64,000 nt of DNA, from assembly GCF_001715975.1 (NCBI RefSeq), contig NZ_MARB01000004.1, forward strand, positions 62,001 to 126,000. The letters are read 5' to 3'. The position numbers and the translations under genes were made by a program. Source of the stretch: Candidatus Thiodiazotropha endolucinida (GTDB taxonomy: Bacteria > Pseudomonadota > Gammaproteobacteria > Chromatiales > Chromatiaceae). Shown here one piece after another: positions 1 to 64,000 of this stretch. The first letter of the stretch is position 1. The number at the start of each line of letters is the position of its first letter. Under the pieces are notes generated by a model that ran no database searches, was not told the DNA's origin, and saw only the letters and a program-made list of their open reading frames with translations.

Positions 1-129
1 GCCGGTATCTTTCGCCAGGGTACGGGAACCCACAGGCTGGCCATCGCGGATATAGCGCTCGATCAGCGCCTTGAGGAAGTGCTGGGCACGCTCGTTGACA
101 ACGCTATCACTGACCGATTTGTTTGCCAC
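1..129 (-). CDS. hrcA: Heat-inducible transcription repressor HrcA (N-terminal part)
   Basis: This is the first 43 codons of HrcA, running off the left edge. The readable N-terminus contains the family signature [16 protein letters not shown] followed by [11 protein letters not shown], the winged-helix DNA-binding start of HrcA. I place the start at the GTG at 129-127 because GGAG lies 10 nt upstream and the protein then begins just before the conserved block. HrcA represses chaperone genes by binding CIRCE operators, and one lies directly upstream (154-180), so the gene appears autoregulated. Identification is firm; only the C-terminal bulk is unseen. Confidence 0.9.
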
Positions 130-153
130 CTATGGGAATCTCCGGAACCGTTG

Positions 154-180
154 TTAGCACTCTATCCAAATGAGTGCCAA
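154..180. promoter_or_regulatory. CIRCE operator of hrcA
   Basis: TTAGCACTC, a 9-nt spacer, then GAGTGCCAA. This matches the CIRCE consensus (TTAGCACTC-N9-GAGTGCTAA) at 17 of 18 arm positions. It sits between the predicted hrcA promoter and its GTG start, where bound HrcA would block transcription. Confidence 0.93.
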
Positions 181-189
181 TTGATAAGG

Positions 190-218
190 AAATTAGCAAC
201 TCACATCTGGGTAGTCAA
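190..218 (-). promoter_or_regulatory. Sigma-70-type promoter of hrcA
   Basis: On the minus strand TTGACT (218-213) and TAATTT (195-190) are separated by exactly 17 nt. The CIRCE arm begins about 10 nt downstream of the -10, at the expected transcription start. This is the geometry of an HrcA-controlled housekeeping promoter; no sigma-32 consensus is evident. Confidence 0.65.
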
Positions 219-327
219 GCATTGCGATGCTGGATATGGGATGCTTGGATTGCCCCTATCGGCATGCTAACGTTGCGTATCCCTATGCCTAATCCGTACC
301 GGTCAAGCCTTACACGATTTTAATTCG

Positions 328-1233
328 ATGTCAGATAGCAGATACACACGCTTCCAAAAAATTGGATTAATCGGCAAGCATGGCGACCCCACGGTCAAAG
401 AGACGCTGCTTACGCTGTATGAGTTTCTGCTATCCCAGAACAAGGAGGTTATATTCGAAGAGGCCACCTGCCGCCTTCTGAAGGGGAAACCGCTCACCAG
501 CGTCCCTCAAATTGAACTGGCAAGCCACAGTGATCTGGTCATCGTAGTCGGTGGTGACGGTACGCTGCTGCATGCAGCCCGGGTGCTCGCCAGTCAGAAT
601 ATTCCTATCCTGGGCATCAATCTGGGCCGGCTCGGTTTTTTGGTTGATTTGTCACCCGACCAGATGACAGCCAAGCTTGAGGAGATTCTTAACGGTCAAT
701 ATGAGCAGGAGTGCCGCTTCCTGCTGGAAGTCAGCATGGGCGATGAATCCTCACCCCATCAAAATATCCTCGCGTTCAATGATGTGGTACTGCACAAATG
801 GAATATTGCCCGTATGATCGAATTCGAGACCTACGTGGATGATCAACTGGTCAATGACCAGCGCTCCGACGGACTGATCGTTTCCACCCCGACCGGATCC
901 ACGGCCTATGCCCTCTCCGGTGGCGGTCCCCTGCTCTATCCCACACTGAATGCCGTAGTGATGGTACCCATCTGTCCCCACACCTTGAGTAATCGCCCGA
1001 TTGTGGTGGATGGTGACAGTACGATTGAAATTCATCTCCACCCGGCTCACACTGAGGATGTGCAGATTACCTGTGACGGTCAGGCTACCTTCCCTGCAAT
1101 GCCCGGAGAGGTGATCAAGATCCGCAAGGCCGTGCACCAGGTGCGTCTGATTCATCCACAGGGCTATGACTATTACAGTATTCTGCGCGCCAAATTGGGC
1201 TGGTCGGAAAACCCGAAAAACAATCGATGCTGA
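328..1233 (+). CDS. nadK: NAD kinase
   Basis: Cytosolic enzyme that phosphorylates NAD+ to NADP+ using ATP. It is 301 aa, a normal length. The family motifs are visible: GGDGT at residues 75-79, the following LLHAAR helix, an ND pair near 151-152 and TGSTAYALSGGGP around 189-201. The ATG at 328 has no clear Shine-Dalgarno, but the protein then starts, as homologues do, a few residues before FQKIGLIGKHGD. The 3' end overlaps recN by 7 nt, so the two are probably cotranscribed and translationally coupled. The hrcA-nadK-recN order is typical of gammaproteobacteria. Confidence 0.95.
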   Translation: MSDSRYTRFQKIGLIGKHGDPTVKETLLTLYEFLLSQNKEVIFEEATCRLLKGKPLTSVPQIELASHSDLVIVVGGDGTLLHAARVLASQNIPILGINLGRLGFLVDLSPDQMTAKLEEILNGQYEQECRFLLEVSMGDESSPHQNILAFNDVVLHKWNIARMIEFETYVDDQLVNDQRSDGLIVSTPTGSTAYALSGGGPLLYPTLNAVVMVPICPHTLSNRPIVVDGDSTIEIHLHPAHTEDVQITCDGQATFPAMPGEVIKIRKAVHQVRLIHPQGYDYYSILRAKLGWSENPKNNRC

Positions 1234-2903
1234 TTGAGATACAGGTCCGCAATCTGGCGATAGTATCCAGTATGGAGCTGGAACTGCTGGGTGGCTTGAC
1301 TGCGCTTACCGGCGAGACGGGGGCAGGAAAATCCATATTAATCGATGCATTGGGGCTGGCGCTTGGCGAACGCGCCGACAACAGCCTGATCAGGGCCGAC
1401 AGCGATCGCACTGAAGTCACCGCCGTCTTCGACTTGAAAAATCTTCCGGAGGCTTCGGAATGGCTGAAGCATCAGGAGCTTGACGAGGCGGATGAGTGTA
1501 TCTTGCGGCGTAGCCTCAATCGGCAGGGTCGCTCCAGGGCTTACATCAACGGCCGCAATGTTCCCCTGCAACAGTTACAGGAACTGGGTTCCCATTTGGT
1601 GGAGATACATGGACAGCACGCCCACCAATCCCTGCTCAAGAACAGCCATCAGCGCAGATTGCTGGATGCCTATGGTGGGCTGCTCGAACTGGCACAACAG
1701 CTCGCACAGCAGTATCGGCGCTATCAATCGGAATTGAACAGGTTAGAGAGCCTGACCGACGCGGCTGAGGAGCGGGCTTCCCGCCTGGATCTGCTGAGAT
1801 ATCAGGCCAATGAATTGAACAGTCTCAATCTCTCACTCGACGAATGGCTCAACCTGGAACACGAGCACAGACGACTGAGCCATCAAGAGCAATTGGCTGA
1901 TACCTGCAGGGCAATCATCAACGGATTGGATGATGAGCAGCAGGCCATGCGCAGCAGACTCTCCAGCTATGTGGAACGTCTCTCCGAAGCGGCGCAGCTC
2001 GACGAGACCCTCAGTGAACCGCAACAGTTGCTTGACAGTGCCTTGATCCAGGTGGATGAGACCCTGGCGTCACTGCGAAATTATCTGAATGATTTGGAGC
2101 TCGATTCCGCAGGCCTGCAGCAGCTGGAGGAACGATTGAGCGCGATTCACGACATGGCGCGAAAATATCGTGTCAAACCGCAACAGTTGACAGATAAACT
2201 GTCCCATATCGAGGAGGACCTGAAATCACTGGAAAACAGTGAGGTTGAATTGGCGGAACTGACGCGGATTGTGGAACAACAACGCGATGCCTATCTGGAA
2301 CTGGGGAGAGAACTCAGCGTAAAACGCAAAGATGTGGCGCAACGCCTCAGCGGCGAGATCTCACAGGCGATGCAAAAACTGGGGATGCCTGGGGGTAAGT
2401 TTAAGGTCTTGCTGCGTGAACTGCAGCAAGACCAGGCCACCGCCAACGGCTTCGAACAGGTGGAGTTTATGGTATCCGCCAATCCGGGCATGCCTCTTCA
2501 GCCGTTGAGCAAAGTCGCATCAGGCGGTGAGCTTTCACGCATCAGTCTCGCCATTCAGGTTGCCACCATCCGCTGTGGCTCAACCCCCACCCTGGTGTTC
2601 GATGAGGTGGATGTGGGTATCGGTGGTGGAGTGGCCGAAATCGTCGGTCAGATGTTACGTACCCTTGCCGACAATCGGCAAATCCTCTGTGTTACCCATC
2701 TGCCACAGGTTGCCGCCCAGGCCATGCACCATTTCCAGGTGCTGAAGACGACCCAAAAAAAGACCACCTGGACTGCGATTGCCAAACTCCGGGAGGAAGA
2801 GCGGATTCAGGAGATCGCACGGATGCTTGGCGGTGTTCAGATCACGGAACAGACCCTGGCACATGCCCAGGAGATGATAAACATGGCATCCGGCCCAAAT
2901 TAA
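1227..2903 (+). CDS. recN: DNA repair protein RecN
   Basis: SMC-like ATPase acting in recombinational repair of double-strand breaks. The N-terminal Walker A is GETGAGKS (residues 29-36). The centre (about 150-380) is a long Gln/Glu/Leu-rich coiled coil. The C-terminal half carries the ABC signature SGGELSR and a Walker B ending in VFDEVDVGIGG. The length of 558 aa matches the family. The ATG overlaps the last codons of nadK. No LexA box could be identified upstream, because the start lies inside nadK. Confidence 0.96.
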   Translation: MLIEIQVRNLAIVSSMELELLGGLTALTGETGAGKSILIDALGLALGERADNSLIRADSDRTEVTAVFDLKNLPEASEWLKHQELDEADECILRRSLNRQGRSRAYINGRNVPLQQLQELGSHLVEIHGQHAHQSLLKNSHQRRLLDAYGGLLELAQQLAQQYRRYQSELNRLESLTDAAEERASRLDLLRYQANELNSLNLSLDEWLNLEHEHRRLSHQEQLADTCRAIINGLDDEQQAMRSRLSSYVERLSEAAQLDETLSEPQQLLDSALIQVDETLASLRNYLNDLELDSAGLQQLEERLSAIHDMARKYRVKPQQLTDKLSHIEEDLKSLENSEVELAELTRIVEQQRDAYLELGRELSVKRKDVAQRLSGEISQAMQKLGMPGGKFKVLLRELQQDQATANGFEQVEFMVSANPGMPLQPLSKVASGGELSRISLAIQVATIRCGSTPTLVFDEVDVGIGGGVAEIVGQMLRTLADNRQILCVTHLPQVAAQAMHHFQVLKTTQKKTTWTAIAKLREEERIQEIARMLGGVQITEQTLAHAQEMINMASGPN

Positions 2904-2920
2904 CTGAAGCCGGTCAGCAC

Positions 2921-3340
2921 TCAACCCACATTACATTTGGGATTGCCGCAGTGGCCATAGATGATCAGTGAGTGATCCACCATCTCGAAGCCATGTTTTT
3001 TGGCGATTTCGTGCTGTCTCTTCTCGATGGTGGGGTCGATAAACTCCTCCACTTTGCCACAGACCACGCAGACCATGTGATCATGATGGCCGCCCCGCTC
3101 GAGCTCGAACACCGCATGGCCGCCCTCGAAATTGTGACGTGTGACCAAGCCTGCGCTCTCGAATTGGGTCAAAACCCTATAGACAGTAGCCAGGCCGATC
3201 TCCTCTCCATTGTCCAGGAGTAGCTTATAGACATCTTCAGCACTGACATGGCGCTGATCGCAGTTTTCAAGCAGCTCCAGGATCTTGACCCTGGGGAGCG
3301 TGACTTTGAGACCGGCTTTACGTATATCCTGGTTATCCAT
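2921..3340 (-). CDS. fur: Ferric uptake regulator Fur
   Basis: Iron-responsive repressor of 139 aa, the usual length. It has an N-terminal winged helix with LKVTLPRVKIL and ATVYRVLTQFE, then the metal-binding dimerisation domain. This domain contains HHDH (85-88), the CVVC zinc pair (C91, C94) and a second Cys pair near the C-terminus (C131, C136). It converges with recN, with only 17 nt between stops, and diverges from bamE; this fur-bamE divergence is conserved in gammaproteobacteria. Confidence 0.95.
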   Translation of the reverse strand: MDNQDIRKAGLKVTLPRVKILELLENCDQRHVSAEDVYKLLLDNGEEIGLATVYRVLTQFESAGLVTRHNFEGGHAVFELERGGHHDHMVCVVCGKVEEFIDPTIEKRQHEIAKKHGFEMVDHSLIIYGHCGNPKCNVG

Positions 3341-3422
3341 CCAAGTTCTCCAGCCAAAAAACAGGGCTGCTGATTCGCTGTGAATGCGTTAATATTGTGG
3401 CTGCTTTCGGATTGTACTCGTA

Positions 3423-3872
3423 ATGAAAAAGATTCTCATCATCATTTTCTCACTCCTGCCCATGCTCACAGGCTGCAGCTCCTGGGAGGAGTTCTCTCTG
3501 GTCCACTCGCCGGACATCGAGCAAGGGAACATCATCACGCCTGAGATGGTTGCCTTACTGGAACCCGGAATGAGTAAACGCCAGGTGCGATACGCCCTCG
3601 GCACACCGATGTTGATCGATGTCTTTCATCAACAACGCTGGGACTATCTGTTCACCGTCAAGCGACGTAACGAACCCATGGAGATCAAACATTACAGCCT
3701 CTACTTCGAGGGTGACCGGCTGTCTCGTTTCGGTGGAGATATCGAACCCGCCAGTGACAGCGATTCCAATCTGGAGAAAAAGGAGCTGCTTGTCAATGTA
3801 CCCGATTACGATGGTGATCTGGGTATATTGGAAAGACTCTGGCACTCGCTGGGTTTCGGCAAAGATGAGTAG
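3423..3872 (+). CDS. bamE: Outer membrane assembly lipoprotein BamE (SmpA/OmlA)
   Basis: Small outer-membrane lipoprotein of the BAM complex, which inserts beta-barrel proteins. A 17-residue signal peptide ends in the lipobox LTGC, making Cys18 the lipidated residue. The mature part has the family pattern GMSKRQVRYALGTP followed by a WDY strand and LYFEGDRLSRF. At 149 aa it is slightly longer than E. coli BamE because of an acidic C-terminal tail. It is transcribed divergently from fur. Confidence 0.93.
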   Translation: MKKILIIIFSLLPMLTGCSSWEEFSLVHSPDIEQGNIITPEMVALLEPGMSKRQVRYALGTPMLIDVFHQQRWDYLFTVKRRNEPMEIKHYSLYFEGDRLSRFGGDIEPASDSDSNLEKKELLVNVPDYDGDLGILERLWHSLGFGKDE

Positions 3873-3990
3873 ATCCGGCCCTGGCGATCGCCAAATCCGA
3901 TAGGGCTCGGGCTCGAAAAAACATGAATGCCAGTATACGGTTATCATTGGTGATTGGTGTTCACTAACAGCCAGTCACAATGCCGAGGCT

Positions 3991-4293
3991 CTACTTTTTC
4001 TGCCCACTACCTTTGCGCATCACTTTCCCTTCCGCCGCGCGTTTCTTGCGGGCCTCTTTCGGGTCGGCGATCAGTGGACGGTAGATCTCCACACGATCAC
4101 CTTCACTCAAGACCGTATCGAGTTTTGCTGCCTTGCCGAAGATCCCAATCTTGTTTGCCTTGAGATCGATCTCTGGAAACATCTGCAGGATTCCTGAGGC
4201 TTCAATGGCCTGTTCAGCCGTTAACGGCTCTGCCGATTCGATCGATAATAACGCCTGTTCATCAAGCTTGCCGTATGCAACTTCAAATATCAT
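3991..4293 (-). CDS. rnfH: RnfH family protein (UPF0125)
   Basis: Small beta-grasp protein of 100 aa; the cellular role is not settled. Family features are the N-terminal IFEVAYGK strand and the block KIGIFGKAAKLDTVLSEGDRVEIYRPL. The C-terminus ADPKEARKKRAAEG is a near-invariant basic tail. It overlaps the upstream ratA stop by 4 nt (ATGA), so the pair is translationally coupled as in other gammaproteobacteria. Confidence 0.92.
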   Translation of the reverse strand: MIFEVAYGKLDEQALLSIESAEPLTAEQAIEASGILQMFPEIDLKANKIGIFGKAAKLDTVLSEGDRVEIYRPLIADPKEARKKRAAEGKVMRKGSGQKK

Positions 4294-4733
4294 TTCACAC
4301 CGTTTCCGTAGACCTCATCGGCACGTTTGCAGAAAGCATCTACCAGGGAATTGGCAACCTGACTGAAAACACGGCCGAATGCGGCATCGATCAATTTTCC
4401 GGCAAACTCAAATTCCAGCAACAGCTCCACTTTACAGGCCCCGGGCTGGAGCTCGGTAAACTGCCAACCGCCATGCAGCTTGCGAAACGGACCTTCCAAT
4501 AACTCAATATCCATCTTTTCGTTTTCCACCAAATAATTACAGGTGGCAAAACGCTGTCGTATCCCAACCCGCGAGACCTCGAGCTCACCACACAGCTTTT
4601 CCGCCGTACGGGAGATCAACCGGCTGTCGCTGCACCAGGGAAGGAAATCCGGGTATGCCTCGAAGTCACAGACCAAATCATACATCTGTTGTGCGGAGTG
4701 AAGCACCAACGCGCTCTTACTGACAACCGGCAC
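4290..4733 (-). CDS. ratA: RatA, START-like ribosome association toxin family / ubiquinone-binding protein
   Basis: Coenzyme-Q-binding START/polyketide-cyclase fold protein (SRPBCC); RatA of E. coli was described as blocking 70S association. Signature segments are SAQQMYDLVCDFEAYPDFLPWC near the N-terminus and a C-terminal helix containing VFSQVANSLVDAFCKRA. I choose the GTG at 4733-4731 as start. It is 2 nt after the stop of the transporter gene and gives 147 aa, the family length. A longer reading would add unrelated residues that overlap the transporter. Likely coupled to rnfH. Confidence 0.9.
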   Translation of the reverse strand: MPVVSKSALVLHSAQQMYDLVCDFEAYPDFLPWCSDSRLISRTAEKLCGELEVSRVGIRQRFATCNYLVENEKMDIELLEGPFRKLHGGWQFTELQPGACKVELLLEFEFAGKLIDAAFGRVFSQVANSLVDAFCKRADEVYGNGVK

Positions 4734-4735
4734 CT

Positions 4736-6136
4736 TCAGAGTATTCCTATGGCGTTGAGAAAGACCACGATCACCGCCAGGGGTGAAATGTATCGAATAA
4801 GCGTCCACCAGATACTATACCCGGCGGGCCGCATGGCAAACTCATCGCGGCTGGATTCCTTTTTCATCAGCCAACCGCTGAATATCGCTATCAGCAAACC
4901 GCCCAGAGGCAGCATAATGTTGGCCGTCAGGTAGTCGAGCAGGTCAAAGAAGGTCTTATCGAAAAATTTAACATCTGACCAGATATTGAATGAGAATACC
5001 GTTCCAAGACCCAGAACCCATGTCACCAAGCCCAACCATACAGCCGCCCTGATCCGGGTCATATTGCGGTTCTCGACCAGCCAGGCGACGGCAGGCTCAA
5101 TCAGCGAGATAGCCGAACTCCAGGCCGCAAACACAAGCAGCACAAAGAAGAGTGTGCCAAAAAACTGCCCGCCGGGCATGGCGCCGAATGCGATAGGCAG
5201 GGTCTGGAAGATCAAGCCGGGGCCGGCCCCCGGCTCCAGACCGTTGGCAAATACGATTGGGAATATGGCCATTCCGGCCACCAATGCCACCAGGGTGTCG
5301 AGCAGACCAATCAAGATGGCCGAACCGGCAATCGAAGCCTTTTTCGGCATATATGAACCATAAACCATGATGGCCCCCATGCCCAGACTGAGGGTGAAAA
5401 AGGCATGCCCCATGGCGACCAATATGGGACTGCCGCTTACCTCACACTGCTCCACACCATCCACAACCTGACAGCTGTGCAGCAATTTATAGAAATCGGG
5501 AGTGAAGAGAAAATCGAGTCCCTGGGTGAAAAAGCCAGTATTCATGGCATAACCGACCAACACAACCAGCAAGATAAAGAGTGCGGGCATCAGATAGGTC
5601 ACAGCCTTTTCCAGGCCCGCCTTGACTCCTTTGGCCACTACGAACATGGTCATCAGCATAAACAGCGTGTGCCAGGCCATGAGGCGCTCGGGATCCCCCA
5701 CCAAATCGTTGAACAGGCTCTGAACGCCACTTGCATCAACCCCGCCGAATCCCCCAGTGGCCGCCCTGACGACATAAGCGAGTGCCCATCCGGCTATCAC
5801 GCTGTAGTATGAAAGGATCAAAAAACCGGCCAGCACACCGCTCCATCCGACCAGAGACCACTCCCTGCTGGCACCCTCTTCCGCACTGAGGGTGGTCATG
5901 GTGTTGATCGGGCTCTGCCTGCCCCGTCGACCCAGCATGACTTCCGCCATCATTATCGGAATGCCCACCACAGCGATACAGAGCAGGTAGATGATGACAA
6001 ATGCGCCACCGCCGTTTTCACCTGTTATATAAGGGAACTTCCAGACATTACCCAGCCCAACGGCCGAACCGGTTGCAGCAAGAATAAAGATCAGTCTTGA
6101 GGACCATTGACCGTGGATGGATTGTCTTTCAGCCAT
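4736..6136 (-). CDS. Sodium-dependent neurotransmitter:sodium symporter (NSS/SNF) family transporter
   Basis: Inner-membrane transporter of 466 aa with about 11-12 membrane helices. The N-terminus has the NSS hallmark sequence ATGSAVGLGNVWKFPY and then ENGGGAFVIIYL, which form the sodium/substrate site in LeuT-type transporters. The later segment SLGMGAIMVYGSYMP is also typical. The substrate, probably an amino acid, cannot be read from sequence. The ratA-rnfH pair starts 2 nt after its stop, suggesting readthrough. It diverges from smpB across a 138-nt promoter region. Confidence 0.88.
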   Translation of the reverse strand: MAERQSIHGQWSSRLIFILAATGSAVGLGNVWKFPYITGENGGGAFVIIYLLCIAVVGIPIMMAEVMLGRRGRQSPINTMTTLSAEEGASREWSLVGWSGVLAGFLILSYYSVIAGWALAYVVRAATGGFGGVDASGVQSLFNDLVGDPERLMAWHTLFMLMTMFVVAKGVKAGLEKAVTYLMPALFILLVVLVGYAMNTGFFTQGLDFLFTPDFYKLLHSCQVVDGVEQCEVSGSPILVAMGHAFFTLSLGMGAIMVYGSYMPKKASIAGSAILIGLLDTLVALVAGMAIFPIVFANGLEPGAGPGLIFQTLPIAFGAMPGGQFFGTLFFVLLVFAAWSSAISLIEPAVAWLVENRNMTRIRAAVWLGLVTWVLGLGTVFSFNIWSDVKFFDKTFFDLLDYLTANIMLPLGGLLIAIFSGWLMKKESSRDEFAMRPAGYSIWWTLIRYISPLAVIVVFLNAIGIL

Positions 6137-6274
6137 GAAACCCGCCTTGCCTATCGCATATAACGCACAATCAACACCATGCTATACGCATGAAAGTGCA
6201 CCATTTTCCGTAAAATACCATCGTTTAACAAGCCGCCTCTGGTGAGAACCTCCCGTCACGATTAAAATGACCGC

Positions 6275-6754
6275 ATGGCTAAAAAAGCGAAAAAGAAAAA
6301 TTCCGGTGGCGCCACGATCGCGCTGAACAAAAAAGCCAACCATGACTTTTTCATCGAAGAGCGCTATGAGGCGGGTATTGCCTTGCAGGGTTGGGAGGTG
6401 AAAAGCCTGCGCGAGGGTCGGGTACAGATCAAGGAGAGCTATATCACCATCAAAGAGGGTGAGGCCTTCCTGTTTGGCGCCCATATCGTCCCACTGAGCA
6501 CTGCATCCACCCACATCCACCCGGACCCGACCCGCACCAGGAAACTACTACTCCACCGCAGTGAGTTGAACAAGCTTATCGGTCTGGTTGAGCGAAAAGG
6601 CTACACCCTGGTACCCACAGCCATGTATTGGAAAAAGGGCTTGGCGAAGCTGGAGATCGGTCTTGCCAAGGGCAAGAAAATGCACGATAAGCGCACCACG
6701 GAAAAAGATCGTGACTGGAAACGGGAAAAAGAGCGCCTGTTCAAGAAAGGTTAG
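6275..6754 (+). CDS. smpB: SsrA-binding protein SmpB
   Basis: Partner of tmRNA in trans-translation, which rescues stalled ribosomes. It is 159 aa. The OB-fold core shows the family blocks [36 protein letters not shown] and the basic C-terminal tail (KGKKMHDKR, then DWKREKERL) that enters the decoding centre. It lies 65 nt upstream of ssrA on the same strand, the usual arrangement. Confidence 0.97.
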
Positions 6755-6794
6755 GATTCTGTCTCTATGGTATACAAGGAACTAACCACTCACT

Positions 6795-6800
6795 TATAAT
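6795..6800 (+). promoter_or_regulatory. Minus-10 element of the ssrA promoter
   Basis: A perfect TATAAT ends 19 nt before the mature tmRNA 5' end, consistent with a short leader removed by RNase P. No convincing -35 box is seen at the expected spacing (atacaa is the best match), so the promoter assignment rests on the -10. Confidence 0.5.
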
Positions 6801-6819
6801 GTCTATCCACTTACCGTAT

Positions 6820-7185
6820 GGGGGCGACGTAGGCTTCGACGGGGGTTGCAAAACCTAAAGTGCATGCCGAGGTGCAGAGTACCTCGTAAATCCAACTGCA
6901 AACTTATAGTTGCCAACGACGACAACTACGCACTCGCTGCTTAATACCCAGTAGGGTGCCGTCTGACTGGAGCCGTGCCTATGCGTCCAGCTTTTCAGGC
7001 GTCATATCTCATAGGATCGCATCGAAGCTTGTCCGGGGCGGAGATGTTAAAACCTTACCGGGATCGCTTGTCACATACCCTGCCCATCGGGTAGTGACCG
7101 GTTAAATACAATAGACAGGGCTAAGCATGTAGAACTCTGGGCAGAGGACTCACGGACGGCGGTTCAAATCCGCCCGCCTCCACCA
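6820..7185 (+). ncRNA. ssrA: tmRNA (SsrA RNA)
   Basis: tmRNA, about 366 nt. The 5' end GGGGGCG (6820-6826) pairs with CGCCTCC (7175-7181), followed by discriminator A and an encoded CCA at 7183-7185, forming the tRNA-like acceptor. GGTTCAAATCC at 7161-7171 is the T-loop. The tag reading frame begins with GCC at 6912 and reads ANDDNYALAA, ending at the TAA 6942-6944. This is the E. coli tag ANDENYALAA with one Glu to Asp change. Confidence 0.97.
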
Positions 7186-7220
7186 AATCACCATCTAACT
7201 ATAATCGATAATGGTCATAC

Positions 7221-7243
7221 CCCCGTACAAAGCGGGTTTTTTT
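7221..7243 (+). terminator. Rho-independent terminator of ssrA
   Basis: CCCG (7222-7225), a 7-nt loop, CGGG (7233-7236), then seven T residues. The stem is short but GC-only and lies 36 nt after the CCA end. Confidence 0.75.
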
Positions 7244-7619
7244 GTTTCTATATTTTATGCTACACAGTCCATTGAAACTGCCCCATAGTTTACACATTAC
7301 AGTGTAGTTTCATTGTCACCTCAGCAAATGTCAGCGGCATTTTTGGGGTAAGACACTCGTGCTCACAGGATGGGTGTGATTATCTGTAAGGGGAAATCGG
7401 ATAATAATTTGAATGCCACCACATACAGCTCTCTATACAGATGACTCGCCGACAGTGGCTCGATTAAACCGTCAGCGATTTCAGCATGTCAGCAGCCTGT
7501 TTGCAATTATCCAGTAGCTACTTGTCGGGTTGCCCATGCGGTTTGCAGAAAGTAACGAGTTCTATCGAACGCAACTTCTTTGATTGTTCGAATGTATACA
7601 GCACATAAACAGGAAGAAC
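7244..7619. other. Intergenic stretch without recognised genes
   Basis: 376 bases between the ssrA terminator and the NTF2-like gene. I see no open reading frame with a ribosome binding site and no tRNA-like structure. There is no integrase or clear direct repeat of the tmRNA 3' end that would mark an integrated element. Confidence 0.5.
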
Positions 7620-8030
7620 ATGATAGGCAATAAACTGGAACTGAGAACGCCGGATGAGGCTGAGATCATCTATTACGAGGCCTTTATGCGTTGTGATCAG
7701 CAATTGATGGCGGCACTGTGGGCCGATGGGGACGTGGTCTGCATCCATCCCGGCGCCGGCGCAATTGTCGGCCATGAAAAGATAGTGCATAGCTGGTCGA
7801 ATATCTTTAGTGGTGCACAGCGTCCAGATATAAGATACAAAGTGGTTAAAACTGCGCTCTCGGGCGACCTGGCGGTACACCTTGTGACCGAGGAGATTTC
7901 AACCGGTGATGAGGCATACGCATTGATATTGGCCACCAATGTCTATCAAAAGTTCGAGGGTGGCTGGTTGATGGTCCAGCATCATGCTTCTATGGTCCAG
8001 GTGGGACGATCTCAACATACCCTTCAATAA
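7620..8030 (+). CDS. Nuclear transport factor 2-like (SnoaL/DUF4440-type) protein
   Basis: 136-aa cytosolic protein with the alpha+beta cone pattern of the NTF2-like superfamily. A helical start (EAEIIYYEAFMRCDQQLMAALW) is followed by DVVCIHPGAGAIVGHEKIVHSW and three long strands ending in GGWLMVQHHAS. The last motif and the early H-P-G turn resemble stand-alone NTF2-like stress proteins; ligand and reaction are unknown. The start is the ATG at 7620, with AGGA 5 nt upstream. An in-frame TTG 36 nt earlier has no ribosome binding site. It appears monocistronic. Confidence 0.75.
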   Translation: MIGNKLELRTPDEAEIIYYEAFMRCDQQLMAALWADGDVVCIHPGAGAIVGHEKIVHSWSNIFSGAQRPDIRYKVVKTALSGDLAVHLVTEEISTGDEAYALILATNVYQKFEGGWLMVQHHASMVQVGRSQHTLQ

Positions 8031-8291
8031 TCTATCAATCCAGGGTATCCAGGGATCCATGCCGGCCTTACTTGTACGGTTGGTATAAACAACCGCATTG
8101 TAGTTTCGTCAACGATGAGGCGGAATGACTGGAATACCCGTGGCCCATCAATCGGATATTCCGCCAACTGCCGCACAAATTCCGAGTATCACACTTGCCC
8201 GCTTGGTCAGACTCTAGCCTACCATTCAATCCGTCGCAATCAGCACGATATAGGACGATCGACAATCATGCCATCATGCGTTTGAAAAAAG

Positions 8292-8465
8292 TTAGTGATG
8301 GCTGATCAGTACATTCTCCAATTTGTTCACATCCAGAAAACGCTGATACATACGAATCATTTCCCTGTCGTGTTCGTTAATCGGCGGCGTGTGCTCAGAG
8401 ATCTTTTTTTCATAGTAGTCACGTCGATCATCGGACGAGATAGCGAAGAGTTTCACGTAGTTCAT
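8292..8465 (-). CDS. Small protein of unknown function (57 aa)
   Basis: A 57-codon frame starting ATG at 8465-8463 and ending TAA at 8294-8292. GGAGG sits 5 nt before the ATG, an excellent ribosome binding site. The product is charged and helical (begins MNYVKLFAISSDD, then DYYEKKISEHTPPINEHDR and a Met-rich helix) with no membrane segment or signal peptide. Upstream lie a sigma-70-like promoter and a perfect CRP-type palindrome (8576-8591). I do not recognise the family. The overlapping plus-strand frame lacks a binding site and looks like a shadow. Confidence 0.6.
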   Translation of the reverse strand: MNYVKLFAISSDDRRDYYEKKISEHTPPINEHDREMIRMYQRFLDVNKLENVLISHH

Positions 8466-8522
8466 ATTCGCCTCCAGGTAGTCTTTTCTCGTACATTAGG
8501 CGGGATTGAAACTACTAAACAA

Positions 8523-8553
8523 ATCTTAAGACTTGCTGAAGATCAAATGTCAA
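8523..8553 (-). promoter_or_regulatory. Predicted promoter of the 57-aa gene
   Basis: Minus strand TTGACA (8553-8548) is a perfect -35. The best -10 is TAAGAT (8528-8523) at 19-nt spacing, longer than ideal. The inferred start near 8516 leaves a leader of about 50 nt before the ATG at 8465. Confidence 0.4.
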
Positions 8554-8575
8554 TATTGGGGCAAAAAAGTAACTT

Positions 8576-8591
8576 TGTGATTAATTTCACA
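8576..8591. promoter_or_regulatory. CRP/FNR-family (CRP-type) operator
   Basis: TGTGATTAATTTCACA is a perfect TGTGA-N6-TCACA palindrome, the core CRP consensus. Its centre is about 67 bp upstream of the inferred start of the 57-aa gene, close to the class I activation position. The rest of the gap to 8799 shows no gene. Confidence 0.6.
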
Positions 8592-8799
8592 CACTAACGC
8601 ACACCTCACCCTGACTAAAGCAAACGGCTAGCGTGCAGTGTCCTAATCAAACCGATTTTCTCTTCCCTTTTACAGGTGAATGGCCACTTTTTTAGTCAGA
8701 AAAGCGGTCTTCATGGCATATGGGCAGATCGGGATATAAGTAACTTATAATAAGGTAATATCCTCAATTTGCAATGATCACATGCCATGGGCGATTGCA

Positions 8800-10221
8800 T
8801 CAGCAGTTGTCCCTGCCATACTCATCCGAAAATCTGACAATATCGTCCTCGCCCAGATAACTGCCGGTCTGTACCTCGACGATCTCAAGCGGGATCAAAC
8901 CGGGATTGGTCAATCGATGTTTGGTGCCTAACGGGATATAAACCGACTGATCCTCTGTCAGTAAGATCTCCTTCTCCCCTTTAGTGATTTGCGCCGTACC
9001 CTTGACGACCACCCAATGCTCTGCCCGATGATGGTGTTGCTGCAGTGAGAGACTGGCGCCTGGATTGACGACAATGCGTTTGACCTTGAATCGATCGCAC
9101 TCATCCACCGTCTCGTAGTTTCCCCACGGCCGATAAACCCTGACATGACTGATGTACTCGCATCTGCCTGAGGCCTTCAACTCCTCCACAATCCCTTTTA
9201 CATCCTGGACATGAGATTTATCCGCTACCAGGACCGCATCAGCGGTTTCAACGACGATCACATTATCAAGGCCAATACCGGCGATCATCCGGTTCTCGCT
9301 GCGCAAATAGCTGTTGCTGACCCCTTTTATCAGCACATCGCCCTGAAGCACATTGCCATTGTTTCCCTCCTCCACCGAGACATCCGCCAAAGCCGACCAA
9401 GACCCTACATCGCTCCAACCGGCATCCATGGGAACGACTACAGATTTCGCCGTCTTCTCCATCACCGCGTAATCAATCGATTTCGCGGGACAGGCGTTAA
9501 AGGCCTCCTTGTCGAGACGTAGAAAGTCCAAGTCGGTTTTTATCAGCTCGCATGCCCGGATGGTAGCCTGCAGGATATCAGGATGGAACTGTTCAAGCTC
9601 CTGCAGATAGGCATCGGCACGGAACACGAACATCCCGCTGTTCCAATAGAAATCACCCGAGGCCAGATAGCCTTTCGCCGTTTCCAGATCGGGTTTCTCA
9701 ACAAACTCTGCAACCGGGAAGGCCCCGGAAGATAAGGATGTATCCTGCTTGCGGATATAGCCGTAACCGGTTTCAGGTTTATCGGGCACAATCCCGAATG
9801 TTACCAGGCTACCGTCATCCACACGCTCTAAGCCTTGCGACATCGCCGCCACGAATTGCCTATTATCTCGAATTACATGGTCGGAAGGCGTTACCACCAA
9901 CACTGCATCCTTGTCCTTTGATAAGGCGTAATGTGCGGCACAGGCGATGGCAGGTGCAGTATTTCTACCGATCGGTTCCAACATAATACCAAGCGACGTT
10001 ATATTGAGTTGGCGCATCTGTTCCGCAACCATAAACCGATGCTCCTCATTGCAGACAATTAGCGCATCCCCTGCACCAGATATGCCTGACATACGCTCCA
10101 ACGTCTGCTGAAAGAGGGATTTTTCATCGGTGAGCGGAATAAACTGCTTGGGATAGGCGCTTCTTGAGAGGGGCCACAGCCGGGTTCCCGATCCACCTGA
10201 TAAAATGACAGGGATAATCAT
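8800..10221 (-). CDS. manC: Mannose-1-phosphate guanylyltransferase / mannose-6-phosphate isomerase
   Basis: Bifunctional type II enzyme making GDP-mannose for the EPS; cytosolic, 473 aa. The N-terminal nucleotidyltransferase begins IIPVILSGGSGTRLWPLSR with the pyrophosphorylase signature GGSGTRLWP at 9-17, followed by YPKQFIPL. The C-terminal cupin contains RPWGNYETVDECDRFKVKR and the metal-binding segment LQQHHHRAEHW. The start is the ATG at 10221 with GGAG 6 nt upstream; it overlaps the preceding mutase stop as ATGA. Terminal gene of the large minus-strand EPS operon. Confidence 0.94.
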   Translation of the reverse strand: MIIPVILSGGSGTRLWPLSRSAYPKQFIPLTDEKSLFQQTLERMSGISGAGDALIVCNEEHRFMVAEQMRQLNITSLGIMLEPIGRNTAPAIACAAHYALSKDKDAVLVVTPSDHVIRDNRQFVAAMSQGLERVDDGSLVTFGIVPDKPETGYGYIRKQDTSLSSGAFPVAEFVEKPDLETAKGYLASGDFYWNSGMFVFRADAYLQELEQFHPDILQATIRACELIKTDLDFLRLDKEAFNACPAKSIDYAVMEKTAKSVVVPMDAGWSDVGSWSALADVSVEEGNNGNVLQGDVLIKGVSNSYLRSENRMIAGIGLDNVIVVETADAVLVADKSHVQDVKGIVEELKASGRCEYISHVRVYRPWGNYETVDECDRFKVKRIVVNPGASLSLQQHHHRAEHWVVVKGTAQITKGEKEILLTEDQSVYIPLGTKHRLTNPGLIPLEIVEVQTGSYLGEDDIVRFSDEYGRDNC

Positions 10222-11714
10222 CGTGTTCTCCAACCTTCGAGAAGGTTTATGCAGATTTTATTCATTTCTTGTGCTCGCGCCTCGCTGACAGATTCAGTAT
10301 AACAACGCATTTCAGGCGCGTTCCCTGATGGCCTTATGTGCACGATATCACCATCGAAAAAGGTAATACGCACACCATCGGTATGATCTATTGTTGAAAC
10401 GCCGCCGAATGTGTTCTTGAACTCATCCTCAACAGTCTGTTTATCGGCGGCGGGCTCACCTGTTCGAAAACGCGCCAACATACGCTGGCTGAGCTCGGTG
10501 GGAAATGCCTTTAACCGATCACTGTAGGTATAACGAGGCGGCAGTTGCCGGACTAATCCCGATACCCTCAAACCTTGTTGTTTCGCATGCAGCAGTATGG
10601 TCAGGATAACAATCATGGCATCGCGGGTAGGCAACGGTTCAAGTTCACCACCATTAAGCAGCAGGCTGTCGGCAGTGAGAAATCCGCCGTTGGCCTCATA
10701 GCCAACCACCGCTTTCCTGCCTTGCCGCAACAGGGACTGCATCGCCTCGATAACAAAAGGCGAGCCTATTCGGGTACGTTTTACACCGGCGAATTTATCC
10801 GATAACTCAAGCGCACTGTTACTGCTGACAGGGGTCACGACCCAGTTGGCTTTCAGATAGTCGGCACAGAGAATACCGGCAATGTCACCACGCAGCCATT
10901 GACCATGTTCATCGCTTATCAGGGGTCGATCACCATCACCATCGGTGGAAACGATAGTATCGAGGGCATGTTCCTTGGACCATCGTTGTGCCAGCGCTAC
11001 ATCCTCTGATCTGATGGCTTCCGTGTCGACCGGTACAAAGGTATTGGAAAACCCTAAACGGATAACCCTGGCCCCCAACCCCTCAAGGATCCGCACCAAC
11101 AGGGAACGGGCCACACCGGAATGTTCATACACACCCACATACAGGCCTGATAGCGCATCATGCCCGATGCAGTTCAGATACCGTTGTACATAGAACTCAC
11201 TGGCCGAATCATCCACCTCAGGTAGCTGTGGTGATTGTACAAACCGATCCCCAGCAAACAGGGATTCATCAAGCACGATCAGCTGTTGCCGAATCCCCGC
11301 TTCATCCTGTTTCAGAATCTCGCCATCCGGCCTGTTGAATTTGATTCCGTTACGGTCATCAGGGATATGGCTACCGGTCACCATGATGGTCGCTATGCCC
11401 TGATGCAGACCGTACAACGCAATCGCCGGTGAAGGTATAAAACCGCAATTGACCGGTTTGTATCCGCACTCGATGGCCGCCTTGCAAACCGCCGCCATGA
11501 TTCGTGGTGTGCTTGAACGAAGATCACCTGCAAAAGCCACGGAATCACCCGTTGAGATCATGCCCTCGGCATTCAGATAATTGAGAAAGGCGCAGGTGTA
11601 AGCAAAACAGATCCGATCCGTCATTGCATCCACCAGACCGCGGGCGCCGCTGGTGCCAAACTTCACACCCGATTGTTCCATCAGCGTGGCGATAGAGAGG
11701 TTCTTATTATTCAT
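10218..11714 (-). CDS. manB: Phosphomannomutase / phosphoglucomutase (ManB/CpsG type)
   Basis: Interconverts mannose-6-phosphate and mannose-1-phosphate (possibly also the glucose phosphates) for GDP-mannose synthesis. 498 aa of the alpha-D-phosphohexomutase family. The phosphoserine loop is TGSHIPDDRNGIKF with Ser115 as acceptor. The magnesium loop DGDGDRP is at 258-264, the sugar loop contains EANGG, and the C-terminal phosphate-binding loop is IRPSGNAPEMR. It directly precedes manC with a 4-nt overlap. Confidence 0.92.
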   Translation of the reverse strand: MNNKNLSIATLMEQSGVKFGTSGARGLVDAMTDRICFAYTCAFLNYLNAEGMISTGDSVAFAGDLRSSTPRIMAAVCKAAIECGYKPVNCGFIPSPAIALYGLHQGIATIMVTGSHIPDDRNGIKFNRPDGEILKQDEAGIRQQLIVLDESLFAGDRFVQSPQLPEVDDSASEFYVQRYLNCIGHDALSGLYVGVYEHSGVARSLLVRILEGLGARVIRLGFSNTFVPVDTEAIRSEDVALAQRWSKEHALDTIVSTDGDGDRPLISDEHGQWLRGDIAGILCADYLKANWVVTPVSSNSALELSDKFAGVKRTRIGSPFVIEAMQSLLRQGRKAVVGYEANGGFLTADSLLLNGGELEPLPTRDAMIVILTILLHAKQQGLRVSGLVRQLPPRYTYSDRLKAFPTELSQRMLARFRTGEPAADKQTVEDEFKNTFGGVSTIDHTDGVRITFFDGDIVHIRPSGNAPEMRCYTESVSEARAQEMNKICINLLEGWRTR

Positions 11715-11848
11715 ATCTATCGATAATTACTCAGTCTGATTGAAAAATTGAGATCATGAGTAAGCAATATTAGGCGATTTTCAGGGATATGGTGCAGGCC
11801 ATAGACCGATATAGACAATCTGCAGCATATCACAGCCTGCAGTGGATG

Positions 11849-12823
11849 CTATTTCTTGTTGTAGTATTTTTTAAAAAGCAGTTTTGCAGACTTACGATTG
11901 AAGCTGGTGATTCTGTGATCGTTGATATCGGCAGCTGACTGTTGATGTTCCGATGCAACGGATGGTTGTTGATTGAATGGATGCGTGCCTTGAGCCGCAG
12001 GCGTCTCGTCAGGCTGTTCTACGGCAGCATGCTTATCCTTCAGTACTTTGGCGACCAGGGCGCTATCCAACAGCAGTTTCTGATCGGCGAACCCATACAC
12101 AAGCGAGGTATCGCAAAGAGTATTGATGATACGCGGGATGCCATGACTGGTCTTATAGATAAGATTTATCGCATTGCGGGTGAACAACGGCTTGTTACGC
12201 CCGGCAAACTTGAGACGCTGAAAGATATAGTATCGCGTCTCATCTTCATTCAGTGCTTGAAGATGGTAATCCACCGAAATACGCTGCTGAAACTGGAGCA
12301 GATCCCTATGTTTGAGCAGCGACCGAAGCTGCGGTTGCCCCACCAGGATTATCTGTAGTACCTGGTGCTTGTCCGCATTGATATTGGATAGCAGTCGCAG
12401 CTCCTCCAGCACATCAGGTTGAAGATTCTGCGCCTCGTCTATGATCAGCACGGTTCTTTTATTGTTGGCGTACTGGTCGATAAGAAACTGGGTGAAGAGA
12501 TCGTACAGGCCGACTTTTTGTGTTTCCCTGTAATCGAGGTTAAAGGCAAAAAGCAACCATTGCAGCAACTCCCCCATGTCGTGATGACTGCTGCTGACGA
12601 GTCCAACGGTAATGTCTTCATCAAGCTGATTGAGCAAGTGACGAATCAGGGTAGTCTTGCCACTACCGACCTCGCCTGTAACCACGGTAAAGCCCGCCTG
12701 GCTGACCAGGCCATACTCCAATGCGGTATAAGCGGCGCCATGCTTTTTACCTAATACCAAAAATTCGGGATCCGGGAGCAGGCTGAATGGCTTCTCGGTT
12801 AATCCATAAAACTTTTCATACAT
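11849..12823 (-). CDS. ExeA-like AAA ATPase (exosortase/EPS-locus-associated)
   Basis: 324-aa cytosolic P-loop ATPase related to GspA/ExeA. It starts with the family motif MYEKFYGLTEKPFSLLPDP. Walker A is GEVGSGKTT (50-58), Walker B is VLIIDEAQNL (Asp-Glu 129-130), and sensor-like LVGQPQLR and HGIPRIINTLCD segments follow. The C-terminus beyond 270 is polar and lacks a membrane helix or peptidoglycan-binding domain, unlike ExeA. Proteins of this type are regular members of PEP-CTERM/exosortase EPS loci, where their exact role is unproven. Confidence 0.85.
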   Translation of the reverse strand: MYEKFYGLTEKPFSLLPDPEFLVLGKKHGAAYTALEYGLVSQAGFTVVTGEVGSGKTTLIRHLLNQLDEDITVGLVSSSHHDMGELLQWLLFAFNLDYRETQKVGLYDLFTQFLIDQYANNKRTVLIIDEAQNLQPDVLEELRLLSNINADKHQVLQIILVGQPQLRSLLKHRDLLQFQQRISVDYHLQALNEDETRYYIFQRLKFAGRNKPLFTRNAINLIYKTSHGIPRIINTLCDTSLVYGFADQKLLLDSALVAKVLKDKHAAVEQPDETPAAQGTHPFNQQPSVASEHQQSAADINDHRITSFNRKSAKLLFKKYYNKK

Positions 12824-13055
12824 CCGTTCTATAATCCCTGGGCTTACATTTTTCCATCAATGGGTGTCCGCCTATTGTCTCATGCCATCATAAGATCGAG
12901 CAATGCCTTGTCCGGCACCAAAAAACCAGAGTAAAGCTTTGATTTTATGAGTATTCAGCCATTCAACATATGACCTGGGGAAAGAATGCATAAGCCTACC
13001 ACCAACCCCACAATCAAGCCTGACTACCCCGCCTGGCCTTGAGCTCGTTGACCAG

Positions 13056-13955
13056 TCAGGTTAATCGATCAGCCATGCACTGCTGTAACGAATCATGCCA
13101 ATCGGGCAGCTGCAGACCAAACGCCTGATTAAGTTTGCTGTTGTCGAGCACAGAATAGGCAGGACGTTTCGCGGGTGTCGGATAGTTCTCCGTCGAGGTC
13201 GGCTGCACGTTGCACGAGACATCCATCAATTCCAAAATGCTCTGTGCAAAGCCAAACCAACTGGTTTCACCTGCCGCGGTCATGTGATAGAGACCCAGTT
13301 GCGGGGCTGTCCCTTCAGCAGACATTCGCAGTTGATGCACGATCTGCGCGGTGGCTTCAGCAATCATCCGGCTCCAGGTTGGTGCGCCGATCTGATCATC
13401 CACCACTGAAAGCTGCCCCTTTTCCCTGAACAGGCGCATCATGGTCAGCATGAAATTATGACCATAATTGCCGTATACCCAGCTGGTGCGCAACACCAGG
13501 GCATCGGCACCTGTCGCCAGAAGTCGTTGCTCACCCTCCAACTTGGTCTGGCCATAGACACTGAGTGGTGTTGCCGCATCCTCTTCCCTGTATGGCTTGT
13601 CGCTGGTACCTGAAAAGACAAAATCGGTCGAGTAGTGGATTACTTTGGCGCCCAGTTCCGCGGCCAGTTGGCCAAGCAATTCAGGCGCATCAGCATTCAA
13701 CCGGCGGGAGAGATCGACCTCGGTTTCAGCCGTGTCCACCGCCGTATGGGCCGCTGCATTGATGATGTAATCGGGCTCAATCTGTCCGACAGTTTCCCTA
13801 ACGGCCTTGGCATCCAGCAGATCCAACTGCAAGCCACCCTGTCCGGAGAGGGTTGTATTGACAACCTCGCTTATCACACCCAGCGCGCGCTGCAGCTCCC
13901 AGCCTACCTGACCATCGCTACCCAGAAGAAGTACCTTCGGTTTGTTGTCAATCAT
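13056..13955 (-). CDS. rfbD: dTDP-4-dehydrorhamnose reductase
   Basis: Last step of dTDP-L-rhamnose synthesis: NAD(P)H reduction of dTDP-4-keto-L-rhamnose. 299 aa, extended SDR fold. The nucleotide-binding glycine motif LLGSDGQVGWEL is near 9-21, and the catalytic YGQTK pair is Tyr134/Lys138. The STDFVFSG segment is the usual substrate-site strand. The start overlaps the rfbC stop by 4 nt (ATGA). Operon order is rfbB-rfbA-rfbC-rfbD. Confidence 0.94.
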   Translation of the reverse strand: MIDNKPKVLLLGSDGQVGWELQRALGVISEVVNTTLSGQGGLQLDLLDAKAVRETVGQIEPDYIINAAAHTAVDTAETEVDLSRRLNADAPELLGQLAAELGAKVIHYSTDFVFSGTSDKPYREEDAATPLSVYGQTKLEGEQRLLATGADALVLRTSWVYGNYGHNFMLTMMRLFREKGQLSVVDDQIGAPTWSRMIAEATAQIVHQLRMSAEGTAPQLGLYHMTAAGETSWFGFAQSILELMDVSCNVQPTSTENYPTPAKRPAYSVLDNSKLNQAFGLQLPDWHDSLQQCMADRLT

Positions 13956-14530
13956 GCTGTTGATTGCCTGTCAAGTTGATAATGCGGCAGCTGCTCCTCG
14001 GGGATCTCACTCAATAACGGGGCACTACGGTCCTTTTCAGCCAGCACCGGGCTTAACGTCCCTGGCCACTCGATGCCGATCTGCGGGTCATCCCAACGTA
14101 TGGAAAACTGTGTTTCAGGATGATAGTAGTCAGTGCATTTATAGGTGAAGATCGCATCCTCACTCAATACCAGATAGCCATGAGCAAATCCAACAGGTAC
14201 GTAGAGCTGATGGTGGTTTGTTTCCGACAGGTGTACGCCGACCCATTGACCGAACCAGGGCGATCCCTGACGCACATCCACAGCCACATCGAACACCTCG
14301 CCCCGGATAACCTGCACCAGCTTGCCCTGGCCATAGGGATTCTGGATATGCAGGCCGCGTAATACGCCCTTTTGGGAATAGGCCTGATTATCCTGCACAA
14401 ACCCCCTGGGCACACCCAGTTGTTCATAACGTTCAGCCTGCCAGCTCTCCATAAACCATCCCCGTTGATCGCCAAAACGCTGGGGGTTCAGCAGCACTAC
14501 TTCAGGGATCTTTGTCGGTGTCACATCCAT
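13952..14530 (-). CDS. rfbC: dTDP-4-dehydrorhamnose 3,5-epimerase
   Basis: Cupin epimerase that converts dTDP-4-keto-6-deoxyglucose to the L-rhamno ketosugar. 192 aa. The catalytic region is GVLRGLHIQNPYGQGKLVQV, with His61 as base, followed by the DVAVDVRQGSPWFGQWVGV strands and a Tyr-rich TYKCTDYYHPETQ loop. It sits 2 nt after the rfbA stop and overlaps rfbD. Confidence 0.94.
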   Translation of the reverse strand: MDVTPTKIPEVVLLNPQRFGDQRGWFMESWQAERYEQLGVPRGFVQDNQAYSQKGVLRGLHIQNPYGQGKLVQVIRGEVFDVAVDVRQGSPWFGQWVGVHLSETNHHQLYVPVGFAHGYLVLSEDAIFTYKCTDYYHPETQFSIRWDDPQIGIEWPGTLSPVLAEKDRSAPLLSEIPEEQLPHYQLDRQSTA

Positions 14531-14532
14531 AG

Positions 14533-15423
14533 CTACATCTTTCTCTCACATAAACTGAGCAGATATTGCCCATAACCATTCTTACTCAGCGCATCACCCA
14601 TACGCTTTAGCGCCGTGATGTCGATCCAATCCTGACTGAATGCAATCTCTTCCGGACAGGCTATCTTCAATCCCTGCCTTAACTCAATGGTCTCGATAAA
14701 ATTACTGGCTTGAATGAGACTCTCATGGGTCCCGGTATCGAGCCAGGCGATACCACGTCCCATCTTCTCCAACTGCAGCGAACCCTGCTCTAGATAGCGT
14801 TTGTTGAGGTCTGTGATCTCCAGTTCACCTCGTTTGGATGGTTTCAGTGAAGCCGCCAGTTCGGTGACCTGCTCATCATAGAAATAGAGTCCGGTAACCG
14901 CATAATTGGATTTAGGATCAGCCGGTTTCTCTTCGATGCCGATTACCTGGCCATCCTGACCAAACTCAACCACGCCATAGCGTTCCGGATCCTTGACCCA
15001 ATAACCAAAAACTGTTGCCCCAGTGGTCATTGCAGCAGCACGTTTCAGTGAATCCACCAAGCCTTGTCCATAGTAAATGTTGTCGCCAAGAATCAAACAA
15101 CAAGGCTCGCCGGCGACGAAATCCCTTCCAATGATAAAGGCCTGGGCCAATCCTCCGGGCTCTGGTTGTACCGCATACTGGATGGTTATACCCCACTGAC
15201 TTCCATCACCCAGCAGCCCCTTGAACAAGGTGGCATCCTGTGGCGTGGTGATGATAAGAATCTCTCTGATTCCCGCCAACATCAATGTCGTAAGCGGGTA
15301 GTAGATCATCGGCTTGTCATAGACAGGCAACAGCTGTTTCGAGATAGTCAGGGTGAGTGGATGAAGACGGGTTCCCGAACCACCGGCCAGAATAATACCC
15401 TTTTTAACCTGTTTATCCGACAT
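14533..15423 (-). CDS. rfbA: Glucose-1-phosphate thymidylyltransferase
   Basis: First enzyme of dTDP-rhamnose synthesis (glucose-1-P + dTTP). 296 aa from the ATG at 15423, the family length; an upstream in-frame extension would add 19 unrelated residues. The activation motif [11 protein letters not shown] is at 14-24, followed by [26 protein letters not shown] and [10 protein letters not shown] are also diagnostic. The ATG overlaps the ancestral TAA stop of rfbB (TAATG), preceded by AGGG. Confidence 0.94.
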
Positions 15424-15497
15424 TATCCCTGCCCCAAGCGCTCGCCGCGGTAACTGCCGTCCATTACCCTTTGACACCAAGTCTCATTGTTGAGATA

Positions 15498-16478
15498 CTA
15501 GGAGACTGTCTTTTTCAGACCTGTTGCAAAGGTCTCATCCGGCGTCCATCCCAGCTCATGATGCAGTTTTGTCGCATCGATGGCATAGCGTTGGTCGTGT
15601 CCCGGTCGGTCTTTGACAAATTTTTTCAATTGAGTGTGGGGCCTGAAGGGTGAATCGGGCACCAGTTCATCCAACAGTGCGCAGAGCATCTCAATCACTT
15701 CAAGGTTACTCATCTCGTTGTTACCGCCCACGTTATAGACCTCACCTGGCTTGCCCGCCTCAAGCACCCGCCAGATCGCCCTGCAGTGATCCTCCACATA
15801 GAGCCAATCCCGCACATTACTGCCATCCCCATAGATCGGCAGATCCTCCCCCGCCAGCGCCTTTTGGATAAAAAGCGGGATCAATTTTTCTGGGAATTGA
15901 TAGGGACCGTAATTGTTGGAACAGTTAGTCGTAAGCACCGGCATGCCATAGGTGTGGTACCAAGCACGCACCAGATGATCCGACGCCGCCTTGGAGGCTG
16001 AGTAGGGAGAGTTCGGCGCATAGGAAGTGGTTTCAGTAAATTTCCCTTCATCGCCCAGAGAACCATATACCTCGTCAGTGGAGACATGCAGGAAGCGAAA
16101 TGCCTCGGCCTCGTCAGGCGCCAAACCAGCCCAATAGGTGCGTGCGCACTCCAGCAGGTTAAAGGTACCGCCAATGTTGGTATCGATAAATTCCTCCGGT
16201 CCGTCAATGGAGCGATCCACATGACTTTCGGCCGCGAAGTTGACAATTGCAACAGGTTTGAAGCGTTCGAACAGACCTGTGACCAACTCCCTGTCCTGTA
16301 TCTTTCCCTGAATGAAATGGTGACGGGGATCCTTCATGATTGCCTGGAGCGTATCCAGGTTGCCCGCATAGGTGAGTGCATCGAGATTTACCACCTGAAC
16401 GTCCTGTTTGCTCAAAAGGTGATGCACAAAATTTCCGCCGATGAAACCGGCTCCGCCGGTCACAATGATCGTCTGCAT
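15498..16478 (-). CDS. rfbB: dTDP-glucose 4,6-dehydratase, truncated by an in-frame amber codon
   Basis: Second step of dTDP-rhamnose synthesis; NAD-dependent extended SDR. The Rossmann motif VTGGAGFIGGN is at 6-16, the catalytic TDE at 134-136, and YSASK (Tyr159/Lys163) is intact. Translation stops after 326 aa at a TAG (15500-15498). The same frame continues for 24 sense codons (tail ending [10 protein letters not shown]) to a TAA that overlaps the rfbA ATG, so the ancestral gene ended at 15423 with 351 aa. The TAG replaces the Trp of the conserved W-Y-L motif of the C-terminal helix. Whether the shortened enzyme folds is unknown. Confidence 0.85.
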   Translation of the reverse strand: MQTIIVTGGAGFIGGNFVHHLLSKQDVQVVNLDALTYAGNLDTLQAIMKDPRHHFIQGKIQDRELVTGLFERFKPVAIVNFAAESHVDRSIDGPEEFIDTNIGGTFNLLECARTYWAGLAPDEAEAFRFLHVSTDEVYGSLGDEGKFTETTSYAPNSPYSASKAASDHLVRAWYHTYGMPVLTTNCSNNYGPYQFPEKLIPLFIQKALAGEDLPIYGDGSNVRDWLYVEDHCRAIWRVLEAGKPGEVYNVGGNNEMSNLEVIEMLCALLDELVPDSPFRPHTQLKKFVKDRPGHDQRYAIDATKLHHELGWTPDETFATGLKKTVS

Positions 16479-16632
16479 TCTAATTTTGCCAATATAAACA
16501 ATGAATTAGGCTAAGCGCCTAGTGTATCAAATGTGGCATTATACAGAGTGCTGGTATTCCTAACATAATGTTTTTTTTGATAATTATTATTAAGTATCGG
16601 AATAGTGCCCGCATCAGGCGCGATCAGGTTAC

Positions 16633-19041
16633 TTATTGAATCTTATTCAAGAGCGCTTTCGCCTCTTCGATACCTTCAAAAGATTTCTCTGCTGACAAGG
16701 CAGCCTTGATATGTCGCTTGGCGTTCTCTATTTCACCCCGCTGGTAATAGGCCACTCCGAGATGATAATCGATATCCGGGAGTCCGGAGCCTTTCCTGGC
16801 CGCCCGCTGCAGAACAGGTATCGCCTTGTCAATCTCGCCTCGTCGGATGCGCACCCATCCCAGGGTATCCAGAATGATAGGGTTTTCCGAGAGCCCGAAG
16901 CCCTCGACCAACTGCAACGCCTTATCCATCCCATCCTGGTTTGTATCATCCTCGAGCAAAAGCATGGCCAGATTGTTTGAGGCCAGCAGGTGCTTGGGAT
17001 ACTTTTCCAGGATCCCTTCATAGACCTTGATTGCGTCCTGCCTGCGATCGATGCGGGAGTAATGATTCGCCAGATCGACGCCTAATACCGGATCACCCGT
17101 CTTTTCGAAGCCCTCCTCCAACAACCCCAGAACGCCCTCCTGGTCGCCTTTGAGAGTAGTGAGATTGACCAGGTTCCGATAGGGAACCGACCACTCCGGA
17201 CGCAGTATCAGAGCCTTTTTGAAGGCCTCCTCAGCGAAATCCCAATGTTTCTGCGAAAGGAGCACCTCGCCCTTGAGATTCAGGGCTACGAAATGTTCGG
17301 GATTGGCTTCCACAACCTTCTCGATCCGCTGCAAGGCATCAACCGGCTTCTTCAAAACAAACAAGCCTTTTGCCAAGCCAATCAGGGCCTCGATGGAGTT
17401 GGGCTTCATCTCAAGCACCTTTTCAAAATCCGTGATGCTCGAGGATGCCATGTTGCGATTCAGTTGGGATACCCCCCTGTAGTAGTAGCCAACAGGACTC
17501 TCCGGGTGTTTCGAAATCAAGAGTTCGGCTAGATTAGCCACTTCGTCCCAGCGCTTGTTTTTCTCCTGAACCAATGCCAATGATTGCAATACCTTGATAT
17601 CGTCAGGCGCGAAGCGACGCATCTTCTGCAGAATTCCAACGGCCCCATCGAATTCCCGGGTATTGATCAACAATTGCACCAGTTCGAAATTGGCAGCCGC
17701 CTCTTCGGGCCGGATCTTGATCGCATCCTCTAGACTCTGTTTTGCCAACGCCGTCTCACCCTTCTTGAGGTGGGCCCGTGCCTTCAGGCGATAAGCCTTG
17801 ACGTAACTGGGATCCTCCCGCAACAGGGTGCGCAGGTCCGCAATCCCCTTATCGGGATCGTCACTCACCAACGCCAGACCAGCTCTGACGAAAAGTGCAT
17901 CCTTGTATTTAGGATCGGCTTCCAGGACCTCCTCCAATAGGACCGCGGCATCATCCAGGGCTCGCTCCTTGATCATCGCGCCCGCCTTCATGGTTCTGGC
18001 AGCGAGCCCGTCCGCCGATCTATCGGCCAGCTCAATAACCTGGGAGAGGGTTTTATCGGCCTCGACCTTGCGTCCGTCGGCCAGATAGTGTCTCGCCAGC
18101 TCGAGTTTCAGTTTGGTATTCTCAGACGCTTCGCCGGCATACTGTTCCAGTATCGCCACCGCTTGATCCATCGCTCCCTGGCTTTTATAGAGTGCGGTCA
18201 GCGCAAGTTTAGCGTTCAGACTCTCGGGCAGATCAGCAATCGCCTGCTGCAGTACCTCTATAGCCTGGTCATTTTCACCCTGCTTTTGAAAATAAGTGAC
18301 CAGATGCAAACGGTTTTCCAAATCATCCGGCTTAGTCCTGATCAAGTCGGAGAGGACCCTAACAACTTCATCATGCTTATCTGCCTGTGCGTAGATACGG
18401 GCAAGCAAGAGGTAAGAGGCTGCCCGGTCGGTATGCTGCGCCAGTGAATCCTTCGCAATACGGATTGCTCGAGCCAATTCGCCCTGATCCGCGTAGAGTG
18501 ATGCCAATAAAGAAGCCGCCTCGACATTCGCCGGATCAGTTTCGATAACAGCGAGGACATCATCGATGGCGGCATCCGTCTCTCCCATCTTCGCCCTGAC
18601 AAAGCCCTTGAGCACCATTGCTGAAGGGTCATCCGGTTTAACGTTCATTGCGGCGTCTACAGCAGCGAGGGCCTTTTCGTTTTCACCGGCAAGCGCAAAA
18701 ATAGTTCCAAGATGCACCTGAGCATCGACGTGTGTGGGATCGAGTTCTGTGGCCCTTAAGTAGAGTGCATAGGCCTTGGTCCAATTCTCATCCTTCTCCT
18801 CGATTCGCCCGAACATATAGTAGGCATTGGCATCTTTGGGATCGATTTGTAGCACGTTCTTGAATTCCAGACGCGCCTTGGTGTAATTACCCTGATTGTA
18901 CAGCGTCATACCGCGATCATAATATTTCTGCTTCCTTTCCTCCTTGTTCGCACAGGCGGTGACAAGGAACAGGCACAGGCCAACGAGAACCCAAGAGATG
19001 TTTTTTTTGCTTGGGAATAGAACTCGCAGATTCGTTTTCAT
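16633..19041 (-). CDS. prsT: PEP-CTERM/exosortase-system TPR-repeat lipoprotein (PrsT type)
   Basis: 802-aa lipoprotein made almost entirely of tetratricopeptide repeats. The signal peptide ends LFLVTAC, giving lipidated Cys30. From about residue 37 to the end, roughly twenty 34-residue repeats follow, with recurring A..YY..G.....A and DP.....L.L pairs. Long TPR lipoproteins of this type mark exosortase-linked EPS loci, where they are thought to act in polymer export or assembly in the periplasm. It is directly downstream of the exosortase gene, 218 nt apart. Confidence 0.85.
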   Translation of the reverse strand: MKTNLRVLFPSKKNISWVLVGLCLFLVTACANKEERKQKYYDRGMTLYNQGNYTKARLEFKNVLQIDPKDANAYYMFGRIEEKDENWTKAYALYLRATELDPTHVDAQVHLGTIFALAGENEKALAAVDAAMNVKPDDPSAMVLKGFVRAKMGETDAAIDDVLAVIETDPANVEAASLLASLYADQGELARAIRIAKDSLAQHTDRAASYLLLARIYAQADKHDEVVRVLSDLIRTKPDDLENRLHLVTYFQKQGENDQAIEVLQQAIADLPESLNAKLALTALYKSQGAMDQAVAILEQYAGEASENTKLKLELARHYLADGRKVEADKTLSQVIELADRSADGLAARTMKAGAMIKERALDDAAVLLEEVLEADPKYKDALFVRAGLALVSDDPDKGIADLRTLLREDPSYVKAYRLKARAHLKKGETALAKQSLEDAIKIRPEEAAANFELVQLLINTREFDGAVGILQKMRRFAPDDIKVLQSLALVQEKNKRWDEVANLAELLISKHPESPVGYYYRGVSQLNRNMASSSITDFEKVLEMKPNSIEALIGLAKGLFVLKKPVDALQRIEKVVEANPEHFVALNLKGEVLLSQKHWDFAEEAFKKALILRPEWSVPYRNLVNLTTLKGDQEGVLGLLEEGFEKTGDPVLGVDLANHYSRIDRRQDAIKVYEGILEKYPKHLLASNNLAMLLLEDDTNQDGMDKALQLVEGFGLSENPIILDTLGWVRIRRGEIDKAIPVLQRAARKGSGLPDIDYHLGVAYYQRGEIENAKRHIKAALSAEKSFEGIEEAKALLNKIQ

Positions 19042-19259
19042 CTACACATACCTAATTATTTCACATCAGTCCTGCCACCTCGTCTCATCAGCAGGCTAAC
19101 CGGGTTGTTTCCACCAAATCCATTGATTAATGGGTTATTTGTGAAGCCCTTAACATAAGGTTTACATTTAGCTGTCCATGCTGACAATCCAGTGTTTACG
19201 AATTCTGACAACCCAATATGCACTGGTTTTCCAGGCCCAAATGGCTGGGCGACCAGACA

Positions 19260-20834
19260 TCAGTCAGGAATATACTGATCCAAAAGCGGTACGACCTTCC
19301 CGCTGAAATCCGCCAGACGCTTGTCTCCATCGGTCCACTCCTCTCCCGCCCCGATCGATGTGGTCAGCCTGACCAGGGCACCGTCCGTTCTGCGCTTGGT
19401 CAACCCATCGAGAAACAGATACCATTTCACCAGCCATTCATTGGTCATCACGCGCCCGCGCTGCTGAAACCAGTAGTAGACCAATTGCTTGTATTCACCC
19501 CGCTTGATGACCAGCCGGTTGACATTCAGGGCCTCACCGTTGACCTGTATATCGGCCAGATCTACCTGAGTTACCCGCTCAATCTCCCAGCCTCCGCCGG
19601 GGATGCAGGAACGGGGACTGTGTGCAGCGGATCCGGCCTGCTGCGAGGCGTAGTAGGCGATGTAGAAGTTGACCACCGATCCCATTGAATCTGCATAGTT
19701 ACCGATCAGGTAGTCATCCAGCTTAAGCGATTTCAGATAGATATCCTCCAGCCGGTTCTCGTTCCCCCGCCAATTTTCGATTTGCATGGGAAAACCATTG
19801 AAGTCCTGACGCTCAGGCAGTATTGCCTGCTGTGACTGCACATAAAAGGAACTCACCGCAATCAAAACAACCGATGCGAGAATGGCATAATGGACAGGGG
19901 TGACAGGACGGGTTTGATACTCTATGCCTTGGGGTAACGCCTTCGGTATTTCCAACCCGAATACATCCCTGAGGCGTCGTTTGGTCCTGCCTATCCTGGC
20001 CAGCAGAACCATCTCCAACAGCAGAATCAAGAGGCAGGCCATAAAAATAACCCAGCCCTCGAAATAGTGCAGAAAGCCGTCGGCCTGTTCCTGACCCCAG
20101 TTATCCACCAACACACCAATCACGCCGATGCGGAAACTGTTCATCAGCACGGTGATAGGGATACTGGAGAGAAAAACCACCACCCGTTTCCACATCTCGA
20201 CCCGATAGAGATAGGCGGCAAGAAACGCCAAACTCACCAAAGGAAAGAGATAGCGCAACCCGTTGCAGGCCTCGACCACCTGGAGCTTGTAGTTGCCCAG
20301 ATCGATAACATTCCCTTCCAGATAAACACTTATACCGAACCAGCGAATCACCTCGACACCAATCTGCGAAGAGACAAGTTGCAGTTTTCCCGAGAGTGAG
20401 TTGTAAATAAAAGGCGGAAGGGGAACGATGAAAAAAAGCAGGAACAGAGGACCGGCGACTATCTTGAATGCCTGCCATCCCAAGAGCGCATAGGCCATGC
20501 CAATAACCGTTAGGACGAGGGCATACTGGACAAGTGTAAAAGTCGTTGCAATCATCCCCATAAAGAAGAGAAAGCCTGCCATCAGCACGACTACTACACC
20601 GATCCAGGATGGTCGAAACTCAGCTTCAACCAACCGATCCCGCCGCTGCCAGATCAGGTATGCAGAAATGAAGGGGAGAAAATAGGCGTAACCGTACTCC
20701 TCTTTGAGACCCCAGCGATCGAGCATATCGGTAATGCCGTCCCAAAAGCCGTAGACTAAGAGGATGGCGATGATACCGAACATTCCCCATATCATTTGGG
20801 AGTTACGCCAGCCTGTAGGAATACTCGATGTCAA
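19260..20834 (-). CDS. xrtD: Exosortase fused to EpsI domain (XrtD, VPLPA-CTERM type)
   Basis: Multi-spanning inner-membrane transpeptidase-like sorting enzyme, 524 aa. The N-terminal half has about eight membrane helices with the catalytic triad of exosortases: Cys190 in EACNGLRY, Arg235 in NSFRIGV and His256 in LHYFEGW. The C-terminal half (from about 310) is an EpsI domain containing the SPRSCIPGGGWEI block. A long form fused to EpsI is characteristic of XrtD. A VPLPA-type sorting signal in the same locus (36.4 kb) supports this class. The start is the TTG at 20834, preceded by AAGGG. Confidence 0.87.
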   Translation of the reverse strand: MTSSIPTGWRNSQMIWGMFGIIAILLVYGFWDGITDMLDRWGLKEEYGYAYFLPFISAYLIWQRRDRLVEAEFRPSWIGVVVVLMAGFLFFMGMIATTFTLVQYALVLTVIGMAYALLGWQAFKIVAGPLFLLFFIVPLPPFIYNSLSGKLQLVSSQIGVEVIRWFGISVYLEGNVIDLGNYKLQVVEACNGLRYLFPLVSLAFLAAYLYRVEMWKRVVVFLSSIPITVLMNSFRIGVIGVLVDNWGQEQADGFLHYFEGWVIFMACLLILLLEMVLLARIGRTKRRLRDVFGLEIPKALPQGIEYQTRPVTPVHYAILASVVLIAVSSFYVQSQQAILPERQDFNGFPMQIENWRGNENRLEDIYLKSLKLDDYLIGNYADSMGSVVNFYIAYYASQQAGSAAHSPRSCIPGGGWEIERVTQVDLADIQVNGEALNVNRLVIKRGEYKQLVYYWFQQRGRVMTNEWLVKWYLFLDGLTKRRTDGALVRLTTSIGAGEEWTDGDKRLADFSGKVVPLLDQYIPD

Positions 20835-21044
20835 TATGATCCCTTGTAATCAATCCATTTTGTGAGATGCAGCATCAGAAAGTGAGATACCTTCTGTTCC
20901 TGGTATAGCAAAAACCCGGCACAGGCGGTTACTTGTCGATCCACTCTCTAAAGATCTACCCGTAGATCCTGTCACAGGTCATCGTTATGTCGCTGTATTT
21001 TGATATACAAATACTATCCAAGTCCAATATACACCCAGACTAAT

Positions 21045-21986
21045 TCAGGTTCTCAATGTCTCCTGGTTATCTAAAAACCACTTATACGTCAGTTGGATAC
21101 CCTTTTTTAAAGAAGTTTTCGCCTGCCAGCCAAGAGAGGTTAAACGACTCACATCCAACAATTTCTGTGGTGTACCATCAGGCTTTTCCGTATCGAATTC
21201 TAGTGCACCCTCGAAGCCGATAACATCACCTACCAGCTTAGCGAGGCCAGCGATAGTGATGTCATCCCCGACGCCGATATTGACCATATCCGTGAAACCA
21301 TCTCGATTCATAACATAGACGCAAGCATCAGCCATGTCATCCACGTAGAGAAATTCCCTACGCGGATTTCCAGTCCCCCATATGATGACCTTGTCTCTGT
21401 CCTGCTCCCTCGCTTCGTGAAATTTCCTGATCAGGGCCGGTAATACGTGGGAATTCTGCAGATCAAAATTATCGTTTGGCCCATACAAGTTTGTCGGCAT
21501 GACTGAGACATAGTCTGTTCCATACTGACGGTTATAGGCTTCACACATCTTGATTCCCGCTATTTTGGCGACCGCATAGGGCTCGTTCGTGGGTTCGAGC
21601 GAGCCGGTTAGCAAATACTCCTCTCGCATTGGTTGGGGGCAACGCTTGGGGTATATGCAAGAACTGCCCAAAAACATCAATCGCTTTACACCATGAGCAT
21701 GGGCAGCAGATATGACATTAAGCTCTATTGCAAGGTTGTCGACGATAAAATCTACTGGGTAAGTATTGTTTGCATGTATACCACCCACCTTCGCAGCGGC
21801 AAGAAAGACATACTCAGGTTTCTCCCACGCGAAGAAATCATCGACTTGTCGCTTGTCGGATAAATCCAACTCGGCATGGTTTCTCAATAAGAGGTTGTTC
21901 CAGCCACCCTTCTTAAGAGACTGCACGATAGCGTCACCCACAAGGCCGCGGTGACCTGCAATATAAATCCTTGCATCCATTTCCAT
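21045..21986 (-). CDS. fcl: GDP-L-fucose synthase
   Basis: Bifunctional 3,5-epimerase/4-reductase that makes GDP-L-fucose from the product of Gmd. 313 aa, extended SDR. The NADP-binding motif is GHRGLVG (11-17), FLGSSCIYP is the conserved catalytic-Ser strand, and YAVAK gives Tyr137/Lys141. AGGAGG lies 5 nt before the ATG at 21986; a second ATG two codons later is possible. It follows gmd by 12 nt. Confidence 0.94.
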
Positions 21987-21998
21987 TGATGCCTCCTA

Positions 21999-23108
21999 TC
22001 ACTCAAAGTAGCGATAAGAGCGGAATCCGGCATTTTCAATAACCACATCCTTTTGGGCAAGTGCCAGATCCTCTCTTGCCATTTCAGCCACCAGATCCTT
22101 AAATGAGATTTCGGGCACCCAGCCCAATTTTTCTTTTGCCTTGGTTGGATCACACAACAGCGTTTCTACCTCTGTGGGTCTGAAATAGCGTGGATCGACC
22201 TTAACCACTATATCGCCAGGTCTGGGGCCGGTATCATTGGTATTAGCTTCAATAATACCCTCTTCATTTTCATCTTCCCCATGCCATCGCAAAGTAATTC
22301 CTAATTCATTGGCTGCTGCATCAACGAATTCACGCACTGAATGCTGCATACCTGTACCTATAGCAAAATCGTCAGGTTTGTCCTGTTGCAGCATCAACCA
22401 TTGCATTTTCACATAATCGTGCGCATGTCCCCAATCACGGAGTGCATTCATATTTCCAAGATATAGACAACTCTGCAATCCTAATCTTATCCTAGCCATT
22501 GCACGTGTAATCTTGCGTGTGACAAATGTTTCACCACGAATTGGTGACTCGTGGTTGAACAGTATACCGTTACAGGCATACATACCATAAGCCTCACGAT
22601 AGTTAACAGTTATCCAATATGAGTAGAGCTTCGCACAAGCGTAAGGAGACCGAGGATAAAATGGCGTTGACTCCTTCTGTGGTATTTCACGTACGTCACC
22701 AAACAACTCAGATGTCGAAGCCTGGTAGAAACGTGTTTTTTTCTCTAGTCCGAGAATACGCATCGCCTCAAGTAGTCGCAATGTTCCAATTGCGTCAGCA
22801 TTTGCAGTGTATTCAGGTGTTTCGAATGAAACTGCAACATGGCTTTGAGCCGCCAAATTATAGATCTCGTCAGGTTGGATTTCCTGGATGACACGAATCA
22901 AATTGGTTGAATCTGTCAAATCACCATAATGGAGAATAAAGTCTCTATTCTCTGTATGAGGATCTTGAAAAAGGTGGTCAATCCTGTCTGTATTAAATGA
23001 GGATGCCCTCCGCTTCAACCCATGTACTTCATAGCCTTTTTTTAGCAAAAACTCCGCAAGATATGCGCCGTCTTGGCCAGTGATTCCCGTAATGAAAGCC
23101 TTCTTCAT
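21999..23108 (-). CDS. gmd: GDP-mannose 4,6-dehydratase
   Basis: Converts GDP-mannose to GDP-4-keto-6-deoxymannose, the precursor of GDP-L-fucose. 369 aa. The N-terminal [16 protein letters not shown] motif (7-22), the STSELFG strand and YACAK (Tyr156/Lys160) are all present, as are the GMD-specific [15 protein letters not shown] segment and [12 protein letters not shown]. It forms a pair with fcl and uses GDP-mannose made by manB/manC at the operon end. Confidence 0.95.
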
Positions 23109-23115
23109 ATCATCC

Positions 23116-23835
23116 CTATCGATTTAACATTAATTGTTTAGTGAAATGCCATACAAATCTTGGATTATAGATTGCGTATCTTTTCCAAAGCCTACGTGGC
23201 TCAGTTAATAGCCTGAATAACCATTCCAAGCCTATTTGTTGAACCCATTTTGGGGCTTCGTTTTTAGTACCTCCCAAAAAATCAAATACAGCCCCTATAC
23301 CTACCATAACAGCCATTACCTTTCCTTGATGTTCTGCCATCTACTTTTCTTGTTTAGGGCAGCCTAAACCCACAAACAGAACTTGAACGTGGGCATCATT
23401 GATCATTTGCACATGCTTGTTGTCTTCTTCTTCGCTTAATTGATGAAATGGTGGAGAAACTGCACATCCTATTTTTATGTTCGGATAGTTGTTACCAATT
23501 AGAGATACTATACCTTTCATAGTTTCCTCTGTTGCACCGTATAGCCCTACAACCCCTCTTCGCTCGTCACAGTCCTTAAGAATAGCTCTTGTTAAATCTG
23601 CACCCCTTAAATGCTCATTTTCTGCGCATCCTAGCATTTTTAGTCCTATTGCAAGGGGCTTACCATCCGCCAAAACCAAGTCCGCAGTATTGACGACCTC
23701 CCTGTACTGTTCATTATCGAATGTTTCCATGCACATGTGTACGTTTGAAACACAGATATATCGACTCGCCCTTTGTATCGACCAATCTTTTATTATGTCA
23801 ATAACAGTAGCTAGCGAAACTCAATTTACACGCAT
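23116..23835 (-). pseudogene. WecG/TagA/CpsF-family glycosyltransferase, two in-frame stops
   Basis: Family 26 glycosyltransferase (transfer of ManNAc-type sugars to the lipid-linked intermediate), interrupted. One frame of 240 codons starts at the ATG 23835. A TGA is at codon 5 (23823-23821) and a TAG at codon 165 (23343-23341). Between the stops the family blocks SRYICVSNVHMCMETF, LVLADGKPLAIGL and VLFVGLGCPKQEK are intact. After the TAG it resumes in the same frame with MAEHQGKVMAVMVGIGAVFDF and the EWLFRLLTEPRRLWKRY signature. The TAG stands exactly where the family has Trp (KQEKWMAEH). The product is probably non-functional. Confidence 0.8.
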
Positions 23836-23963
23836 TTTGAGGATGTATTTATAGCATAGTTGGTTATTCAAGCTAATAGCCCTGTGTACTAGTAATTCAT
23901 TTGTCGACTTACATGTATTGGATAAAGGCAGATGCTTCGATAATTCGCAAAATAAACCTGTAT

Positions 23964-25111
23964 TTACACGTTATTATATATTTCCATCAATAACCTATAA
24001 TTAACCTTATCCGTATACTTCATCATAAAGTCAGTATGTGCCTCTAAGCCCATTTTATTCATTTCATCTGGATTCTGTAGCGCCCATGATATTGAATTAA
24101 TTAAATCGTCTACAGAGCCACATTCAAATAATAACCCAGTTCGCATATGCGTAATCAACTCCCCAAGCGCGCCTATGTGACTTGCTATTATTGGCGTAGC
24201 ATTCCCATAAGACTCAACTAGTGTTCTCGGCATATTTTCATACCACACACTTGGCATAATCAGAAATGGCGTTTTTTGCATTAACTTGTAGACACCCGCC
24301 TGATCTAATTTACCAAGAAGCCTAACATTAGAAAGCCCTCGCAATATTTCCTTCTGTGGGCCGTCTCCGACTATATCAAAAACCTGATCGGGAAATGACT
24401 TAATTGCATTAACCAGAACTGATATACCCTTTTCTTCTGATAACCGGCCGACGTAAAGTGGATTTCCATCTCTAGTTTGCCTTTTTTTATGTTGGAGATT
24501 CACAAAATTTGGCTTTATTTTGATTTTTTCTCTAGGTAGGCCCATTTCGATTAATTTTTTTTTACAGAACTCGTTTAGTGCGATATATGCATCGATTTTA
24601 TTTTGATAAGTTCCAATAATTCTATGAAACTGTATAACCGCAGCTGAAACTACACTAGCTAATATCGAGCCTCTATAGCATTTGCGTATTACTCCTCTCC
24701 ATGGCCCCTTGTTCAAACAATCTTCACATACTTTCATATTCCTTATGTACATAGCTTGGATACATGAAAGACGAAAATTATGAATAGTTTGAATTGTTGG
24801 TATATTATGTTTTTTTGCCACCCAGTAAACTGATGGAGATATCAAGGGAAATGTATTATGGACATGGATAAAATCTGGTTTATCCACAGATATTAACTGC
24901 TCTAGATCTCTGATTGTTCTTTTAGACAAGATTGCATTTAAAAACAGTAAAATCCTATCTGAACGGTCTAATCAGTATTATTTCTTGTATATAATTTTAC
25001 ATGATGTCCATTTTTTTCAAGCAATTTCATTTCTTCATCAACAACTGAGTCTTCTCCTCCCTGTTGTTGATATCGGTTGTGTACCAGTAAAACTTTAGAC
25101 TTCTCGTTCAT
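23964..25111 (-). pseudogene. Family 4 glycosyltransferase, frameshifted near the N-terminus
   Basis: GT-B fold glycosyltransferase for EPS repeat-unit assembly, broken by a single-base deletion. The ATG at 25111 opens 47 codons with the GT4 N-terminus (VLLVHNRYQQQGGEDSVV) and then hits TAG at 24970-24968. Restoring one T in GATTAG yields D-L-D-R-S-D-R-I-L-L-F and joins the remaining frame. That frame carries DFIHVHNTFPLISPSVYW, the donor-site PLYVGRLSEEKGI and PRTLVESYGNATPIIAS. The long downstream part (about 321 aa) could only be translated from an internal TTG and would lack the acceptor-site start. Confidence 0.75.
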
Positions 25112-25112
25112 T

Positions 25113-25256
25113 TCATTTACAATTAAGTCCTATTTTCTCCAAATATATGGCACTGAAGTTTATGCATTTATATTTTGTCATATATTTTCTGATCATAGTC
25201 CAATAGATATTTATCTCTTTGTATTCTATCGACTTGTTCGGTATTAATTTCTTCAC
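25113..25256 (-). CDS. Possible 47-aa peptide between wzy and the GT4 gene
   Basis: GTG at 25256-25254 overlaps the wzy stop (GTGA). The frame runs 47 codons to a TGA one base before the ATG of the frameshifted glycosyltransferase. The product is basic and aromatic (VKKLIPNKSIEYKEINIYW start, Cys-containing end) with no recognisable domain. The perfect fit between neighbouring starts and stops argues for translation. The short length, AT-rich composition and lack of a clear binding site argue against. Confidence 0.25.
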   Translation of the reverse strand: MKKLIPNKSIEYKEINIYWTMIRKYMTKYKCINFSAIYLEKIGLNCK

Positions 25257-26461
25257 TTATTTATTGACGCGTCTTTCCTCAGAACAGATGTCGACACAGT
25301 CGCCACACCTAAAGAAAATAAAAATATATATGTAAAGCCTCCATAAAACTCTCCTGCAACAAATATCGAGACTACTGCACCAGCAGATAGAGCCGATACT
25401 TTCTTTAGCAAGTCACTTGTCTGCTTTTGAAGATTCACATAAAACGCTATTACAAAGATCAACAAAACTGCGATACCCGAAACTATTCCACCCTGAGCTA
25501 AGGTACTTAACCATAGATTATGAATAATAATACCGGATTCAATAACCTGCTTACCATCACCCACAAGAGGTGAAGATTTGACAATTTCCCATGAAAATGC
25601 ATACTGCCTTATTCGGTCGTCTGCTGTTATTGCTGCTTGCCTGCCACCCCATGTAGCCAACGAATCAGTTATATTGCTACCATACAACAAAAGTAGAGAT
25701 ACGATTGTTCCAATACCCATAATAACAAAAAATACATTTAAAAATATTACAGAAGTAACGTTTCTCTGTTTTCTCTCTACATACCAATAGACAACAATTG
25801 ATGCAATTGCGGAAAGAACCATACTCCGTGATTGCGCTCCCAAATATCCAAATAATATTGCAAAATATATTACTAATATATATATTTTTGCAGTTATGCC
25901 TGCCATGAAATCTTTCGCGATAAATGTTGTTAGTATTGCTATGGATGAAACAATAGCCAGATCCCCGTAATTGCTAATCAAGCCTGTTGCTTTTGGAATA
26001 TCTATAAAGCTCAACCTGCTTGGCGATAGTCTAATACGTTCCAATTCTAAGATACCAATCGACACGAAAAAGACGCTAATACACCCAATTACTGCTATAA
26101 ACGAAATAAGCAATAGAGTTGTCTTTATTTCCTTAATCCCATTTATATACAGTACCGGTATAAAAAAATACAGTGAATATTTTATCGCGGAAAATAACAT
26201 TGTCTTGACATGATTTTGATTGTCAAATACTGAAACTGTTATGCCAATCGTGTATATGAGAAACATTACCACCAGAAAAAAAACAATGAATTTTTTATTT
26301 ATTGTCTTCCTTGAATAATTGAACTTATATACGGACAGCATGAAAACAAGTGGTGCCAGTAAATTATCAAAAGATAATGTACCAACAACACCAAGAGAAT
26401 AAAACGGGAGTGATAGAACCCAAATACTATACATATAGTCCGTTAGTTTCATAAAGAGCAT
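25253..26461 (-). CDS. O-antigen ligase / Wzy-like polymerase family membrane protein
   Basis: 402-aa inner-membrane protein with about 11 hydrophobic helices and one large periplasmic loop (about 240-330). The loop ends in GIIIHNLWLSTLAQGG, the O-antigen ligase/polymerase family motif (HN followed by a Gly-rich helix). In a Wzx/Wzz-type locus the likely role is polymerising EPS repeat units on undecaprenyl pyrophosphate; a ligase role is less likely. It begins 3 nt after the upstream sulfotransferase stop. AT-rich like its neighbours. Confidence 0.75.
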   Translation of the reverse strand: MLFMKLTDYMYSIWVLSLPFYSLGVVGTLSFDNLLAPLVFMLSVYKFNYSRKTINKKFIVFFLVVMFLIYTIGITVSVFDNQNHVKTMLFSAIKYSLYFFIPVLYINGIKEIKTTLLLISFIAVIGCISVFFVSIGILELERIRLSPSRLSFIDIPKATGLISNYGDLAIVSSIAILTTFIAKDFMAGITAKIYILVIYFAILFGYLGAQSRSMVLSAIASIVVYWYVERKQRNVTSVIFLNVFFVIMGIGTIVSLLLLYGSNITDSLATWGGRQAAITADDRIRQYAFSWEIVKSSPLVGDGKQVIESGIIIHNLWLSTLAQGGIVSGIAVLLIFVIAFYVNLQKQTSDLLKKVSALSAGAVVSIFVAGEFYGGFTYIFLFSLGVATVSTSVLRKDASINK

Positions 26462-26464
26462 TAC

Positions 26465-27310
26465 TTACCACTCTAAATCATTTTCGTATCCATATTTCAT
26501 TAGCCAGCTACCAGCATATTCCTTTATTTTATTTTTTTGCTCTGGAGTAAGTATACCCATCCATTTACCAGACCCTCCCTTGAAAAAGGTGGATGACTTT
26601 TGATACTCCAACCTTTTTATCATGCTTGAAATTACATCATGGTATTCATTAATTTGCAGGTGAGATAGAATTCTTTTAATAGTTTCCTTTTGTTTACTCT
26701 CTGATCCACCGTGAGCCTCTGATAATAAATCCTCGTATCTACAAACCAAAACCGACTCTAGACTTGACCATCCCTCATATTGATTGAGGAGGGTCCTTAA
26801 ATTTGGCACACCTGGTTTATTTCCTTCTATTGCCGCATCAATTCTTTCACTATCAGAATCGAATGAATTTAAGTATTCGTGTGCCATATGCGTTTTGTCG
26901 ATGTACATGACGTAATTTACAAATGAGACTACTACGTCTCTTGGATCACGAATTAATAAGATAACCTTTGTCTCATTTTTATTGATTTCATTAATTACTG
27001 AGGGCAATGCAGTTAAATGACCCAATAATACCGTACCTTTTTTTTGCTTAGCTAATTTTTTTAAATACCTGGATTCAATATTATCCCAGCTCGACAACGT
27101 CTTACACCCGACATACCTAAGTCCTGGTATTTCATCCAACATATCTTCTAGCATATGTGTTCCTGATTTTGGTATGCTATTAATGATAACTGGGTGCCTG
27201 CTTAGTGCATCTCGCCGTATTATATGTTGTATATTTTTTAAAGTGATCCTGAGTTTTTTCTTTATATGACGGAACAGCACATCTAGTCCTTTGTTTTGTA
27301 TTGCCGCCAT
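26465..27310 (-). CDS. PAPS-dependent sulfotransferase (1)
   Basis: 281-aa sulfotransferase-fold protein. The 5'-phosphosulfate loop is IPKSGTHML (46-54), the 3'-phosphate site is LLIRDPRDVVVSF (118-130), and the C-terminal FFKGGSGKWMGILT matches the conserved GxxGxW segment of cytosolic/carbohydrate sulfotransferases. Predicted to transfer sulfate from PAPS to a hydroxyl of the EPS repeat unit. The APS kinase at 38.8 kb would supply PAPS. It starts 2 nt after the glycosidase stop and is followed within 3 nt by wzy. Confidence 0.82.
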   Translation of the reverse strand: MAAIQNKGLDVLFRHIKKKLRITLKNIQHIIRRDALSRHPVIINSIPKSGTHMLEDMLDEIPGLRYVGCKTLSSWDNIESRYLKKLAKQKKGTVLLGHLTALPSVINEINKNETKVILLIRDPRDVVVSFVNYVMYIDKTHMAHEYLNSFDSDSERIDAAIEGNKPGVPNLRTLLNQYEGWSSLESVLVCRYEDLLSEAHGGSESKQKETIKRILSHLQINEYHDVISSMIKRLEYQKSSTFFKGGSGKWMGILTPEQKNKIKEYAGSWLMKYGYENDLEW

Positions 27311-27312
27311 CG

Positions 27313-28926
27313 TTACACCTGCGCATAGAAGATTGACATTGGTGGTACTACAGTTATTTTATTTGATTTATCTTCTTCTTTTACTTCTTTGAATGTTTTT
27401 GTTTGCAATTGGTACAATTTTTTACTATACATACCTTTTAATCCCGATATAGAATACTCAGTGGTCGTCGAGAGATTTATTACTAGTATGATACTTTTGT
27501 CATTTTTACTTCTTATCATTATGCCATTTAAAGATTTGAAGCTGTGATTTTTCAATCGAGCAACGCCATTTAATATATCACTATCTTCGAAAATCAATTT
27601 TTTAACACTATCGGCTTGCACAAGAAAATCATTAACGATACTTAATGCTGCACCATTCTCATTCATAGCACCATTTAATTTATTCGTAACAGACTGCCCT
27701 TTACCTTTCCCTAATATATGGTAAAGAATCGCCTCAACATTATCAGACGTTTTTAACCAAGAAATATAATAATTAATCAAGAGTAGTGTTCTTATCCCCG
27801 GCAATCCCAGCAAAGACTGAGAGTTATTGTTGTGACTAATTATCCCTAACTCCGTAAGCCATTCTTTCTTACCAGAGAAATGACTTTCCGAAATGTTTTT
27901 ATAGATCTTTGGATACAAATCTGAAGCGGCTAACAGCCACATATAATTCAAAAAATCGACACAGTTTTCACCAAGCCTATTGTATATATCAGTATATCTC
28001 CACTTGTCTTTGTTAAATGTTCTTAAGTAGGGATGATATATAACAGCATCCACATTCTTTACTTCAGATACTCTTTTATTCCAATGCTCTTTATGGCTAA
28101 TATGACTCTTAATTTCCTGAAAATCGAAAAGTGATTTCTCAAGAATTATATCCCCTGCAACTATTCCCACTTCATCCTCAGGATAATTATCTTTTATATG
28201 CTTAGCGATGACTGTTGAATAATGTGCATATAGTTCTACATCCCAATGCTTACCATTCAAGTTGAATGAGTAATCATAATAGCCTAACTCATTTCCAAGT
28301 TCCCAATAAATTTTTTTATTATAAATTACTTTTATCTTATCTATTGCAGAAATAGTGTCGTTTAAATTCTGTGTGTATAAATTAAGCACTATGAACGGCC
28401 TAAGACTAAACTCATTTATAGCCGAAAAAAATGAAGTGATATTTGCTTGTATTTCTTTTCCCTTTGATAACGCAATGTGTTTCTTATATAATTTTTTAAC
28501 TGAATATTTTGGCTTAAAAGCATTCCACTCATATTCTAAACTCATAGAGTTCCAATCAAAGTAATTAGCAACCGTTCCTCCAGGAAATCTTAATGCATCT
28601 ATATTAAATTGTTCAGAGTATTTTTTGATATCTACTAGCGGATAATAGCCTAGTTTTTTTTTAGAGATTGTATATGATGTGTTAAAACCAAATGATACGT
28701 TTTTAATTGAAAAATCGTTCGTCACTAGTTTTGCCGAAACTGTTTTATTAATAATCTTAGTGTAAAGATCTCTCGCATTGAATGCCGCGCACTCTTGCTG
28801 CAAGCTCTCTTCGTTAGTGTGATCTGCGCTAAAGATATCCGAGCTATTAGTTGCTAATATGACCAAACAAATCAAACACCCTTTGCGATCCATCATAGTA
28901 TAGTGCCTACATGATATTTTATTCAC
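27313..28926 (-). CDS. Secreted glycoside hydrolase, clan GH-A (alpha-L-arabinofuranosidase-like)
   Basis: 537 aa from the GTG at 28926, which overlaps the upstream stop (GTGA). An internal ATG pair at 28896/28893 is an alternative start and leaves a better signal peptide (CLICLVILATNSSDIFSA). The barrel shows RFPGGTVANYFDW (113-125), typical of GH51-like enzymes. The acid/base candidate is Glu213 in WELGNELG and the nucleophile candidate is Glu359 in EWLTELGI. The C-terminal 120 residues look like a beta-sandwich. Probably exported to trim or remodel the polysaccharide. Exact family and substrate are uncertain. Confidence 0.65.
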   Translation of the reverse strand: MNKISCRHYTMMDRKGCLICLVILATNSSDIFSADHTNEESLQQECAAFNARDLYTKIINKTVSAKLVTNDFSIKNVSFGFNTSYTISKKKLGYYPLVDIKKYSEQFNIDALRFPGGTVANYFDWNSMSLEYEWNAFKPKYSVKKLYKKHIALSKGKEIQANITSFFSAINEFSLRPFIVLNLYTQNLNDTISAIDKIKVIYNKKIYWELGNELGYYDYSFNLNGKHWDVELYAHYSTVIAKHIKDNYPEDEVGIVAGDIILEKSLFDFQEIKSHISHKEHWNKRVSEVKNVDAVIYHPYLRTFNKDKWRYTDIYNRLGENCVDFLNYMWLLAASDLYPKIYKNISESHFSGKKEWLTELGIISHNNNSQSLLGLPGIRTLLLINYYISWLKTSDNVEAILYHILGKGKGQSVTNKLNGAMNENGAALSIVNDFLVQADSVKKLIFEDSDILNGVARLKNHSFKSLNGIMIRSKNDKSIILVINLSTTTEYSISGLKGMYSKKLYQLQTKTFKEVKEEDKSNKITVVPPMSIFYAQV

Positions 28927-29954
28927 GTTATATAGTCTTTAATTTCAATTTTATATATATTTTCTAAGGACTTTTTCATCACGTCTTTCTCTTCTCCCAA
29001 TCTATCTAGATCTGCTTTTACGATTGTATTCTTAACATTTTCCACTCCTGCACGATTTAGCAAAAATGCGCGCTTGCTGTTTGTATATAATCTTGCGGGA
29101 TTCCCATATGACAAAGCAGCAACACAACCATGAACTCTGTCAGTAAGAGTCAAAGAGCAATTCTTATATATATTTAAATAACCTTCATAGCTTTGTGATA
29201 TAAATGTGTTAGGTTTTCGCAAAAGGAAATTTACCGGTAGTCGCATTACATTATGATTTGGTCTCACTACAGTAAACTTACCGCTTTTTTTAGGCACTGT
29301 TTCATTCAATAGCATTTGCAGTCTATGTACTTGCTTAAATTGAGCATCAGGACTAATAAAATGATCAATATTATCTATTCCATTTAAATCAATCTCGGGC
29401 TCTTTACTATTGTCGAAACTTGCAATAATGTACGGTTCTAGCGATGGCGTGGGGTAACCAGGAAAATAATCTGATACGAAGAATGCGTTGCAAATGCCGT
29501 TATGAGAGTGTTTCGCCAAATCAGCATAGTTTTCATATGTTTCATAATCACGTGTAAACATAATATAGGGAGGATACTTTTTTAAGAACCTCCTACATAT
29601 ACTTATTTCCTGCTCACTGTATTCAATACCACCAGCGCTCAAGATCACAAGTTTTGTTATGCCGTTATTAAATATTTTTTCAAATGTTTTCTCATATTTT
29701 GAAGGAAATTTCGCATCAAGCATGGGACCACTTATAACAAACCAATCCGGCTCCGAATAACTTATATAATCCAAATCATTTTTCATATTGTAGTTTAATC
29801 TTACCGGCCAACCTGTTGAGGTTTTAGATGGGCCAGATAGCACGATGCTCTTTTTACAGACTGTCTTTAGCATATATTTTACGCCAGTGGTAAAAAATGC
29901 ATTCCCTATATTCGACGGCTTATTACTATCATGTAATATAATTGTGTGACTCAT
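28923..29954 (-). CDS. Polysaccharide pyruvyl transferase family protein
   Basis: 343-aa GT-B-like enzyme of the CsaB/WcaK family that adds ketal-linked pyruvate, or a related group, to sugars using PEP. It starts with an N-terminal SNIGNAFFTTGVKYML (NxG motif). A central VISGPMLDAKFP segment is followed by the C-terminal signature LTLTDRVHGCVAALSYGNPARL, with the R-x-H-G and following Gly residues typical of the family. It overlaps the glycosidase gene by 4 nt. Pyruvylation and sulfation would both add negative charge to the polymer. Confidence 0.75.
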   Translation of the reverse strand: MSHTIILHDSNKPSNIGNAFFTTGVKYMLKTVCKKSIVLSGPSKTSTGWPVRLNYNMKNDLDYISYSEPDWFVISGPMLDAKFPSKYEKTFEKIFNNGITKLVILSAGGIEYSEQEISICRRFLKKYPPYIMFTRDYETYENYADLAKHSHNGICNAFFVSDYFPGYPTPSLEPYIIASFDNSKEPEIDLNGIDNIDHFISPDAQFKQVHRLQMLLNETVPKKSGKFTVVRPNHNVMRLPVNFLLRKPNTFISQSYEGYLNIYKNCSLTLTDRVHGCVAALSYGNPARLYTNSKRAFLLNRAGVENVKNTIVKADLDRLGEEKDVMKKSLENIYKIEIKDYIT

Positions 29955-30087
29955 TTTTCCCTCTATTAGCTACAATATATACGCTATATGCATTATAATT
30001 ATTTTAGCTCAATGCCTCACTGCATTTGCAATTAACCGAAGATTACATTACGCTCACCTCTCAATTACTGAAAAGTACATGCCTCTT

Positions 30088-31077
30088 TCAATACAATATA
30101 TAACGTCTTGACATGCCTTGACGCTTATTTAATTGCCTTTTAATAATATCAAAAATCAATATCCGCCTAAAATAACCAAAACCAGCTCTCAATAGATCAG
30201 ACAATAAATTTTCGACACCTGGACGTATACTTATTAGTTCCTCGAGTATTGTTTTGTAATCATAACCAGTCCTAGACAGCCTATCTTCCCCAACCCATTT
30301 TATATATTTTTTTGCCCATTCCTTTCTATACTGATTACATATGCTATAACGCCATTTATTTATGGAGTTTTTTGAAATCACACTATCCTCACCTGGATTT
30401 ACCTTATCACCCATAGAACCATAAAGGGGAATATTTGATAAATCATCTAAATAAGGACTGATTTCAATGCTTAAGTATTTTTCCAGCTGAGTCACTATCT
30501 TTTCTTGATCATTTACCAGCTCTTCGTAATTAATAGAAAGAACTTTGTCTTTATTTTTATTGAACGATTCAAACATCAATTCATATCCTTTGTACAGATC
30601 AACATAATTTGAATAAAGGCGCCACTTACCTTCTGAAAAACTCTCTAACATCGAACTAAGTATGGAAACCGGATTCCTCCATAAATAAATATACTTAGCA
30701 TCTGGAAATGTTGAAAATAATTCTTCAATTACCAACACATTTCTTGGAGTTTTTTCTATGAAATATACACTACTGCTATCAGCAGATTTTCTATATAATT
30801 CCAAAACAAATGAGCTCAGACTATCCCTAAAATCGTTGATGCCATCAGGTAGGGTTTCAGTAAATTCATTTATTGCGATTTTAGCCAACCTTTGACCATA
30901 CTCAGAGTATAATTCTCTACTTGTATGCATTGAAAGTAACGGCAAAAGCAGCCAAGACTCAGATACAGTACTAACTCTTGGATTGGTTGCTATAATTCTC
31001 TGAAGTAAAGTCGAACCAGATCTAGGCAAAGAAATAATAAATACTGGATTGATATCACTCAACGCCTTGTACTCCAT
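30088..31077 (-). CDS. PAPS-dependent sulfotransferase (2)
   Basis: 329-aa protein of the Sulfotransfer_3 type. The 5'-phosphosulfate loop is ISLPRSGSTLLQR (15-27), VYFIEKTPRNVLVIEEL follows, and YIYLWRNPVSILSSML is the 3'-phosphate-binding strand/helix (R-N-P in place of R-D-P). The C-terminus is basic. It is divergent from the first sulfotransferase, so the two probably modify different positions or sugars. It is separated by about 130 nt from the pyruvyl transferase and by about 70 nt from the flippase. Confidence 0.8.
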   Translation of the reverse strand: MEYKALSDINPVFIISLPRSGSTLLQRIIATNPRVSTVSESWLLLPLLSMHTSRELYSEYGQRLAKIAINEFTETLPDGINDFRDSLSSFVLELYRKSADSSSVYFIEKTPRNVLVIEELFSTFPDAKYIYLWRNPVSILSSMLESFSEGKWRLYSNYVDLYKGYELMFESFNKNKDKVLSINYEELVNDQEKIVTQLEKYLSIEISPYLDDLSNIPLYGSMGDKVNPGEDSVISKNSINKWRYSICNQYRKEWAKKYIKWVGEDRLSRTGYDYKTILEELISIRPGVENLLSDLLRAGFGYFRRILIFDIIKRQLNKRQGMSRRYILY

Positions 31078-31150
31078 TCGTTAATTCATTAGACCAGCTG
31101 TATTACACATAACTAGTTGCTACTGTATCTTCTCTTATTCATAATAATTT

Positions 31151-32494
31151 TTAGATTGAATTCATTATTTTAGTTTTCATCTCATTTAGCATAATTAATA
31201 ATTCATTTTGCCCCGCATGTGTAATAATCTTGAGATGCACTAGGCAAATAATCCACATCAATAAATTATAACTGGCAAAAGTAACGGCAAAACCAATCGC
31301 CCCACCTAAATAACCCATCGATTCCGATAAAATATAAGTCGTAGTAATGCCAATGCCTGCTGCGCTTAAGCTACTAATCATAACTAACTTTTCATAGCCG
31401 GCCATTGTAAGAACAACACCTGGCGATCCAACTGCAACATTGATTAGCTGGCCTAGTATAATAATATTCAAACCATCTACAGCATAGGTGTATTTTTCAC
31501 CATATACTATTGAAAGTAAGACCTCACCAAATGCCAACAACAAAAAGCAGGCTGCAATACCGAAAACGACAATAACCATTCCCGTTCCACGCAAAAGAAC
31601 CTGAAGTCGATCTACTTTCCCTCTTGCATACAGATGGGCTGCTGCTGGTTGTATTAGTGTGTTAGTCAATCTTAAAGGGACCGTTATAAATTGTACTAAG
31701 TAAATTGCTGCACCTAAAAATGCCACCTCTAACGAAGATACTTTTGCGCCTACTATCCATAGATGAACCTCACGCATTACAAGAAATCCTGCAGTTGCAA
31801 AAACTAAGGGCGCAGACAACCTTAATAATTCAATGATTCTAAATTCATAGCTAGAATACAAATGCTTTATCTTTCTATATAGAACTGTTGCAGATGCTAT
31901 AGTAGCTAATAGTGCACAAACAATGACGACTATGACTATGTCATAAAGTCCATATTCATCTCCATAATAATAGAGTATAAATAAAGCAATAATTGCTACA
32001 AATGTTGTTACAAAACCACTGAAAAGTGATGCGAAGCCTAATTCATGCAAGCCTTTAAATATTGATGTAAAAATATTTCTGAATATCAGCACTACAGCCC
32101 AGACGCCAACTATGAGTATCATGTTTGAGTCCCAGCTAAAAGCACTAACATATTTCTCTATATTGAAGTACAAAAATAGAGAGCCAACCATAACAATGAA
32201 AGAAGAAAATACGCAAAATAGTAGGGATGAAAAAAGATAAGATTTTGCCATATATCTATTTTTTGTTGATAATGACGAGGATATTAATCGAACAATGGAA
32301 TTATCTGTCCCTACAACGGACAAAGTAGCGACAAGCATTGCAATACCCATCGCTATAAAATACTGGCCAACTTCCTCCGGACTTAGTATCCGTGCTAATA
32401 AACCATTAAATAACAAGGTTGATATGGCATTTAACAATGCAAGAACACCAATCCAAACGCCTCCACTTATCAAGCGATTACTTACGTTAATCAT
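31151..32494 (-). CDS. Wzx-type polysaccharide flippase (MATE/MOP superfamily)
   Basis: 447 aa with 12-14 hydrophobic helices and short loops. The N-terminus SGGVWIGVLALLNAISTLLFNGLLARILSPEEVG shows the pattern of the polysaccharide-export branch of the MOP superfamily, including LARxLSPEEVG. Predicted to flip undecaprenyl-linked repeat units to the periplasm for the Wzy-like polymerase. Located next to the GT2 gene in the AT-rich block. Confidence 0.85.
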   Translation of the reverse strand: MINVSNRLISGGVWIGVLALLNAISTLLFNGLLARILSPEEVGQYFIAMGIAMLVATLSVVGTDNSIVRLISSSLSTKNRYMAKSYLFSSLLFCVFSSFIVMVGSLFLYFNIEKYVSAFSWDSNMILIVGVWAVVLIFRNIFTSIFKGLHELGFASLFSGFVTTFVAIIALFILYYYGDEYGLYDIVIVVIVCALLATIASATVLYRKIKHLYSSYEFRIIELLRLSAPLVFATAGFLVMREVHLWIVGAKVSSLEVAFLGAAIYLVQFITVPLRLTNTLIQPAAAHLYARGKVDRLQVLLRGTGMVIVVFGIAACFLLLAFGEVLLSIVYGEKYTYAVDGLNIIILGQLINVAVGSPGVVLTMAGYEKLVMISSLSAAGIGITTTYILSESMGYLGGAIGFAVTFASYNLLMWIICLVHLKIITHAGQNELLIMLNEMKTKIMNSI

Positions 32495-32570
32495 GATATC
32501 GATAGCACAATGATTTTTCAGTTATCACAGCATTTAGTAAATGTTTACTATCATAAATAAACAGAGTACT

Positions 32571-33296
32571 TCAGCGTTTTATTACACCTATGATTCTTCT
32601 TTTAATCATTTCATAGTTATAGTAGTAAAACGCCTTCCATGGGGAGAAGCCATTTATCAAGCTTGCAGCAAATGACTCTGCATAGCTTTTTTCATATTGA
32701 CTTGTACTAATACCACCAACACTCATATTGACTATGATTTCTGGAATAAACCCAACATTGACATTATTCCATATCCTCAGCAGAAACTCATGATCTGCTG
32801 CCACCTTAAAACCAACAGAAAACCCACCATATTCCGAATACACTTCCCGTCTCACAAATGTACTCGGATGGGCAACACGCATTTTTTTCAGCAAATCCAG
32901 TTTACTTACATCTTTACCAATTATCTTTACATATTGGCGATCACTACTACTCAACTCGACATAACCGTGGCATACATCAAGATCATTAGCCGCCATCTCC
33001 CTAATAACCAGTGACACTCGATTGCAATCTCTATAAACATCATCAGAGTTCAAAATATGAACAACTTCACCTGACGATAGAGATACTCCCTTATTAAAAG
33101 CATCATATACTCCGGCATCTTTTTCCGATATATATTTCACACTATAACTTTTTATAATATTTAAGGTATTGTCTGTAGATCCTCCATCTATAATGATATG
33201 CTCAATATCCGCGTAGTCTTGCGATTGCACAGACTCAATACAGTTGGCGATTTTGTTTTCGCCATTATACACTGGAGTTACGATACTGACTTTCAT
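32571..33296 (-). CDS. Family 2 glycosyltransferase
   Basis: 241-aa GT-A enzyme. It begins MKVSIVTPVYNGENKI, the family 2 start, followed by IIDGGSTDNTL and the DxD-like LNSDDVYRD at the metal site. AHPSTFVRREVY and AADHEFLLRIW are common in WcaA/colanic-acid-type transferases. Predicted to act on the cytoplasmic face, adding one sugar to the lipid-linked repeat unit. Donor and linkage are unknown. Confidence 0.87.
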   Translation of the reverse strand: MKVSIVTPVYNGENKIANCIESVQSQDYADIEHIIIDGGSTDNTLNIIKSYSVKYISEKDAGVYDAFNKGVSLSSGEVVHILNSDDVYRDCNRVSLVIREMAANDLDVCHGYVELSSSDRQYVKIIGKDVSKLDLLKKMRVAHPSTFVRREVYSEYGGFSVGFKVAADHEFLLRIWNNVNVGFIPEIIVNMSVGGISTSQYEKSYAESFAASLINGFSPWKAFYYYNYEMIKRRIIGVIKR

Positions 33297-33648
33297 TTAC
33301 TATCTATATTTTTTAAGTGTAGTGTCTGAGTGATTACTATTTTATCTGAAGAATTGTGTTTGGTAATAATCTTACTCAGTAACAAAATAGCGAAAGCAAG
33401 GTTAAATCAGCCACTCTTTACTTCAACATTCATTGCTCATTCCATTTTGTGCAGCCACATCATAACTGGCAACTTTAGACTTATTATATTCAACTTTCTT
33501 AGAGCATAAACCTAATATTCATTGCCTCGGATATTCTTGTATTAAAAGTACACAACCACTCAGTGATGGCGGAACTTAGGTATAAATGCGACAATCATCA
33601 ACTTCCATGCGAACATGTGAGTTTTTGAAAAGGGTTTCCCACCACTAC
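33297..33648. other. AT-rich intergenic stretch
   Basis: 352 bases between the tyrosine kinase stop and the GT2 start, within an otherwise tightly packed minus-strand cluster. I find no open frame with a ribosome binding site and no convincing terminator. It may contain a promoter for the acquired block, but none can be assigned. Confidence 0.4.
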
Positions 33649-34467
33649 TTAATAGTAACTATATCCTGCATTGTTATCCTTTGACTTGTTCAACACGGTA
33701 CCTATTATTTCAATATTGCTTAGTAGTTCGTTAGCACGCTTAAGATCTACCTTACGCGTACCACCTTCAGCAACAATTATCATAGCCGTATCAACATATG
33801 GTAAAAACGCTATCACGTCGTCACAGGATAATAGAGGCGGCATATCGAATAGAACGATACGATTTGGATAGCGATGCTTTATTTCTTCCACTAATTTTAC
33901 CATCTTTGGAGAAGATAGCATCTCCGATGAATTAGAAAATGGCTTACTTCCTGGTAAAATAACCAATCTCTCCACTCCAGGATTGAACATAATTTCGCTC
34001 AGCTCCATGCCATCCGTCAAATAGTCGCTAATCCCAGGCTGCTCATCTTGGAAGAAGTATTGCTGAATGCTAGGACGCCTAAGATCTAAGTCCACTAGCA
34101 GCACTGTATGGTTAACTTCCCGCGCCAGGCTAATAGCCAAATTGATAGCGGTGATTGTTTTACCACATTCTTCGTTAGGACTGGTGATAGCTAACGAATT
34201 CCACTGATTTGCCTTCAATCTCTGAAGCACATGGGTACGTAATACTTTGTATTGATCTGAAATCAAATCATTTGTATCTCCTACAATAACCCGTTTTGCC
34301 CTTAATAAATCTTTTGAGATCTCAACTGATTTAGTCTTGGTATAGGTTATTTTCGTTGGAAACTCAGGTTCCGCAGTCTGCTGTGATGCAATATGGCTAT
34401 TGTCACTTCTCTTCATCGATGTACGCAAATCACGTGCACGCTCAAGCGCTTGCTTTATCTTTTCCAT
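33649..34467 (-). CDS. BY-kinase-like tyrosine-protein kinase (CpsD/CapB/EpsG family)
   Basis: 272-aa cytoplasmic kinase of the exosortase-associated autokinase type. The P-loop is TSPNEECGKTIT (95-106), less Gly-rich than the usual GxxxGxGKT. Walker A' is VLLVDLDLRRP and Walker B is IVLFDMPPLLSCDD. The short Tyr cluster at the extreme C-terminus (GYSYY) would be the autophosphorylation tail. It works with the Wzz-like membrane protein encoded directly upstream to control EPS chain length. Confidence 0.85.
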   Translation of the reverse strand: MEKIKQALERARDLRTSMKRSDNSHIASQQTAEPEFPTKITYTKTKSVEISKDLLRAKRVIVGDTNDLISDQYKVLRTHVLQRLKANQWNSLAITSPNEECGKTITAINLAISLAREVNHTVLLVDLDLRRPSIQQYFFQDEQPGISDYLTDGMELSEIMFNPGVERLVILPGSKPFSNSSEMLSSPKMVKLVEEIKHRYPNRIVLFDMPPLLSCDDVIAFLPYVDTAMIIVAEGGTRKVDLKRANELLSNIEIIGTVLNKSKDNNAGYSYY

Positions 34468-34554
34468 ACACTTCTCACTGTTGAACCTGCTGCACTCTTC
34501 TCATTTGGCAATACGCACTAGAATGGGATATCGATTTTACTGCCACCAAAGATG

Positions 34555-36165
34555 TCAATGCACACCCGGCTCTATACCAAGTTTACGTAATACGATATAT
34601 ATAATCACATCTAATGGTTTATAAAACATATGGACGGACACCAAAAATACACCAATCGTAGCAAATAGACTCGAAATGACTATCGCCCCATTCCTTTTTC
34701 GTTGTTGTTGATCATCGCTACATTCAATATAGGGAATCACAGCCAACGGTGGCGCTTTGGTAATAGCGGTGACACCTCTACTTCCATAAACGGTTTGATC
34801 CATACTTTCTCTCACAGCAACATTACCAAATCCGCCAGCAAAGCCGAAAACAAAACCCAGAAATAGAATTGCAATTCTATTCGGTTTATCCGGTTTTTCA
34901 GGTAACTGCGGTGGTTCAATGAGCAAGAACCTTTCATCTTTACGCTCACGTTCTAGTGATTCTGCCAGTTGAGCTTCAAGCTGTTTGGCTTTGACTTCTT
35001 GGTACTTGTCTAAAGCATTTTCATAATTTCGTGTCAAATTTCGGTATTCCCTTTCAACCTGCGGACTCTGCATCAGGCGGTCTTCGAAATTCTTTATTTT
35101 ACCTTTGATCTCGTCTCTCATACCTTTGAGTGAGGCCAATTCACTATTCGCTGCTTGGAGTTGTGTTTCTAGCTGTACGTAGGCTGGATTATCGGAATGG
35201 GTGATATTATTTTCACTTCTATGCCCACTATCGAGTTCTCTTTCTAACACCTCGATCTCACCCTTCATTTTGATTAAGGTTGGATGGTTGTCCGTATAAC
35301 GTGTTGCAAGCGCCAGATATTCTGTTTGTAGCGCCCTCAGACGGTCTTCCGTACCCATAACTCTATTACCGCTAGAGTTGTATATATCAGTTTTAGGACT
35401 TATCTGCGACAGTTCCGATTGGAGGTAAATCTTCCGCTCTTCCAGGTTTCGGATCTGCTGGATTGTTTCAATCAATTCCCGTTCATTGCGCTCCATGAGT
35501 TGGATATTGAGCTGCTGGAGTTCCGGTAAATTGTTGACGTTTTTCTCTTTAAACTCTGCAAGAGATGCCTCCAGTTCAGTAATTTCCTGGTTGAGCCGGC
35601 CAGCTTCTGCGCTTAGAAAGCTTGAGGTTTCTAAAGCAGACTGTGTACGCTGCCTGAGATTTTCACCGAGATAGAGCGAGACGAGTTCGTTGGTAACCTT
35701 TTGTGCAACCCGCGGTACCTTATTGCTGTATGCGAGTGTGAATGCGATGGTCGCTGTAGTCGGGCGACCGCTCCGCGGGTCAACCACATCGGCGCTGATC
35801 ATTTCCAGTTCTATATCTTCCTGCAAAGCCTCTGCCAACAACGTGATACTGGTGTCTTCCCTTGCGTCTGCATAGAGCCCGTAATCATCGATGATCTTAC
35901 CCAGATTCTCAGTGGTCATTACCCGCTGGCTGATCACCTGGATACGTTCTCCGGCATAAGATGTAACGGTTGAGCGAACCAGTTCGCTTGGTATTTCCTG
36001 TTGTTCGATCAAGATCGTGGCTTCGGCACGGTAGATAGAAGGCAGGCCGAGTGCCAAGCCTATGCTCAACAGCATAATGATTGCGGCCGGAACGATCAGC
36101 TGCATTTTTCGTCGTTTAAGAATGGCTATATAGTCGCCGATTCCCAGTAACTCTTCCTCTTCCAT
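34555..36165 (-). CDS. Wzz-type polysaccharide chain length determinant (exosortase-locus type)
   Basis: About 536-aa inner-membrane protein. The first helix (about residues 20-45) is followed by a periplasmic Wzz domain with RAEATILIEQQEIPSE. A long coiled coil follows (about 180-400, rich in Glu/Gln/Leu with LQTEYLALATRYTDNHPTL), then a PEPPxxP-like proline segment (EPPQLPEKPDKPN) before the second helix. This matches co-polymerases without a fused kinase domain. I prefer the ATG at 36165; an in-frame GTG lies 12 nt upstream. An extended -10 (TGATACAAT at 36207-36199) could start transcription of the minus-strand operon. Confidence 0.85.
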   Translation of the reverse strand: MEEEELLGIGDYIAILKRRKMQLIVPAAIIMLLSIGLALGLPSIYRAEATILIEQQEIPSELVRSTVTSYAGERIQVISQRVMTTENLGKIIDDYGLYADAREDTSITLLAEALQEDIELEMISADVVDPRSGRPTTATIAFTLAYSNKVPRVAQKVTNELVSLYLGENLRQRTQSALETSSFLSAEAGRLNQEITELEASLAEFKEKNVNNLPELQQLNIQLMERNERELIETIQQIRNLEERKIYLQSELSQISPKTDIYNSSGNRVMGTEDRLRALQTEYLALATRYTDNHPTLIKMKGEIEVLERELDSGHRSENNITHSDNPAYVQLETQLQAANSELASLKGMRDEIKGKIKNFEDRLMQSPQVEREYRNLTRNYENALDKYQEVKAKQLEAQLAESLERERKDERFLLIEPPQLPEKPDKPNRIAILFLGFVFGFAGGFGNVAVRESMDQTVYGSRGVTAITKAPPLAVIPYIECSDDQQQRKRNGAIVISSLFATIGVFLVSVHMFYKPLDVIIYIVLRKLGIEPGVH

Positions 36166-36406
36166 TGTCCCTGTCACTTCCGATTTACCGAAGCGGGAAT
36201 TGTATCATAACAATCAACCTTGAATAGATAACGCTAATATTCAACTGTATCTGTTTGCCAACAGCTCAAATATTATATTGAATATCAATTCCGTCATTTA
36301 AGCTCTGTGTCACGTATCCCGCATCCTCATGTACCTTTCAGGGCTGATGAGCATTCTCAGAGCTTGGAAAGCAAATGCCACCCTGGATCAGTCGCTTTTC
36401 AACCTC

Positions 36407-36801
36407 CTACAGCGAACGGCGCACGCTGAAGGCCGCAAAACCGATCAGGATTGTACCGATCAACCACGCAGGCGCAGGCAGTGGAACTGCACTGTTTTTT
36501 ACATCATATGCCGCTCCGGGAAAACCATTCATAGTTTCATCGAGAATGAGGGTGTAGATACCGGTATTCAGTGTACCAAGTGAAAAAACAAGGTTTTTAT
36601 ACTCAGCGAATGTGGTGCCAAAACCATCTTTAATGATGTAAATGCCAGATTATCGGGCATGGGAACAAATCCTGATCCGATTTCATTGTCAACAATTGTT
36701 ACACTGTTTAGTGTGTCACCGTGTAGTGAGAACGTTCCGCCAACTGTGTATCCAGGATCTGTATCGCTGATATGAATGTTGAATACTCCGACTTCGCAAA
36801 G
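36407..36801 (-). pseudogene. VPLPA-CTERM sorting-domain protein, frameshifted and 5'-truncated
   Basis: Remnant of an exported exosortase substrate. The 3' end reads AVPLPAPAWLIGTILIGFA and then a basic tail RRSL before TAG (36409-36407). This is a full VPLPA-type signal: motif, membrane helix, arginines. Upstream in the same frame are GIYIIKDGFGTTFAEY and LGTLNTGIYTLILDE. A second frame holds the preceding NIHISDTDPGYTVGGTFSL. Restoring one G near CTGGCATTT joins the two frames. No signal peptide is found and a stop precedes the N-terminal part. Confidence 0.7.
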
Positions 36802-37323
36802 TTAATTGATCATTGCTTAATAAAAAATGCACTCCAGTCCCGCGCTTATGGTATTGCGCAAAAATAATACATGGTTTTTATTATCTAAGAAAATATAGCA
36901 ATATCGATTCAGAGTGCTATTTATCGAGACCACCACTGCTTCACAGTTGACTATTATTGGGCACAATCCATTATCCTTGGGTGTTAATCATTACGATCTG
37001 TCAGATCTGATCGACTTTATTGCACGCATTCTGTGCAAAGGGTAAATATTTTATGCGGTAAAGTTTCCCTGTCCGGCGTGATTGCTCAGGCGACTTTTTG
37101 CGACAGATCACATTTTTTAACAATTTTCAATATGACTCTCATACCCTTTGCAGAATTATATATGTTCGAAACCTGACTGATATGCAATGATATGTATGAA
37201 CAATGCAGAGTTGATATCGTTATTTCATAACTTATATTCAACCTCTTTTCTTGCGGTCTTCTTTGGCCCATAATCCACCACTGCGAAATCGTATTGATCG
37301 CAGCAGCTCAGGAGGAGAGGGAT
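36802..37323. other. Divergent intergenic region between the two EPS transcription units
   Basis: 522 bases between the VPLPA remnant and the initiating transferase. It probably carries plus-strand promoter elements (listed separately). No conserved open frame is seen; a 61-codon minus-strand frame near 37.1-37.27 kb has no ribosome binding site. The degraded 5' part of the exosortase substrate may once have extended here. Confidence 0.45.
37211..37238 (+). promoter_or_regulatory. Candidate promoter of the EPS transferase-cysC unit
   Basis: TTGATA (37211-37216), 16-nt spacer, TATATT (37233-37238). The predicted start lies about 80 nt before the transferase start codon. It is the best sigma-70-like match in the region but unverified. 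Confidence 0.35.
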
Positions 37324-38739
37324 TTGCTCGAGGTCAAACAAACTGATCGGTCACTGCTACAGCGCCGCAATAACCTGACCACTTCGCTTCAGGCCTTCCT
37401 CGACGGCCTGGCTGTCGTGATTTTAATTCTCACCCTGCCCCTCTTATTCCATGGCAAGTTGACCTCTCACTACATCATACTAACCCTGGCACTGCTGGGT
37501 AGCATGTCGGTGATTTATGACCGGATGAACATCTACCGTCATCATGGCACGATGACAAAAAAGGCCTTCAAGCTTTTGAAGGCATGGAGTAGCGCCTTTG
37601 CCTTCCTGCTCTTGTTGGCGTTTGTCACTAAATATACCGAAACCTACTCCAGGGCCGTAGTGCTGCTGCTCTTTGTATTAGGTTACCTCGCCCAGGTCAG
37701 CCTCCATTTCGGGTTCAGGTTGATACAACGGCACATGGTCTCGCAGGAGGCCAATACCAAAGCGTTGATCATTGGCAGCGGCGCACTTGCAAACCATTTG
37801 TACGACCGCATCAACAACAATCCGTGGATGCCTGAAGAGGTCGTCGGTGCGGTGTCCGCCACGGACTGCGACGATACAGCCGATCATTCAAGCAAGTCAG
37901 CCATGCCTGTTGTCGGCAGGTTGGAAGATATCAAGCGGATGATCAGAGTTTACGATATCCAGACCATCTATATCGCCGTATCGCTGGATAGTTCACCGAT
38001 GATCCAGCAGATCTATTTCGAGCTGTTGAATGAGAATGTCAACATTCACTGGGCGCCGAATATCTTTGCATTGAATCTGATCAACCATAGCGTAAAGGAG
38101 TTGGCAGGCATACCGATTCTAACCTTGTCGGAAACCCCATTGATCGGCTCGCACCTTCTAATTAAGGCGATCGAGGATCTGGTACTGGCGTTGTTGATCC
38201 TGATCCTAGCCAGCCCGATCATGTTGATCACCGCGATCCTGATAAAAGTTGAATCCCCCGGACCGATCTTTTTCAGGCAGGAACGCACCGGCTGGGATGG
38301 AAAGCAATTCAGGATCTGGAAATTCCGCAGCATGAGGTTGCATACCGAGAAGGATGGGATAGTGAAACAAGCCACCCGGGATGACCCCCGCATCACCCGC
38401 ATTGGCCGCTTCATACGCCGCACCAGTATCGATGAACTGCCTCAACTGTTTAACGTCTTGGCGGGTCAGATGTCGCTTGTCGGTCCCAGACCTCATGCAC
38501 TCCAGCACAATCTGGCATATTCAAAACGGATCGAGGCCTATCTGGCACGACACCGTATCAAGCCGGGGATTACCGGGTTGGCTCAGATTCGGGGTTTTCG
38601 AGGAGAGACCAAGGAACTTAAGCAGATGGAGAAACGGGTCAAATATGACCTGGAGTACATCAACAATTGGTCTTTGTGGCTTGATCTGTCTATTTTACTG
38701 AGGACTCCATTCAATCTCAAAAATGACAATGCCTACTGA
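37324..38739 (+). CDS. Undecaprenyl-phosphate glucose (hexose-1-P) phosphotransferase initiating EPS synthesis
   Basis: 471-aa polyprenyl glycosylphosphotransferase. Four or five N-terminal membrane helices are followed by a CoA-binding-like Rossmann segment (ALIIGSGALANHL). The C-terminal catalytic domain has FFRQERTGWDGKQFRIWKFR, SIDELPQLFNVL and KPGITGLAQIRGFRGE. It transfers sugar-1-phosphate to undecaprenyl phosphate, starting the repeat unit. I choose the TTG at 37324: AGGAGG ends 8 nt before it, whereas an upstream in-frame TTG has none. Transcribed opposite to the rest of the cluster, with cysC. Confidence 0.9.
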   Translation: MLEVKQTDRSLLQRRNNLTTSLQAFLDGLAVVILILTLPLLFHGKLTSHYIILTLALLGSMSVIYDRMNIYRHHGTMTKKAFKLLKAWSSAFAFLLLLAFVTKYTETYSRAVVLLLFVLGYLAQVSLHFGFRLIQRHMVSQEANTKALIIGSGALANHLYDRINNNPWMPEEVVGAVSATDCDDTADHSSKSAMPVVGRLEDIKRMIRVYDIQTIYIAVSLDSSPMIQQIYFELLNENVNIHWAPNIFALNLINHSVKELAGIPILTLSETPLIGSHLLIKAIEDLVLALLILILASPIMLITAILIKVESPGPIFFRQERTGWDGKQFRIWKFRSMRLHTEKDGIVKQATRDDPRITRIGRFIRRTSIDELPQLFNVLAGQMSLVGPRPHALQHNLAYSKRIEAYLARHRIKPGITGLAQIRGFRGETKELKQMEKRVKYDLEYINNWSLWLDLSILLRTPFNLKNDNAY

Positions 38740-38799
38740 ATCTGGTTTGACACGCTTGATGACAATCAATTTCAATTTAGTGAATTAAGGACTACCAAC

Positions 38800-39408
38800 A
38801 TGGATGATAATGTCTTTTGGCATCATGCTACCGTCACCCGTGAGCGACGGGAAAAGATGAACCTCCACAGGGCTAAACTGCTCTGGTTTACAGGCCTCTC
38901 CGGTGCCGGCAAATCCACTCTGGCGCATGCCCTTGAAGAGCGTCTTCATCAACGCGGTTGCCGGACTTATGTCTTTGACGGCGACAATGTGAGACACGGC
39001 CTCTGCAGAGACCTTGGTTTTGGCATTGAGGACCGCACGGAAAACATTCGGCGCATCGGCGAGATGTCGAAGCTGTTCGTGGACGCTGGTGTTATCGCAC
39101 TGACAGCCTTTATCTCACCCATACGTAGAGATAGGGAAAACGTGCGCCGGTTATTTCAGGCGGATGATTTCATCGAAGTCTATGTCAAGGCATCGATCGA
39201 GACCTGTGAGTCACGTGATGTGAAAGGACTCTACAAAAAAGCGCGCGCAGGTGAGATCCCCGACTTCACTGGCATCTCCTCACCTTATGAGATACCGGAG
39301 AAGCCGGAGATCGTCATTGATACGGAAAACAGGGAAATCGATGAGTGTGTCGATTCACTGCTGGTTTCGCTGGAATCTCTCGATGTGATTCCTACGATGG
39401 TCGTGTGA
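38800..39408 (+). CDS. cysC: Adenylylsulfate (APS) kinase
   Basis: Phosphorylates APS to PAPS, the universal sulfate donor. 202 aa. The P-loop GLSGAGKST is at 32-40, then [16 protein letters not shown] (59-74), [14 protein letters not shown] and the [20 protein letters not shown] lid. No ATP sulfurylase domain is fused and no reductive-assimilation genes (cysH, cysI) are adjacent. It sits with EPS genes and two sulfotransferases, so its likely job is supplying PAPS for polymer sulfation. Confidence 0.93.
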
Positions 39409-39427
39409 TTGAAGAAAGCCATTTATT

Positions 39428-39482
39428 CCTACGCTGAAGCGTGGGAACGTATTGAGCCGGCGTGCGGGAGCGAGGTGTAAAC
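39428..39482. repeat. REP-like palindromic repeat, copy 1
   Basis: CCTACGC TGAA GCGTGGG forms a 7-bp hairpin (39428-39445), followed by AACG and a second part containing GTGCGGGAGCGAGG. Both parts recur in inverted order at 50.74-50.83 kb, so this is a dispersed REP/BIME-type element. It may also terminate cysC. Confidence 0.55.
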
Positions 39483-39489
39483 GCCTGCC

Positions 39490-41907
39490 CTATTCACCGC
39501 CTTCGCGTAATACGATTTCTACCCGCCTGTTGCCGAACCGTTTATCCAGCTCTTCATGTTCATCTGTCGTCGATTTCGGTACTGGGCCCCTGCCTTCGAC
39601 CTGAATACGCTCTGAGCTGATACCCCTTTCCGTGAAGTAGTTGGATACGGCACTTGCTCGCTCTACCGACAGGTTCATGTTGTAGATGGGATCGCCGCTT
39701 GCATCCGTATAGCCGGTAATGGTCATTGTGGACGTCTTATTGAGGGAGAGGACGATATAGAGGTCATTCAACATATCCTTAAACTGATCGGGTATGTATG
39801 GATTATCGAATTCGAAGTAGATCTGAAACCTCCGAGTAGTGGGTATAGTGTCTACTATTTCCTTTGTGCCTTCACCGATTTCAATTTTCTGGTATCTCGA
39901 CTGGGTTGCAATATAGTCTTTGCTGGCCCTTTCAACGGGATCCGCCGCCACGATTGTCGACTCTATGTTTTCCAAGGATGGGCTCGTTTCAACATCACTC
40001 TCAACATCTGATATCGGTTCTGTTTGACCCGTATCCGCATCAACGATTGCAAGATCTAGCTCTGCACTGGTTTCGACTTTCTCCGGCACTGTTTCGATGG
40101 CATCGGGTTCTGCCGAAGTCTCGATACCGGAATCTGCATCGACCTGAAAAGACTTGCTTTCAGCTGTATCAGGTATCTGCTGCTCATTCCCAGCAGAGGG
40201 CAGATCTTTCTCACGCCCATCTTCTGCCGGGTTAATCATCGACTGCAGCTTGTCGACTGTCCCATTCCAGGCCTGTTCAATGCGCTCAGGTTTGATGACA
40301 AACAGTGCTAAAAAGAAGAAGCCTGCCAACACAAGAAAGAATATATTGCGCAACGATTTACCAAAGGTACCGGTAAACAGATCATCAACCTCAAGCGTCT
40401 CAGCCGTATTGATCAATCCCCCCTTTTCATCAATTTCGTGTTTACGTCTTTCTGCCTGCATGGATGGCAGATTGAGGATATCCTCTGGGTTGGTTTCAGT
40501 GTTCTCTACAGACGCATCTTCAACTTTGATATCGCCCTCTTTGAGTAACTTCGATGTCAACGCATCCATATCAGACTCATTGACGTAAGCCTTTGCGGAG
40601 GTTACGGATGCTTGCTCTGTGATTATCGGTTGGACAAGACTTTCTGCTTCATCATTTGAGAGCGCTACATCAGACTCATCTGAAGATAGTTTCTCCTTTT
40701 CGGATGAGAAGTCAGAGTCGACCAGATCCTCTCCATAGGGATAGAATTCCGATATATGCTCTGCATCCTCTGTTTCTGTCACGGAATCTTTGACCTCCTC
40801 TGTCTCCGATTCGATACTCGACTCGACGCCTGCTTCCAGCTTGGATTCAGATTCATCTACCGTCTCTACCACTGACTCTGGCGCTGCATCAGGCTCAGTC
40901 ACCAGCCTGGCCTCATTCTCCTCCAACAAGCCAGTATCGGGCTCGGTAATGACAGCACTCTCACTATCAACAGTCTGCGGACGCTCAATACTCTCTATCT
41001 CTGAGTCAGGTTCGGATGGCTCTGACCGAGGGCTTTCCAGCTGGCCATATTTATTCTTGAATGTGGTAAAGGAGTCACCACTCTGAATGGACAGACGCTC
41101 CTCATCAAACAACTCTCTGGCGACAATCCATACATCATCTTCTGTCAACTCATGCTTCTCCTCCAATGCGCCGTAGAGGAGTAATCGACTGACAATGTGA
41201 TTGATCTTTCTCGGTATGCCATCAGACAAATAGTGTATGAGCGGAAAAATCGCCTCATCGAACGCTGGATCCTGATTCCAACCGACAATACCGAGCCTAT
41301 GTTCGATATAGCCCTCTGTCTGTTGCAGATCCATGGTTTCGATTTGACAGCTAGCAATCATCCGCTGACGAATCTGCTCCATTTCCGGGCTCAGAATAAG
41401 CGACCGAAGATCATCCTGACCGATGAGAAATATCTGGAAGAGCGGGTGACTCCCGGTTTGAAGATTGGAGAGCAGACGAAGCTCTTCAAGACCATTCAGG
41501 GTAAGATTCTGAGCCTCGTCAATGACGATGACGGCCCGCCGGCCTGCCTGGTACTCTTTGGTGACAAAATCCTCGATACTCGTCAACAGCGTGGCCTTAT
41601 TAAAGCTTTCAGCAGGTAACCCATACTCCAAGGCCACCTTTCGCAGCAGTTCTTCAGCTTGTAATTGATTGGTAACCAGGTTGATTGCCAGAACTTTCGA
41701 TTTGTCGACTTCCGACAAAATGTCGCGAATCAGAGTTGTCTTGCCTGAACCCGGCCTGCCGGTGACCATGATGAAACCTTCACCCTGCTCCAAGGCATAT
41801 ACCAGATAGGACCACGCCTTCAGGTAGTTTTTATGTGCAAACCTGAACCGCTCATCGGCACTCAACCGGAATGGATTTGCGTCTAATTTGTAATACGATT
41901 CAAACAT
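39490..41907 (-). CDS. ExeA-like AAA ATPase fused to a periplasmic OmpA-like domain
   Basis: 805 aa. Residues 1-270 are an ExeA-type ATPase: start MFESYYKLDANPFRLSADER, Walker A GRPGSGKTT (50-58), Walker B VIVIDEAQN (Asp130), then LIGQDDLR and DGIPRKINHIVSR. Residues 285-510 are a very acidic, Ser/Glu/Asp-rich linker. A single membrane helix is at about 521-538. After another acidic linker, residues 690-805 form an OmpA/MotB peptidoglycan-binding domain (TGYTDASGDPIYNMNLSVER, VEGRG, NRRVEIVL). It converges with cysC and is the right border of the EPS locus. ATPase in the cytoplasm and peptidoglycan binding in the periplasm is the inferred topology. Confidence 0.85.
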   Translation of the reverse strand: MFESYYKLDANPFRLSADERFRFAHKNYLKAWSYLVYALEQGEGFIMVTGRPGSGKTTLIRDILSEVDKSKVLAINLVTNQLQAEELLRKVALEYGLPAESFNKATLLTSIEDFVTKEYQAGRRAVIVIDEAQNLTLNGLEELRLLSNLQTGSHPLFQIFLIGQDDLRSLILSPEMEQIRQRMIASCQIETMDLQQTEGYIEHRLGIVGWNQDPAFDEAIFPLIHYLSDGIPRKINHIVSRLLLYGALEEKHELTEDDVWIVARELFDEERLSIQSGDSFTTFKNKYGQLESPRSEPSEPDSEIESIERPQTVDSESAVITEPDTGLLEENEARLVTEPDAAPESVVETVDESESKLEAGVESSIESETEEVKDSVTETEDAEHISEFYPYGEDLVDSDFSSEKEKLSSDESDVALSNDEAESLVQPIITEQASVTSAKAYVNESDMDALTSKLLKEGDIKVEDASVENTETNPEDILNLPSMQAERRKHEIDEKGGLINTAETLEVDDLFTGTFGKSLRNIFFLVLAGFFFLALFVIKPERIEQAWNGTVDKLQSMINPAEDGREKDLPSAGNEQQIPDTAESKSFQVDADSGIETSAEPDAIETVPEKVETSAELDLAIVDADTGQTEPISDVESDVETSPSLENIESTIVAADPVERASKDYIATQSRYQKIEIGEGTKEIVDTIPTTRRFQIYFEFDNPYIPDQFKDMLNDLYIVLSLNKTSTMTITGYTDASGDPIYNMNLSVERASAVSNYFTERGISSERIQVEGRGPVPKSTTDEHEELDKRFGNRRVEIVLREGGE

Positions 41908-42190
41908 TTAGTAGCTATGTTCAATTTACAACATGATCGCAAAGGAGAAAGTTGCTGATATTCAGCATACACTCATGTTTTAGTTTATAACCGACCTGTC
42001 CGCTTATCCTGATTGGTGAAAAACCGCCGCAGTATATCACTACAAACCATAGCCTCTGGAGATGGCCCAATATACCATCATGGACAAGTATCGACATGGA
42101 AGCATATGGCAATACCACTGCTCTCTTCAGTATACGATTGAATCGTTAGACGGTAATTCCGGACGCCGCAATCTTGATAAATATAGGCGT

Positions 42191-43135
42191 TCAAAGGGAT
42201 TTCAATTCGACTCGTGAGAGTCCAGGCGCACTCCCCCGACAAGCCAGGTAGGAGTGGCAACGGTCAATAAATGCACTGGTGCTTTTCGGCATAGAAACTC
42301 TGGCCCTGGCGATGTGGGTAATGAGATCCACCCCATCCTTGATCAGCCGATGGCCCTCATCTGCTTCCCAACAGGCCAGACAAGAATCATTGTTTCTCTC
42401 TAACGGCCCGATTTGCATGAGTTTTTCACCGGCGACCGCAAATCTGGGCCAGACATCGAATATTATTGGGTCGGTGCGCAGGGTTTCGCACTTGAGTTTT
42501 GCCGCCCCTGCAAATTGTCGTGTGGACTCTCCAACACCCTTGAAGAAATGACTATCCTGGAATGCCTCGATCATCGCCTCCGAGATATTGTCGATATCGT
42601 GCATGGATTGCGCAATCTTTATATACCGACTTTCATAGAACGATTCTATAGGAATTGTGAATGCGCGGAAGGGTTCCCCCCAAAGCTCATCAATGCCCTC
42701 ATCGCCGCTGCGATGCTTAACTAGATTGCCAAGCTCCAGTGCCTCCAGCAGATACTGACCACACTCATGCAGCATTTCCCTGCCTCTACCACTCTTTATA
42801 TTCTCATCCTTCAGTTTTACCAAGTCTCTGAATATATCCGTGCCGCGATTGAACAGAGCTCCGGCCAACATAGCACCCTTCACACGTTTTAGATCCGGGT
42901 CATCCTCCTCTTCATATGCCTTTCTGGCCTCTTCCAGCCTGTCACCGGGCATGTTGATACCGTGCTCGACATGGTTGAATAATCGACGGGTAAGCGCCTC
43001 GATTAAGTGCTTTTTGGTCTCCAGATTATTTTCCATCGGCACGTAGTGCTTTATCCAGTATCCGTCATAGAAGATACAGGTCTTGCCGTCGATATTCCGG
43101 ATTGTGCCGTTGGGTGTGTTGTCTGGATTGTGCAT
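42191..43135 (-). CDS. Unrecognised 314-aa protein
   Basis: Soluble, Glu/Asp/Lys-rich and mainly helical; no signal peptide or membrane segment. The N-terminus NIDGKTCIFYDGYWIKHYVP looks like a short beta-hairpin resembling small SH3-like modules. A helical region follows (about 40-230), then NNDSCLACWEADEGHRLI (a lone CxxC) and a Cys/His-containing tail. AGGA stands 7 nt before the ATG at 43135. Codon use looks native. It follows the OmpA-fused ATPase on the same strand after 283 nt. No family assignment is offered. Confidence 0.7.
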   Translation of the reverse strand: MHNPDNTPNGTIRNIDGKTCIFYDGYWIKHYVPMENNLETKKHLIEALTRRLFNHVEHGINMPGDRLEEARKAYEEEDDPDLKRVKGAMLAGALFNRGTDIFRDLVKLKDENIKSGRGREMLHECGQYLLEALELGNLVKHRSGDEGIDELWGEPFRAFTIPIESFYESRYIKIAQSMHDIDNISEAMIEAFQDSHFFKGVGESTRQFAGAAKLKCETLRTDPIIFDVWPRFAVAGEKLMQIGPLERNNDSCLACWEADEGHRLIKDGVDLITHIARARVSMPKSTSAFIDRCHSYLACRGSAPGLSRVELKSL

Positions 43136-43610
43136 TAATACGTCCTAGCGCCTGATAAGACTAACCCAGTCGGCCCTGCTGGTAATAATTTTTACATCCT
43201 GTAAAGCAGTATGTGCGATGTGCAGTGGCGATATATGAGCGAATGGCAATGCCGCTGGACGGTAGATCAGCCCCGACCCTGCGGGTTATGCCTGAAATGA
43301 TATCTGTCCGCATTGCTAGCCGTTCATCCGGAATCACCCAACTACTCTCCTCACGCCTTGTTTGGCGCTATTTCAGTTGCAACAGAGCCACTTGGATCAG
43401 TGTTAACAGACCCAAACATCATCTCTGAGAAATTTTGACCCTATATACATAGTTTTGTCACATAGAATATGGCTGTAGGGGGATAAATATTGTCCTAGCA
43501 GTTATTTCTGAAAAGTCCAATTTTTTCCCGCTGGCCGGGATGAATCAAAACCACTCGCCAGACACAAAAATGTATAATCTCAGCTATTTATCACCCGCTG
43601 GTGTTCAGGA
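43136..43610. other. Intergenic stretch without recognised genes
   Basis: 475 bases between two unrecognised minus-strand genes. I checked both strands. A 71-codon plus-strand frame at 43.2-43.4 kb has no binding site, and the minus strand has several short frames with stops. Nothing supports a gene, tRNA or mobile element. Confidence 0.45.
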
Positions 43611-43946
43611 TCAGATCACTTCCAGCTGCCTCACCAGTGAAGCCAACTCCTCGTCTTCCTCCAGGGCGCCTTCCCAGAATGTATAGACAACCTGCTGCTC
43701 ACCTTCGCCGACGACCAGCTTTGCCTGAAACGCCTGTCCATCACCCGGTTTTGGGTGCTCATTGAATGACCTAAGGGATTTAACCGCATGCTGAAGCTCA
43801 GATTCCTGATGTGTGGTAAGTTTTCCTAATCGGGGCTTCTGTGTCGCATAAGTACCTGTATGGACTGTATAATTTCCATCTCCATCAATTTCTATACGAA
43901 ATGAGTACTCTTCTTCGCCTGTGACTTGGTAGTTAATCGGAATCAT
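43611..43946 (-). CDS. Small uncharacterised beta-rich protein (111 aa)
   Basis: Soluble acidic protein with an alternating beta pattern: YQVTGEEEYSFRIEIDGDG, a helix ESELQHAVKSLRSFNEH, two strands (FQAKLVV, QQVVYTFW), then a C-terminal helix ELASLVRQLEVI. AGGAG stands 6 nt before the ATG at 43946, so expression is likely. The strand-helix-strand-strand-helix order is reminiscent of small protease-inhibitor-like proteins of the emfourin type, but no signature residue proves this. Confidence 0.65.
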   Translation of the reverse strand: MIPINYQVTGEEEYSFRIEIDGDGNYTVHTGTYATQKPRLGKLTTHQESELQHAVKSLRSFNEHPKPGDGQAFQAKLVVGEGEQQVVYTFWEGALEEDEELASLVRQLEVI

Positions 43947-44116
43947 GCCAAACTCCTGAAGATGGTCTGTCGTCTATGATAAATTTTGCGCCTATATGCC
44001 TCATATTGAAAGGTTTAAACCCAATTTTTGTCGATCTTTCAGTTGAGCTGCATCAGAGACTGATCATCATTCCGATTGTGACCGACATATCCCATTAATA
44101 ATTGTTGAGAGAGACC

Positions 44117-44830
44117 ATGACAGATAAATCCGTTGCTATCGTGACTGGTGCCAACCGCGGGCTTGGATTGGAGACCAGCCGTCAATTGGCCAGGCTTGGT
44201 CACCATGTCCTTATGACCAGCCGAAATGAGGTCGATGGACAGGCCGCTCAACAGATGCTGTTAAATGAAGGTCTGGATGTCTCCTACCACCCGTTGGATG
44301 TTCGCAGTGAAGCCTCTGTACTGGCTGTGGTGCAACATTTCCGGCAACATCACAAACGACTGCAAATCTTGGTCAATAACGCAGGTATATTTCCCGACCC
44401 TTCCCCAGAGGATTCAGCAAGCAGTATATTCAATGCCGAAATCGAGAACGTTCTCAACGGCTTCGATACGAATACGCTTGGTCCGTTACGGCTTTGCCAG
44501 GCACTCATCCCGCTTATGGATGGAGAAGGGTGTGTGGTCAATGTCTCATCCGGCATGGGGCAACTCAGTGAAATGGGGGGGTGCTGTCCATCCTATCGGT
44601 TATCGAAGACAGCGCTCAATGCATTGACCCGGATTTTCTCCGAGGAACTGAAGCAGACGCAGATAAAAATCAATTCCATATGACCCGGTTGGGTGCGGAC
44701 AGATATGGGAGGAAAAGAGGCAACCCTGTCTATTCCTGAAGGCGTGGAAGGTATAATCTGGGCGGCCACTTTAGCGGATGACGGGCCGAGTGGAGGTTTT
44801 TTCCGGTTTGGTAAACCCATTGAATGGTAG
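44117..44830 (+). pseudogene. Short-chain dehydrogenase/reductase with an in-frame TGA at the usual Cys position
   Basis: Classical SDR related to carbonyl reductases. The N-terminal VTGANRGLGLETSRQL is the NADPH-binding motif, NNAGIFPD follows, and the active site SSGMGQLSE with downstream YRLSKTALNAL (YxxxK) is intact. At codon 189 (44681-44683) the frame reads TGA where relatives have the V/I-C-P-G-W-V motif. It then continues in the same frame for 48 codons ([13 protein letters not shown] through [12 protein letters not shown]) to TAG at 44828. The start is the ATG at 44117 with GAGAG upstream. Nonsense mutation is the simple reading; selenocysteine recoding is the alternative. Confidence 0.75.
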
Positions 44831-44864
44831 ACCGACTGTTACCTGGTGCGGCGGCGACCATGTC

Positions 44865-45539
44865 TCAATTGCGGTGTGACTCCAATTCATCGACCCGTGC
44901 CCTGAGATTTTCGATCTCTCTGCGCATCTCATTCAGTACCGCTTCGAGCTGCTCGATTCGAGCTGCTTGATCTGCCTCCTGCCCCCTTTCCATGCGATCC
45001 GGTTCGTTCGATTCACTATCTTCCTCCACATCGCCGCAAAACAGATGTGCATAGCGCGATTCGCGTCTGCCGGGTTCACGCGCAAGACGTACCACAAAAG
45101 GCCCATCCGCACGTTGCATCAATCCGTTCAGTACCGACTCTACCTCTTGTACGTCGGAGAATTGACACAATCGATTGGTACGGCTGCGTAACTCGCCAGG
45201 TGTCTGCGGGCCCCTCAGCAATAACACACAGATAAGCCCCAACTCCTGGGTTGAGAATTCAAGCGCGCCAAAACCGGTGTTGCAAAATCGATGTTGATAT
45301 TTAGCCACGCGACTGCCAAACCCGGTTCGATCGCTGACAAGATGCTTTTTCTTCAACTCATCGAGCAGACTCTGAACCTCTAACTCTTGCAACTGCAGCA
45401 CGGGATCACGACTACTTTTCTGGTTGCAGGCATTGGTGAGAGCCGCAAGAGAGAGTGGATACTGGTCAGGCGTGGTGACCTCTTTTTCAAGCAGGCAACC
45501 CACTACCCGCGCCTCTAAAGGTGTGATCTCTACTTTCAT
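44865..45539 (-). CDS. yceH: YceH family protein (UPF0502/DUF480)
   Basis: 224-aa cytosolic protein made of two winged-helix domains; function unknown. The family start is [40 protein letters not shown], clearly recognisable as Yce[27 protein letters not shown] begins the second winged helix, and a C-terminal coiled coil ([25 protein letters not shown]) closes the protein. It converges with the SDR pseudogene. Confidence 0.92.
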
Positions 45540-45773
45540 TTTGCCGTTATTCGGATATGTGATCGAATTTATGCTTTTTTAAATGGATTCAGGGCGACCG
45601 TTCGATTGAACGAATCATGTCATGAATTTCAATTCTGCAAAAGTCTTTACCTTACTGACAAGTATGAATTTCATTTACAAGCCGAATGTAACTGCACATT
45701 GCTTCGTATCATCGAACGTGTTGCACCATATTGTTACAATTCCAACAATGAAGGATCGCCTATTCATAAACCT

Positions 45774-47243
45774 ATGAATCAGTTCAAGCCCACCATGTCC
45801 CGGCTGTTTCAACCTATCGCAGATCAGCGATTGGTGAGCTGGTTGTTTCTGCGTCTGCTGGCCCTTGTCTATCTGGCGGCCTTTGCCTCTCTGTCGGTGC
45901 AGATCACCGGCCTGGTTGGTGAATCGGGTATCCTGCCGCTAAGTGAACATTTTAGTCTGGCTGGGGAGCATTATGGGGAGAGAGCCCGGTTATGGTTTCC
46001 ATCCATCTTCTGGATAACAGGGACCAGTGACCTGGCTCTAAAGAGCGTGAGCCTGCTGGGAATTCTGTTCTCATTGATCCTGCTGTTTGGTCGTTGGCAA
46101 AGATTGACACTTATACTGCTGTTTTTGCTCTATCTCTCGCTTTATCACGCCGGACAGATTTTTACCAACTTTCAATGGGACACGCTGTTGTTGGAAACAG
46201 GATTTCTCGCAATTTTCTTAGTGGGCGGGGGAAATCTGTTACTGATATTCTTGTTCGATTGGTTGTTGTTTCGATTGCGTTTCATGTCCGGTGTCTTCAA
46301 ATTGGTCAGCGGCGATCCATCCTGGTCAGGATTGACAGCCCTTAACCACTACTTTGAAACACAACCACTACCACATATTGGCGCCTGGTACGCCCATCAG
46401 CTGCCGGAACTGATCCTCAAAGCCGGTGTGATTCTGACCCTGTTCAGTGAGCTGCTGGTACCATTCCTGATCTTTTTTCCGCGTCGTTTCCGTTACCTTG
46501 CAGCAGGCACCACTATCCTGATGCAACTACTGATCATCGCGACCAGCAATCACAATTTCATCAACCTGCTGACTATCATTTTATGCCTGTTTCTACTGCA
46601 CGATCCGTTGTTGAAACGGATGCTTCCTGCCTCGCTCCAAGAGCGGATTGAAACGCCAGTTCAATCACCCGGACGATTACGGACAGCTCTGATCGTGACC
46701 GCATCGCTACTCATCGTGCCAGCCAGCCTGATCAGTTTTGGCGCTAATCTTGTTCGGACCCAGACAGTGCCAGCAGTGATTCAGGACTTTAGTAAAACCG
46801 TGCAACGGTTCGGTATCGGCCATATCTTCCATATCTTTCCCACCATGCAAACCGAGAGACATGAGCTTGTCATTCAAGGATCTAATGACGGTCAATCGTG
46901 GCTGACCTATGACTTTAAATATAAACCCGGTGATCCAACCCGGGCACCCGGGATGATCATCCCTCATCAGCCACGACTCGACTGGATGATCTGGTTCGTA
47001 CCCACTCAACAACCGTTGCAAATGAACTGGTTCGGCCGCTTTATAGAACGGTTGCACCAGGGATCGGAGACAGTCACAGCACTACTGGAGCATAATCCCT
47101 TCCCCGATGGCCCTCCACGGTACCTTCGGGTGGACAGCTTCGAATACCGCTTCACTACCGTCGAAGAGCGGGGGCAAAGCGGTAATTGGTGGCATATGGA
47201 GTATCAGGGGTTCTTCCCAAAGGTGGCGCCGAGGATACCCTAG
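45774..47243 (+). CDS. Lipase maturation factor (LMF1)-like integral membrane protein
   Basis: About 489-aa membrane protein with 8-10 helices and a soluble C-terminal domain. The family block FMSGVFKLVSGDPSWSGLTALNHYFETQPLP and the helix-loop NHNFINLLTI are typical of the LMF1 family. The C-terminal beta-rich part includes IQGSNDGQSWLTYDFKYKPGDP and RLDWMIWFVP. In animals LMF1 acts in lipase folding in the ER; bacterial homologues are uncharacterised. The frame is open back to 45606 but the earlier part does not look coding. I favour ATG 45774; ATG 45795 is possible. Confidence 0.8.
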   Translation: MNQFKPTMSRLFQPIADQRLVSWLFLRLLALVYLAAFASLSVQITGLVGESGILPLSEHFSLAGEHYGERARLWFPSIFWITGTSDLALKSVSLLGILFSLILLFGRWQRLTLILLFLLYLSLYHAGQIFTNFQWDTLLLETGFLAIFLVGGGNLLLIFLFDWLLFRLRFMSGVFKLVSGDPSWSGLTALNHYFETQPLPHIGAWYAHQLPELILKAGVILTLFSELLVPFLIFFPRRFRYLAAGTTILMQLLIIATSNHNFINLLTIILCLFLLHDPLLKRMLPASLQERIETPVQSPGRLRTALIVTASLLIVPASLISFGANLVRTQTVPAVIQDFSKTVQRFGIGHIFHIFPTMQTERHELVIQGSNDGQSWLTYDFKYKPGDPTRAPGMIIPHQPRLDWMIWFVPTQQPLQMNWFGRFIERLHQGSETVTALLEHNPFPDGPPRYLRVDSFEYRFTTVEERGQSGNWWHMEYQGFFPKVAPRIP

Positions 47244-47266
47244 GGACTTATACTCAATTGAAGTAC

Positions 47267-47500
47267 TTAATTAGGGTGGTTGGAAATTACCCGCCTCAGT
47301 TGGTGATGGTATGAGCCTGAGAGAATCTCTTCCGCCCTGGAGACCATGTGCCTGATATCGAGGATGGTCGCCTCAATGGGAAACTGCTTGATACCATAGA
47401 CCTCATTACCCTTGAATTCAGCTTCGAAGCCGCAGCTGTGGCTTATCAGGCTAAGGTCGGCATCGATATTCCAACCATCATTTTGATCAATCTGAACCAT
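47267..47500 (-). CDS. Small hypothetical protein (77 aa)
   Basis: The ATG at 47500 is preceded by AAAGGA with 8-nt spacing, a strong binding site. The product begins MVQIDQNDGWNIDADLSLI and contains one Cys, two predicted strands and a C-terminal helix with SRAEEILSG. No family recognised. It lies at the end of, and antisense to, the LMF1-like gene with 23 nt between stops. Confidence 0.55.
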   Translation of the reverse strand: MVQIDQNDGWNIDADLSLISHSCGFEAEFKGNEVYGIKQFPIEATILDIRHMVSRAEEILSGSYHHQLRRVISNHPN

Positions 47501-47787
47501 CGAAATCGTCCTTTTTCGAAAACACCATAAATATTAGTTCTGCTGGATACTATCACCAAAAACGGTGGTTGTGACTAGGGAGTCGTCGGTTTGTCGGCTT
47601 AACGGTAGGAAAAAGTAGATGAGCTGACTGGATGATAAAACCCTACCAGATACCATTGGTTGATAGCATATACCTATTTTATACTGGCGTACGCCTTTAG
47701 TTCCCAGGCAGCCCAATTCAATACACTGTTTTCATTGGAAATGATTGATTCAATATCCTGGCATCCAAGTGACACAAAGAGAAAAAC

Positions 47788-48135
47788 ATGATGGTAAAAC
47801 TTTACGGCATACCTAATTGCGATACGATGAAAAAGGCCATTCGATGGCTGGGTGAGCACGGCATCACCTATCAGTTTCACAACTATAAAAAAGTCGGGGT
47901 TGATGAAAAACTGTTACGCCAATGGGTCGATAGGGTTGGCTGGGAGGCCCTGCTCAACCGTCGCGGTATGATGTGGCGTAGACTGGACGATAGCGTGAAG
48001 GCTGAAATCAATGAAGAGAGCGCCATTCGCGTCATGTTGGAGACGCCATCAATCATCAAAAGACCGGTACTCGAGACAGATAAAACGCTGAATGTGGGAT
48101 TCACGGAGGAGGCCTATTCCAAGCTATTCAGTTAG
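47788..48135 (+). CDS. yffB: ArsC/Spx-family protein YffB-like
   Basis: 115-aa thioredoxin-fold protein of the arsenate reductase/Spx family. The active-site region is YGIPNCDTMKKAIRWL, with a single catalytic-type Cys, and the FHNYKKVGVDEKLLRQWV and IIKRPVLET segments are as in YffB. YffB of E. coli is commonly beside the lysine-pathway gene dapE; here the neighbour is dapL, so the association with lysine biosynthesis is kept with a different enzyme. Function is unproven; a GSH-dependent thiol reductase has been suggested for the family. Confidence 0.85.
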   Translation: MMVKLYGIPNCDTMKKAIRWLGEHGITYQFHNYKKVGVDEKLLRQWVDRVGWEALLNRRGMMWRRLDDSVKAEINEESAIRVMLETPSIIKRPVLETDKTLNVGFTEEAYSKLFS

Positions 48136-48227
48136 GGGATGAAATCCTGTCCGTATCGGTAACCTACTCTCCAACTCACCCATAATCTCTGTATAATGGC
48201 CCGTTTTTCGGTTTCCTGAGGTGTAGC

Positions 48228-49448
48228 ATGATCAAGATCAATGAGAACTATAAGAAACTCCAGGCTTCATACCTGTTCTCAGACATTGCAAAACGTGTTG
48301 CCGCTTTTCAGCAGGCCAATCCCGACAAGCACATAATCCGCCTGGGTATAGGCGACGTCACCCGCGCTCTGCCGGATGCCTGCATCAAAGCCTTTCATGC
48401 GGCCATTGACGAAATGGCCAATGACGCCACATTCCATGGATATGGCCCTGAACAGGGCTATGACTTTCTGCGGAAGGCGATTGCCGAGGGGGATTTCCAA
48501 TCCCGGGGCTGCAATATCGAAGCCGATGAGATCTTTGTCAGCGATGGCGCCAAATGCGACTCCGGCAATTTTCAGGAGATATTCGCCAACGACATTCGGG
48601 TCGCTATTCCGGATCCTGTCTATCCGGTCTATGTGGACACCAACGTGATGGCGGGTCGGACGGGGGAAGCCGAAGCGGGACGCTACACGGGTCTCACCTA
48701 CCTGGAAGGCACCCGGGAGAACGGTTTCATCCCCGATCTTCCCAGTGCGCCGGTTGACCTGATCTATCTCTGTTTCCCCAACAATCCGACAGGCGCAACC
48801 GCAACCAAGGAACAGTTGAAGCAGTGGGTCGAATACGCCAAAAACAACAAGGCCCTGATCCTGTTCGATGCCGCTTACGAAGCCTTTGTGCAGGATGAAC
48901 GTCTTCCTCGCTCAATTTACGAGATTGAGGGCGCCGATGAGGTGGCTGTGGAGTTCCGCAGTTTCTCCAAAAACGCAGGGTTCACAGGAACACGCTGTGC
49001 CTATACCGTTGTTCCCAAGGCTTGCAAGGCATATACAACATCCGGAGAAGCGGTCTCGATCCAGGATCTCTGGAACCGTCGCCATACCACCAAGTTCAAT
49101 AGCGTCTCCTACCCCGTCCAACGTGCCGCCGAGGCTGTCTACAGTGAAGAGGGACGCACGCAGATAAGTGAGCTGGTGGGCTACTATCTCAATAATGCCA
49201 AATTTATCCGTGATCAGATGGAGGGTCTGGGTTATAACTGCATTGGCGGTGAGAACTCACCCTATATCTGGATCGACGCCCAGGGCGACTCATGGGACCT
49301 CTTCGATATGCTGCTCAATAAGGCCGGTGTGGTCTGTACCCCGGGTGCCGGTTTCGGCAAATGTGGGGAGGGTTATATCCGCATCAGTGCATTCAACAGC
49401 TTTGAAAATGTACAGGACGCCATGAAAAGAATCAGTGGAGCCCTATAG
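48228..49448 (+). CDS. dapL: LL-diaminopimelate aminotransferase
   Basis: PLP enzyme converting tetrahydrodipicolinate to LL-diaminopimelate in one step, bypassing the DapD/DapC/DapE acyl route. 406 aa. The DapL-specific start [18 protein letters not shown], the [13 protein letters not shown] segment, [18 protein letters not shown] and the Schiff-base Lys248 in [12 protein letters not shown] identify it. GAGG stands 6 nt before the ATG. The stop shares one base with the lysA start, so the two form a lysine operon. DapL is rare in Gammaproteobacteria, so the gene may have been acquired. Confidence 0.93.
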
Positions 49449-50704
49449 TGCCCATTTCAGCAGAACTGTCCAATCGTCTCGCGGGGTCGCTCGAGGAGAT
49501 CGTCGAACACTTTGGCACTCCGTTTCATCTCTACGATGAAAAGGGTATCAGAGAGAACGGCGAAGCACTCATCCGGGCGTTTGAGGAGGTTGAATCCTTT
49601 CGAGAGTATTTTGCTGTCAAGGCACTGCCGAATCCTACGATTATGAAGATCATGCAGGATCTCGGTTTCGGTTTCGATTGCAGCTCTATCGCTGAGCTAT
49701 TACTGAGCCGACAGATCGGAGCCAGCGGTGAACAAATCATGTTTACATCCAACAACACCAGTGCGGCTGAGTTCGCAGTGGCGGAGGCGGATGGGGGTTG
49801 CGTGCTTAATCTTGACGATATCTCACTGATCGACAAGGTACCCCGGATGCCGGAACTGATCTGTTTTCGCTACAACCCGGGAGAGCGGCGTAGTGGCAAC
49901 AGCATCATCGGCAATCCGATCGAAGCAAAATATGGTGTCGCTCACGATCAGCTGCTTGAAGCCTACCAAAAGGCCATGCAGCGGGGAGCCCGCCGCTTCG
50001 GACTTCACACCATGCTGGCATCCAACGAACTCAACCACGCCTATATGGTTGAAACCGCGCGCATGCTGCTGGACAGGGTCGTCTCGCTCTCTGAGAAACT
50101 CGGTATACAATTTGAGTTCATCAATATCGGTGGCGGTCTGGGAATTCCCTATCGTCCCCAGGAAAAACCTCTCGATATTGTCAGTATGGGACGTGAGATT
50201 GCAGATCTGTTCCGCTCCTTCAAGGCACATCACGGTTATGCACCTAAGCTCTTTCTCGAAAGCGGGCGCTACATCACCGGTCCCTACGGCGTACTGATTA
50301 CCCGCGCCATCAACCGCAAGGAGATCTATCGCACCTATGTAGGGGTGGACTCCTGCATGTCATCATTGATGAGGCCGGGCATGTATGGCGCCTATCACCA
50401 TATCTCGGTGCTCGGTAAGCAGGGTGAACAGGAGACAGTGGATGTCGTGGGGTCTTTGTGTGAGAACAATGATAAGTTCGCCGTTCAACGTCCATTGCCG
50501 GCTATCCAGGATGGCGATATCCTCATCATTCACGACGCCGGCGCCCATGGCCATGCGATGGGCTTCAATTATAACGGTAAGACGCGGCCCAAAGAGCTAC
50601 TGTTGCGTAGTGACGGCAGTGTGGATCTGATTCGTCGTGAAGAGACCATCGATGATATCTTCACTACACTGAACTTCGAGCCTGACCGGTTTATACCCGG
50701 TTGA
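49448..50704 (+). CDS. lysA: Diaminopimelate decarboxylase
   Basis: Last step of lysine synthesis, meso-diaminopimelate to lysine. 418 aa, fold-type III PLP enzyme. The PLP Lys58 is in FAVKALPNP, HTMLASNE carries the barrel His, INIGGGLGIPY is the phosphate-binding Gly motif, and VGSLCENNDKFA carries the partner-subunit catalytic Cys. The start is the GTG at 49448 overlapping the dapL TAG. A related group (carboxynorspermidine decarboxylases) is less likely given the dapL neighbour. No terminator is obvious; a REP-like repeat follows. Confidence 0.87.
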   Translation: MPISAELSNRLAGSLEEIVEHFGTPFHLYDEKGIRENGEALIRAFEEVESFREYFAVKALPNPTIMKIMQDLGFGFDCSSIAELLLSRQIGASGEQIMFTSNNTSAAEFAVAEADGGCVLNLDDISLIDKVPRMPELICFRYNPGERRSGNSIIGNPIEAKYGVAHDQLLEAYQKAMQRGARRFGLHTMLASNELNHAYMVETARMLLDRVVSLSEKLGIQFEFINIGGGLGIPYRPQEKPLDIVSMGREIADLFRSFKAHHGYAPKLFLESGRYITGPYGVLITRAINRKEIYRTYVGVDSCMSSLMRPGMYGAYHHISVLGKQGEQETVDVVGSLCENNDKFAVQRPLPAIQDGDILIIHDAGAHGHAMGFNYNGKTRPKELLLRSDGSVDLIRREETIDDIFTTLNFEPDRFIPG

Positions 50705-50740
50705 GCAGCCGCAATCCCAGGCATGTCATCCTTTTTGATC

Positions 50741-50828
50741 GCTTCGCTCCCCGCACTCCTTCGTGGGAACCGATATCTTGCTCTGCTATCTCGCTGACAA
50801 CTACGTTCCCACGCAGGAGATGGGAACG
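50741..50828. repeat. REP-like palindromic repeat, copy 2
   Basis: CTCCTTCGTGGGAAC (50756-50770) and GTTCCCACGCAGGAG (50805-50819) are inverted repeats matching at 14 of 15 positions. The flanking GCTTCGCTCCCCGCAC (50741-50756) resembles, in reverse complement, the second part of copy 1 at 39.4 kb. The rest of the 352-base gap downstream of lysA shows no gene. Confidence 0.55.
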
Positions 50829-51056
50829 ATACAAACCAACGATCGGCAATCACGAATAACAATCCCTAATTGTTTCCAGATCATTGATATTTCTAAAAAG
50901 TCCTTTAATTCTCGTATGTTGCAATTAACCGTTATTTGTGTGGTGGTTCTCAAATTGGCGCGATAAACCATTTCTATACTCAAGGTTCAAAACCCAATAC
51001 CGCTGTCCTCATACATAGCATCGAGTCGTCAAAATAATCAAATCGGGAGAATACCC

Positions 51057-51836
51057 ATGGAGTTAATTGCTGTCGTTACCACCTTCGTACTGATCGGCTT
51101 GTTTTTAGTATATAAGCACACGCTGTTCACCCCAGCCAAAAGCAACAAGATCAATATCGAAAATTTCCAGGAACAGATCGAAACGGCCCTGAATCTGCCC
51201 CGTGATTCGGAAGAGGATTGGCAAAATGAACCTGCCACCGAATCGATGCTCCAGGAGATGGCGGATCGGGGCATCTGGTTGGATCAAAAACTGACCAAGG
51301 GCCAGGCCATGAACATCCTCGGTCTGTTCACGCCACCCGACGGCAGGCAGGTTGATATCCTGAAACACTTCAATATCCCCTACTCATTCAAGATGAATCA
51401 GACCATGGCCTACTATCTGATTCGGGAACTGTTCAAGGATCCGGCAAAGGTTACCGAGTGGAACAACCGTCCACCCACCACCACCGTGCGCCAGGGCCTG
51501 CTGTTTATGGAAGGGAAGTTAATCAGCGGCATGACCCATGTTGAGGCCCAGAGCAGGCTCGACAAGCTGGGTATGGAGCGCCCGGAACAGTACCGGGAGT
51601 GGAAACAGATCGACCGACTGTTTCTCGAAACCAATAATCCGGAAGTGCGGGCGAAATACCAAGTTCGAAAAATCACCTGGAAGCGCTTTTTTGAGAGCTA
51701 TGACGCGGTGAAAGCGACAGGAATCAATCCACGCGCAATGAGTGGCGAACACATCATCGAATACACGCTGAGACAAGATGACAGCATCGTCACACATGCC
51801 AAGATTCGCGAGGCGATGCAGCCTGCTTCCTCCTGA
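51057..51836 (+). CDS. Membrane-anchored protein of unknown function (259 aa)
   Basis: One N-terminal membrane helix (about residues 3-20, ELIAVVTTFVLIGLFLVY) followed by a soluble, mainly helical domain. Two short segments resemble each other: LTKGQAMNILGLF and MTHVEAQSRLDKLGM, suggesting a repeated helical unit. GGGAGAA lies 5 nt before the ATG. No known domain is recognised; no transport or catalytic motif is visible. It stands alone between the lysine pair and the copper ATPase region. Confidence 0.7.
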   Translation: MELIAVVTTFVLIGLFLVYKHTLFTPAKSNKINIENFQEQIETALNLPRDSEEDWQNEPATESMLQEMADRGIWLDQKLTKGQAMNILGLFTPPDGRQVDILKHFNIPYSFKMNQTMAYYLIRELFKDPAKVTEWNNRPPTTTVRQGLLFMEGKLISGMTHVEAQSRLDKLGMERPEQYREWKQIDRLFLETNNPEVRAKYQVRKITWKRFFESYDAVKATGINPRAMSGEHIIEYTLRQDDSIVTHAKIREAMQPASS

Positions 51837-51896
51837 ATAGAAATGATTATTTAAGCTGCTTAATCCGTTGACAGGGATGTCAATCGGCCCTTTCGA

Positions 51897-52208
51897 TCAT
51901 GCATAGACATCGATACCGAGGACTTCACTGACATAGTCTCTCTCCCGTTCCGTTTGCACCGACTGGTATGAAGAGAGTGCGCGCTGTTTTCGAGGGTCGT
52001 CGCTGACTTGAGTGAAGGTCGGTCCCGATCGCTGACGTTGTAACAACTGTTCCGCCCGTTTCACTTGCTCCAGGCTGTGTAGTGTGGGCGCGATTTCAGC
52101 GACTTGGGAAGCGAGCGGCAGCGTTTGAGTCATCCGCGCTGCGCTCTCCCGCTGCTGTTCCAGCGAGACGGTCATGGATGGCAATGTCAGAGAATGGGAT
52201 ATCTGCAT
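51897..52208 (-). CDS. Small uncharacterised protein (103 aa)
   Basis: Gln/Ser/Arg-rich soluble protein that looks partly disordered, with a helical centre (LHSLEQVKRAEQLLQRQR) and a conserved-looking end RALSSYQSVQTERERDYVSEVLGIDVYA written here in two parts: RALSSYQSVQTERER and DYVSEVLGIDVYA. The G-I-D-x-Y-A terminus is familiar from uncharacterised gammaproteobacterial proteins, but I know no function. It follows the copper ATPase on the same strand after 33 nt and may be cotranscribed. Confidence 0.55.
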   Translation of the reverse strand: MQISHSLTLPSMTVSLEQQRESAARMTQTLPLASQVAEIAPTLHSLEQVKRAEQLLQRQRSGPTFTQVSDDPRKQRALSSYQSVQTERERDYVSEVLGIDVYA

Positions 52209-52241
52209 TGTTTGCTCAAAAAGCTAATCCGCCGGCCATCC

Positions 52242-55199
52242 TCAATTCGAGACTGATTCCACACTGTAACCAGCTTCAACGACCGCATCGACCAGGGCCG
52301 TCTGATCCGCGGTGCCGGTAACCAAGGCCTGACCGTCTTCCAGACTGACTTCCGCATTCACTACACCAGGTTGGGCCTGCAGGGCTTTGGTGACGTTCAT
52401 AACACAGTGGGGACAGGTCATGCCGTTAACTTTCAGCGTGATACTCAAGGGTGCCTCCTTCGAGGATTGAAAAAAACGTAATCTGTTGGCATTGGTGACA
52501 ACGGTTACCGACGAAAGTGCCATCGCCGCACTGGCGAACATGGGTGGTAACAACCAACCCGTGAGTGGATAGAGCACACCCGCTGCCATCGGAATGCCTA
52601 TCACATTATAGATAAATGCGCCAAAAAGGTTCTGTTTAATATTCTTTAATGTTGATCTGGATAATGCAATTGCAGTCGAAACATTGAGCAATGAGTCGCC
52701 GACCAGGGTGATATCGGCATTTTCTATGGCCACATCGGTACCACTGCCTATGGCAAAGCCGGTATCCGCCTGCGCCAACGCGGGGGCGTCATTGACACCG
52801 TCGCCCACCATTCCAACCCGACAGCCCCGTTGCTGTAATTCCTTCACTACTTCGAGCTTCTCTGATGGCAGGAGTTCACTGTGGACCTCGTCTATCCTTA
52901 ATGCCCTGGCCACCGCTTCCGCGGTCGCGCGATTGTCTCCGCTGCAGATAACCACCTCAACCCCTTGCTTCCTGAGGGATTCCACTGCCGCCAGACTGTC
53001 ATGACGCAACGGATCCTTGAGTATCAGCAGCCCCATGAAGATCCCATCGCGCATCACCCATACAGGTGTACCCGCTTGATCGGCCTCCCGCTCGGCATGG
53101 CCCAGCAGATCCGAAGGGGGAGTAAGACGATTTACGCTCAGGAGCTGATTCCCGCCCAACTCCACCGACAACCCGGCTATGGACCCTTTCACACCCCGAC
53201 CTGGATGGGAGTCAAAGGACTCTACGGGGAGCAGTTCAATCCCGATCTGGTGTGCATAATCGACAATCGCCTCCGCCAGTGGGTGTGATGCATATGATTC
53301 AACACTGGCCGCGAGAGTGACGAGTTCATTCCTCTCCACACCCGGGACTGGATAGAGCGAGGTCACCGTCGGAGCACCCCGGGTAAGCGTGCCGGTCTTA
53401 TCGACGACCAGGTGGGTCAACGCACTTGCCCGCTGCAGCCCTTCGCTGTTGCGGATCAGGATATTCAACTGAGCGGCTCGACTGGTCCCCACCATAATGG
53501 CAATGGGTGTCGCCAATCCCAGGGCACAGGGACAGGCGATAACCAATACCGCGATACTGGCGGTAAGGGCATAGGGCAGAGCCGGCACCGGAGCCAGAAT
53601 CAGCCAAACGAAGAATGTGATCACGGCGATCATGACAACCACAGGCACAAAGATCGCGGAGACCTTGTCCACAAGACGGGCAATGGGGGGTTTGCTCATC
53701 TGGGCCTTGCGCACCATCGCGATGATATGGGCAAGCGTTGTCTCCTCTCCGAGCCGGGTCACCCGATAACGCAGATTACCGTTGCGGTTTATCGTGCCCC
53801 CGGTGACGATATCCCCCGGTTGTTTGCTGACCGGCAGCGATTCTCCGGTCAGCATCGACTCATCCACCGTCGACGTCCCCTCGATCACCTCACCATCGAT
53901 GGGGATACGCTCTCCAGGACGCACCTGAATCCGGTCGCCCACCCGCAGCAGTGAAACCGGGACGGCCACCTCCTTCCCTTGGTGGATGACCTGTGCAATC
54001 TTCGGCGCCAGTCCCACAAGGGCGCCAACCGCTTCACTGGTGGTTCGTTTGGCCCGCGTCTCCAGCACATGGCCAAACTGGAGGAACGCGAGAATCAATA
54101 CGGATGCGTCGAAATAGAGCTTATCCGTTCGCAGCAGCCCTTCCGGCTGAATCACAAGAAGCAGTGAGGCAAACCAGGCCGTTCCGGTCCCCAATGCCAC
54201 CAGCGTATCCATATTGGCAGAGAGATGTCTGGCCTGTTTCCAGGCACCCAGATAGTAGTGGCCACCGCTGAATCGCATGATGATCAGACACAGGATCGCG
54301 ATACCCAGCCAGAAACTCTCACCCCCGGACTCACTCAGCCGCGGAGTATGACCAGTCATTTCAGCCGCCATCAGGCTGATGCCCGCAACACCGGCAAGCA
54401 GCGCCCGCTGCCAGGCACGCCTGACTTCAGCCGCCGCCACAGCGGCCTCCTCCTCATAGGGGTCGATGAACGGTTCCATCAGGCTTGCTGATATGCCCGC
54501 CTCACCCAACCGGATCATCAGTTGTGCGGGATGTAGCCTGGTCTGAATGCGCCAAACACCCTTCTCTCTATGCAGGCCGGCATTCGGGTCAAGTGCCTCA
54601 AACAGTTGCGATAAGCGGGCTTGCTGTTCATCTTCGGCAAGACCGGTGATCGCTAACAGCAACTCATCTGGTGTCTGGTGAGTAACGTCAAGGCGGGCAT
54701 TGTAACCCTGATCGATCACCGTGTTGACCACCCTCTCCGGATCACCGCCGATCACCTGGGCACGTTTTTCCACCAGGTTGACCTGCGCCTCCGAAACGCC
54801 ATCCACCGAAAGGATGGCCCGCTCCACCGCGGCGACACAGCTGGCGCAGGTCATATCATCGATGGTCAGGGTGTAGCCATCAGTCAGCGTCGGCGCCGCC
54901 GGGTCGCTGTGATTCTGAAGATCTGTGGCTGGCAGCGGACAATGTGTTGCGGTGTCGGCAAGCGATTGTGCATCATACCCGGCCTCCTTGATCGCAGCCA
55001 TTGCCAGATCGGGACTTCCCCCGAGGATCCTGGCGCTGTTGGATGCCAGGCTGACTTCCACCTGCACCACATCCGGCAGGCTGGCAACCGCCTTCTCCAC
55101 CGCAGCCACGCAGTGCTGACAGGACATGCCTGTAATCGACAGTTGATAGGGAACCGCTAGCGGCGTCATTTCCGTTTTAGCTGGCTGATCTGAAGGCAT
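52242..55199 (-). CDS. copA: Copper-translocating P1B-type ATPase with N- and C-terminal metal-binding domains
   Basis: 985-aa inner-membrane ATPase exporting Cu(I). Two N-terminal HMA domains carry GMSCQHC (Cys27/30) and DMTCASC (Cys118/121). A third, degenerate HMA-like fold without CxxC covers about 175-240. Then come eight membrane helices with the CPC motif ([13 protein letters not shown]), the phosphorylation site DKTGTL and [10 protein letters not shown]. Uncommonly, a complete extra HMA (GMTCPHC) forms the C-terminus, about 914-985. No CueR-type regulator is adjacent. Two nearby downstream Met codons could also serve as start. Confidence 0.93.
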
Positions 55200-55274
55200 G
55201 GTTGGTAGTGAGGATCACATGGCGCACTGATTAATTCGGGGCCTGGTGCACCACTGATTCCCCTGCTCCTTACT

Positions 55275-55619
55275 CTAGCCGGGAGGCCATTTCATATGGC
55301 GGCCACCCAGCAGGTGCAGATGGATATGGAAAACCGACTGCCCAGCGTCCTCGTTACAGTTGATGACTGTGCGGTAACCCACCTCATCAATCCCTTCCTC
55401 TTTAGCCACCCTCTGCGCTGCCAGGATGAGCTTGCCCATCAACGCCTCATCATCGGATTCGAGATCGTTGAGGGTGGAGATATGCCGTTTGGGGATGACC
55501 AATATATGGATCGGGGCTTGTGGACTGATGTCCCGGAAGGCAAGCAGTTCATCATCTTCATAAACCTTGTCGGGTTTAATCTCGCCATTGACAAACTTAC
55601 AGAAAAGGCAGTCGCTCAT
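55275..55619 (-). CDS. Histidine triad (HIT/HINT) nucleotide-binding protein
   Basis: 114-aa purine nucleoside phosphoramidase of the HINT branch. CLFCKFVNGEI opens the protein and RDISPQAPIHILVIPKRHI is the nucleotide-site strand. The triad HIHLHLLGG (His98/100/102) is complete and the protein ends with the typical WPPG. It lies 10 nt downstream of recR. Confidence 0.93.
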   Translation of the reverse strand: MSDCLFCKFVNGEIKPDKVYEDDELLAFRDISPQAPIHILVIPKRHISTLNDLESDDEALMGKLILAAQRVAKEEGIDEVGYRTVINCNEDAGQSVFHIHLHLLGGRHMKWPPG

Positions 55620-55628
55620 ACTCTCTCC

Positions 55629-56225
55629 TCAAAATTCCGATCGCCCTCGAAAGGCGTGCGCCAATGTTGCACCATCCACATATTCCAACTCCCCGCCCAT
55701 GGGAACACCCTGGGCGATTCGGGTAGTTTTTATCTTGCGGGTCTCTGCCATGTCATGAATATATTGCGCAGTCGCTTCACCTTCAATTGTCGGATTGGTG
55801 GCAAGAATAATCTCTTTGACCTCGCCCTCGGCAAAACGCTCATCCAGATGATCAAGTCCGATCTCCTTCGGGCCTATGCCGTCCAGGGGCGAGAGATGGC
55901 CGCCTAAAACAAAATAGCAGCCCCGGTAGTCGATGGCCTGTTCGATCATGGCCTGGTCGGCAGGTGTTTCAACGATGCAGAGCTGTGTCGGGTCTCGCTC
56001 CGGGTTGGCACACAGCCGACACAGCCCGGACTCACTGAGGGTACGGCAGCGAGAACAGTGTCCGATACTCTCCATGGCTTGCGCTAGAACCCTTGACAGC
56101 TCCCTGCCTCCATCGCGATCCCTCTCCAAGAGATGATAGGCCATCCGCTGCGCACTCTTCGCACCCACACCGGGGAGACATCTCAGGGCGGAGATCAACT
56201 GCTGCAGCAGTGAGGGACTAGGCAT
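55629..56225 (-). CDS. recR: Recombination mediator RecR
   Basis: Acts with RecF/RecO in loading RecA on gapped DNA. 198 aa. An N-terminal helix-hairpin-helix ([20 protein letters not shown]) is followed by a four-Cys zinc finger ([16 protein letters not shown]) and a Toprim domain ([27 protein letters not shown]). Part of the conserved dnaX-ybaB-recR block; it starts 31 nt after ybaB. Confidence 0.95.
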
Positions 56226-56256
56226 GGCAAATCCCGTTTAAAAAATTCATATCGCC

Positions 56257-56580
56257 TCAGAACGGAAGTTTCATCCCCGGTGGCAATCCCAAGCCGGCCG
56301 TCAATCCGGACATGCTTTCCTGCATCTTCTGGCTGACTCTTTGTGAGGCGTCGTTCAGTGCCGCAGCGACCAGGTCTTCCAGCATCTCCTTGTCATCCGA
56401 CATCAGGCTGTCGTCTATTTCGACCCGACGCACCTCATGTTTGCCATTCATGGTGACCTTGACCAGTCCGCCGCCAGACTCACCGGTAACCTCTTCCTGT
56501 GCCAAACGCTCCTGCGCCTGCTGCATTTCAGCCTGCATCTTCTGCGCCTGTTTCATTAAGTTGCCTAAACCGCCCTTCAT
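56257..56580 (-). CDS. ybaB: Nucleoid-associated protein YbaB/EbfC
   Basis: 107-aa DNA-binding dimer. N-terminal [23 protein letters not shown] helix (quoted in part: [14 protein letters not shown]), [19 protein letters not shown] strands and the Gly/Pro-rich end [20 protein letters not shown] stands 8 nt before the ATG. It lies between dnaX and recR as in most gammaproteobacteria, here with a 177-nt gap after dnaX. Confidence 0.94.
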
Positions 56581-56757
56581 GGATATAACCTCATCTCATT
56601 CATTTATTGCCCCCCATCATCAGTACCGGGGTTCGATGTGTAACAACCAAATACGATCCTGGAAACCACTTTAAGACACAGATAATTACCCATAAATATC
56701 AGTGTGTTAATTTGATATTCTCAGAAACCGCCAAAGCCTGGCCGGTGTTGTTTGCCC

Positions 56758-58368
56758 TCAACCCCCCGGATCATCCACCGGCCTGACGGAATCGGTCAGG
56801 AGACGCGCCGAAAAACGCTCCTCCATCTCCCGTACCAGGGGATCATTCATCATCGCGGATTCAGCCTCTTTTTGACGCTCCTGCCGTTGCCGTTTCTGAC
56901 GCATCGCCGGTGTCTCATTTTCGGGGACCGCTTCCGTGATCAGGAGTTTCATCTCTCTTCCCAGGATCCGCTTAATGCTCTCCAACAAGCGCTTTTCCGA
57001 TTGACCGACCCGTAGCTGCTTCATTGAGGCATCGAGGGTCAGGCGCAGGGTCTTCCCATCCCAACTGTCAAAGGTACAGTTATGGGCAAGTTGGCTGGTG
57101 ATACCACCCAAATCCATTGCATTGACGAAGCCCCCCCAATCGGAGGGATCCGTTGCAGATGGATTGTTTGCGGGCTGCACGGCGGTTTTGACGTCCGCTC
57201 TCTTCCGGTCAGCCGGATTGTCGCTCGGTATGCCACGGCTCTTGGCTTGCGAACCGCCTGATTCACTGGGTACCGCTTCAGGCTGATCCGGCCTGAACGC
57301 CAACAGCCGGAGTAGAACCATCTCAAAACCGCTGCGCGGATCGGGCGCCAGATCCAGCTCTTTCTGCCCCAACAGCACAATCTGATAATAGAGCTGCACA
57401 TCCTCCGGAGAAATCGCCTGTGCAATCCCCCGCAGGCGCTGTGGATCATAGGCCTCATCAGGTTCATACTGCGTCACGATCTGCAACATCCCGATCTGAT
57501 GCAGCATGGCCAGCAGCTCTTGCAGGGCATTGCTGAAGTCGGCCGCTCGTTCGGCCATCTCTGCTACCAGGGACATCACACCCTGTCCATCCGATTTCGC
57601 CAGCGCCTCAAGCAAAAGATAGATCTGATCCGCACCGATTGTGCCGATCATAACAGAGACGTCGGATCCCTTGACCTCTCCACCACCGAAGGCGATGGCC
57701 TGGTCGAGCAGGCTCAACCCGTCACGCATGCTGCCATCGGCCCCTCTGGCGAGCAGGGAGAGGGACAGTTCATCGTGGAGAATCTTTTCCTGTTGCAGTA
57801 TGTGGCGCAGCTGTGACTCGATCTGCTCCCTGCTGAGGCGCTTGAGGTTAAACTGGAGACAGCGTGAGAGTACAGTCACCGGCACCTTTTGCGGATCGGT
57901 GGTGGCCAGAATGAACTTCACATGTGGAGGTGGCTCTTCAAGAGTCTTCAGTAAGGCATTGAAACTACTTGCCGAAAACATGTGGACTTCATCAATCAGA
58001 TAGACTTTGTAGCGTCCCCGTACCGGTGCGTATGGTACATTTTCCAATAGCTCCCGGGTTTGATCCACCTTCGTCCTCGATGCGGCATCAACCTCAAGGA
58101 GATCGACAAACCGCCCTTCATCGATCTCACGACAGGCATCGCACACACCACAGGGAGTTGCACTGATCCCCTTTTCACAATTCAATGATTTGGCAAAGAT
58201 TCTTGCCAGGGTTGTCTTACCCACACCGCGTGTTCCGGTAAACAGATAGGCGTGATGCAGTTGTTCTCGTTCCAACGCATTGGTAAGCGCTTTCACCACA
58301 TGTTGCTGACCTACCAATTGGCTGAACAACTGGGGCCGCCATTTACGTGCAAGTACCTGATAAGACAT
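56758..58368 (-). CDS. dnaX: DNA polymerase III subunit tau/gamma
   Basis: Clamp-loader ATPase organising the replisome. 536 aa, shorter than the 643 aa of E. coli. Walker A is FTGTRGVGKTT (43-53), the zinc module uses Cys64, Cys73, Cys76 and Cys79, and VYLIDEVHMFS is Walker B. The sensor ILATTDPQKVP and the C-terminal alpha-binding region follow. I see no A-AAA-AAG slippery site on the coding strand, so a frameshifted gamma product is not evident. The 288-nt upstream region is shared with the divergent GTPase operon. Confidence 0.95.
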   Translation of the reverse strand: MSYQVLARKWRPQLFSQLVGQQHVVKALTNALEREQLHHAYLFTGTRGVGKTTLARIFAKSLNCEKGISATPCGVCDACREIDEGRFVDLLEVDAASRTKVDQTRELLENVPYAPVRGRYKVYLIDEVHMFSASSFNALLKTLEEPPPHVKFILATTDPQKVPVTVLSRCLQFNLKRLSREQIESQLRHILQQEKILHDELSLSLLARGADGSMRDGLSLLDQAIAFGGGEVKGSDVSVMIGTIGADQIYLLLEALAKSDGQGVMSLVAEMAERAADFSNALQELLAMLHQIGMLQIVTQYEPDEAYDPQRLRGIAQAISPEDVQLYYQIVLLGQKELDLAPDPRSGFEMVLLRLLAFRPDQPEAVPSESGGSQAKSRGIPSDNPADRKRADVKTAVQPANNPSATDPSDWGGFVNAMDLGGITSQLAHNCTFDSWDGKTLRLTLDASMKQLRVGQSEKRLLESIKRILGREMKLLITEAVPENETPAMRQKRQRQERQKEAESAMMNDPLVREMEERFSARLLTDSVRPVDDPGG

Positions 58369-58656
58369 TTAAACGATTCGTCATCCGCAGACTCAAGATG
58401 GGCAGTTTAACCCGAATCATCAGCGGAATCACTGCCGTTTGCGGACTAAGGCAACGAGCAAATCTGAATAACAAAACGATTAAAGTATCTATATGGGTGA
58501 ACGCTAAACAACTTCAAGAATGAAAAACCGACAATTAATTTAGGATTTTCATGGATTCGGCCAAGCAGTAGAACATAAACAGTCTGCTGGCCTTGAGCGC
58601 AGTCAGATTCGGCAAACAAGTCTCTGCGCTAAATATATCTGCCATAAGGACCGGCA

Positions 58657-59418
58657 ATGACACGGATAGCTGATCCAATTTCGCTGCCTCTGATCAAATC
58701 GTCCCCTGCACTGGAATCTGGGGAGTGTGGGTCTATAGTCTGTCATTTTCTCGAGCCAGCCTTCCGTATAGCCTATCGGGGGGTTCTGCATATCGATGCC
58801 CGCGGCTGGGAATCCCAAGCCAAGACCTTCTATGCACATGCGGTTGCCAGAACACCGAAGGCACTCTGGTTACATGTACAACGAATCAATTTACTGGCAG
58901 GCATGGCGGATCCCGATATTCATGGCGCGCTCGTCGATCTTTTTCTGGTACTCGATGGAAAAGGCGCTGCCTTGTGTAAACGTATGCTTGCGTTGGCCTA
59001 TCCCCTGTTGCAGCGCGAGGCCTTTCGGCAATTGTTGGACCATCTGCTGGCAAATGGATCGCATGATAACCTCAGTTCAAACGGCTCTGTACTCAGTTCA
59101 GGCCGTGTCAGCCATGAGCAGCTCATCCGGTTCGAGGAGTCGGCAGACGATGCCCAGACTGACCCTCTGCAAATCGCATCCGAACAGCTTGCGTTCGGAC
59201 AAACCGATTTAGCGCGAGAGACCTTGGAAAGTGCAGTTCTGGCCGCGCCGGAACGATTGGAGCTGCATCATGCCTTACTCGAAATCTACCGCCACTCCCG
59301 AATAAAAACTCAGATCGTACACTTTCTACAGCGTCTTGAAACCGTATCGAATCCACCACAAAAAGCATGGCAGGAACTATTGCATGAAATCGACAAAGAC
59401 CATGACAAACCTGGCTGA
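58657..59418 (+). CDS. FimV/TPR-like protein opening the GTPase operon
   Basis: 253-aa soluble protein. AAGGA lies 6 nt before the ATG. Residues 35-140 are helical with a hydrophobic VLHIDARGWESQAKTFYAHAV segment. The region 165-245 has a TPR-like pair (DPLQIASEQLAFGQTDLARE, AVLAAPERLELHHALLEIYR) that resembles the C-terminal, protein-binding part of FimV. There is no signal peptide, LysM or membrane segment, so it would act in the cytoplasm, perhaps as a scaffold. It overlaps the next gene by 35 nt, suggesting tight coupling. Confidence 0.7.
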   Translation: MTRIADPISLPLIKSSPALESGECGSIVCHFLEPAFRIAYRGVLHIDARGWESQAKTFYAHAVARTPKALWLHVQRINLLAGMADPDIHGALVDLFLVLDGKGAALCKRMLALAYPLLQREAFRQLLDHLLANGSHDNLSSNGSVLSSGRVSHEQLIRFEESADDAQTDPLQIASEQLAFGQTDLARETLESAVLAAPERLELHHALLEIYRHSRIKTQIVHFLQRLETVSNPPQKAWQELLHEIDKDHDKPG

Positions 59419-60577
59419 GCCGTCACTCGGTCCGACACGACTGGCCGCAATCGGGATGGACCAGCGTCAACGCAACGCTCTGCATATGATCTTTTCGAGC
59501 CGATGCAACAAACGCTATGTACTGACGGAAGAGGCCTCCTCGGAGATCTGTATCCTCGATCTGGACTCCTTTGGCGGTGATCAAAAGTGGAAAGAGTTCC
59601 GTGAGCGCCACCCGGACTCGCCATTGATCCTGGTATCGATCAACAGCCTCGAAATTTCAGACCGACATACTTTGTTCGTACAAAAGCCGATTCCTGTCGA
59701 ACGCCTGATTGCAGCGATTGAAACCCATCGCCGCAACCTGGTCACAGTAGATACGGATAGTGAGCCGGCAATCGAAGATATTCACTGCAACGATATAAAA
59801 CCCATCCCAGGTGAGGTTCGGGTACGGAGAAAAGCTGTCTCGACTCGCCGGGCTGCCTTACTCATGAGCGAATCCCAGGAACAGGTGTTTGTCGGTACCT
59901 CACCCGATATCGATCCGGAAGACCCAGATCATGTAGACAAAATTTTCTATAAGCCAGAGCACTATCTGCAGGGTTTGGCTCAACAGGCGTTGAACCAGGC
60001 CGTGCGCTATAACCAAAATATCAACATACAGGGTCCTTGGCCGGAGATCACCCTGGACATTGTCAGCAATAAGATCTGGGTATCGGCTTCCGACAGACAA
60101 CTTCGCCCATATAGCACAATGCCCGATACCACGCTGGAGGTACAACTAAATCCAGTCAAGACCGATTGGACACCTCCAGTCGATGCGACTGAGCATTCAT
60201 TCCAGTCTTTCATCTGGCAACTTGCCCTATGGGCATCCAGAGGCCGGATACCCGCTGGTACAAATATCCACCAACCCATCTACTTGCGACGCTGGCCCAA
60301 TTTCACCCGGCTGATCATCACACCCTATGCCATGCCCATCGCGGCCCTTTGGGCAGAACAACCAAGATCACTGCTCGATACGGCCAGTGCACTGAATATC
60401 CCGCAACGTTATGTATTCGCCTTTTACAGCGCCGCCAACGCCGTCCAACTGGCAGGTGAAACACGACGTGCTGTGGATACCCTGATCGCACCCCCTGCAA
60501 TCCGCAGGTCAAAACTCAGGGGGCTGTTTGGAAGCCTGCTGGACCGCCTCAGGGGAGGAAAAAAGGACCATGAATGA
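59384..60577 (+). CDS. Pseudo-receiver protein of the GTPase operon
   Basis: 397 aa from the ATG at 59384, which has AGGA 8 nt upstream. An alternative ATG is at 59402. Residues about 18-115 have a response-regulator-like order: LAAIGM strand, ICILDLDSFG at the phosphoacceptor strand, PLILVSIN, then VQKPIPVERLIAAI with the conserved Lys-Pro. The acidic pocket and the Asp environment are degenerate, so phosphorylation is doubtful. The C-terminal 280 residues (VDKIFYKPEHYLQGLAQQAL, then Trp-rich strands and LYLRRWPNFTRLII-like core) match no domain I know. It overlaps the GTPase gene by 8 nt. Confidence 0.65.
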   Translation: MKSTKTMTNLAEPSLGPTRLAAIGMDQRQRNALHMIFSSRCNKRYVLTEEASSEICILDLDSFGGDQKWKEFRERHPDSPLILVSINSLEISDRHTLFVQKPIPVERLIAAIETHRRNLVTVDTDSEPAIEDIHCNDIKPIPGEVRVRRKAVSTRRAALLMSESQEQVFVGTSPDIDPEDPDHVDKIFYKPEHYLQGLAQQALNQAVRYNQNINIQGPWPEITLDIVSNKIWVSASDRQLRPYSTMPDTTLEVQLNPVKTDWTPPVDATEHSFQSFIWQLALWASRGRIPAGTNIHQPIYLRRWPNFTRLIITPYAMPIAALWAEQPRSLLDTASALNIPQRYVFAFYSAANAVQLAGETRRAVDTLIAPPAIRRSKLRGLFGSLLDRLRGGKKDHE

Positions 60578-61106
60578 CCATAAAATCATCTTCAGCGGCC
60601 CGGTCGGCGTCGGAAAAACCACGGCCATCGGATCGATCAGCGATATCGAACCCGTCATAACCGACGAGAAGGCCAGCGATATGACGAAAACCCAGAAACC
60701 GGGCACCACCGTCGCCATGGACTACGGCATGATATCTCTCGACAACCGGGAGCGCATCCATCTGTATGGTACCCCCGGGCAAGAGCGCTTTAATTTTATG
60801 TGGGAGATCCTGACCCAGGGCGGTATCGGTTTGATACTCCTGATCAGTAATAACAGACCCGACCCATTCAGCGACATGCATTTTTTTCTGGATGCCTTCA
60901 AACAGTTCATTGGTTCAACCAAAGTGGTTATCGGGGTGACACAGATGGATCTCAGAAACAAACCGCGACTGGAGGATTATTACCTGCAGCTTGAAGACAG
61001 CGGTTTGAAGGTTCCAATATTCGAAGTGGATGCGCGAGTAAAGAGAGACATCTCCCTGTTGGTGGAGGCGTTGCTCTATTCAATCGACCCCGGATTGGAA
61101 GGTTGA
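60570..61106 (+). CDS. Small Ras-like GTPase (MglA/conservon CvnD type)
   Basis: 178-aa cytosolic GTPase. G1 is GPVGVGKTT (10-18), G2 is Thr46/Thr47 in KPGTTVAMDYG, and G3 is LYGTPGQERFNFMWEIL (65-81), in which the usual invariant Asp of DxxG is Gly67. G4 is the variant TQMD (124-127). The GTPGQ-F-MW pattern is what Streptomyces conservon GTPases and related MglA-like proteins show. The ATG at 60570 overlaps the preceding stop. A Roadblock/LC7 protein in the same operon is the expected GAP/GEF-like partner. Confidence 0.87.
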   Translation: MNDHKIIFSGPVGVGKTTAIGSISDIEPVITDEKASDMTKTQKPGTTVAMDYGMISLDNRERIHLYGTPGQERFNFMWEILTQGGIGLILLISNNRPDPFSDMHFFLDAFKQFIGSTKVVIGVTQMDLRNKPRLEDYYLQLEDSGLKVPIFEVDARVKRDISLLVEALLYSIDPGLEG

Positions 61107-61107
61107 T

Positions 61108-61758
61108 ATGTCCACATACAGACTCATCGATAATCGCTTCGCGTTACCCACGCCAGCCGGTGCCTTTCATGCAGCATCCCAACAAAACAGCGATCCTATA
61201 CACGCTCTACTTTGTGCACTACTGCAACATGAAGCTACTCCGGTGCTGACACAACAGGCGTTGGAGCAATGGACGGGACTGGCAGGTGCAGATGCACAAG
61301 AGGCGCTGTTTCGTGCACAAAGTCTTGGCTGGGTAGAAGGCTACAAGGAACCTCACTCTGCCCAACCCGGCACATTGGAGGAGTTACTCCCGAACCTTCT
61401 GCCACCATTATCCGATTGCGGCAAGGCACTGCTGGCAGATAGCCACGGCTTTCATGTATCTGCTTCGGGATTTACTCATGAAGCGGCAATCGAATTATCG
61501 GCTTTGAGTGCCGATATCGCCTCTCTCGACAGCCGACACAAGGCATTGACTCATAATAACCTGCGCCTTCCTACCAGCGCATGGGCATTAGTCGATGCCG
61601 CAGGAAACAGCCAGTTGGGATTTTGGCCTCTGTATATCGATGAGCAGCGATTTGTACTGGCATTGCAGGGCATACCCCACTTCAACAAACCCGAATTCAC
61701 ATCCCTGGTATGGGCGCTAAACACGCGTTATTCCAGCAATAAAGGGGAATCACAATGA
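61108..61758 (+). CDS. HTH-like plus roadblock-like protein of the GTPase operon
   Basis: 216 aa, starting 1 nt after the GTPase stop. Residues 25-90 are predicted helical with a winged-helix look (PIHALLCALLQHEATPV, then DAQEALFRAQSLGWVEGY). Residues 105-210 follow the roadblock order: ADSHGFHVSASGFTHEAAIE, ALSADIASL, ALVDAAGNSQLGFWPLYI, RFVLALQG and a last helix. This is my structural reading; no classical signature is present. A helical/wHTH partner between roadblock and GTPase genes recalls the CvnC (DUF742) position in conservons. Confidence 0.55.
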   Translation: MSTYRLIDNRFALPTPAGAFHAASQQNSDPIHALLCALLQHEATPVLTQQALEQWTGLAGADAQEALFRAQSLGWVEGYKEPHSAQPGTLEELLPNLLPPLSDCGKALLADSHGFHVSASGFTHEAAIELSALSADIASLDSRHKALTHNNLRLPTSAWALVDAAGNSQLGFWPLYIDEQRFVLALQGIPHFNKPEFTSLVWALNTRYSSNKGESQ

Positions 61759-61877
61759 ATCCGGTGCTTGAGGACGACGCCAAGCAACGGAATCCATCAT
61801 GTCAAAGAAACAAATACATGTCGTTAGGATTTTTAGGCCGCCAACGGATCAGCCTGTACGCAGCTGTACCCGGATAG
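61755..61877 (+). CDS. Possible 40-aa peptide in the GTPase operon
   Basis: The ATG overlaps the stop of the preceding gene (ATGA) and the frame ends with TAG at 61875-61877. The product (MNPVLEDDAKQRNPSCQRNK, then a basic hydrophobic tail) matches nothing I know. Start-stop overlap is the only support; it may be a chance frame in the 164-nt gap before the roadblock gene. Confidence 0.2.
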   Translation: MNPVLEDDAKQRNPSCQRNKYMSLGFLGRQRISLYAAVPG

Positions 61878-61922
61878 CAGGCAGCTATTTAACTTGCCAT
61901 ACCATTTCAAGGAGATATGCTC

Positions 61923-62285
61923 ATGCGCGCAGATATGCTCAACTCAATACTCAGTGAACTTAATGGAACCTCTGCGGATATCGAGGCCTCGGCGGTCATC
62001 TCTACTGACGGCCTGATTATGGCCTCTCAGTTACCACAGTCCCTGGATGAAGACCGTGTAGGCGCCATGAGCGCGGCCATGCTTTCGCTTGGTGATCGCA
62101 CAGCTCAGGAGTTGGCGCGTGGTGAATTGGAGCAGGTCTTGGTTAAGGGTGGCGATGGCTATGTTTTGATGGCCCATGCGGGCCCCGAGGCCGTGGTTAC
62201 GGTGCTGGCAAAAACCAATGCAAAATTGGGCTTGATCTTTCTCGATGTCAAACGTGCTGCCGAGAGCATTGAAAAATTAATCTGA
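61923..62285 (+). CDS. Roadblock/LC7 domain protein (MglB/CvnB type)
   Basis: 120-aa single-domain roadblock protein. The signature order is complete: helix MLNSILSELNGTSADIEAS, strand AVISTDGLIMASQLP, helix DRVGAMSAAMLSLGDRTAQEL, strands QVLVKGGDGYVLMAHAG and AVVTVLAKTNAKLGLI, final helix DVKRAAESIEKLI. I choose the ATG at 61923, which has GGAG 8 nt upstream; an ATG 6 nt earlier is too close to the binding site. Such proteins dimerise and control small GTPases as GAPs or GEFs. Confidence 0.9.
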   Translation: MRADMLNSILSELNGTSADIEASAVISTDGLIMASQLPQSLDEDRVGAMSAAMLSLGDRTAQELARGELEQVLVKGGDGYVLMAHAGPEAVVTVLAKTNAKLGLIFLDVKRAAESIEKLI

Positions 62286-62402
62286 CCTGCGGGCAATGTA
62301 CAGGATTCCACCATAATTGCTGGAAAGTGTAGCCCCTCAAAAAAGTTAACACGGACGGGGAAACGACTATCCATCGTTAGATATCAACAGGGAATAGCGA
62401 TC

Positions 62403-62762
62403 ATGAGTGAAAGCGCTTTCTTTCTTAGACGCATGAACGATCATATCCAGTATTTGGGTAAATTAAAGGCGACCTTGGAAGACAAGGGAGACTTCCAGGG
62501 GAGTGATCATCATTCATGCAAACTCGGACAATGGCTCGATAGTGACGGCCCGGCACAATCTTCAGCTATCAGCGGAGAAGCCCGTCGTATTTTCGACTCC
62601 ATCCTTGAACCACATGAACAATTTCACCAAGCAAGCCAACACGCCCTGGACTGCAAGAAGATCGGTGACAAGAGCGGTATGGAGGAGGCAATGACAGAGA
62701 TGTTCAAGCTATCCGCCAGACTTGTGGACATATTGATGAAACTCGACACAATGAGCCACTGA
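62403..62762 (+). CDS. Stand-alone chemoreceptor zinc-binding (CZB) domain protein
   Basis: 119-aa four-helix protein consisting only of a CZB domain. The family zinc ligands are present: His14 in the first helix, HHSCKLGQWL with His36/Cys39 and the following G-x-W, and PHEQFHQAS with His71 and His75. In chemoreceptors and diguanylate cyclases such as DgcZ this domain senses zinc or oxidants; here it is free. It follows the roadblock gene by 117 nt on the same strand, so it may be part of the GTPase module's input. Confidence 0.87.
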   Translation: MSESAFFLRRMNDHIQYLGKLKATLEDKGDFQGSDHHSCKLGQWLDSDGPAQSSAISGEARRIFDSILEPHEQFHQASQHALDCKKIGDKSGMEEAMTEMFKLSARLVDILMKLDTMSH

Positions 62763-62798
62763 TCCGCCGGTCTCTCTGTGGCGCCGATCAGATTAGTG

Positions 62799-63062
62799 TT
62801 AACAGGCGCTAGTCTCCCTGATAGCGGCAATCAGCTCACTGAACTCTTCATCATCAGGTGGTTCGCCACCGACACACCAGGCGTGGATGACAGGATCGGG
62901 AAAACCCAATAGCTGTATGAAGAGCCGCTGCAATCGTGGCGAGAGCTCGGAGTAATGCTGTTCCAGAAAGGCTTCCAACAGTACATCCAACTCAAGCATG
63001 CCCCGACGGCACTGCCAGCGTAGTCGGTCTATGTTCGACAGGTCACTATCCTGAATATTCAT
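62799..63062 (-). CDS. sdhE: FAD assembly factor SdhE
   Basis: 87-aa protein needed for covalent flavinylation of SdhA. The invariant motif is present in RLRWQCRRGMLELDVLLEAF (RGxxELD), followed by FIQLLGFPDPVIHAWCVGG. I choose the ATG at 63062 (GGTG 6 nt upstream); an in-frame GTG at 63074 would add four residues. It lies 24 nt after sdhB, the usual sdh operon tail. Confidence 0.92.
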   Translation of the reverse strand: MNIQDSDLSNIDRLRWQCRRGMLELDVLLEAFLEQHYSELSPRLQRLFIQLLGFPDPVIHAWCVGGEPPDDEEFSELIAAIRETSAC

Positions 63063-63086
63063 GCTATTCACCAATCGAATGCAGAT

Positions 63087-63779
63087 TCAGATGGCATCCT
63101 TCAACATGATGGCCTTGATATGACCAATAGCCTTGGTGGGATTCAGTTCTTTCGGACATGCCTCCACACAGTTCATGATGGTATGGCAGCGAAACAGCTT
63201 ATAGGGTCCCTCAAGCTTGTCGAGTCGCTCCTCTTTAGCCTGGTCACGACTATCGGCCAGAAAACGGCATGCGCTCAATAATGCTTGTGGCCCAAGGAAT
63301 TTGTCAGGGTTCCACCAGAAAGAAGGACAGGATGTGGAACAACAACCGCACATGATGCACTCGTAGAGACCATCGAGTTGATTTCTCTCTTCCGGAGACT
63401 GGAGGATCTCCCGTTCAGGCAAAGGATCCTTGCGAATCAGCCAGGGATCGACCTGCTTGTATTGGGCATAGAACTGACTCATGTCCACCACCAGATCACG
63501 AATCACAGGACGACCGGGAAAGGGCCTGACAACCACCGGTTCCTTCAGTTCCGTCAATGGTGCAATGCAGGCAAGTTTGTTGCTGCCGTTGACATTCACG
63601 CCATCAGAACCGCAAACACCCTCGCCACAAGAGTGCCTGAAGGTAAAGGACTCATCCTGTGACTGGATCGCCAACAAGGCATCACGCAACATCATTCCCT
63701 GACGTTGCTCAACCTCGAAATCCTGCATATACGGTTCTTTGTCGGTTTCAGGATTATATCGGTAGACACTGAATTTCAT
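63087..63779 (-). CDS. sdhB: Succinate dehydrogenase iron-sulfur subunit
   Basis: Complex II subunit carrying three iron-sulfur clusters. 230 aa from the ATG at 63779, preceded by GAGG 8 nt upstream; earlier starts would read through the palindromic repeat. The [2Fe-2S] site is SCGEGVCGSDG, the [4Fe-4S] site is CIMCGCCSTSCPSFWW, and the [3Fe-4S] region is CHTIMNCVEACPK. It receives electrons from SdhA and passes them to quinone. Confidence 0.96.
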   Translation of the reverse strand: MKFSVYRYNPETDKEPYMQDFEVEQRQGMMLRDALLAIQSQDESFTFRHSCGEGVCGSDGVNVNGSNKLACIAPLTELKEPVVVRPFPGRPVIRDLVVDMSQFYAQYKQVDPWLIRKDPLPEREILQSPEERNQLDGLYECIMCGCCSTSCPSFWWNPDKFLGPQALLSACRFLADSRDQAKEERLDKLEGPYKLFRCHTIMNCVEACPKELNPTKAIGHIKAIMLKDAI

Positions 63780-63798
63780 TACAAATCCTCGTTGCTTC

Positions 63799-63921
63799 GA
63801 GTTTTTAGTTTTGAGTGATAAGTTTTGAGTTGTGGTATTCGCTAAGCTGATGACTTTGTCGATACTGTCCGCACCCGAGCACCACATCAACTCAAAGCTA
63901 AAAACTCATAACTCAAAACTC
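63799..63921. repeat. Palindromic MITE-like repeat between sdhA and sdhB
   Basis: Left arm 63799-63836 (GAGTTTTTAGTTTTGAGTGA start) and right arm 63881-63921 are imperfect inverted repeats; both consist of repeated TTTTGAGT/ACTCAAAA units and end inward in TGTGGT/ACCACA. The centre (63837-63880) is unrelated. The right end abuts the sdhA stop codon. Confidence 0.6.
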
Positions 63922-63922
63922 T

Positions 63923-64000
63923 TCAGTAAACTCTTTCTTTCGGCGGAAAACTCTCAACGGTCAAAGGCTGAGCCCGAACACCTTTGTAATCGAGCCTGTC
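63923..64000 (-). CDS. sdhA: Succinate dehydrogenase flavoprotein subunit (C-terminal end)
   Basis: Last 25 codons of SdhA, entering from the right edge and ending with TGA at 63925-63923. The sequence DRLDYKGVRAQPLTVESFPP followed by KERVY is the typical SdhA C-terminus. It is separated from sdhB by 143 nt containing the palindromic repeat, an unusually long gap for this gene pair. Confidence 0.85.
   Translation of the reverse strand, partial: DRLDYKGVRAQPLTVESFPPKERVY

Follow-up and report, generated by a model that had tools for sequence, protein, structure and literature searches.

A predicted Group 3 MglA-type GTPase module with genes for free sensor proteins beside its Roadblock gene

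Organization of the Locus

The window analysed here is a stretch of 64,000 nt, and the module occupies positions 58657-62762 (Table 1). All six co-directional ORFs of the first-pass annotation were found on the plus strand. The overlaps that it reported hold for genes 1 to 3 (35 nt between gene 1 and REC, 8 nt between REC and GTP by ORF coordinates), but not for genes 4 to 6, which are preceded by gaps of 1, 158, and 117 nt. The homologues of ROB begin two codons later, at 61923. CZB may have its own promoter, given the 117-nt gap after ROB. Promoter and terminator scans showed no excess over shuffled sequences (2 promoter sites vs. 4.6; 3 terminators vs. 3.8). A globin remnant in the gap between RBX and ROB was considered and rejected, as tblastn with 18 protoglobins found none. 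Genes 1, 2, 4, and 6 (the four scanned for phage origin) matched nothing in PHROGs at E ≤ 0.01, and a PADLOC defence match was absent for each of the six proteins.

Table 1. Genes and features of the module (positions in the window).
Feature	Positions	Strand	Description
Gene 1 (TPR)	58657..59418	+	253 aa; family without name, weakly TPR-like; heads the core
Gene 2 (REC)	59384..60577	+	397 aa; atypical receiver and conserved C-terminal domain (wHTH-like per the available text of PMC4316618)
REC receiver fold	59429..59758	+	residues 16-125; D59, D61, K101-P102 conserved, acidic pair lost
Gene 3 (GTP)	60570..61106	+	178 aa; predicted Group 3 MglA-type small GTPase: GPVGVGKT, GTPGQ, TQMD, DAR
Gene 4 (RBX)	61108..61758	+	216 aa; helical HTH-like N-terminal domain and Roadblock-fold domain
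RBX Roadblock-fold domain	61369..61737	+	residues 88-210
Gap RBX-ROB	61759..61916	+	158 nt; holds a protoglobin gene in five Candidatus Thiodiazotropha loci (L006, L007, L009, L010, L012)
Gene 5 (ROB)	61917..62285	+	122 aa; single-domain Roadblock/LC7 (MglB-like), Asp-Gly pair
Gene 6 (CZB)	62403..62762	+	119 aa; stand-alone chemoreceptor zinc-binding protein

GTPase, Roadblock, and Receiver Proteins

Domain search identified GTP as a small GTPase, as first proposed (PF03029 at 1.6e-12, Ras at 1.6e-5), with a complete P-loop and GTPGQ. In an alignment of 32 sequences K16/T17 and the Arg of DAR were invariant (32/32), and the Gln of GTPGQ and Thr46 of G2 were each present in 30/32. G2 reads Thr46-Thr47, without an Arg finger beside the Thr. 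G4 is TQMD in the window, and a lysine occupies this motif in 3/32 homologues.

MglB-type Roadblock proteins regulate MglA GTPases. The Roadblock/LC7 identity claimed for ROB was borne out (PF03259, 1.2e-15): its Asp31-Gly32 pair was present in 28/28 homologues, and its profile gave the Thorarchaeota Roadblock protein 7f8m as the top PDB match (8.5e-30) and CvnB5 at 1.8e-13. For RBX the same kind of search by sequence gave nothing but CvnB5, at 0.068, so its Roadblock assignment rests on the predicted structure, in which the C-terminal half adopts a Roadblock fold and superposes on MglB. The fold comparison covered mainly this domain and barely residues 1-87. The earlier description of RBX as "HTH plus roadblock-like" is accordingly upheld for the Roadblock half by predicted fold; the N-terminal half is helical and HTH-like by eye only. 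We regard RBX as a putative HTH-like domain joined to a Roadblock fold.

Structure prediction confirmed the receiver fold of REC, which had been labelled a degenerate receiver. Asp59 was conserved in 47/48 homologues in the alignment, and Asp61 and Lys101-Pro102 in 48/48. Asp59 lies at the end of strand three in the REC model and is on that ground the presumed phospho-acceptor. REC resembles a canonical receiver in fold, acceptor Asp, and Lys, but not in the acidic pair after the first strand. In the columns assigned to that pair by inference from the predicted strands, column 24 was Gly in 33/48 and Asp in 9/48, column 25 was never acidic in the 48, and column 26 was Asp or Glu in 31/48; in the window columns 24-25 are Gly-Met, and a single Asp26 is left. 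Comparison of the model covered mainly the receiver domain and barely residues 126-397.

According to the available text of Wuichet and Sogaard-Andersen (2014; PMC4316618), Group 3 MglA genes typically neighbour one or two MglB homologues and a protein with a receiver-like N-terminus and a predicted wHTH C-terminus. The 178-aa GTP has the Group 3 traits: it is a P-loop GTPase within the range of 150-240 aa, its G3 is GTPGQ, its G4 is without the usual Lys, its G5 has DAR, and the Thr of G2 is not flanked by an Arg finger. ROB provides the coupled Roadblock gene with the Asp-Gly pair, with a second such fold in RBX, and REC provides the adjacent protein, of which the receiver half was seen and the C-terminal half was barely covered by fold comparison. 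Because the GTPase motifs and the ROB Asp-Gly pair match the Group 3 description in that text, we consider it very probable, from motifs and partners, that the window module is a Group 3 MglA system.

Conservation of the Module

The REC profile matched 50/274 class genomes at E ≤ 0.001; some matches were weak, and the weak ones covered the receiver half only. Among the first 40 class loci drawn from these matches, taken roughly by rank of the REC match, REC-GTP was found in 29/40 and the full five-gene order in 16/40; further loci were added later, some of them picked for protoglobin or CZB. The corresponding figures for the 62 named loci were 54/62 and 31/62. The gene arrangement is not due to chance, because the gene 2 profile alone recovers the full order in 16 of 40 loci from 274 genomes. 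The first-pass annotation had staked the module on co-conservation beyond close relatives, and this held: the five core genes stood in order (an inserted protoglobin allowed) in 29 of 69 representatives with <60% REC identity, a set that includes L110, L111, and L114, picked for their protoglobin, and leaves out L001, L002, and L066, which duplicate the window or L065. PilM was detected in 46/50 REC-positive genomes (four had no strong PilM) vs. 156/224 others, which is weak evidence, as kinship and genome reduction confound the enrichment and per-genome status was taken from best E-values. Recurrent neighbour genes were also seen in Zoogloea loci. Pilus genes were not prominent among the recurrent neighbours (clusters judged by eye).

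Gene 1 had been described as FimV/TPR-like. Its identity as FimV was rejected, since no FimV model, FimV_core and FimV_Cterm included, was listed at E ≤ 1 in the family search. The TPR part survives weakly, with one sub-threshold TPR_14 match (E 0.0045). A gene 1 paralogue in L065 matched FimV_Cterm alone, at 0.049. Homologues of gene 1 lie directly upstream of REC in 37/62 named and 20/40 class loci. A separate FimV-type gene was detected with a local profile within 12/62 named and 2/40 class loci. Both loci in which it was domain-tested gave matches: FimV_core and FimV_Cterm were over their cut-offs in L056, and FimV_Cterm was over and FimV_core under in L049. Thiothrix-type bacteria carry such a gene in the locus. 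The FimV link of the module thus comes from loci of other species, not from gene 1.

CZB Protein

CZB matched PF13682 at 1.4e-12 (48.3 bits vs. a cut-off of 29.4), in agreement with the proposed free zinc-binding CZB protein. H14, C39, H71, and H75, which we take to be the zinc ligands after the DgcZ pattern, were invariant in 14/14 aligned sequences and would make up a 3 His/1 Cys zinc site. The CZB profile had no PDB match at E ≤ 0.01. The available text of the sources describes CZB domains as sensors of HOCl/zinc (PMC8262984) and, in a 2026 preprint, as sensors of redox and O2 via zinc (PMC13370339); CZB-only proteins make up 27.1% of CZB sequences (PMC8262984).

CZB is not a fixed sixth component of the module, but one of several stand-alone sensors: it was present in 12/62 named loci and absent from 50/62. 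A strong CZB subfamily comprised 5 places at ≥112.8 bits (next score 42; the limit was set after the list was seen) in 4 genomes, all REC-positive. ROB adjoins 3/5 of these places, with one weak ROB match (28.5 bits); ROB was not nearby in 2/5, one of which is on a 3.45-kb contig. At a shared dnaX/sdh location (L011, L014, L019), REC-GTP-CZB is kept and TPR, RBX, and ROB are gone, as would be expected if CZB were coupled to REC/GTPase and not to ROB. In a GTPase tree with weak deep forks, from which L001, L002, L066, and GTPase frames outside 151-199 aa were omitted, modules with CZB fall into two clades that lie apart.

Sensor Genes Beside ROB

The gene next to ROB repeatedly encodes a sensor of one domain, be it CZB, protoglobin, or Aer-type PAS. 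Which of these is present varies from locus to locus, and some loci have more than one. All three are found elsewhere fused to chemoreceptors or cyclases. The survey of sensors beside ROB was genome-wide rather than limited to REC loci. Small-frame protoglobins (over the Pfam cut-off, open frame ≤240 aa, a limit set after the list was seen) lay ≤1.5 kb from a ROB match in 10/18 places, vs. 0/92 for larger frames (p 9e-10 if genomes are independent). A local profile placed ROB beside three more of these, two on the opposite strand, and L113 and L119 have one without ROB nearby; among the 18, loci were retrieved for all but G186, G052:C46, and G060. Genomes with a small-frame protoglobin were REC-positive in 12/15 cases, vs. 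50/274 overall. The one protoglobin tested matched globin-coupled sensors, and the proximal His was aligned in 18/18.

For the Aer-type PAS subfamily, 11/11 places at ≥269 bits adjoin a ROB match as judged by eye (next score 177 bits), a figure that is partly circular, as the profile was built solely from ROB-adjacent members. The one PAS protein tested had the Aer PAS 8dik as its top PDB match (1.4e-35). Other small Aer-type PAS frames lie apart from ROB. In 27/69 dereplicated loci ROB stands without CZB, protoglobin, or PAS nearby, L021 among them carrying a PAS fragment. The ROB neighbours in sensor-less loci include FIST (L072), a bacterial-type globin (L097), and STAS (L103, under the cut-off). 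A further small protein is encoded beside ROB in L104, L105, L121-L123, and L126, with no Pfam match in the three scanned.

Comparison With Known Systems

The first-pass annotation held the combination to be undescribed. This does not apply to the core, as the receiver-like protein, GTPase, and Roadblock proteins are already described as Group 3 type; for the sensor-Roadblock link, no description was found among the main texts of an open-licence library, and the sensor slot seems to be an undescribed part of the module. Group 3 MglA systems (Neisseria, Xanthomonas, Stenotrophomonas, and the Snodgrassella mgl operon of PMC11112851, available text) share the GTPase motifs, MglB-like partners, the GTPase-adjacent receiver-like/wHTH protein, and the beta/gamma-proteobacterial distribution. 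Unlike Group 3 as described in the available text of PMC4316618, window-type modules contain gene 1 and the HTH-Roadblock protein in addition, as well as free sensors of the CZB, protoglobin, Aer-type PAS, and PhnD-like types.

The parallel drawn earlier to conservons and MglA/MglB stands as regards a small-GTPase/Roadblock module, although Group 3 is the nearer match and the conservons of Group 2 the more distant one. The unusual G4, DAR in G5, and a Roadblock partner recur in Streptomyces conservons (CvnA-B-C-D, Group 2 MglA), but these carry the histidine kinase CvnA. The window has a receiver and soluble sensors instead, and the stated lack of a histidine kinase is right for its six genes by family search (surrounding ORFs were inspected by eye only). 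Myxococcus xanthus MglA/MglB/RomR (Group 1) shares the GTPase, the Roadblock protein (a GAP there), and a receiver protein; its G3 is TVPGQ rather than GTPGQ, and the window locus differs in having a redox sensor and no Frz chemosensory genes. HGbRL of Methylacidiphilum infernorum likewise couples a haem globin to a Roadblock domain, with a proposed ligand-binding relay, and offers a precedent for such control by a globin; it is one fused protein with another globin family, whereas here the genes are separate neighbours and the sensors of several types (PMC4476040, available text). CZB-only proteins share the single CZB domain and conserved Cys/His; the available text of PMC8262984 assigns them no partner, whereas the window subfamily is tied to a GTPase module.

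Proposed Mechanism and Alternatives

In our preferred reading, to which we assign a probability of roughly 55%, a Group 3 MglA-type module is fed by free redox/gas sensors acting in trans on its Roadblock proteins. The state of the sensor (here CZB zinc occupancy or cysteine oxidation) would alter ROB, alone or with RBX; these, serving as GAP, GEF, or scaffold, would determine whether the GTPase is in its GTP or GDP state; and REC would be a partner or effector of the GTPase. Functional coupling of sensor and Roadblock protein, taken by itself, is somewhat more probable still. Whether protoglobin, Aer-type PAS, and CZB are exchangeable, combinable O2/redox sensors plugging in trans into a Roadblock-MglA switch is close to an even question, leaning slightly against; FIST or the bacterial-type globin would perhaps be further plug-in sensors. 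Control of cell polarity or of type IV pilus/surface behaviour is proposed tentatively as the likeliest output, because the locus of Thiothrix-type bacteria includes a FimV-type gene; the next candidate would be gene expression. In Snodgrassella, mutation of a Group 3 orphan mglB altered the morphology of colonies and competition in the gut, for which pilus motility was the proposed cause (PMC11112851, available text).

Three alternatives were weighed. The GTPase and Roadblock proteins may gate DNA binding by wHTH-like parts of REC and RBX, so that the sensors tune expression. This role was proposed for the Group 3 partner with its predicted wHTH (PMC4316618, available text), and the helical N-terminal domain of RBX and the low prominence of pilus genes around the loci agree with it. 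The wHTH-like parts are, however, known from description or by eye, the fold search having covered mainly Roadblock and receiver domains, and the FimV-type genes in 12/62 named loci point to the cell pole; we consider this unlikely. It is less likely again that an unlinked histidine kinase phosphorylates REC as the main input and the free sensors merely adjust the response. The conserved Asp59, Asp61, and Lys101-Pro102 speak for it, as does the HATPase_c-domain protein encoded beside ROB in L016, but the Mg2+-binding acidic pair is mostly lost and a kinase match is absent among the six genes.

Slightly more improbable than a phosphorelay is a passenger status of the CZB, PAS, and globin genes, which would be common, mobile sensory genes that are downstream by chance and act elsewhere, for example on chemoreceptors or cyclases. 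The gaps before ROB and CZB, the restriction of CZB to a minority of named loci, and the small Aer-type PAS frames away from ROB are consistent with this. Against it stand the confinement of the ROB association to small protoglobins, the same link in three unrelated sensor families, the occurrence of CZB in two GTPase clades (deep forks weak), and its retention where other module genes are lost.

Should the neighbouring genes work together, as in the preferred reading, Group 3 systems would gain an input signal and CZB-only proteins a role, and several sensor types feeding one switch would allow a clean comparison. Oxygen or redox state would then control a Ras-like switch via swappable sensors, in a setting of sulphur-oxidising, filamentous, and symbiotic Gammaproteobacteria at oxygen/sulphide boundaries. 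The host bacterium of the window is a relative of clam symbionts, and its genome carries a second copy of the module, with PAS and a PhnD-like protein.

Gene content, conservation and assignment of the module

The first-pass annotation had proposed six consecutive genes at 58657-62762, and all six were found there on the plus strand: a weakly TPR-like gene (gene 1, TPR), an atypical receiver (gene 2, REC), an MglA-type GTPase (gene 3, GTP), a protein with HTH-like part and Roadblock fold (gene 4, RBX), a Roadblock/LC7 protein (gene 5, ROB) and a stand-alone zinc-binding protein (gene 6, CZB). Genes 1 to 4 overlap their neighbours or are separated from them by 1 nt, and gaps of 158 and 117 nt lie upstream of genes 5 and 6, respectively. 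In the Pfam search, gene 5 matched Roadblock/LC7 and gene 6 CZB, both above cut-offs; gene 3 matched GTPase families, the sole match of gene 1 was a sub-threshold TPR, and genes 2 and 4 gave no credible family. The genome measures 4.49 Mb, and the window is part of its contig C4. The nearest named relatives were lucinid symbionts (from the clam Ctena orbiculata) and Candidatus Thiodiazotropha, and the REC protein of fetched locus L003 is 96% identical to the window REC. The DNA therefore probably comes from a sulphur oxidiser resembling lucinid symbionts.

A scan with gene 2 as the only query gave 62 named loci. REC-GTP was present in 54 of them and the complete order TPR-REC-GTP-RBX-ROB in 31 (Thiothrix, Cocleimonas, Leucothrix, Thiodiazotropha and others); named-locus counts are lower bounds because contig borders cut some loci. 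REC is kept in the 16 Zoogloea loci, with GTP in 10 of the 16 and TPR or RBX in some. When a gene 2 profile was run on 274 genomes sampled across the class, 50 gave a match, part of the matches being weak, and the 40 class loci fetched from these matches contained REC-GTP in 29 cases and the full order in 16. When representatives were thinned to <60% REC identity, the full order was seen in 29 of 69 loci.

Alignment showed that the GTPase carries GTPGQ, a lysine-free G4 motif and DAR in G5, and has no arginine finger. It is coupled to an MglB-type partner in which the Asp-Gly pair is present (alignment), and the protein adjoining the GTPase has a receiver-like N-terminus. These traits are Group 3 features in Wuichet and Sogaard-Andersen (2014; PMC4316618), where the group is almost exclusively beta/gamma-proteobacterial, with one or two MglB genes per system. 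The mgl operon of Snodgrassella is a Group 3 member, and mutation of its orphan mglB was reported to alter colony morphology and gut competition (PMC11112851). We confirmed that the module core is of a widespread and known type, Group 3 MglA. The earlier suggestion that the combination was undescribed therefore fails for the core, which matches these described systems.

Sensor genes beside the Roadblock gene

A search for recurrent neighbours repeatedly found a single-domain sensor 3' or 5' of ROB, mainly a protoglobin, a PAS protein or CZB (see table). The proximal His of the protoglobins was present in 18/18 aligned sequences; for the protoglobin of L030, the contig stretch does not include ROB. 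The best solved relative of one PAS protein was the Aer PAS (8dik, 1.4e-35). A PhnD-like binding protein (PF12974) came next after PAS in 13/14 named and 9/9 class loci, and no signal peptide was evident by eye at the start of three such sequences. The second module of the window's own genome is without CZB and has an Aer-type PAS and a PhnD-like protein instead. Sensors are also combined, as protoglobin plus CZB (L006, L007, L009 and L012) or protoglobin plus PAS (L045 and L086). In three further loci, the ROB neighbour was a FIST, bacterial-type globin or STAS domain (sub-threshold).

Locations and arrangements of the features discussed
Feature	Location	Arrangement or occurrence
Second module, window's genome (L065)	G000:C13:106000-124000, 4432-9437	TPR-REC-GTP-RBX-ROB-PAS-PhnD-like
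Protoglobin, ~190 aa	between RBX and ROB, or 3' of ROB	L006, L007, L009, L010, L012, L030, L045, L070, L073, L074, L085, L086
PAS protein, ~160 aa	directly 3' of ROB	14/62 named loci, 9/40 class loci
CZB		12/62 named loci, 1/40 class loci
FIST-domain protein	L072:4213-5436	adjoins Roadblock gene
Bacterial-type globin	L097:3422-4060	adjoins Roadblock gene
Small Aer-type PAS frame, 185 aa	G000:C3:188841-189600	~150 bp from CZB domain
Low-GC stretch	window 19260-38739	
Heavy-metal P-type ATPase, 985 aa	window 52242-55199	

Since the loci had been fetched around REC, the sensor-ROB link was checked in reverse on whole genomes. Small-frame protoglobins had a ROB match within 1.5 kb at 10 of 18 places, and larger ones at 0 of 92. 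ROB adjoined the PAS subfamily at 11/11 places (by eye), a figure that is partly circular because the profile was made from ROB-adjacent members. The CZB subfamily gave five strong places in four genomes, all of them REC-positive; ROB lay beside three of the five, one of these ROB matches being weak (28.5 bits; Robl_LC7 4.3e-6). Counting against the link, 27 of the 69 representatives had ROB, and none of the three main sensor types that were scored lay close to it.

In a GTPase tree (n=73), CZB modules fell into two separate clades and protoglobin modules into several, with many forks weakly supported; this distribution is consistent with sensors having been gained and lost repeatedly. Three loci (L011, L014 and L019), which share the same dnaX and sdh surroundings as identified by eye, are reduced to REC-GTP-CZB. 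CZB thus remains beside the GTPase in loci that lack TPR, RBX and ROB. Among the open-licence papers listed by the literature searches, none was found to describe a sensor-Roadblock link, and an exchangeable sensor slot beside the known core appears to be undescribed. The window is the CZB version of this slot.

Several observations were made in passing. The FIST protein and the bacterial-type globin are candidates for further stand-alone sensors. The free protoglobins have a C-terminal tail beyond the globin fold in which Gly172 and Leu177 are invariant (18/18, alignment A9), a candidate docking segment. Three loci (L110, L111 and L112) show the alternative order REC-ROB-protoglobin-TPR-RBX on one strand, with no GTPase within the fetched stretch. 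L107 has a 490 aa gene whose start is kinase-like by eye and which has no Pfam match; it is followed by CZB and a divergent Roadblock gene. The CZB domain near the small Aer-type PAS frame on contig C3 belongs to a frame of 495 aa that shares its strand, and the two frames are perhaps a split Aer-like receptor.

Proposed mechanism and output

Known proteins use protoglobin and Aer-type PAS domains to sense O2 and redox state. CZB is reported to bind zinc by conserved His and Cys and is HOCl-reactive (PMC8262984), and responds to redox state and O2 via available zinc (2026 preprint, PMC13370339). From these known responses, it is plausible that all three sensors read one input, the oxygen/redox state. 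Direct coupling of sensor and Roadblock is supported by HGbRL, in which a globin and a Roadblock domain form one fusion protein (PMC4476040). We propose that the state of the sensor would change ROB and/or RBX, which would then set the GTPase, with REC as a putative partner or effector.

Two outputs may be considered. Polarity or pili are favoured by a FimV-type gene, found within the locus in 12/62 named and 2/40 class loci with a local profile, and by enrichment of PilM in REC-positive genomes (46/50 vs. 156/224, a confounded comparison). Two of the FimV-type genes were tested: the one in L056 matched FimV_core (6e-14) and FimV_Cterm (6.5e-10), both above cut-offs, and in L049 FimV_Cterm was the only FimV model above cut-off. 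Transcription as output is favoured by the HTH-like parts.

Other features of the window

GC content falls to 0.34 in the low-GC stretch, in which we recognised by eye exosortase, sugar-nucleotide enzyme, glycosyltransferase and sulfotransferase-like genes, together with flippase, chain-length/tyrosine-kinase-like and sugar transferase genes. It is probably an exopolysaccharide cluster of the PEP-CTERM type. The long P-type ATPase carries three HMA-like CxxC segments, one of them close to the C-terminus (by eye).
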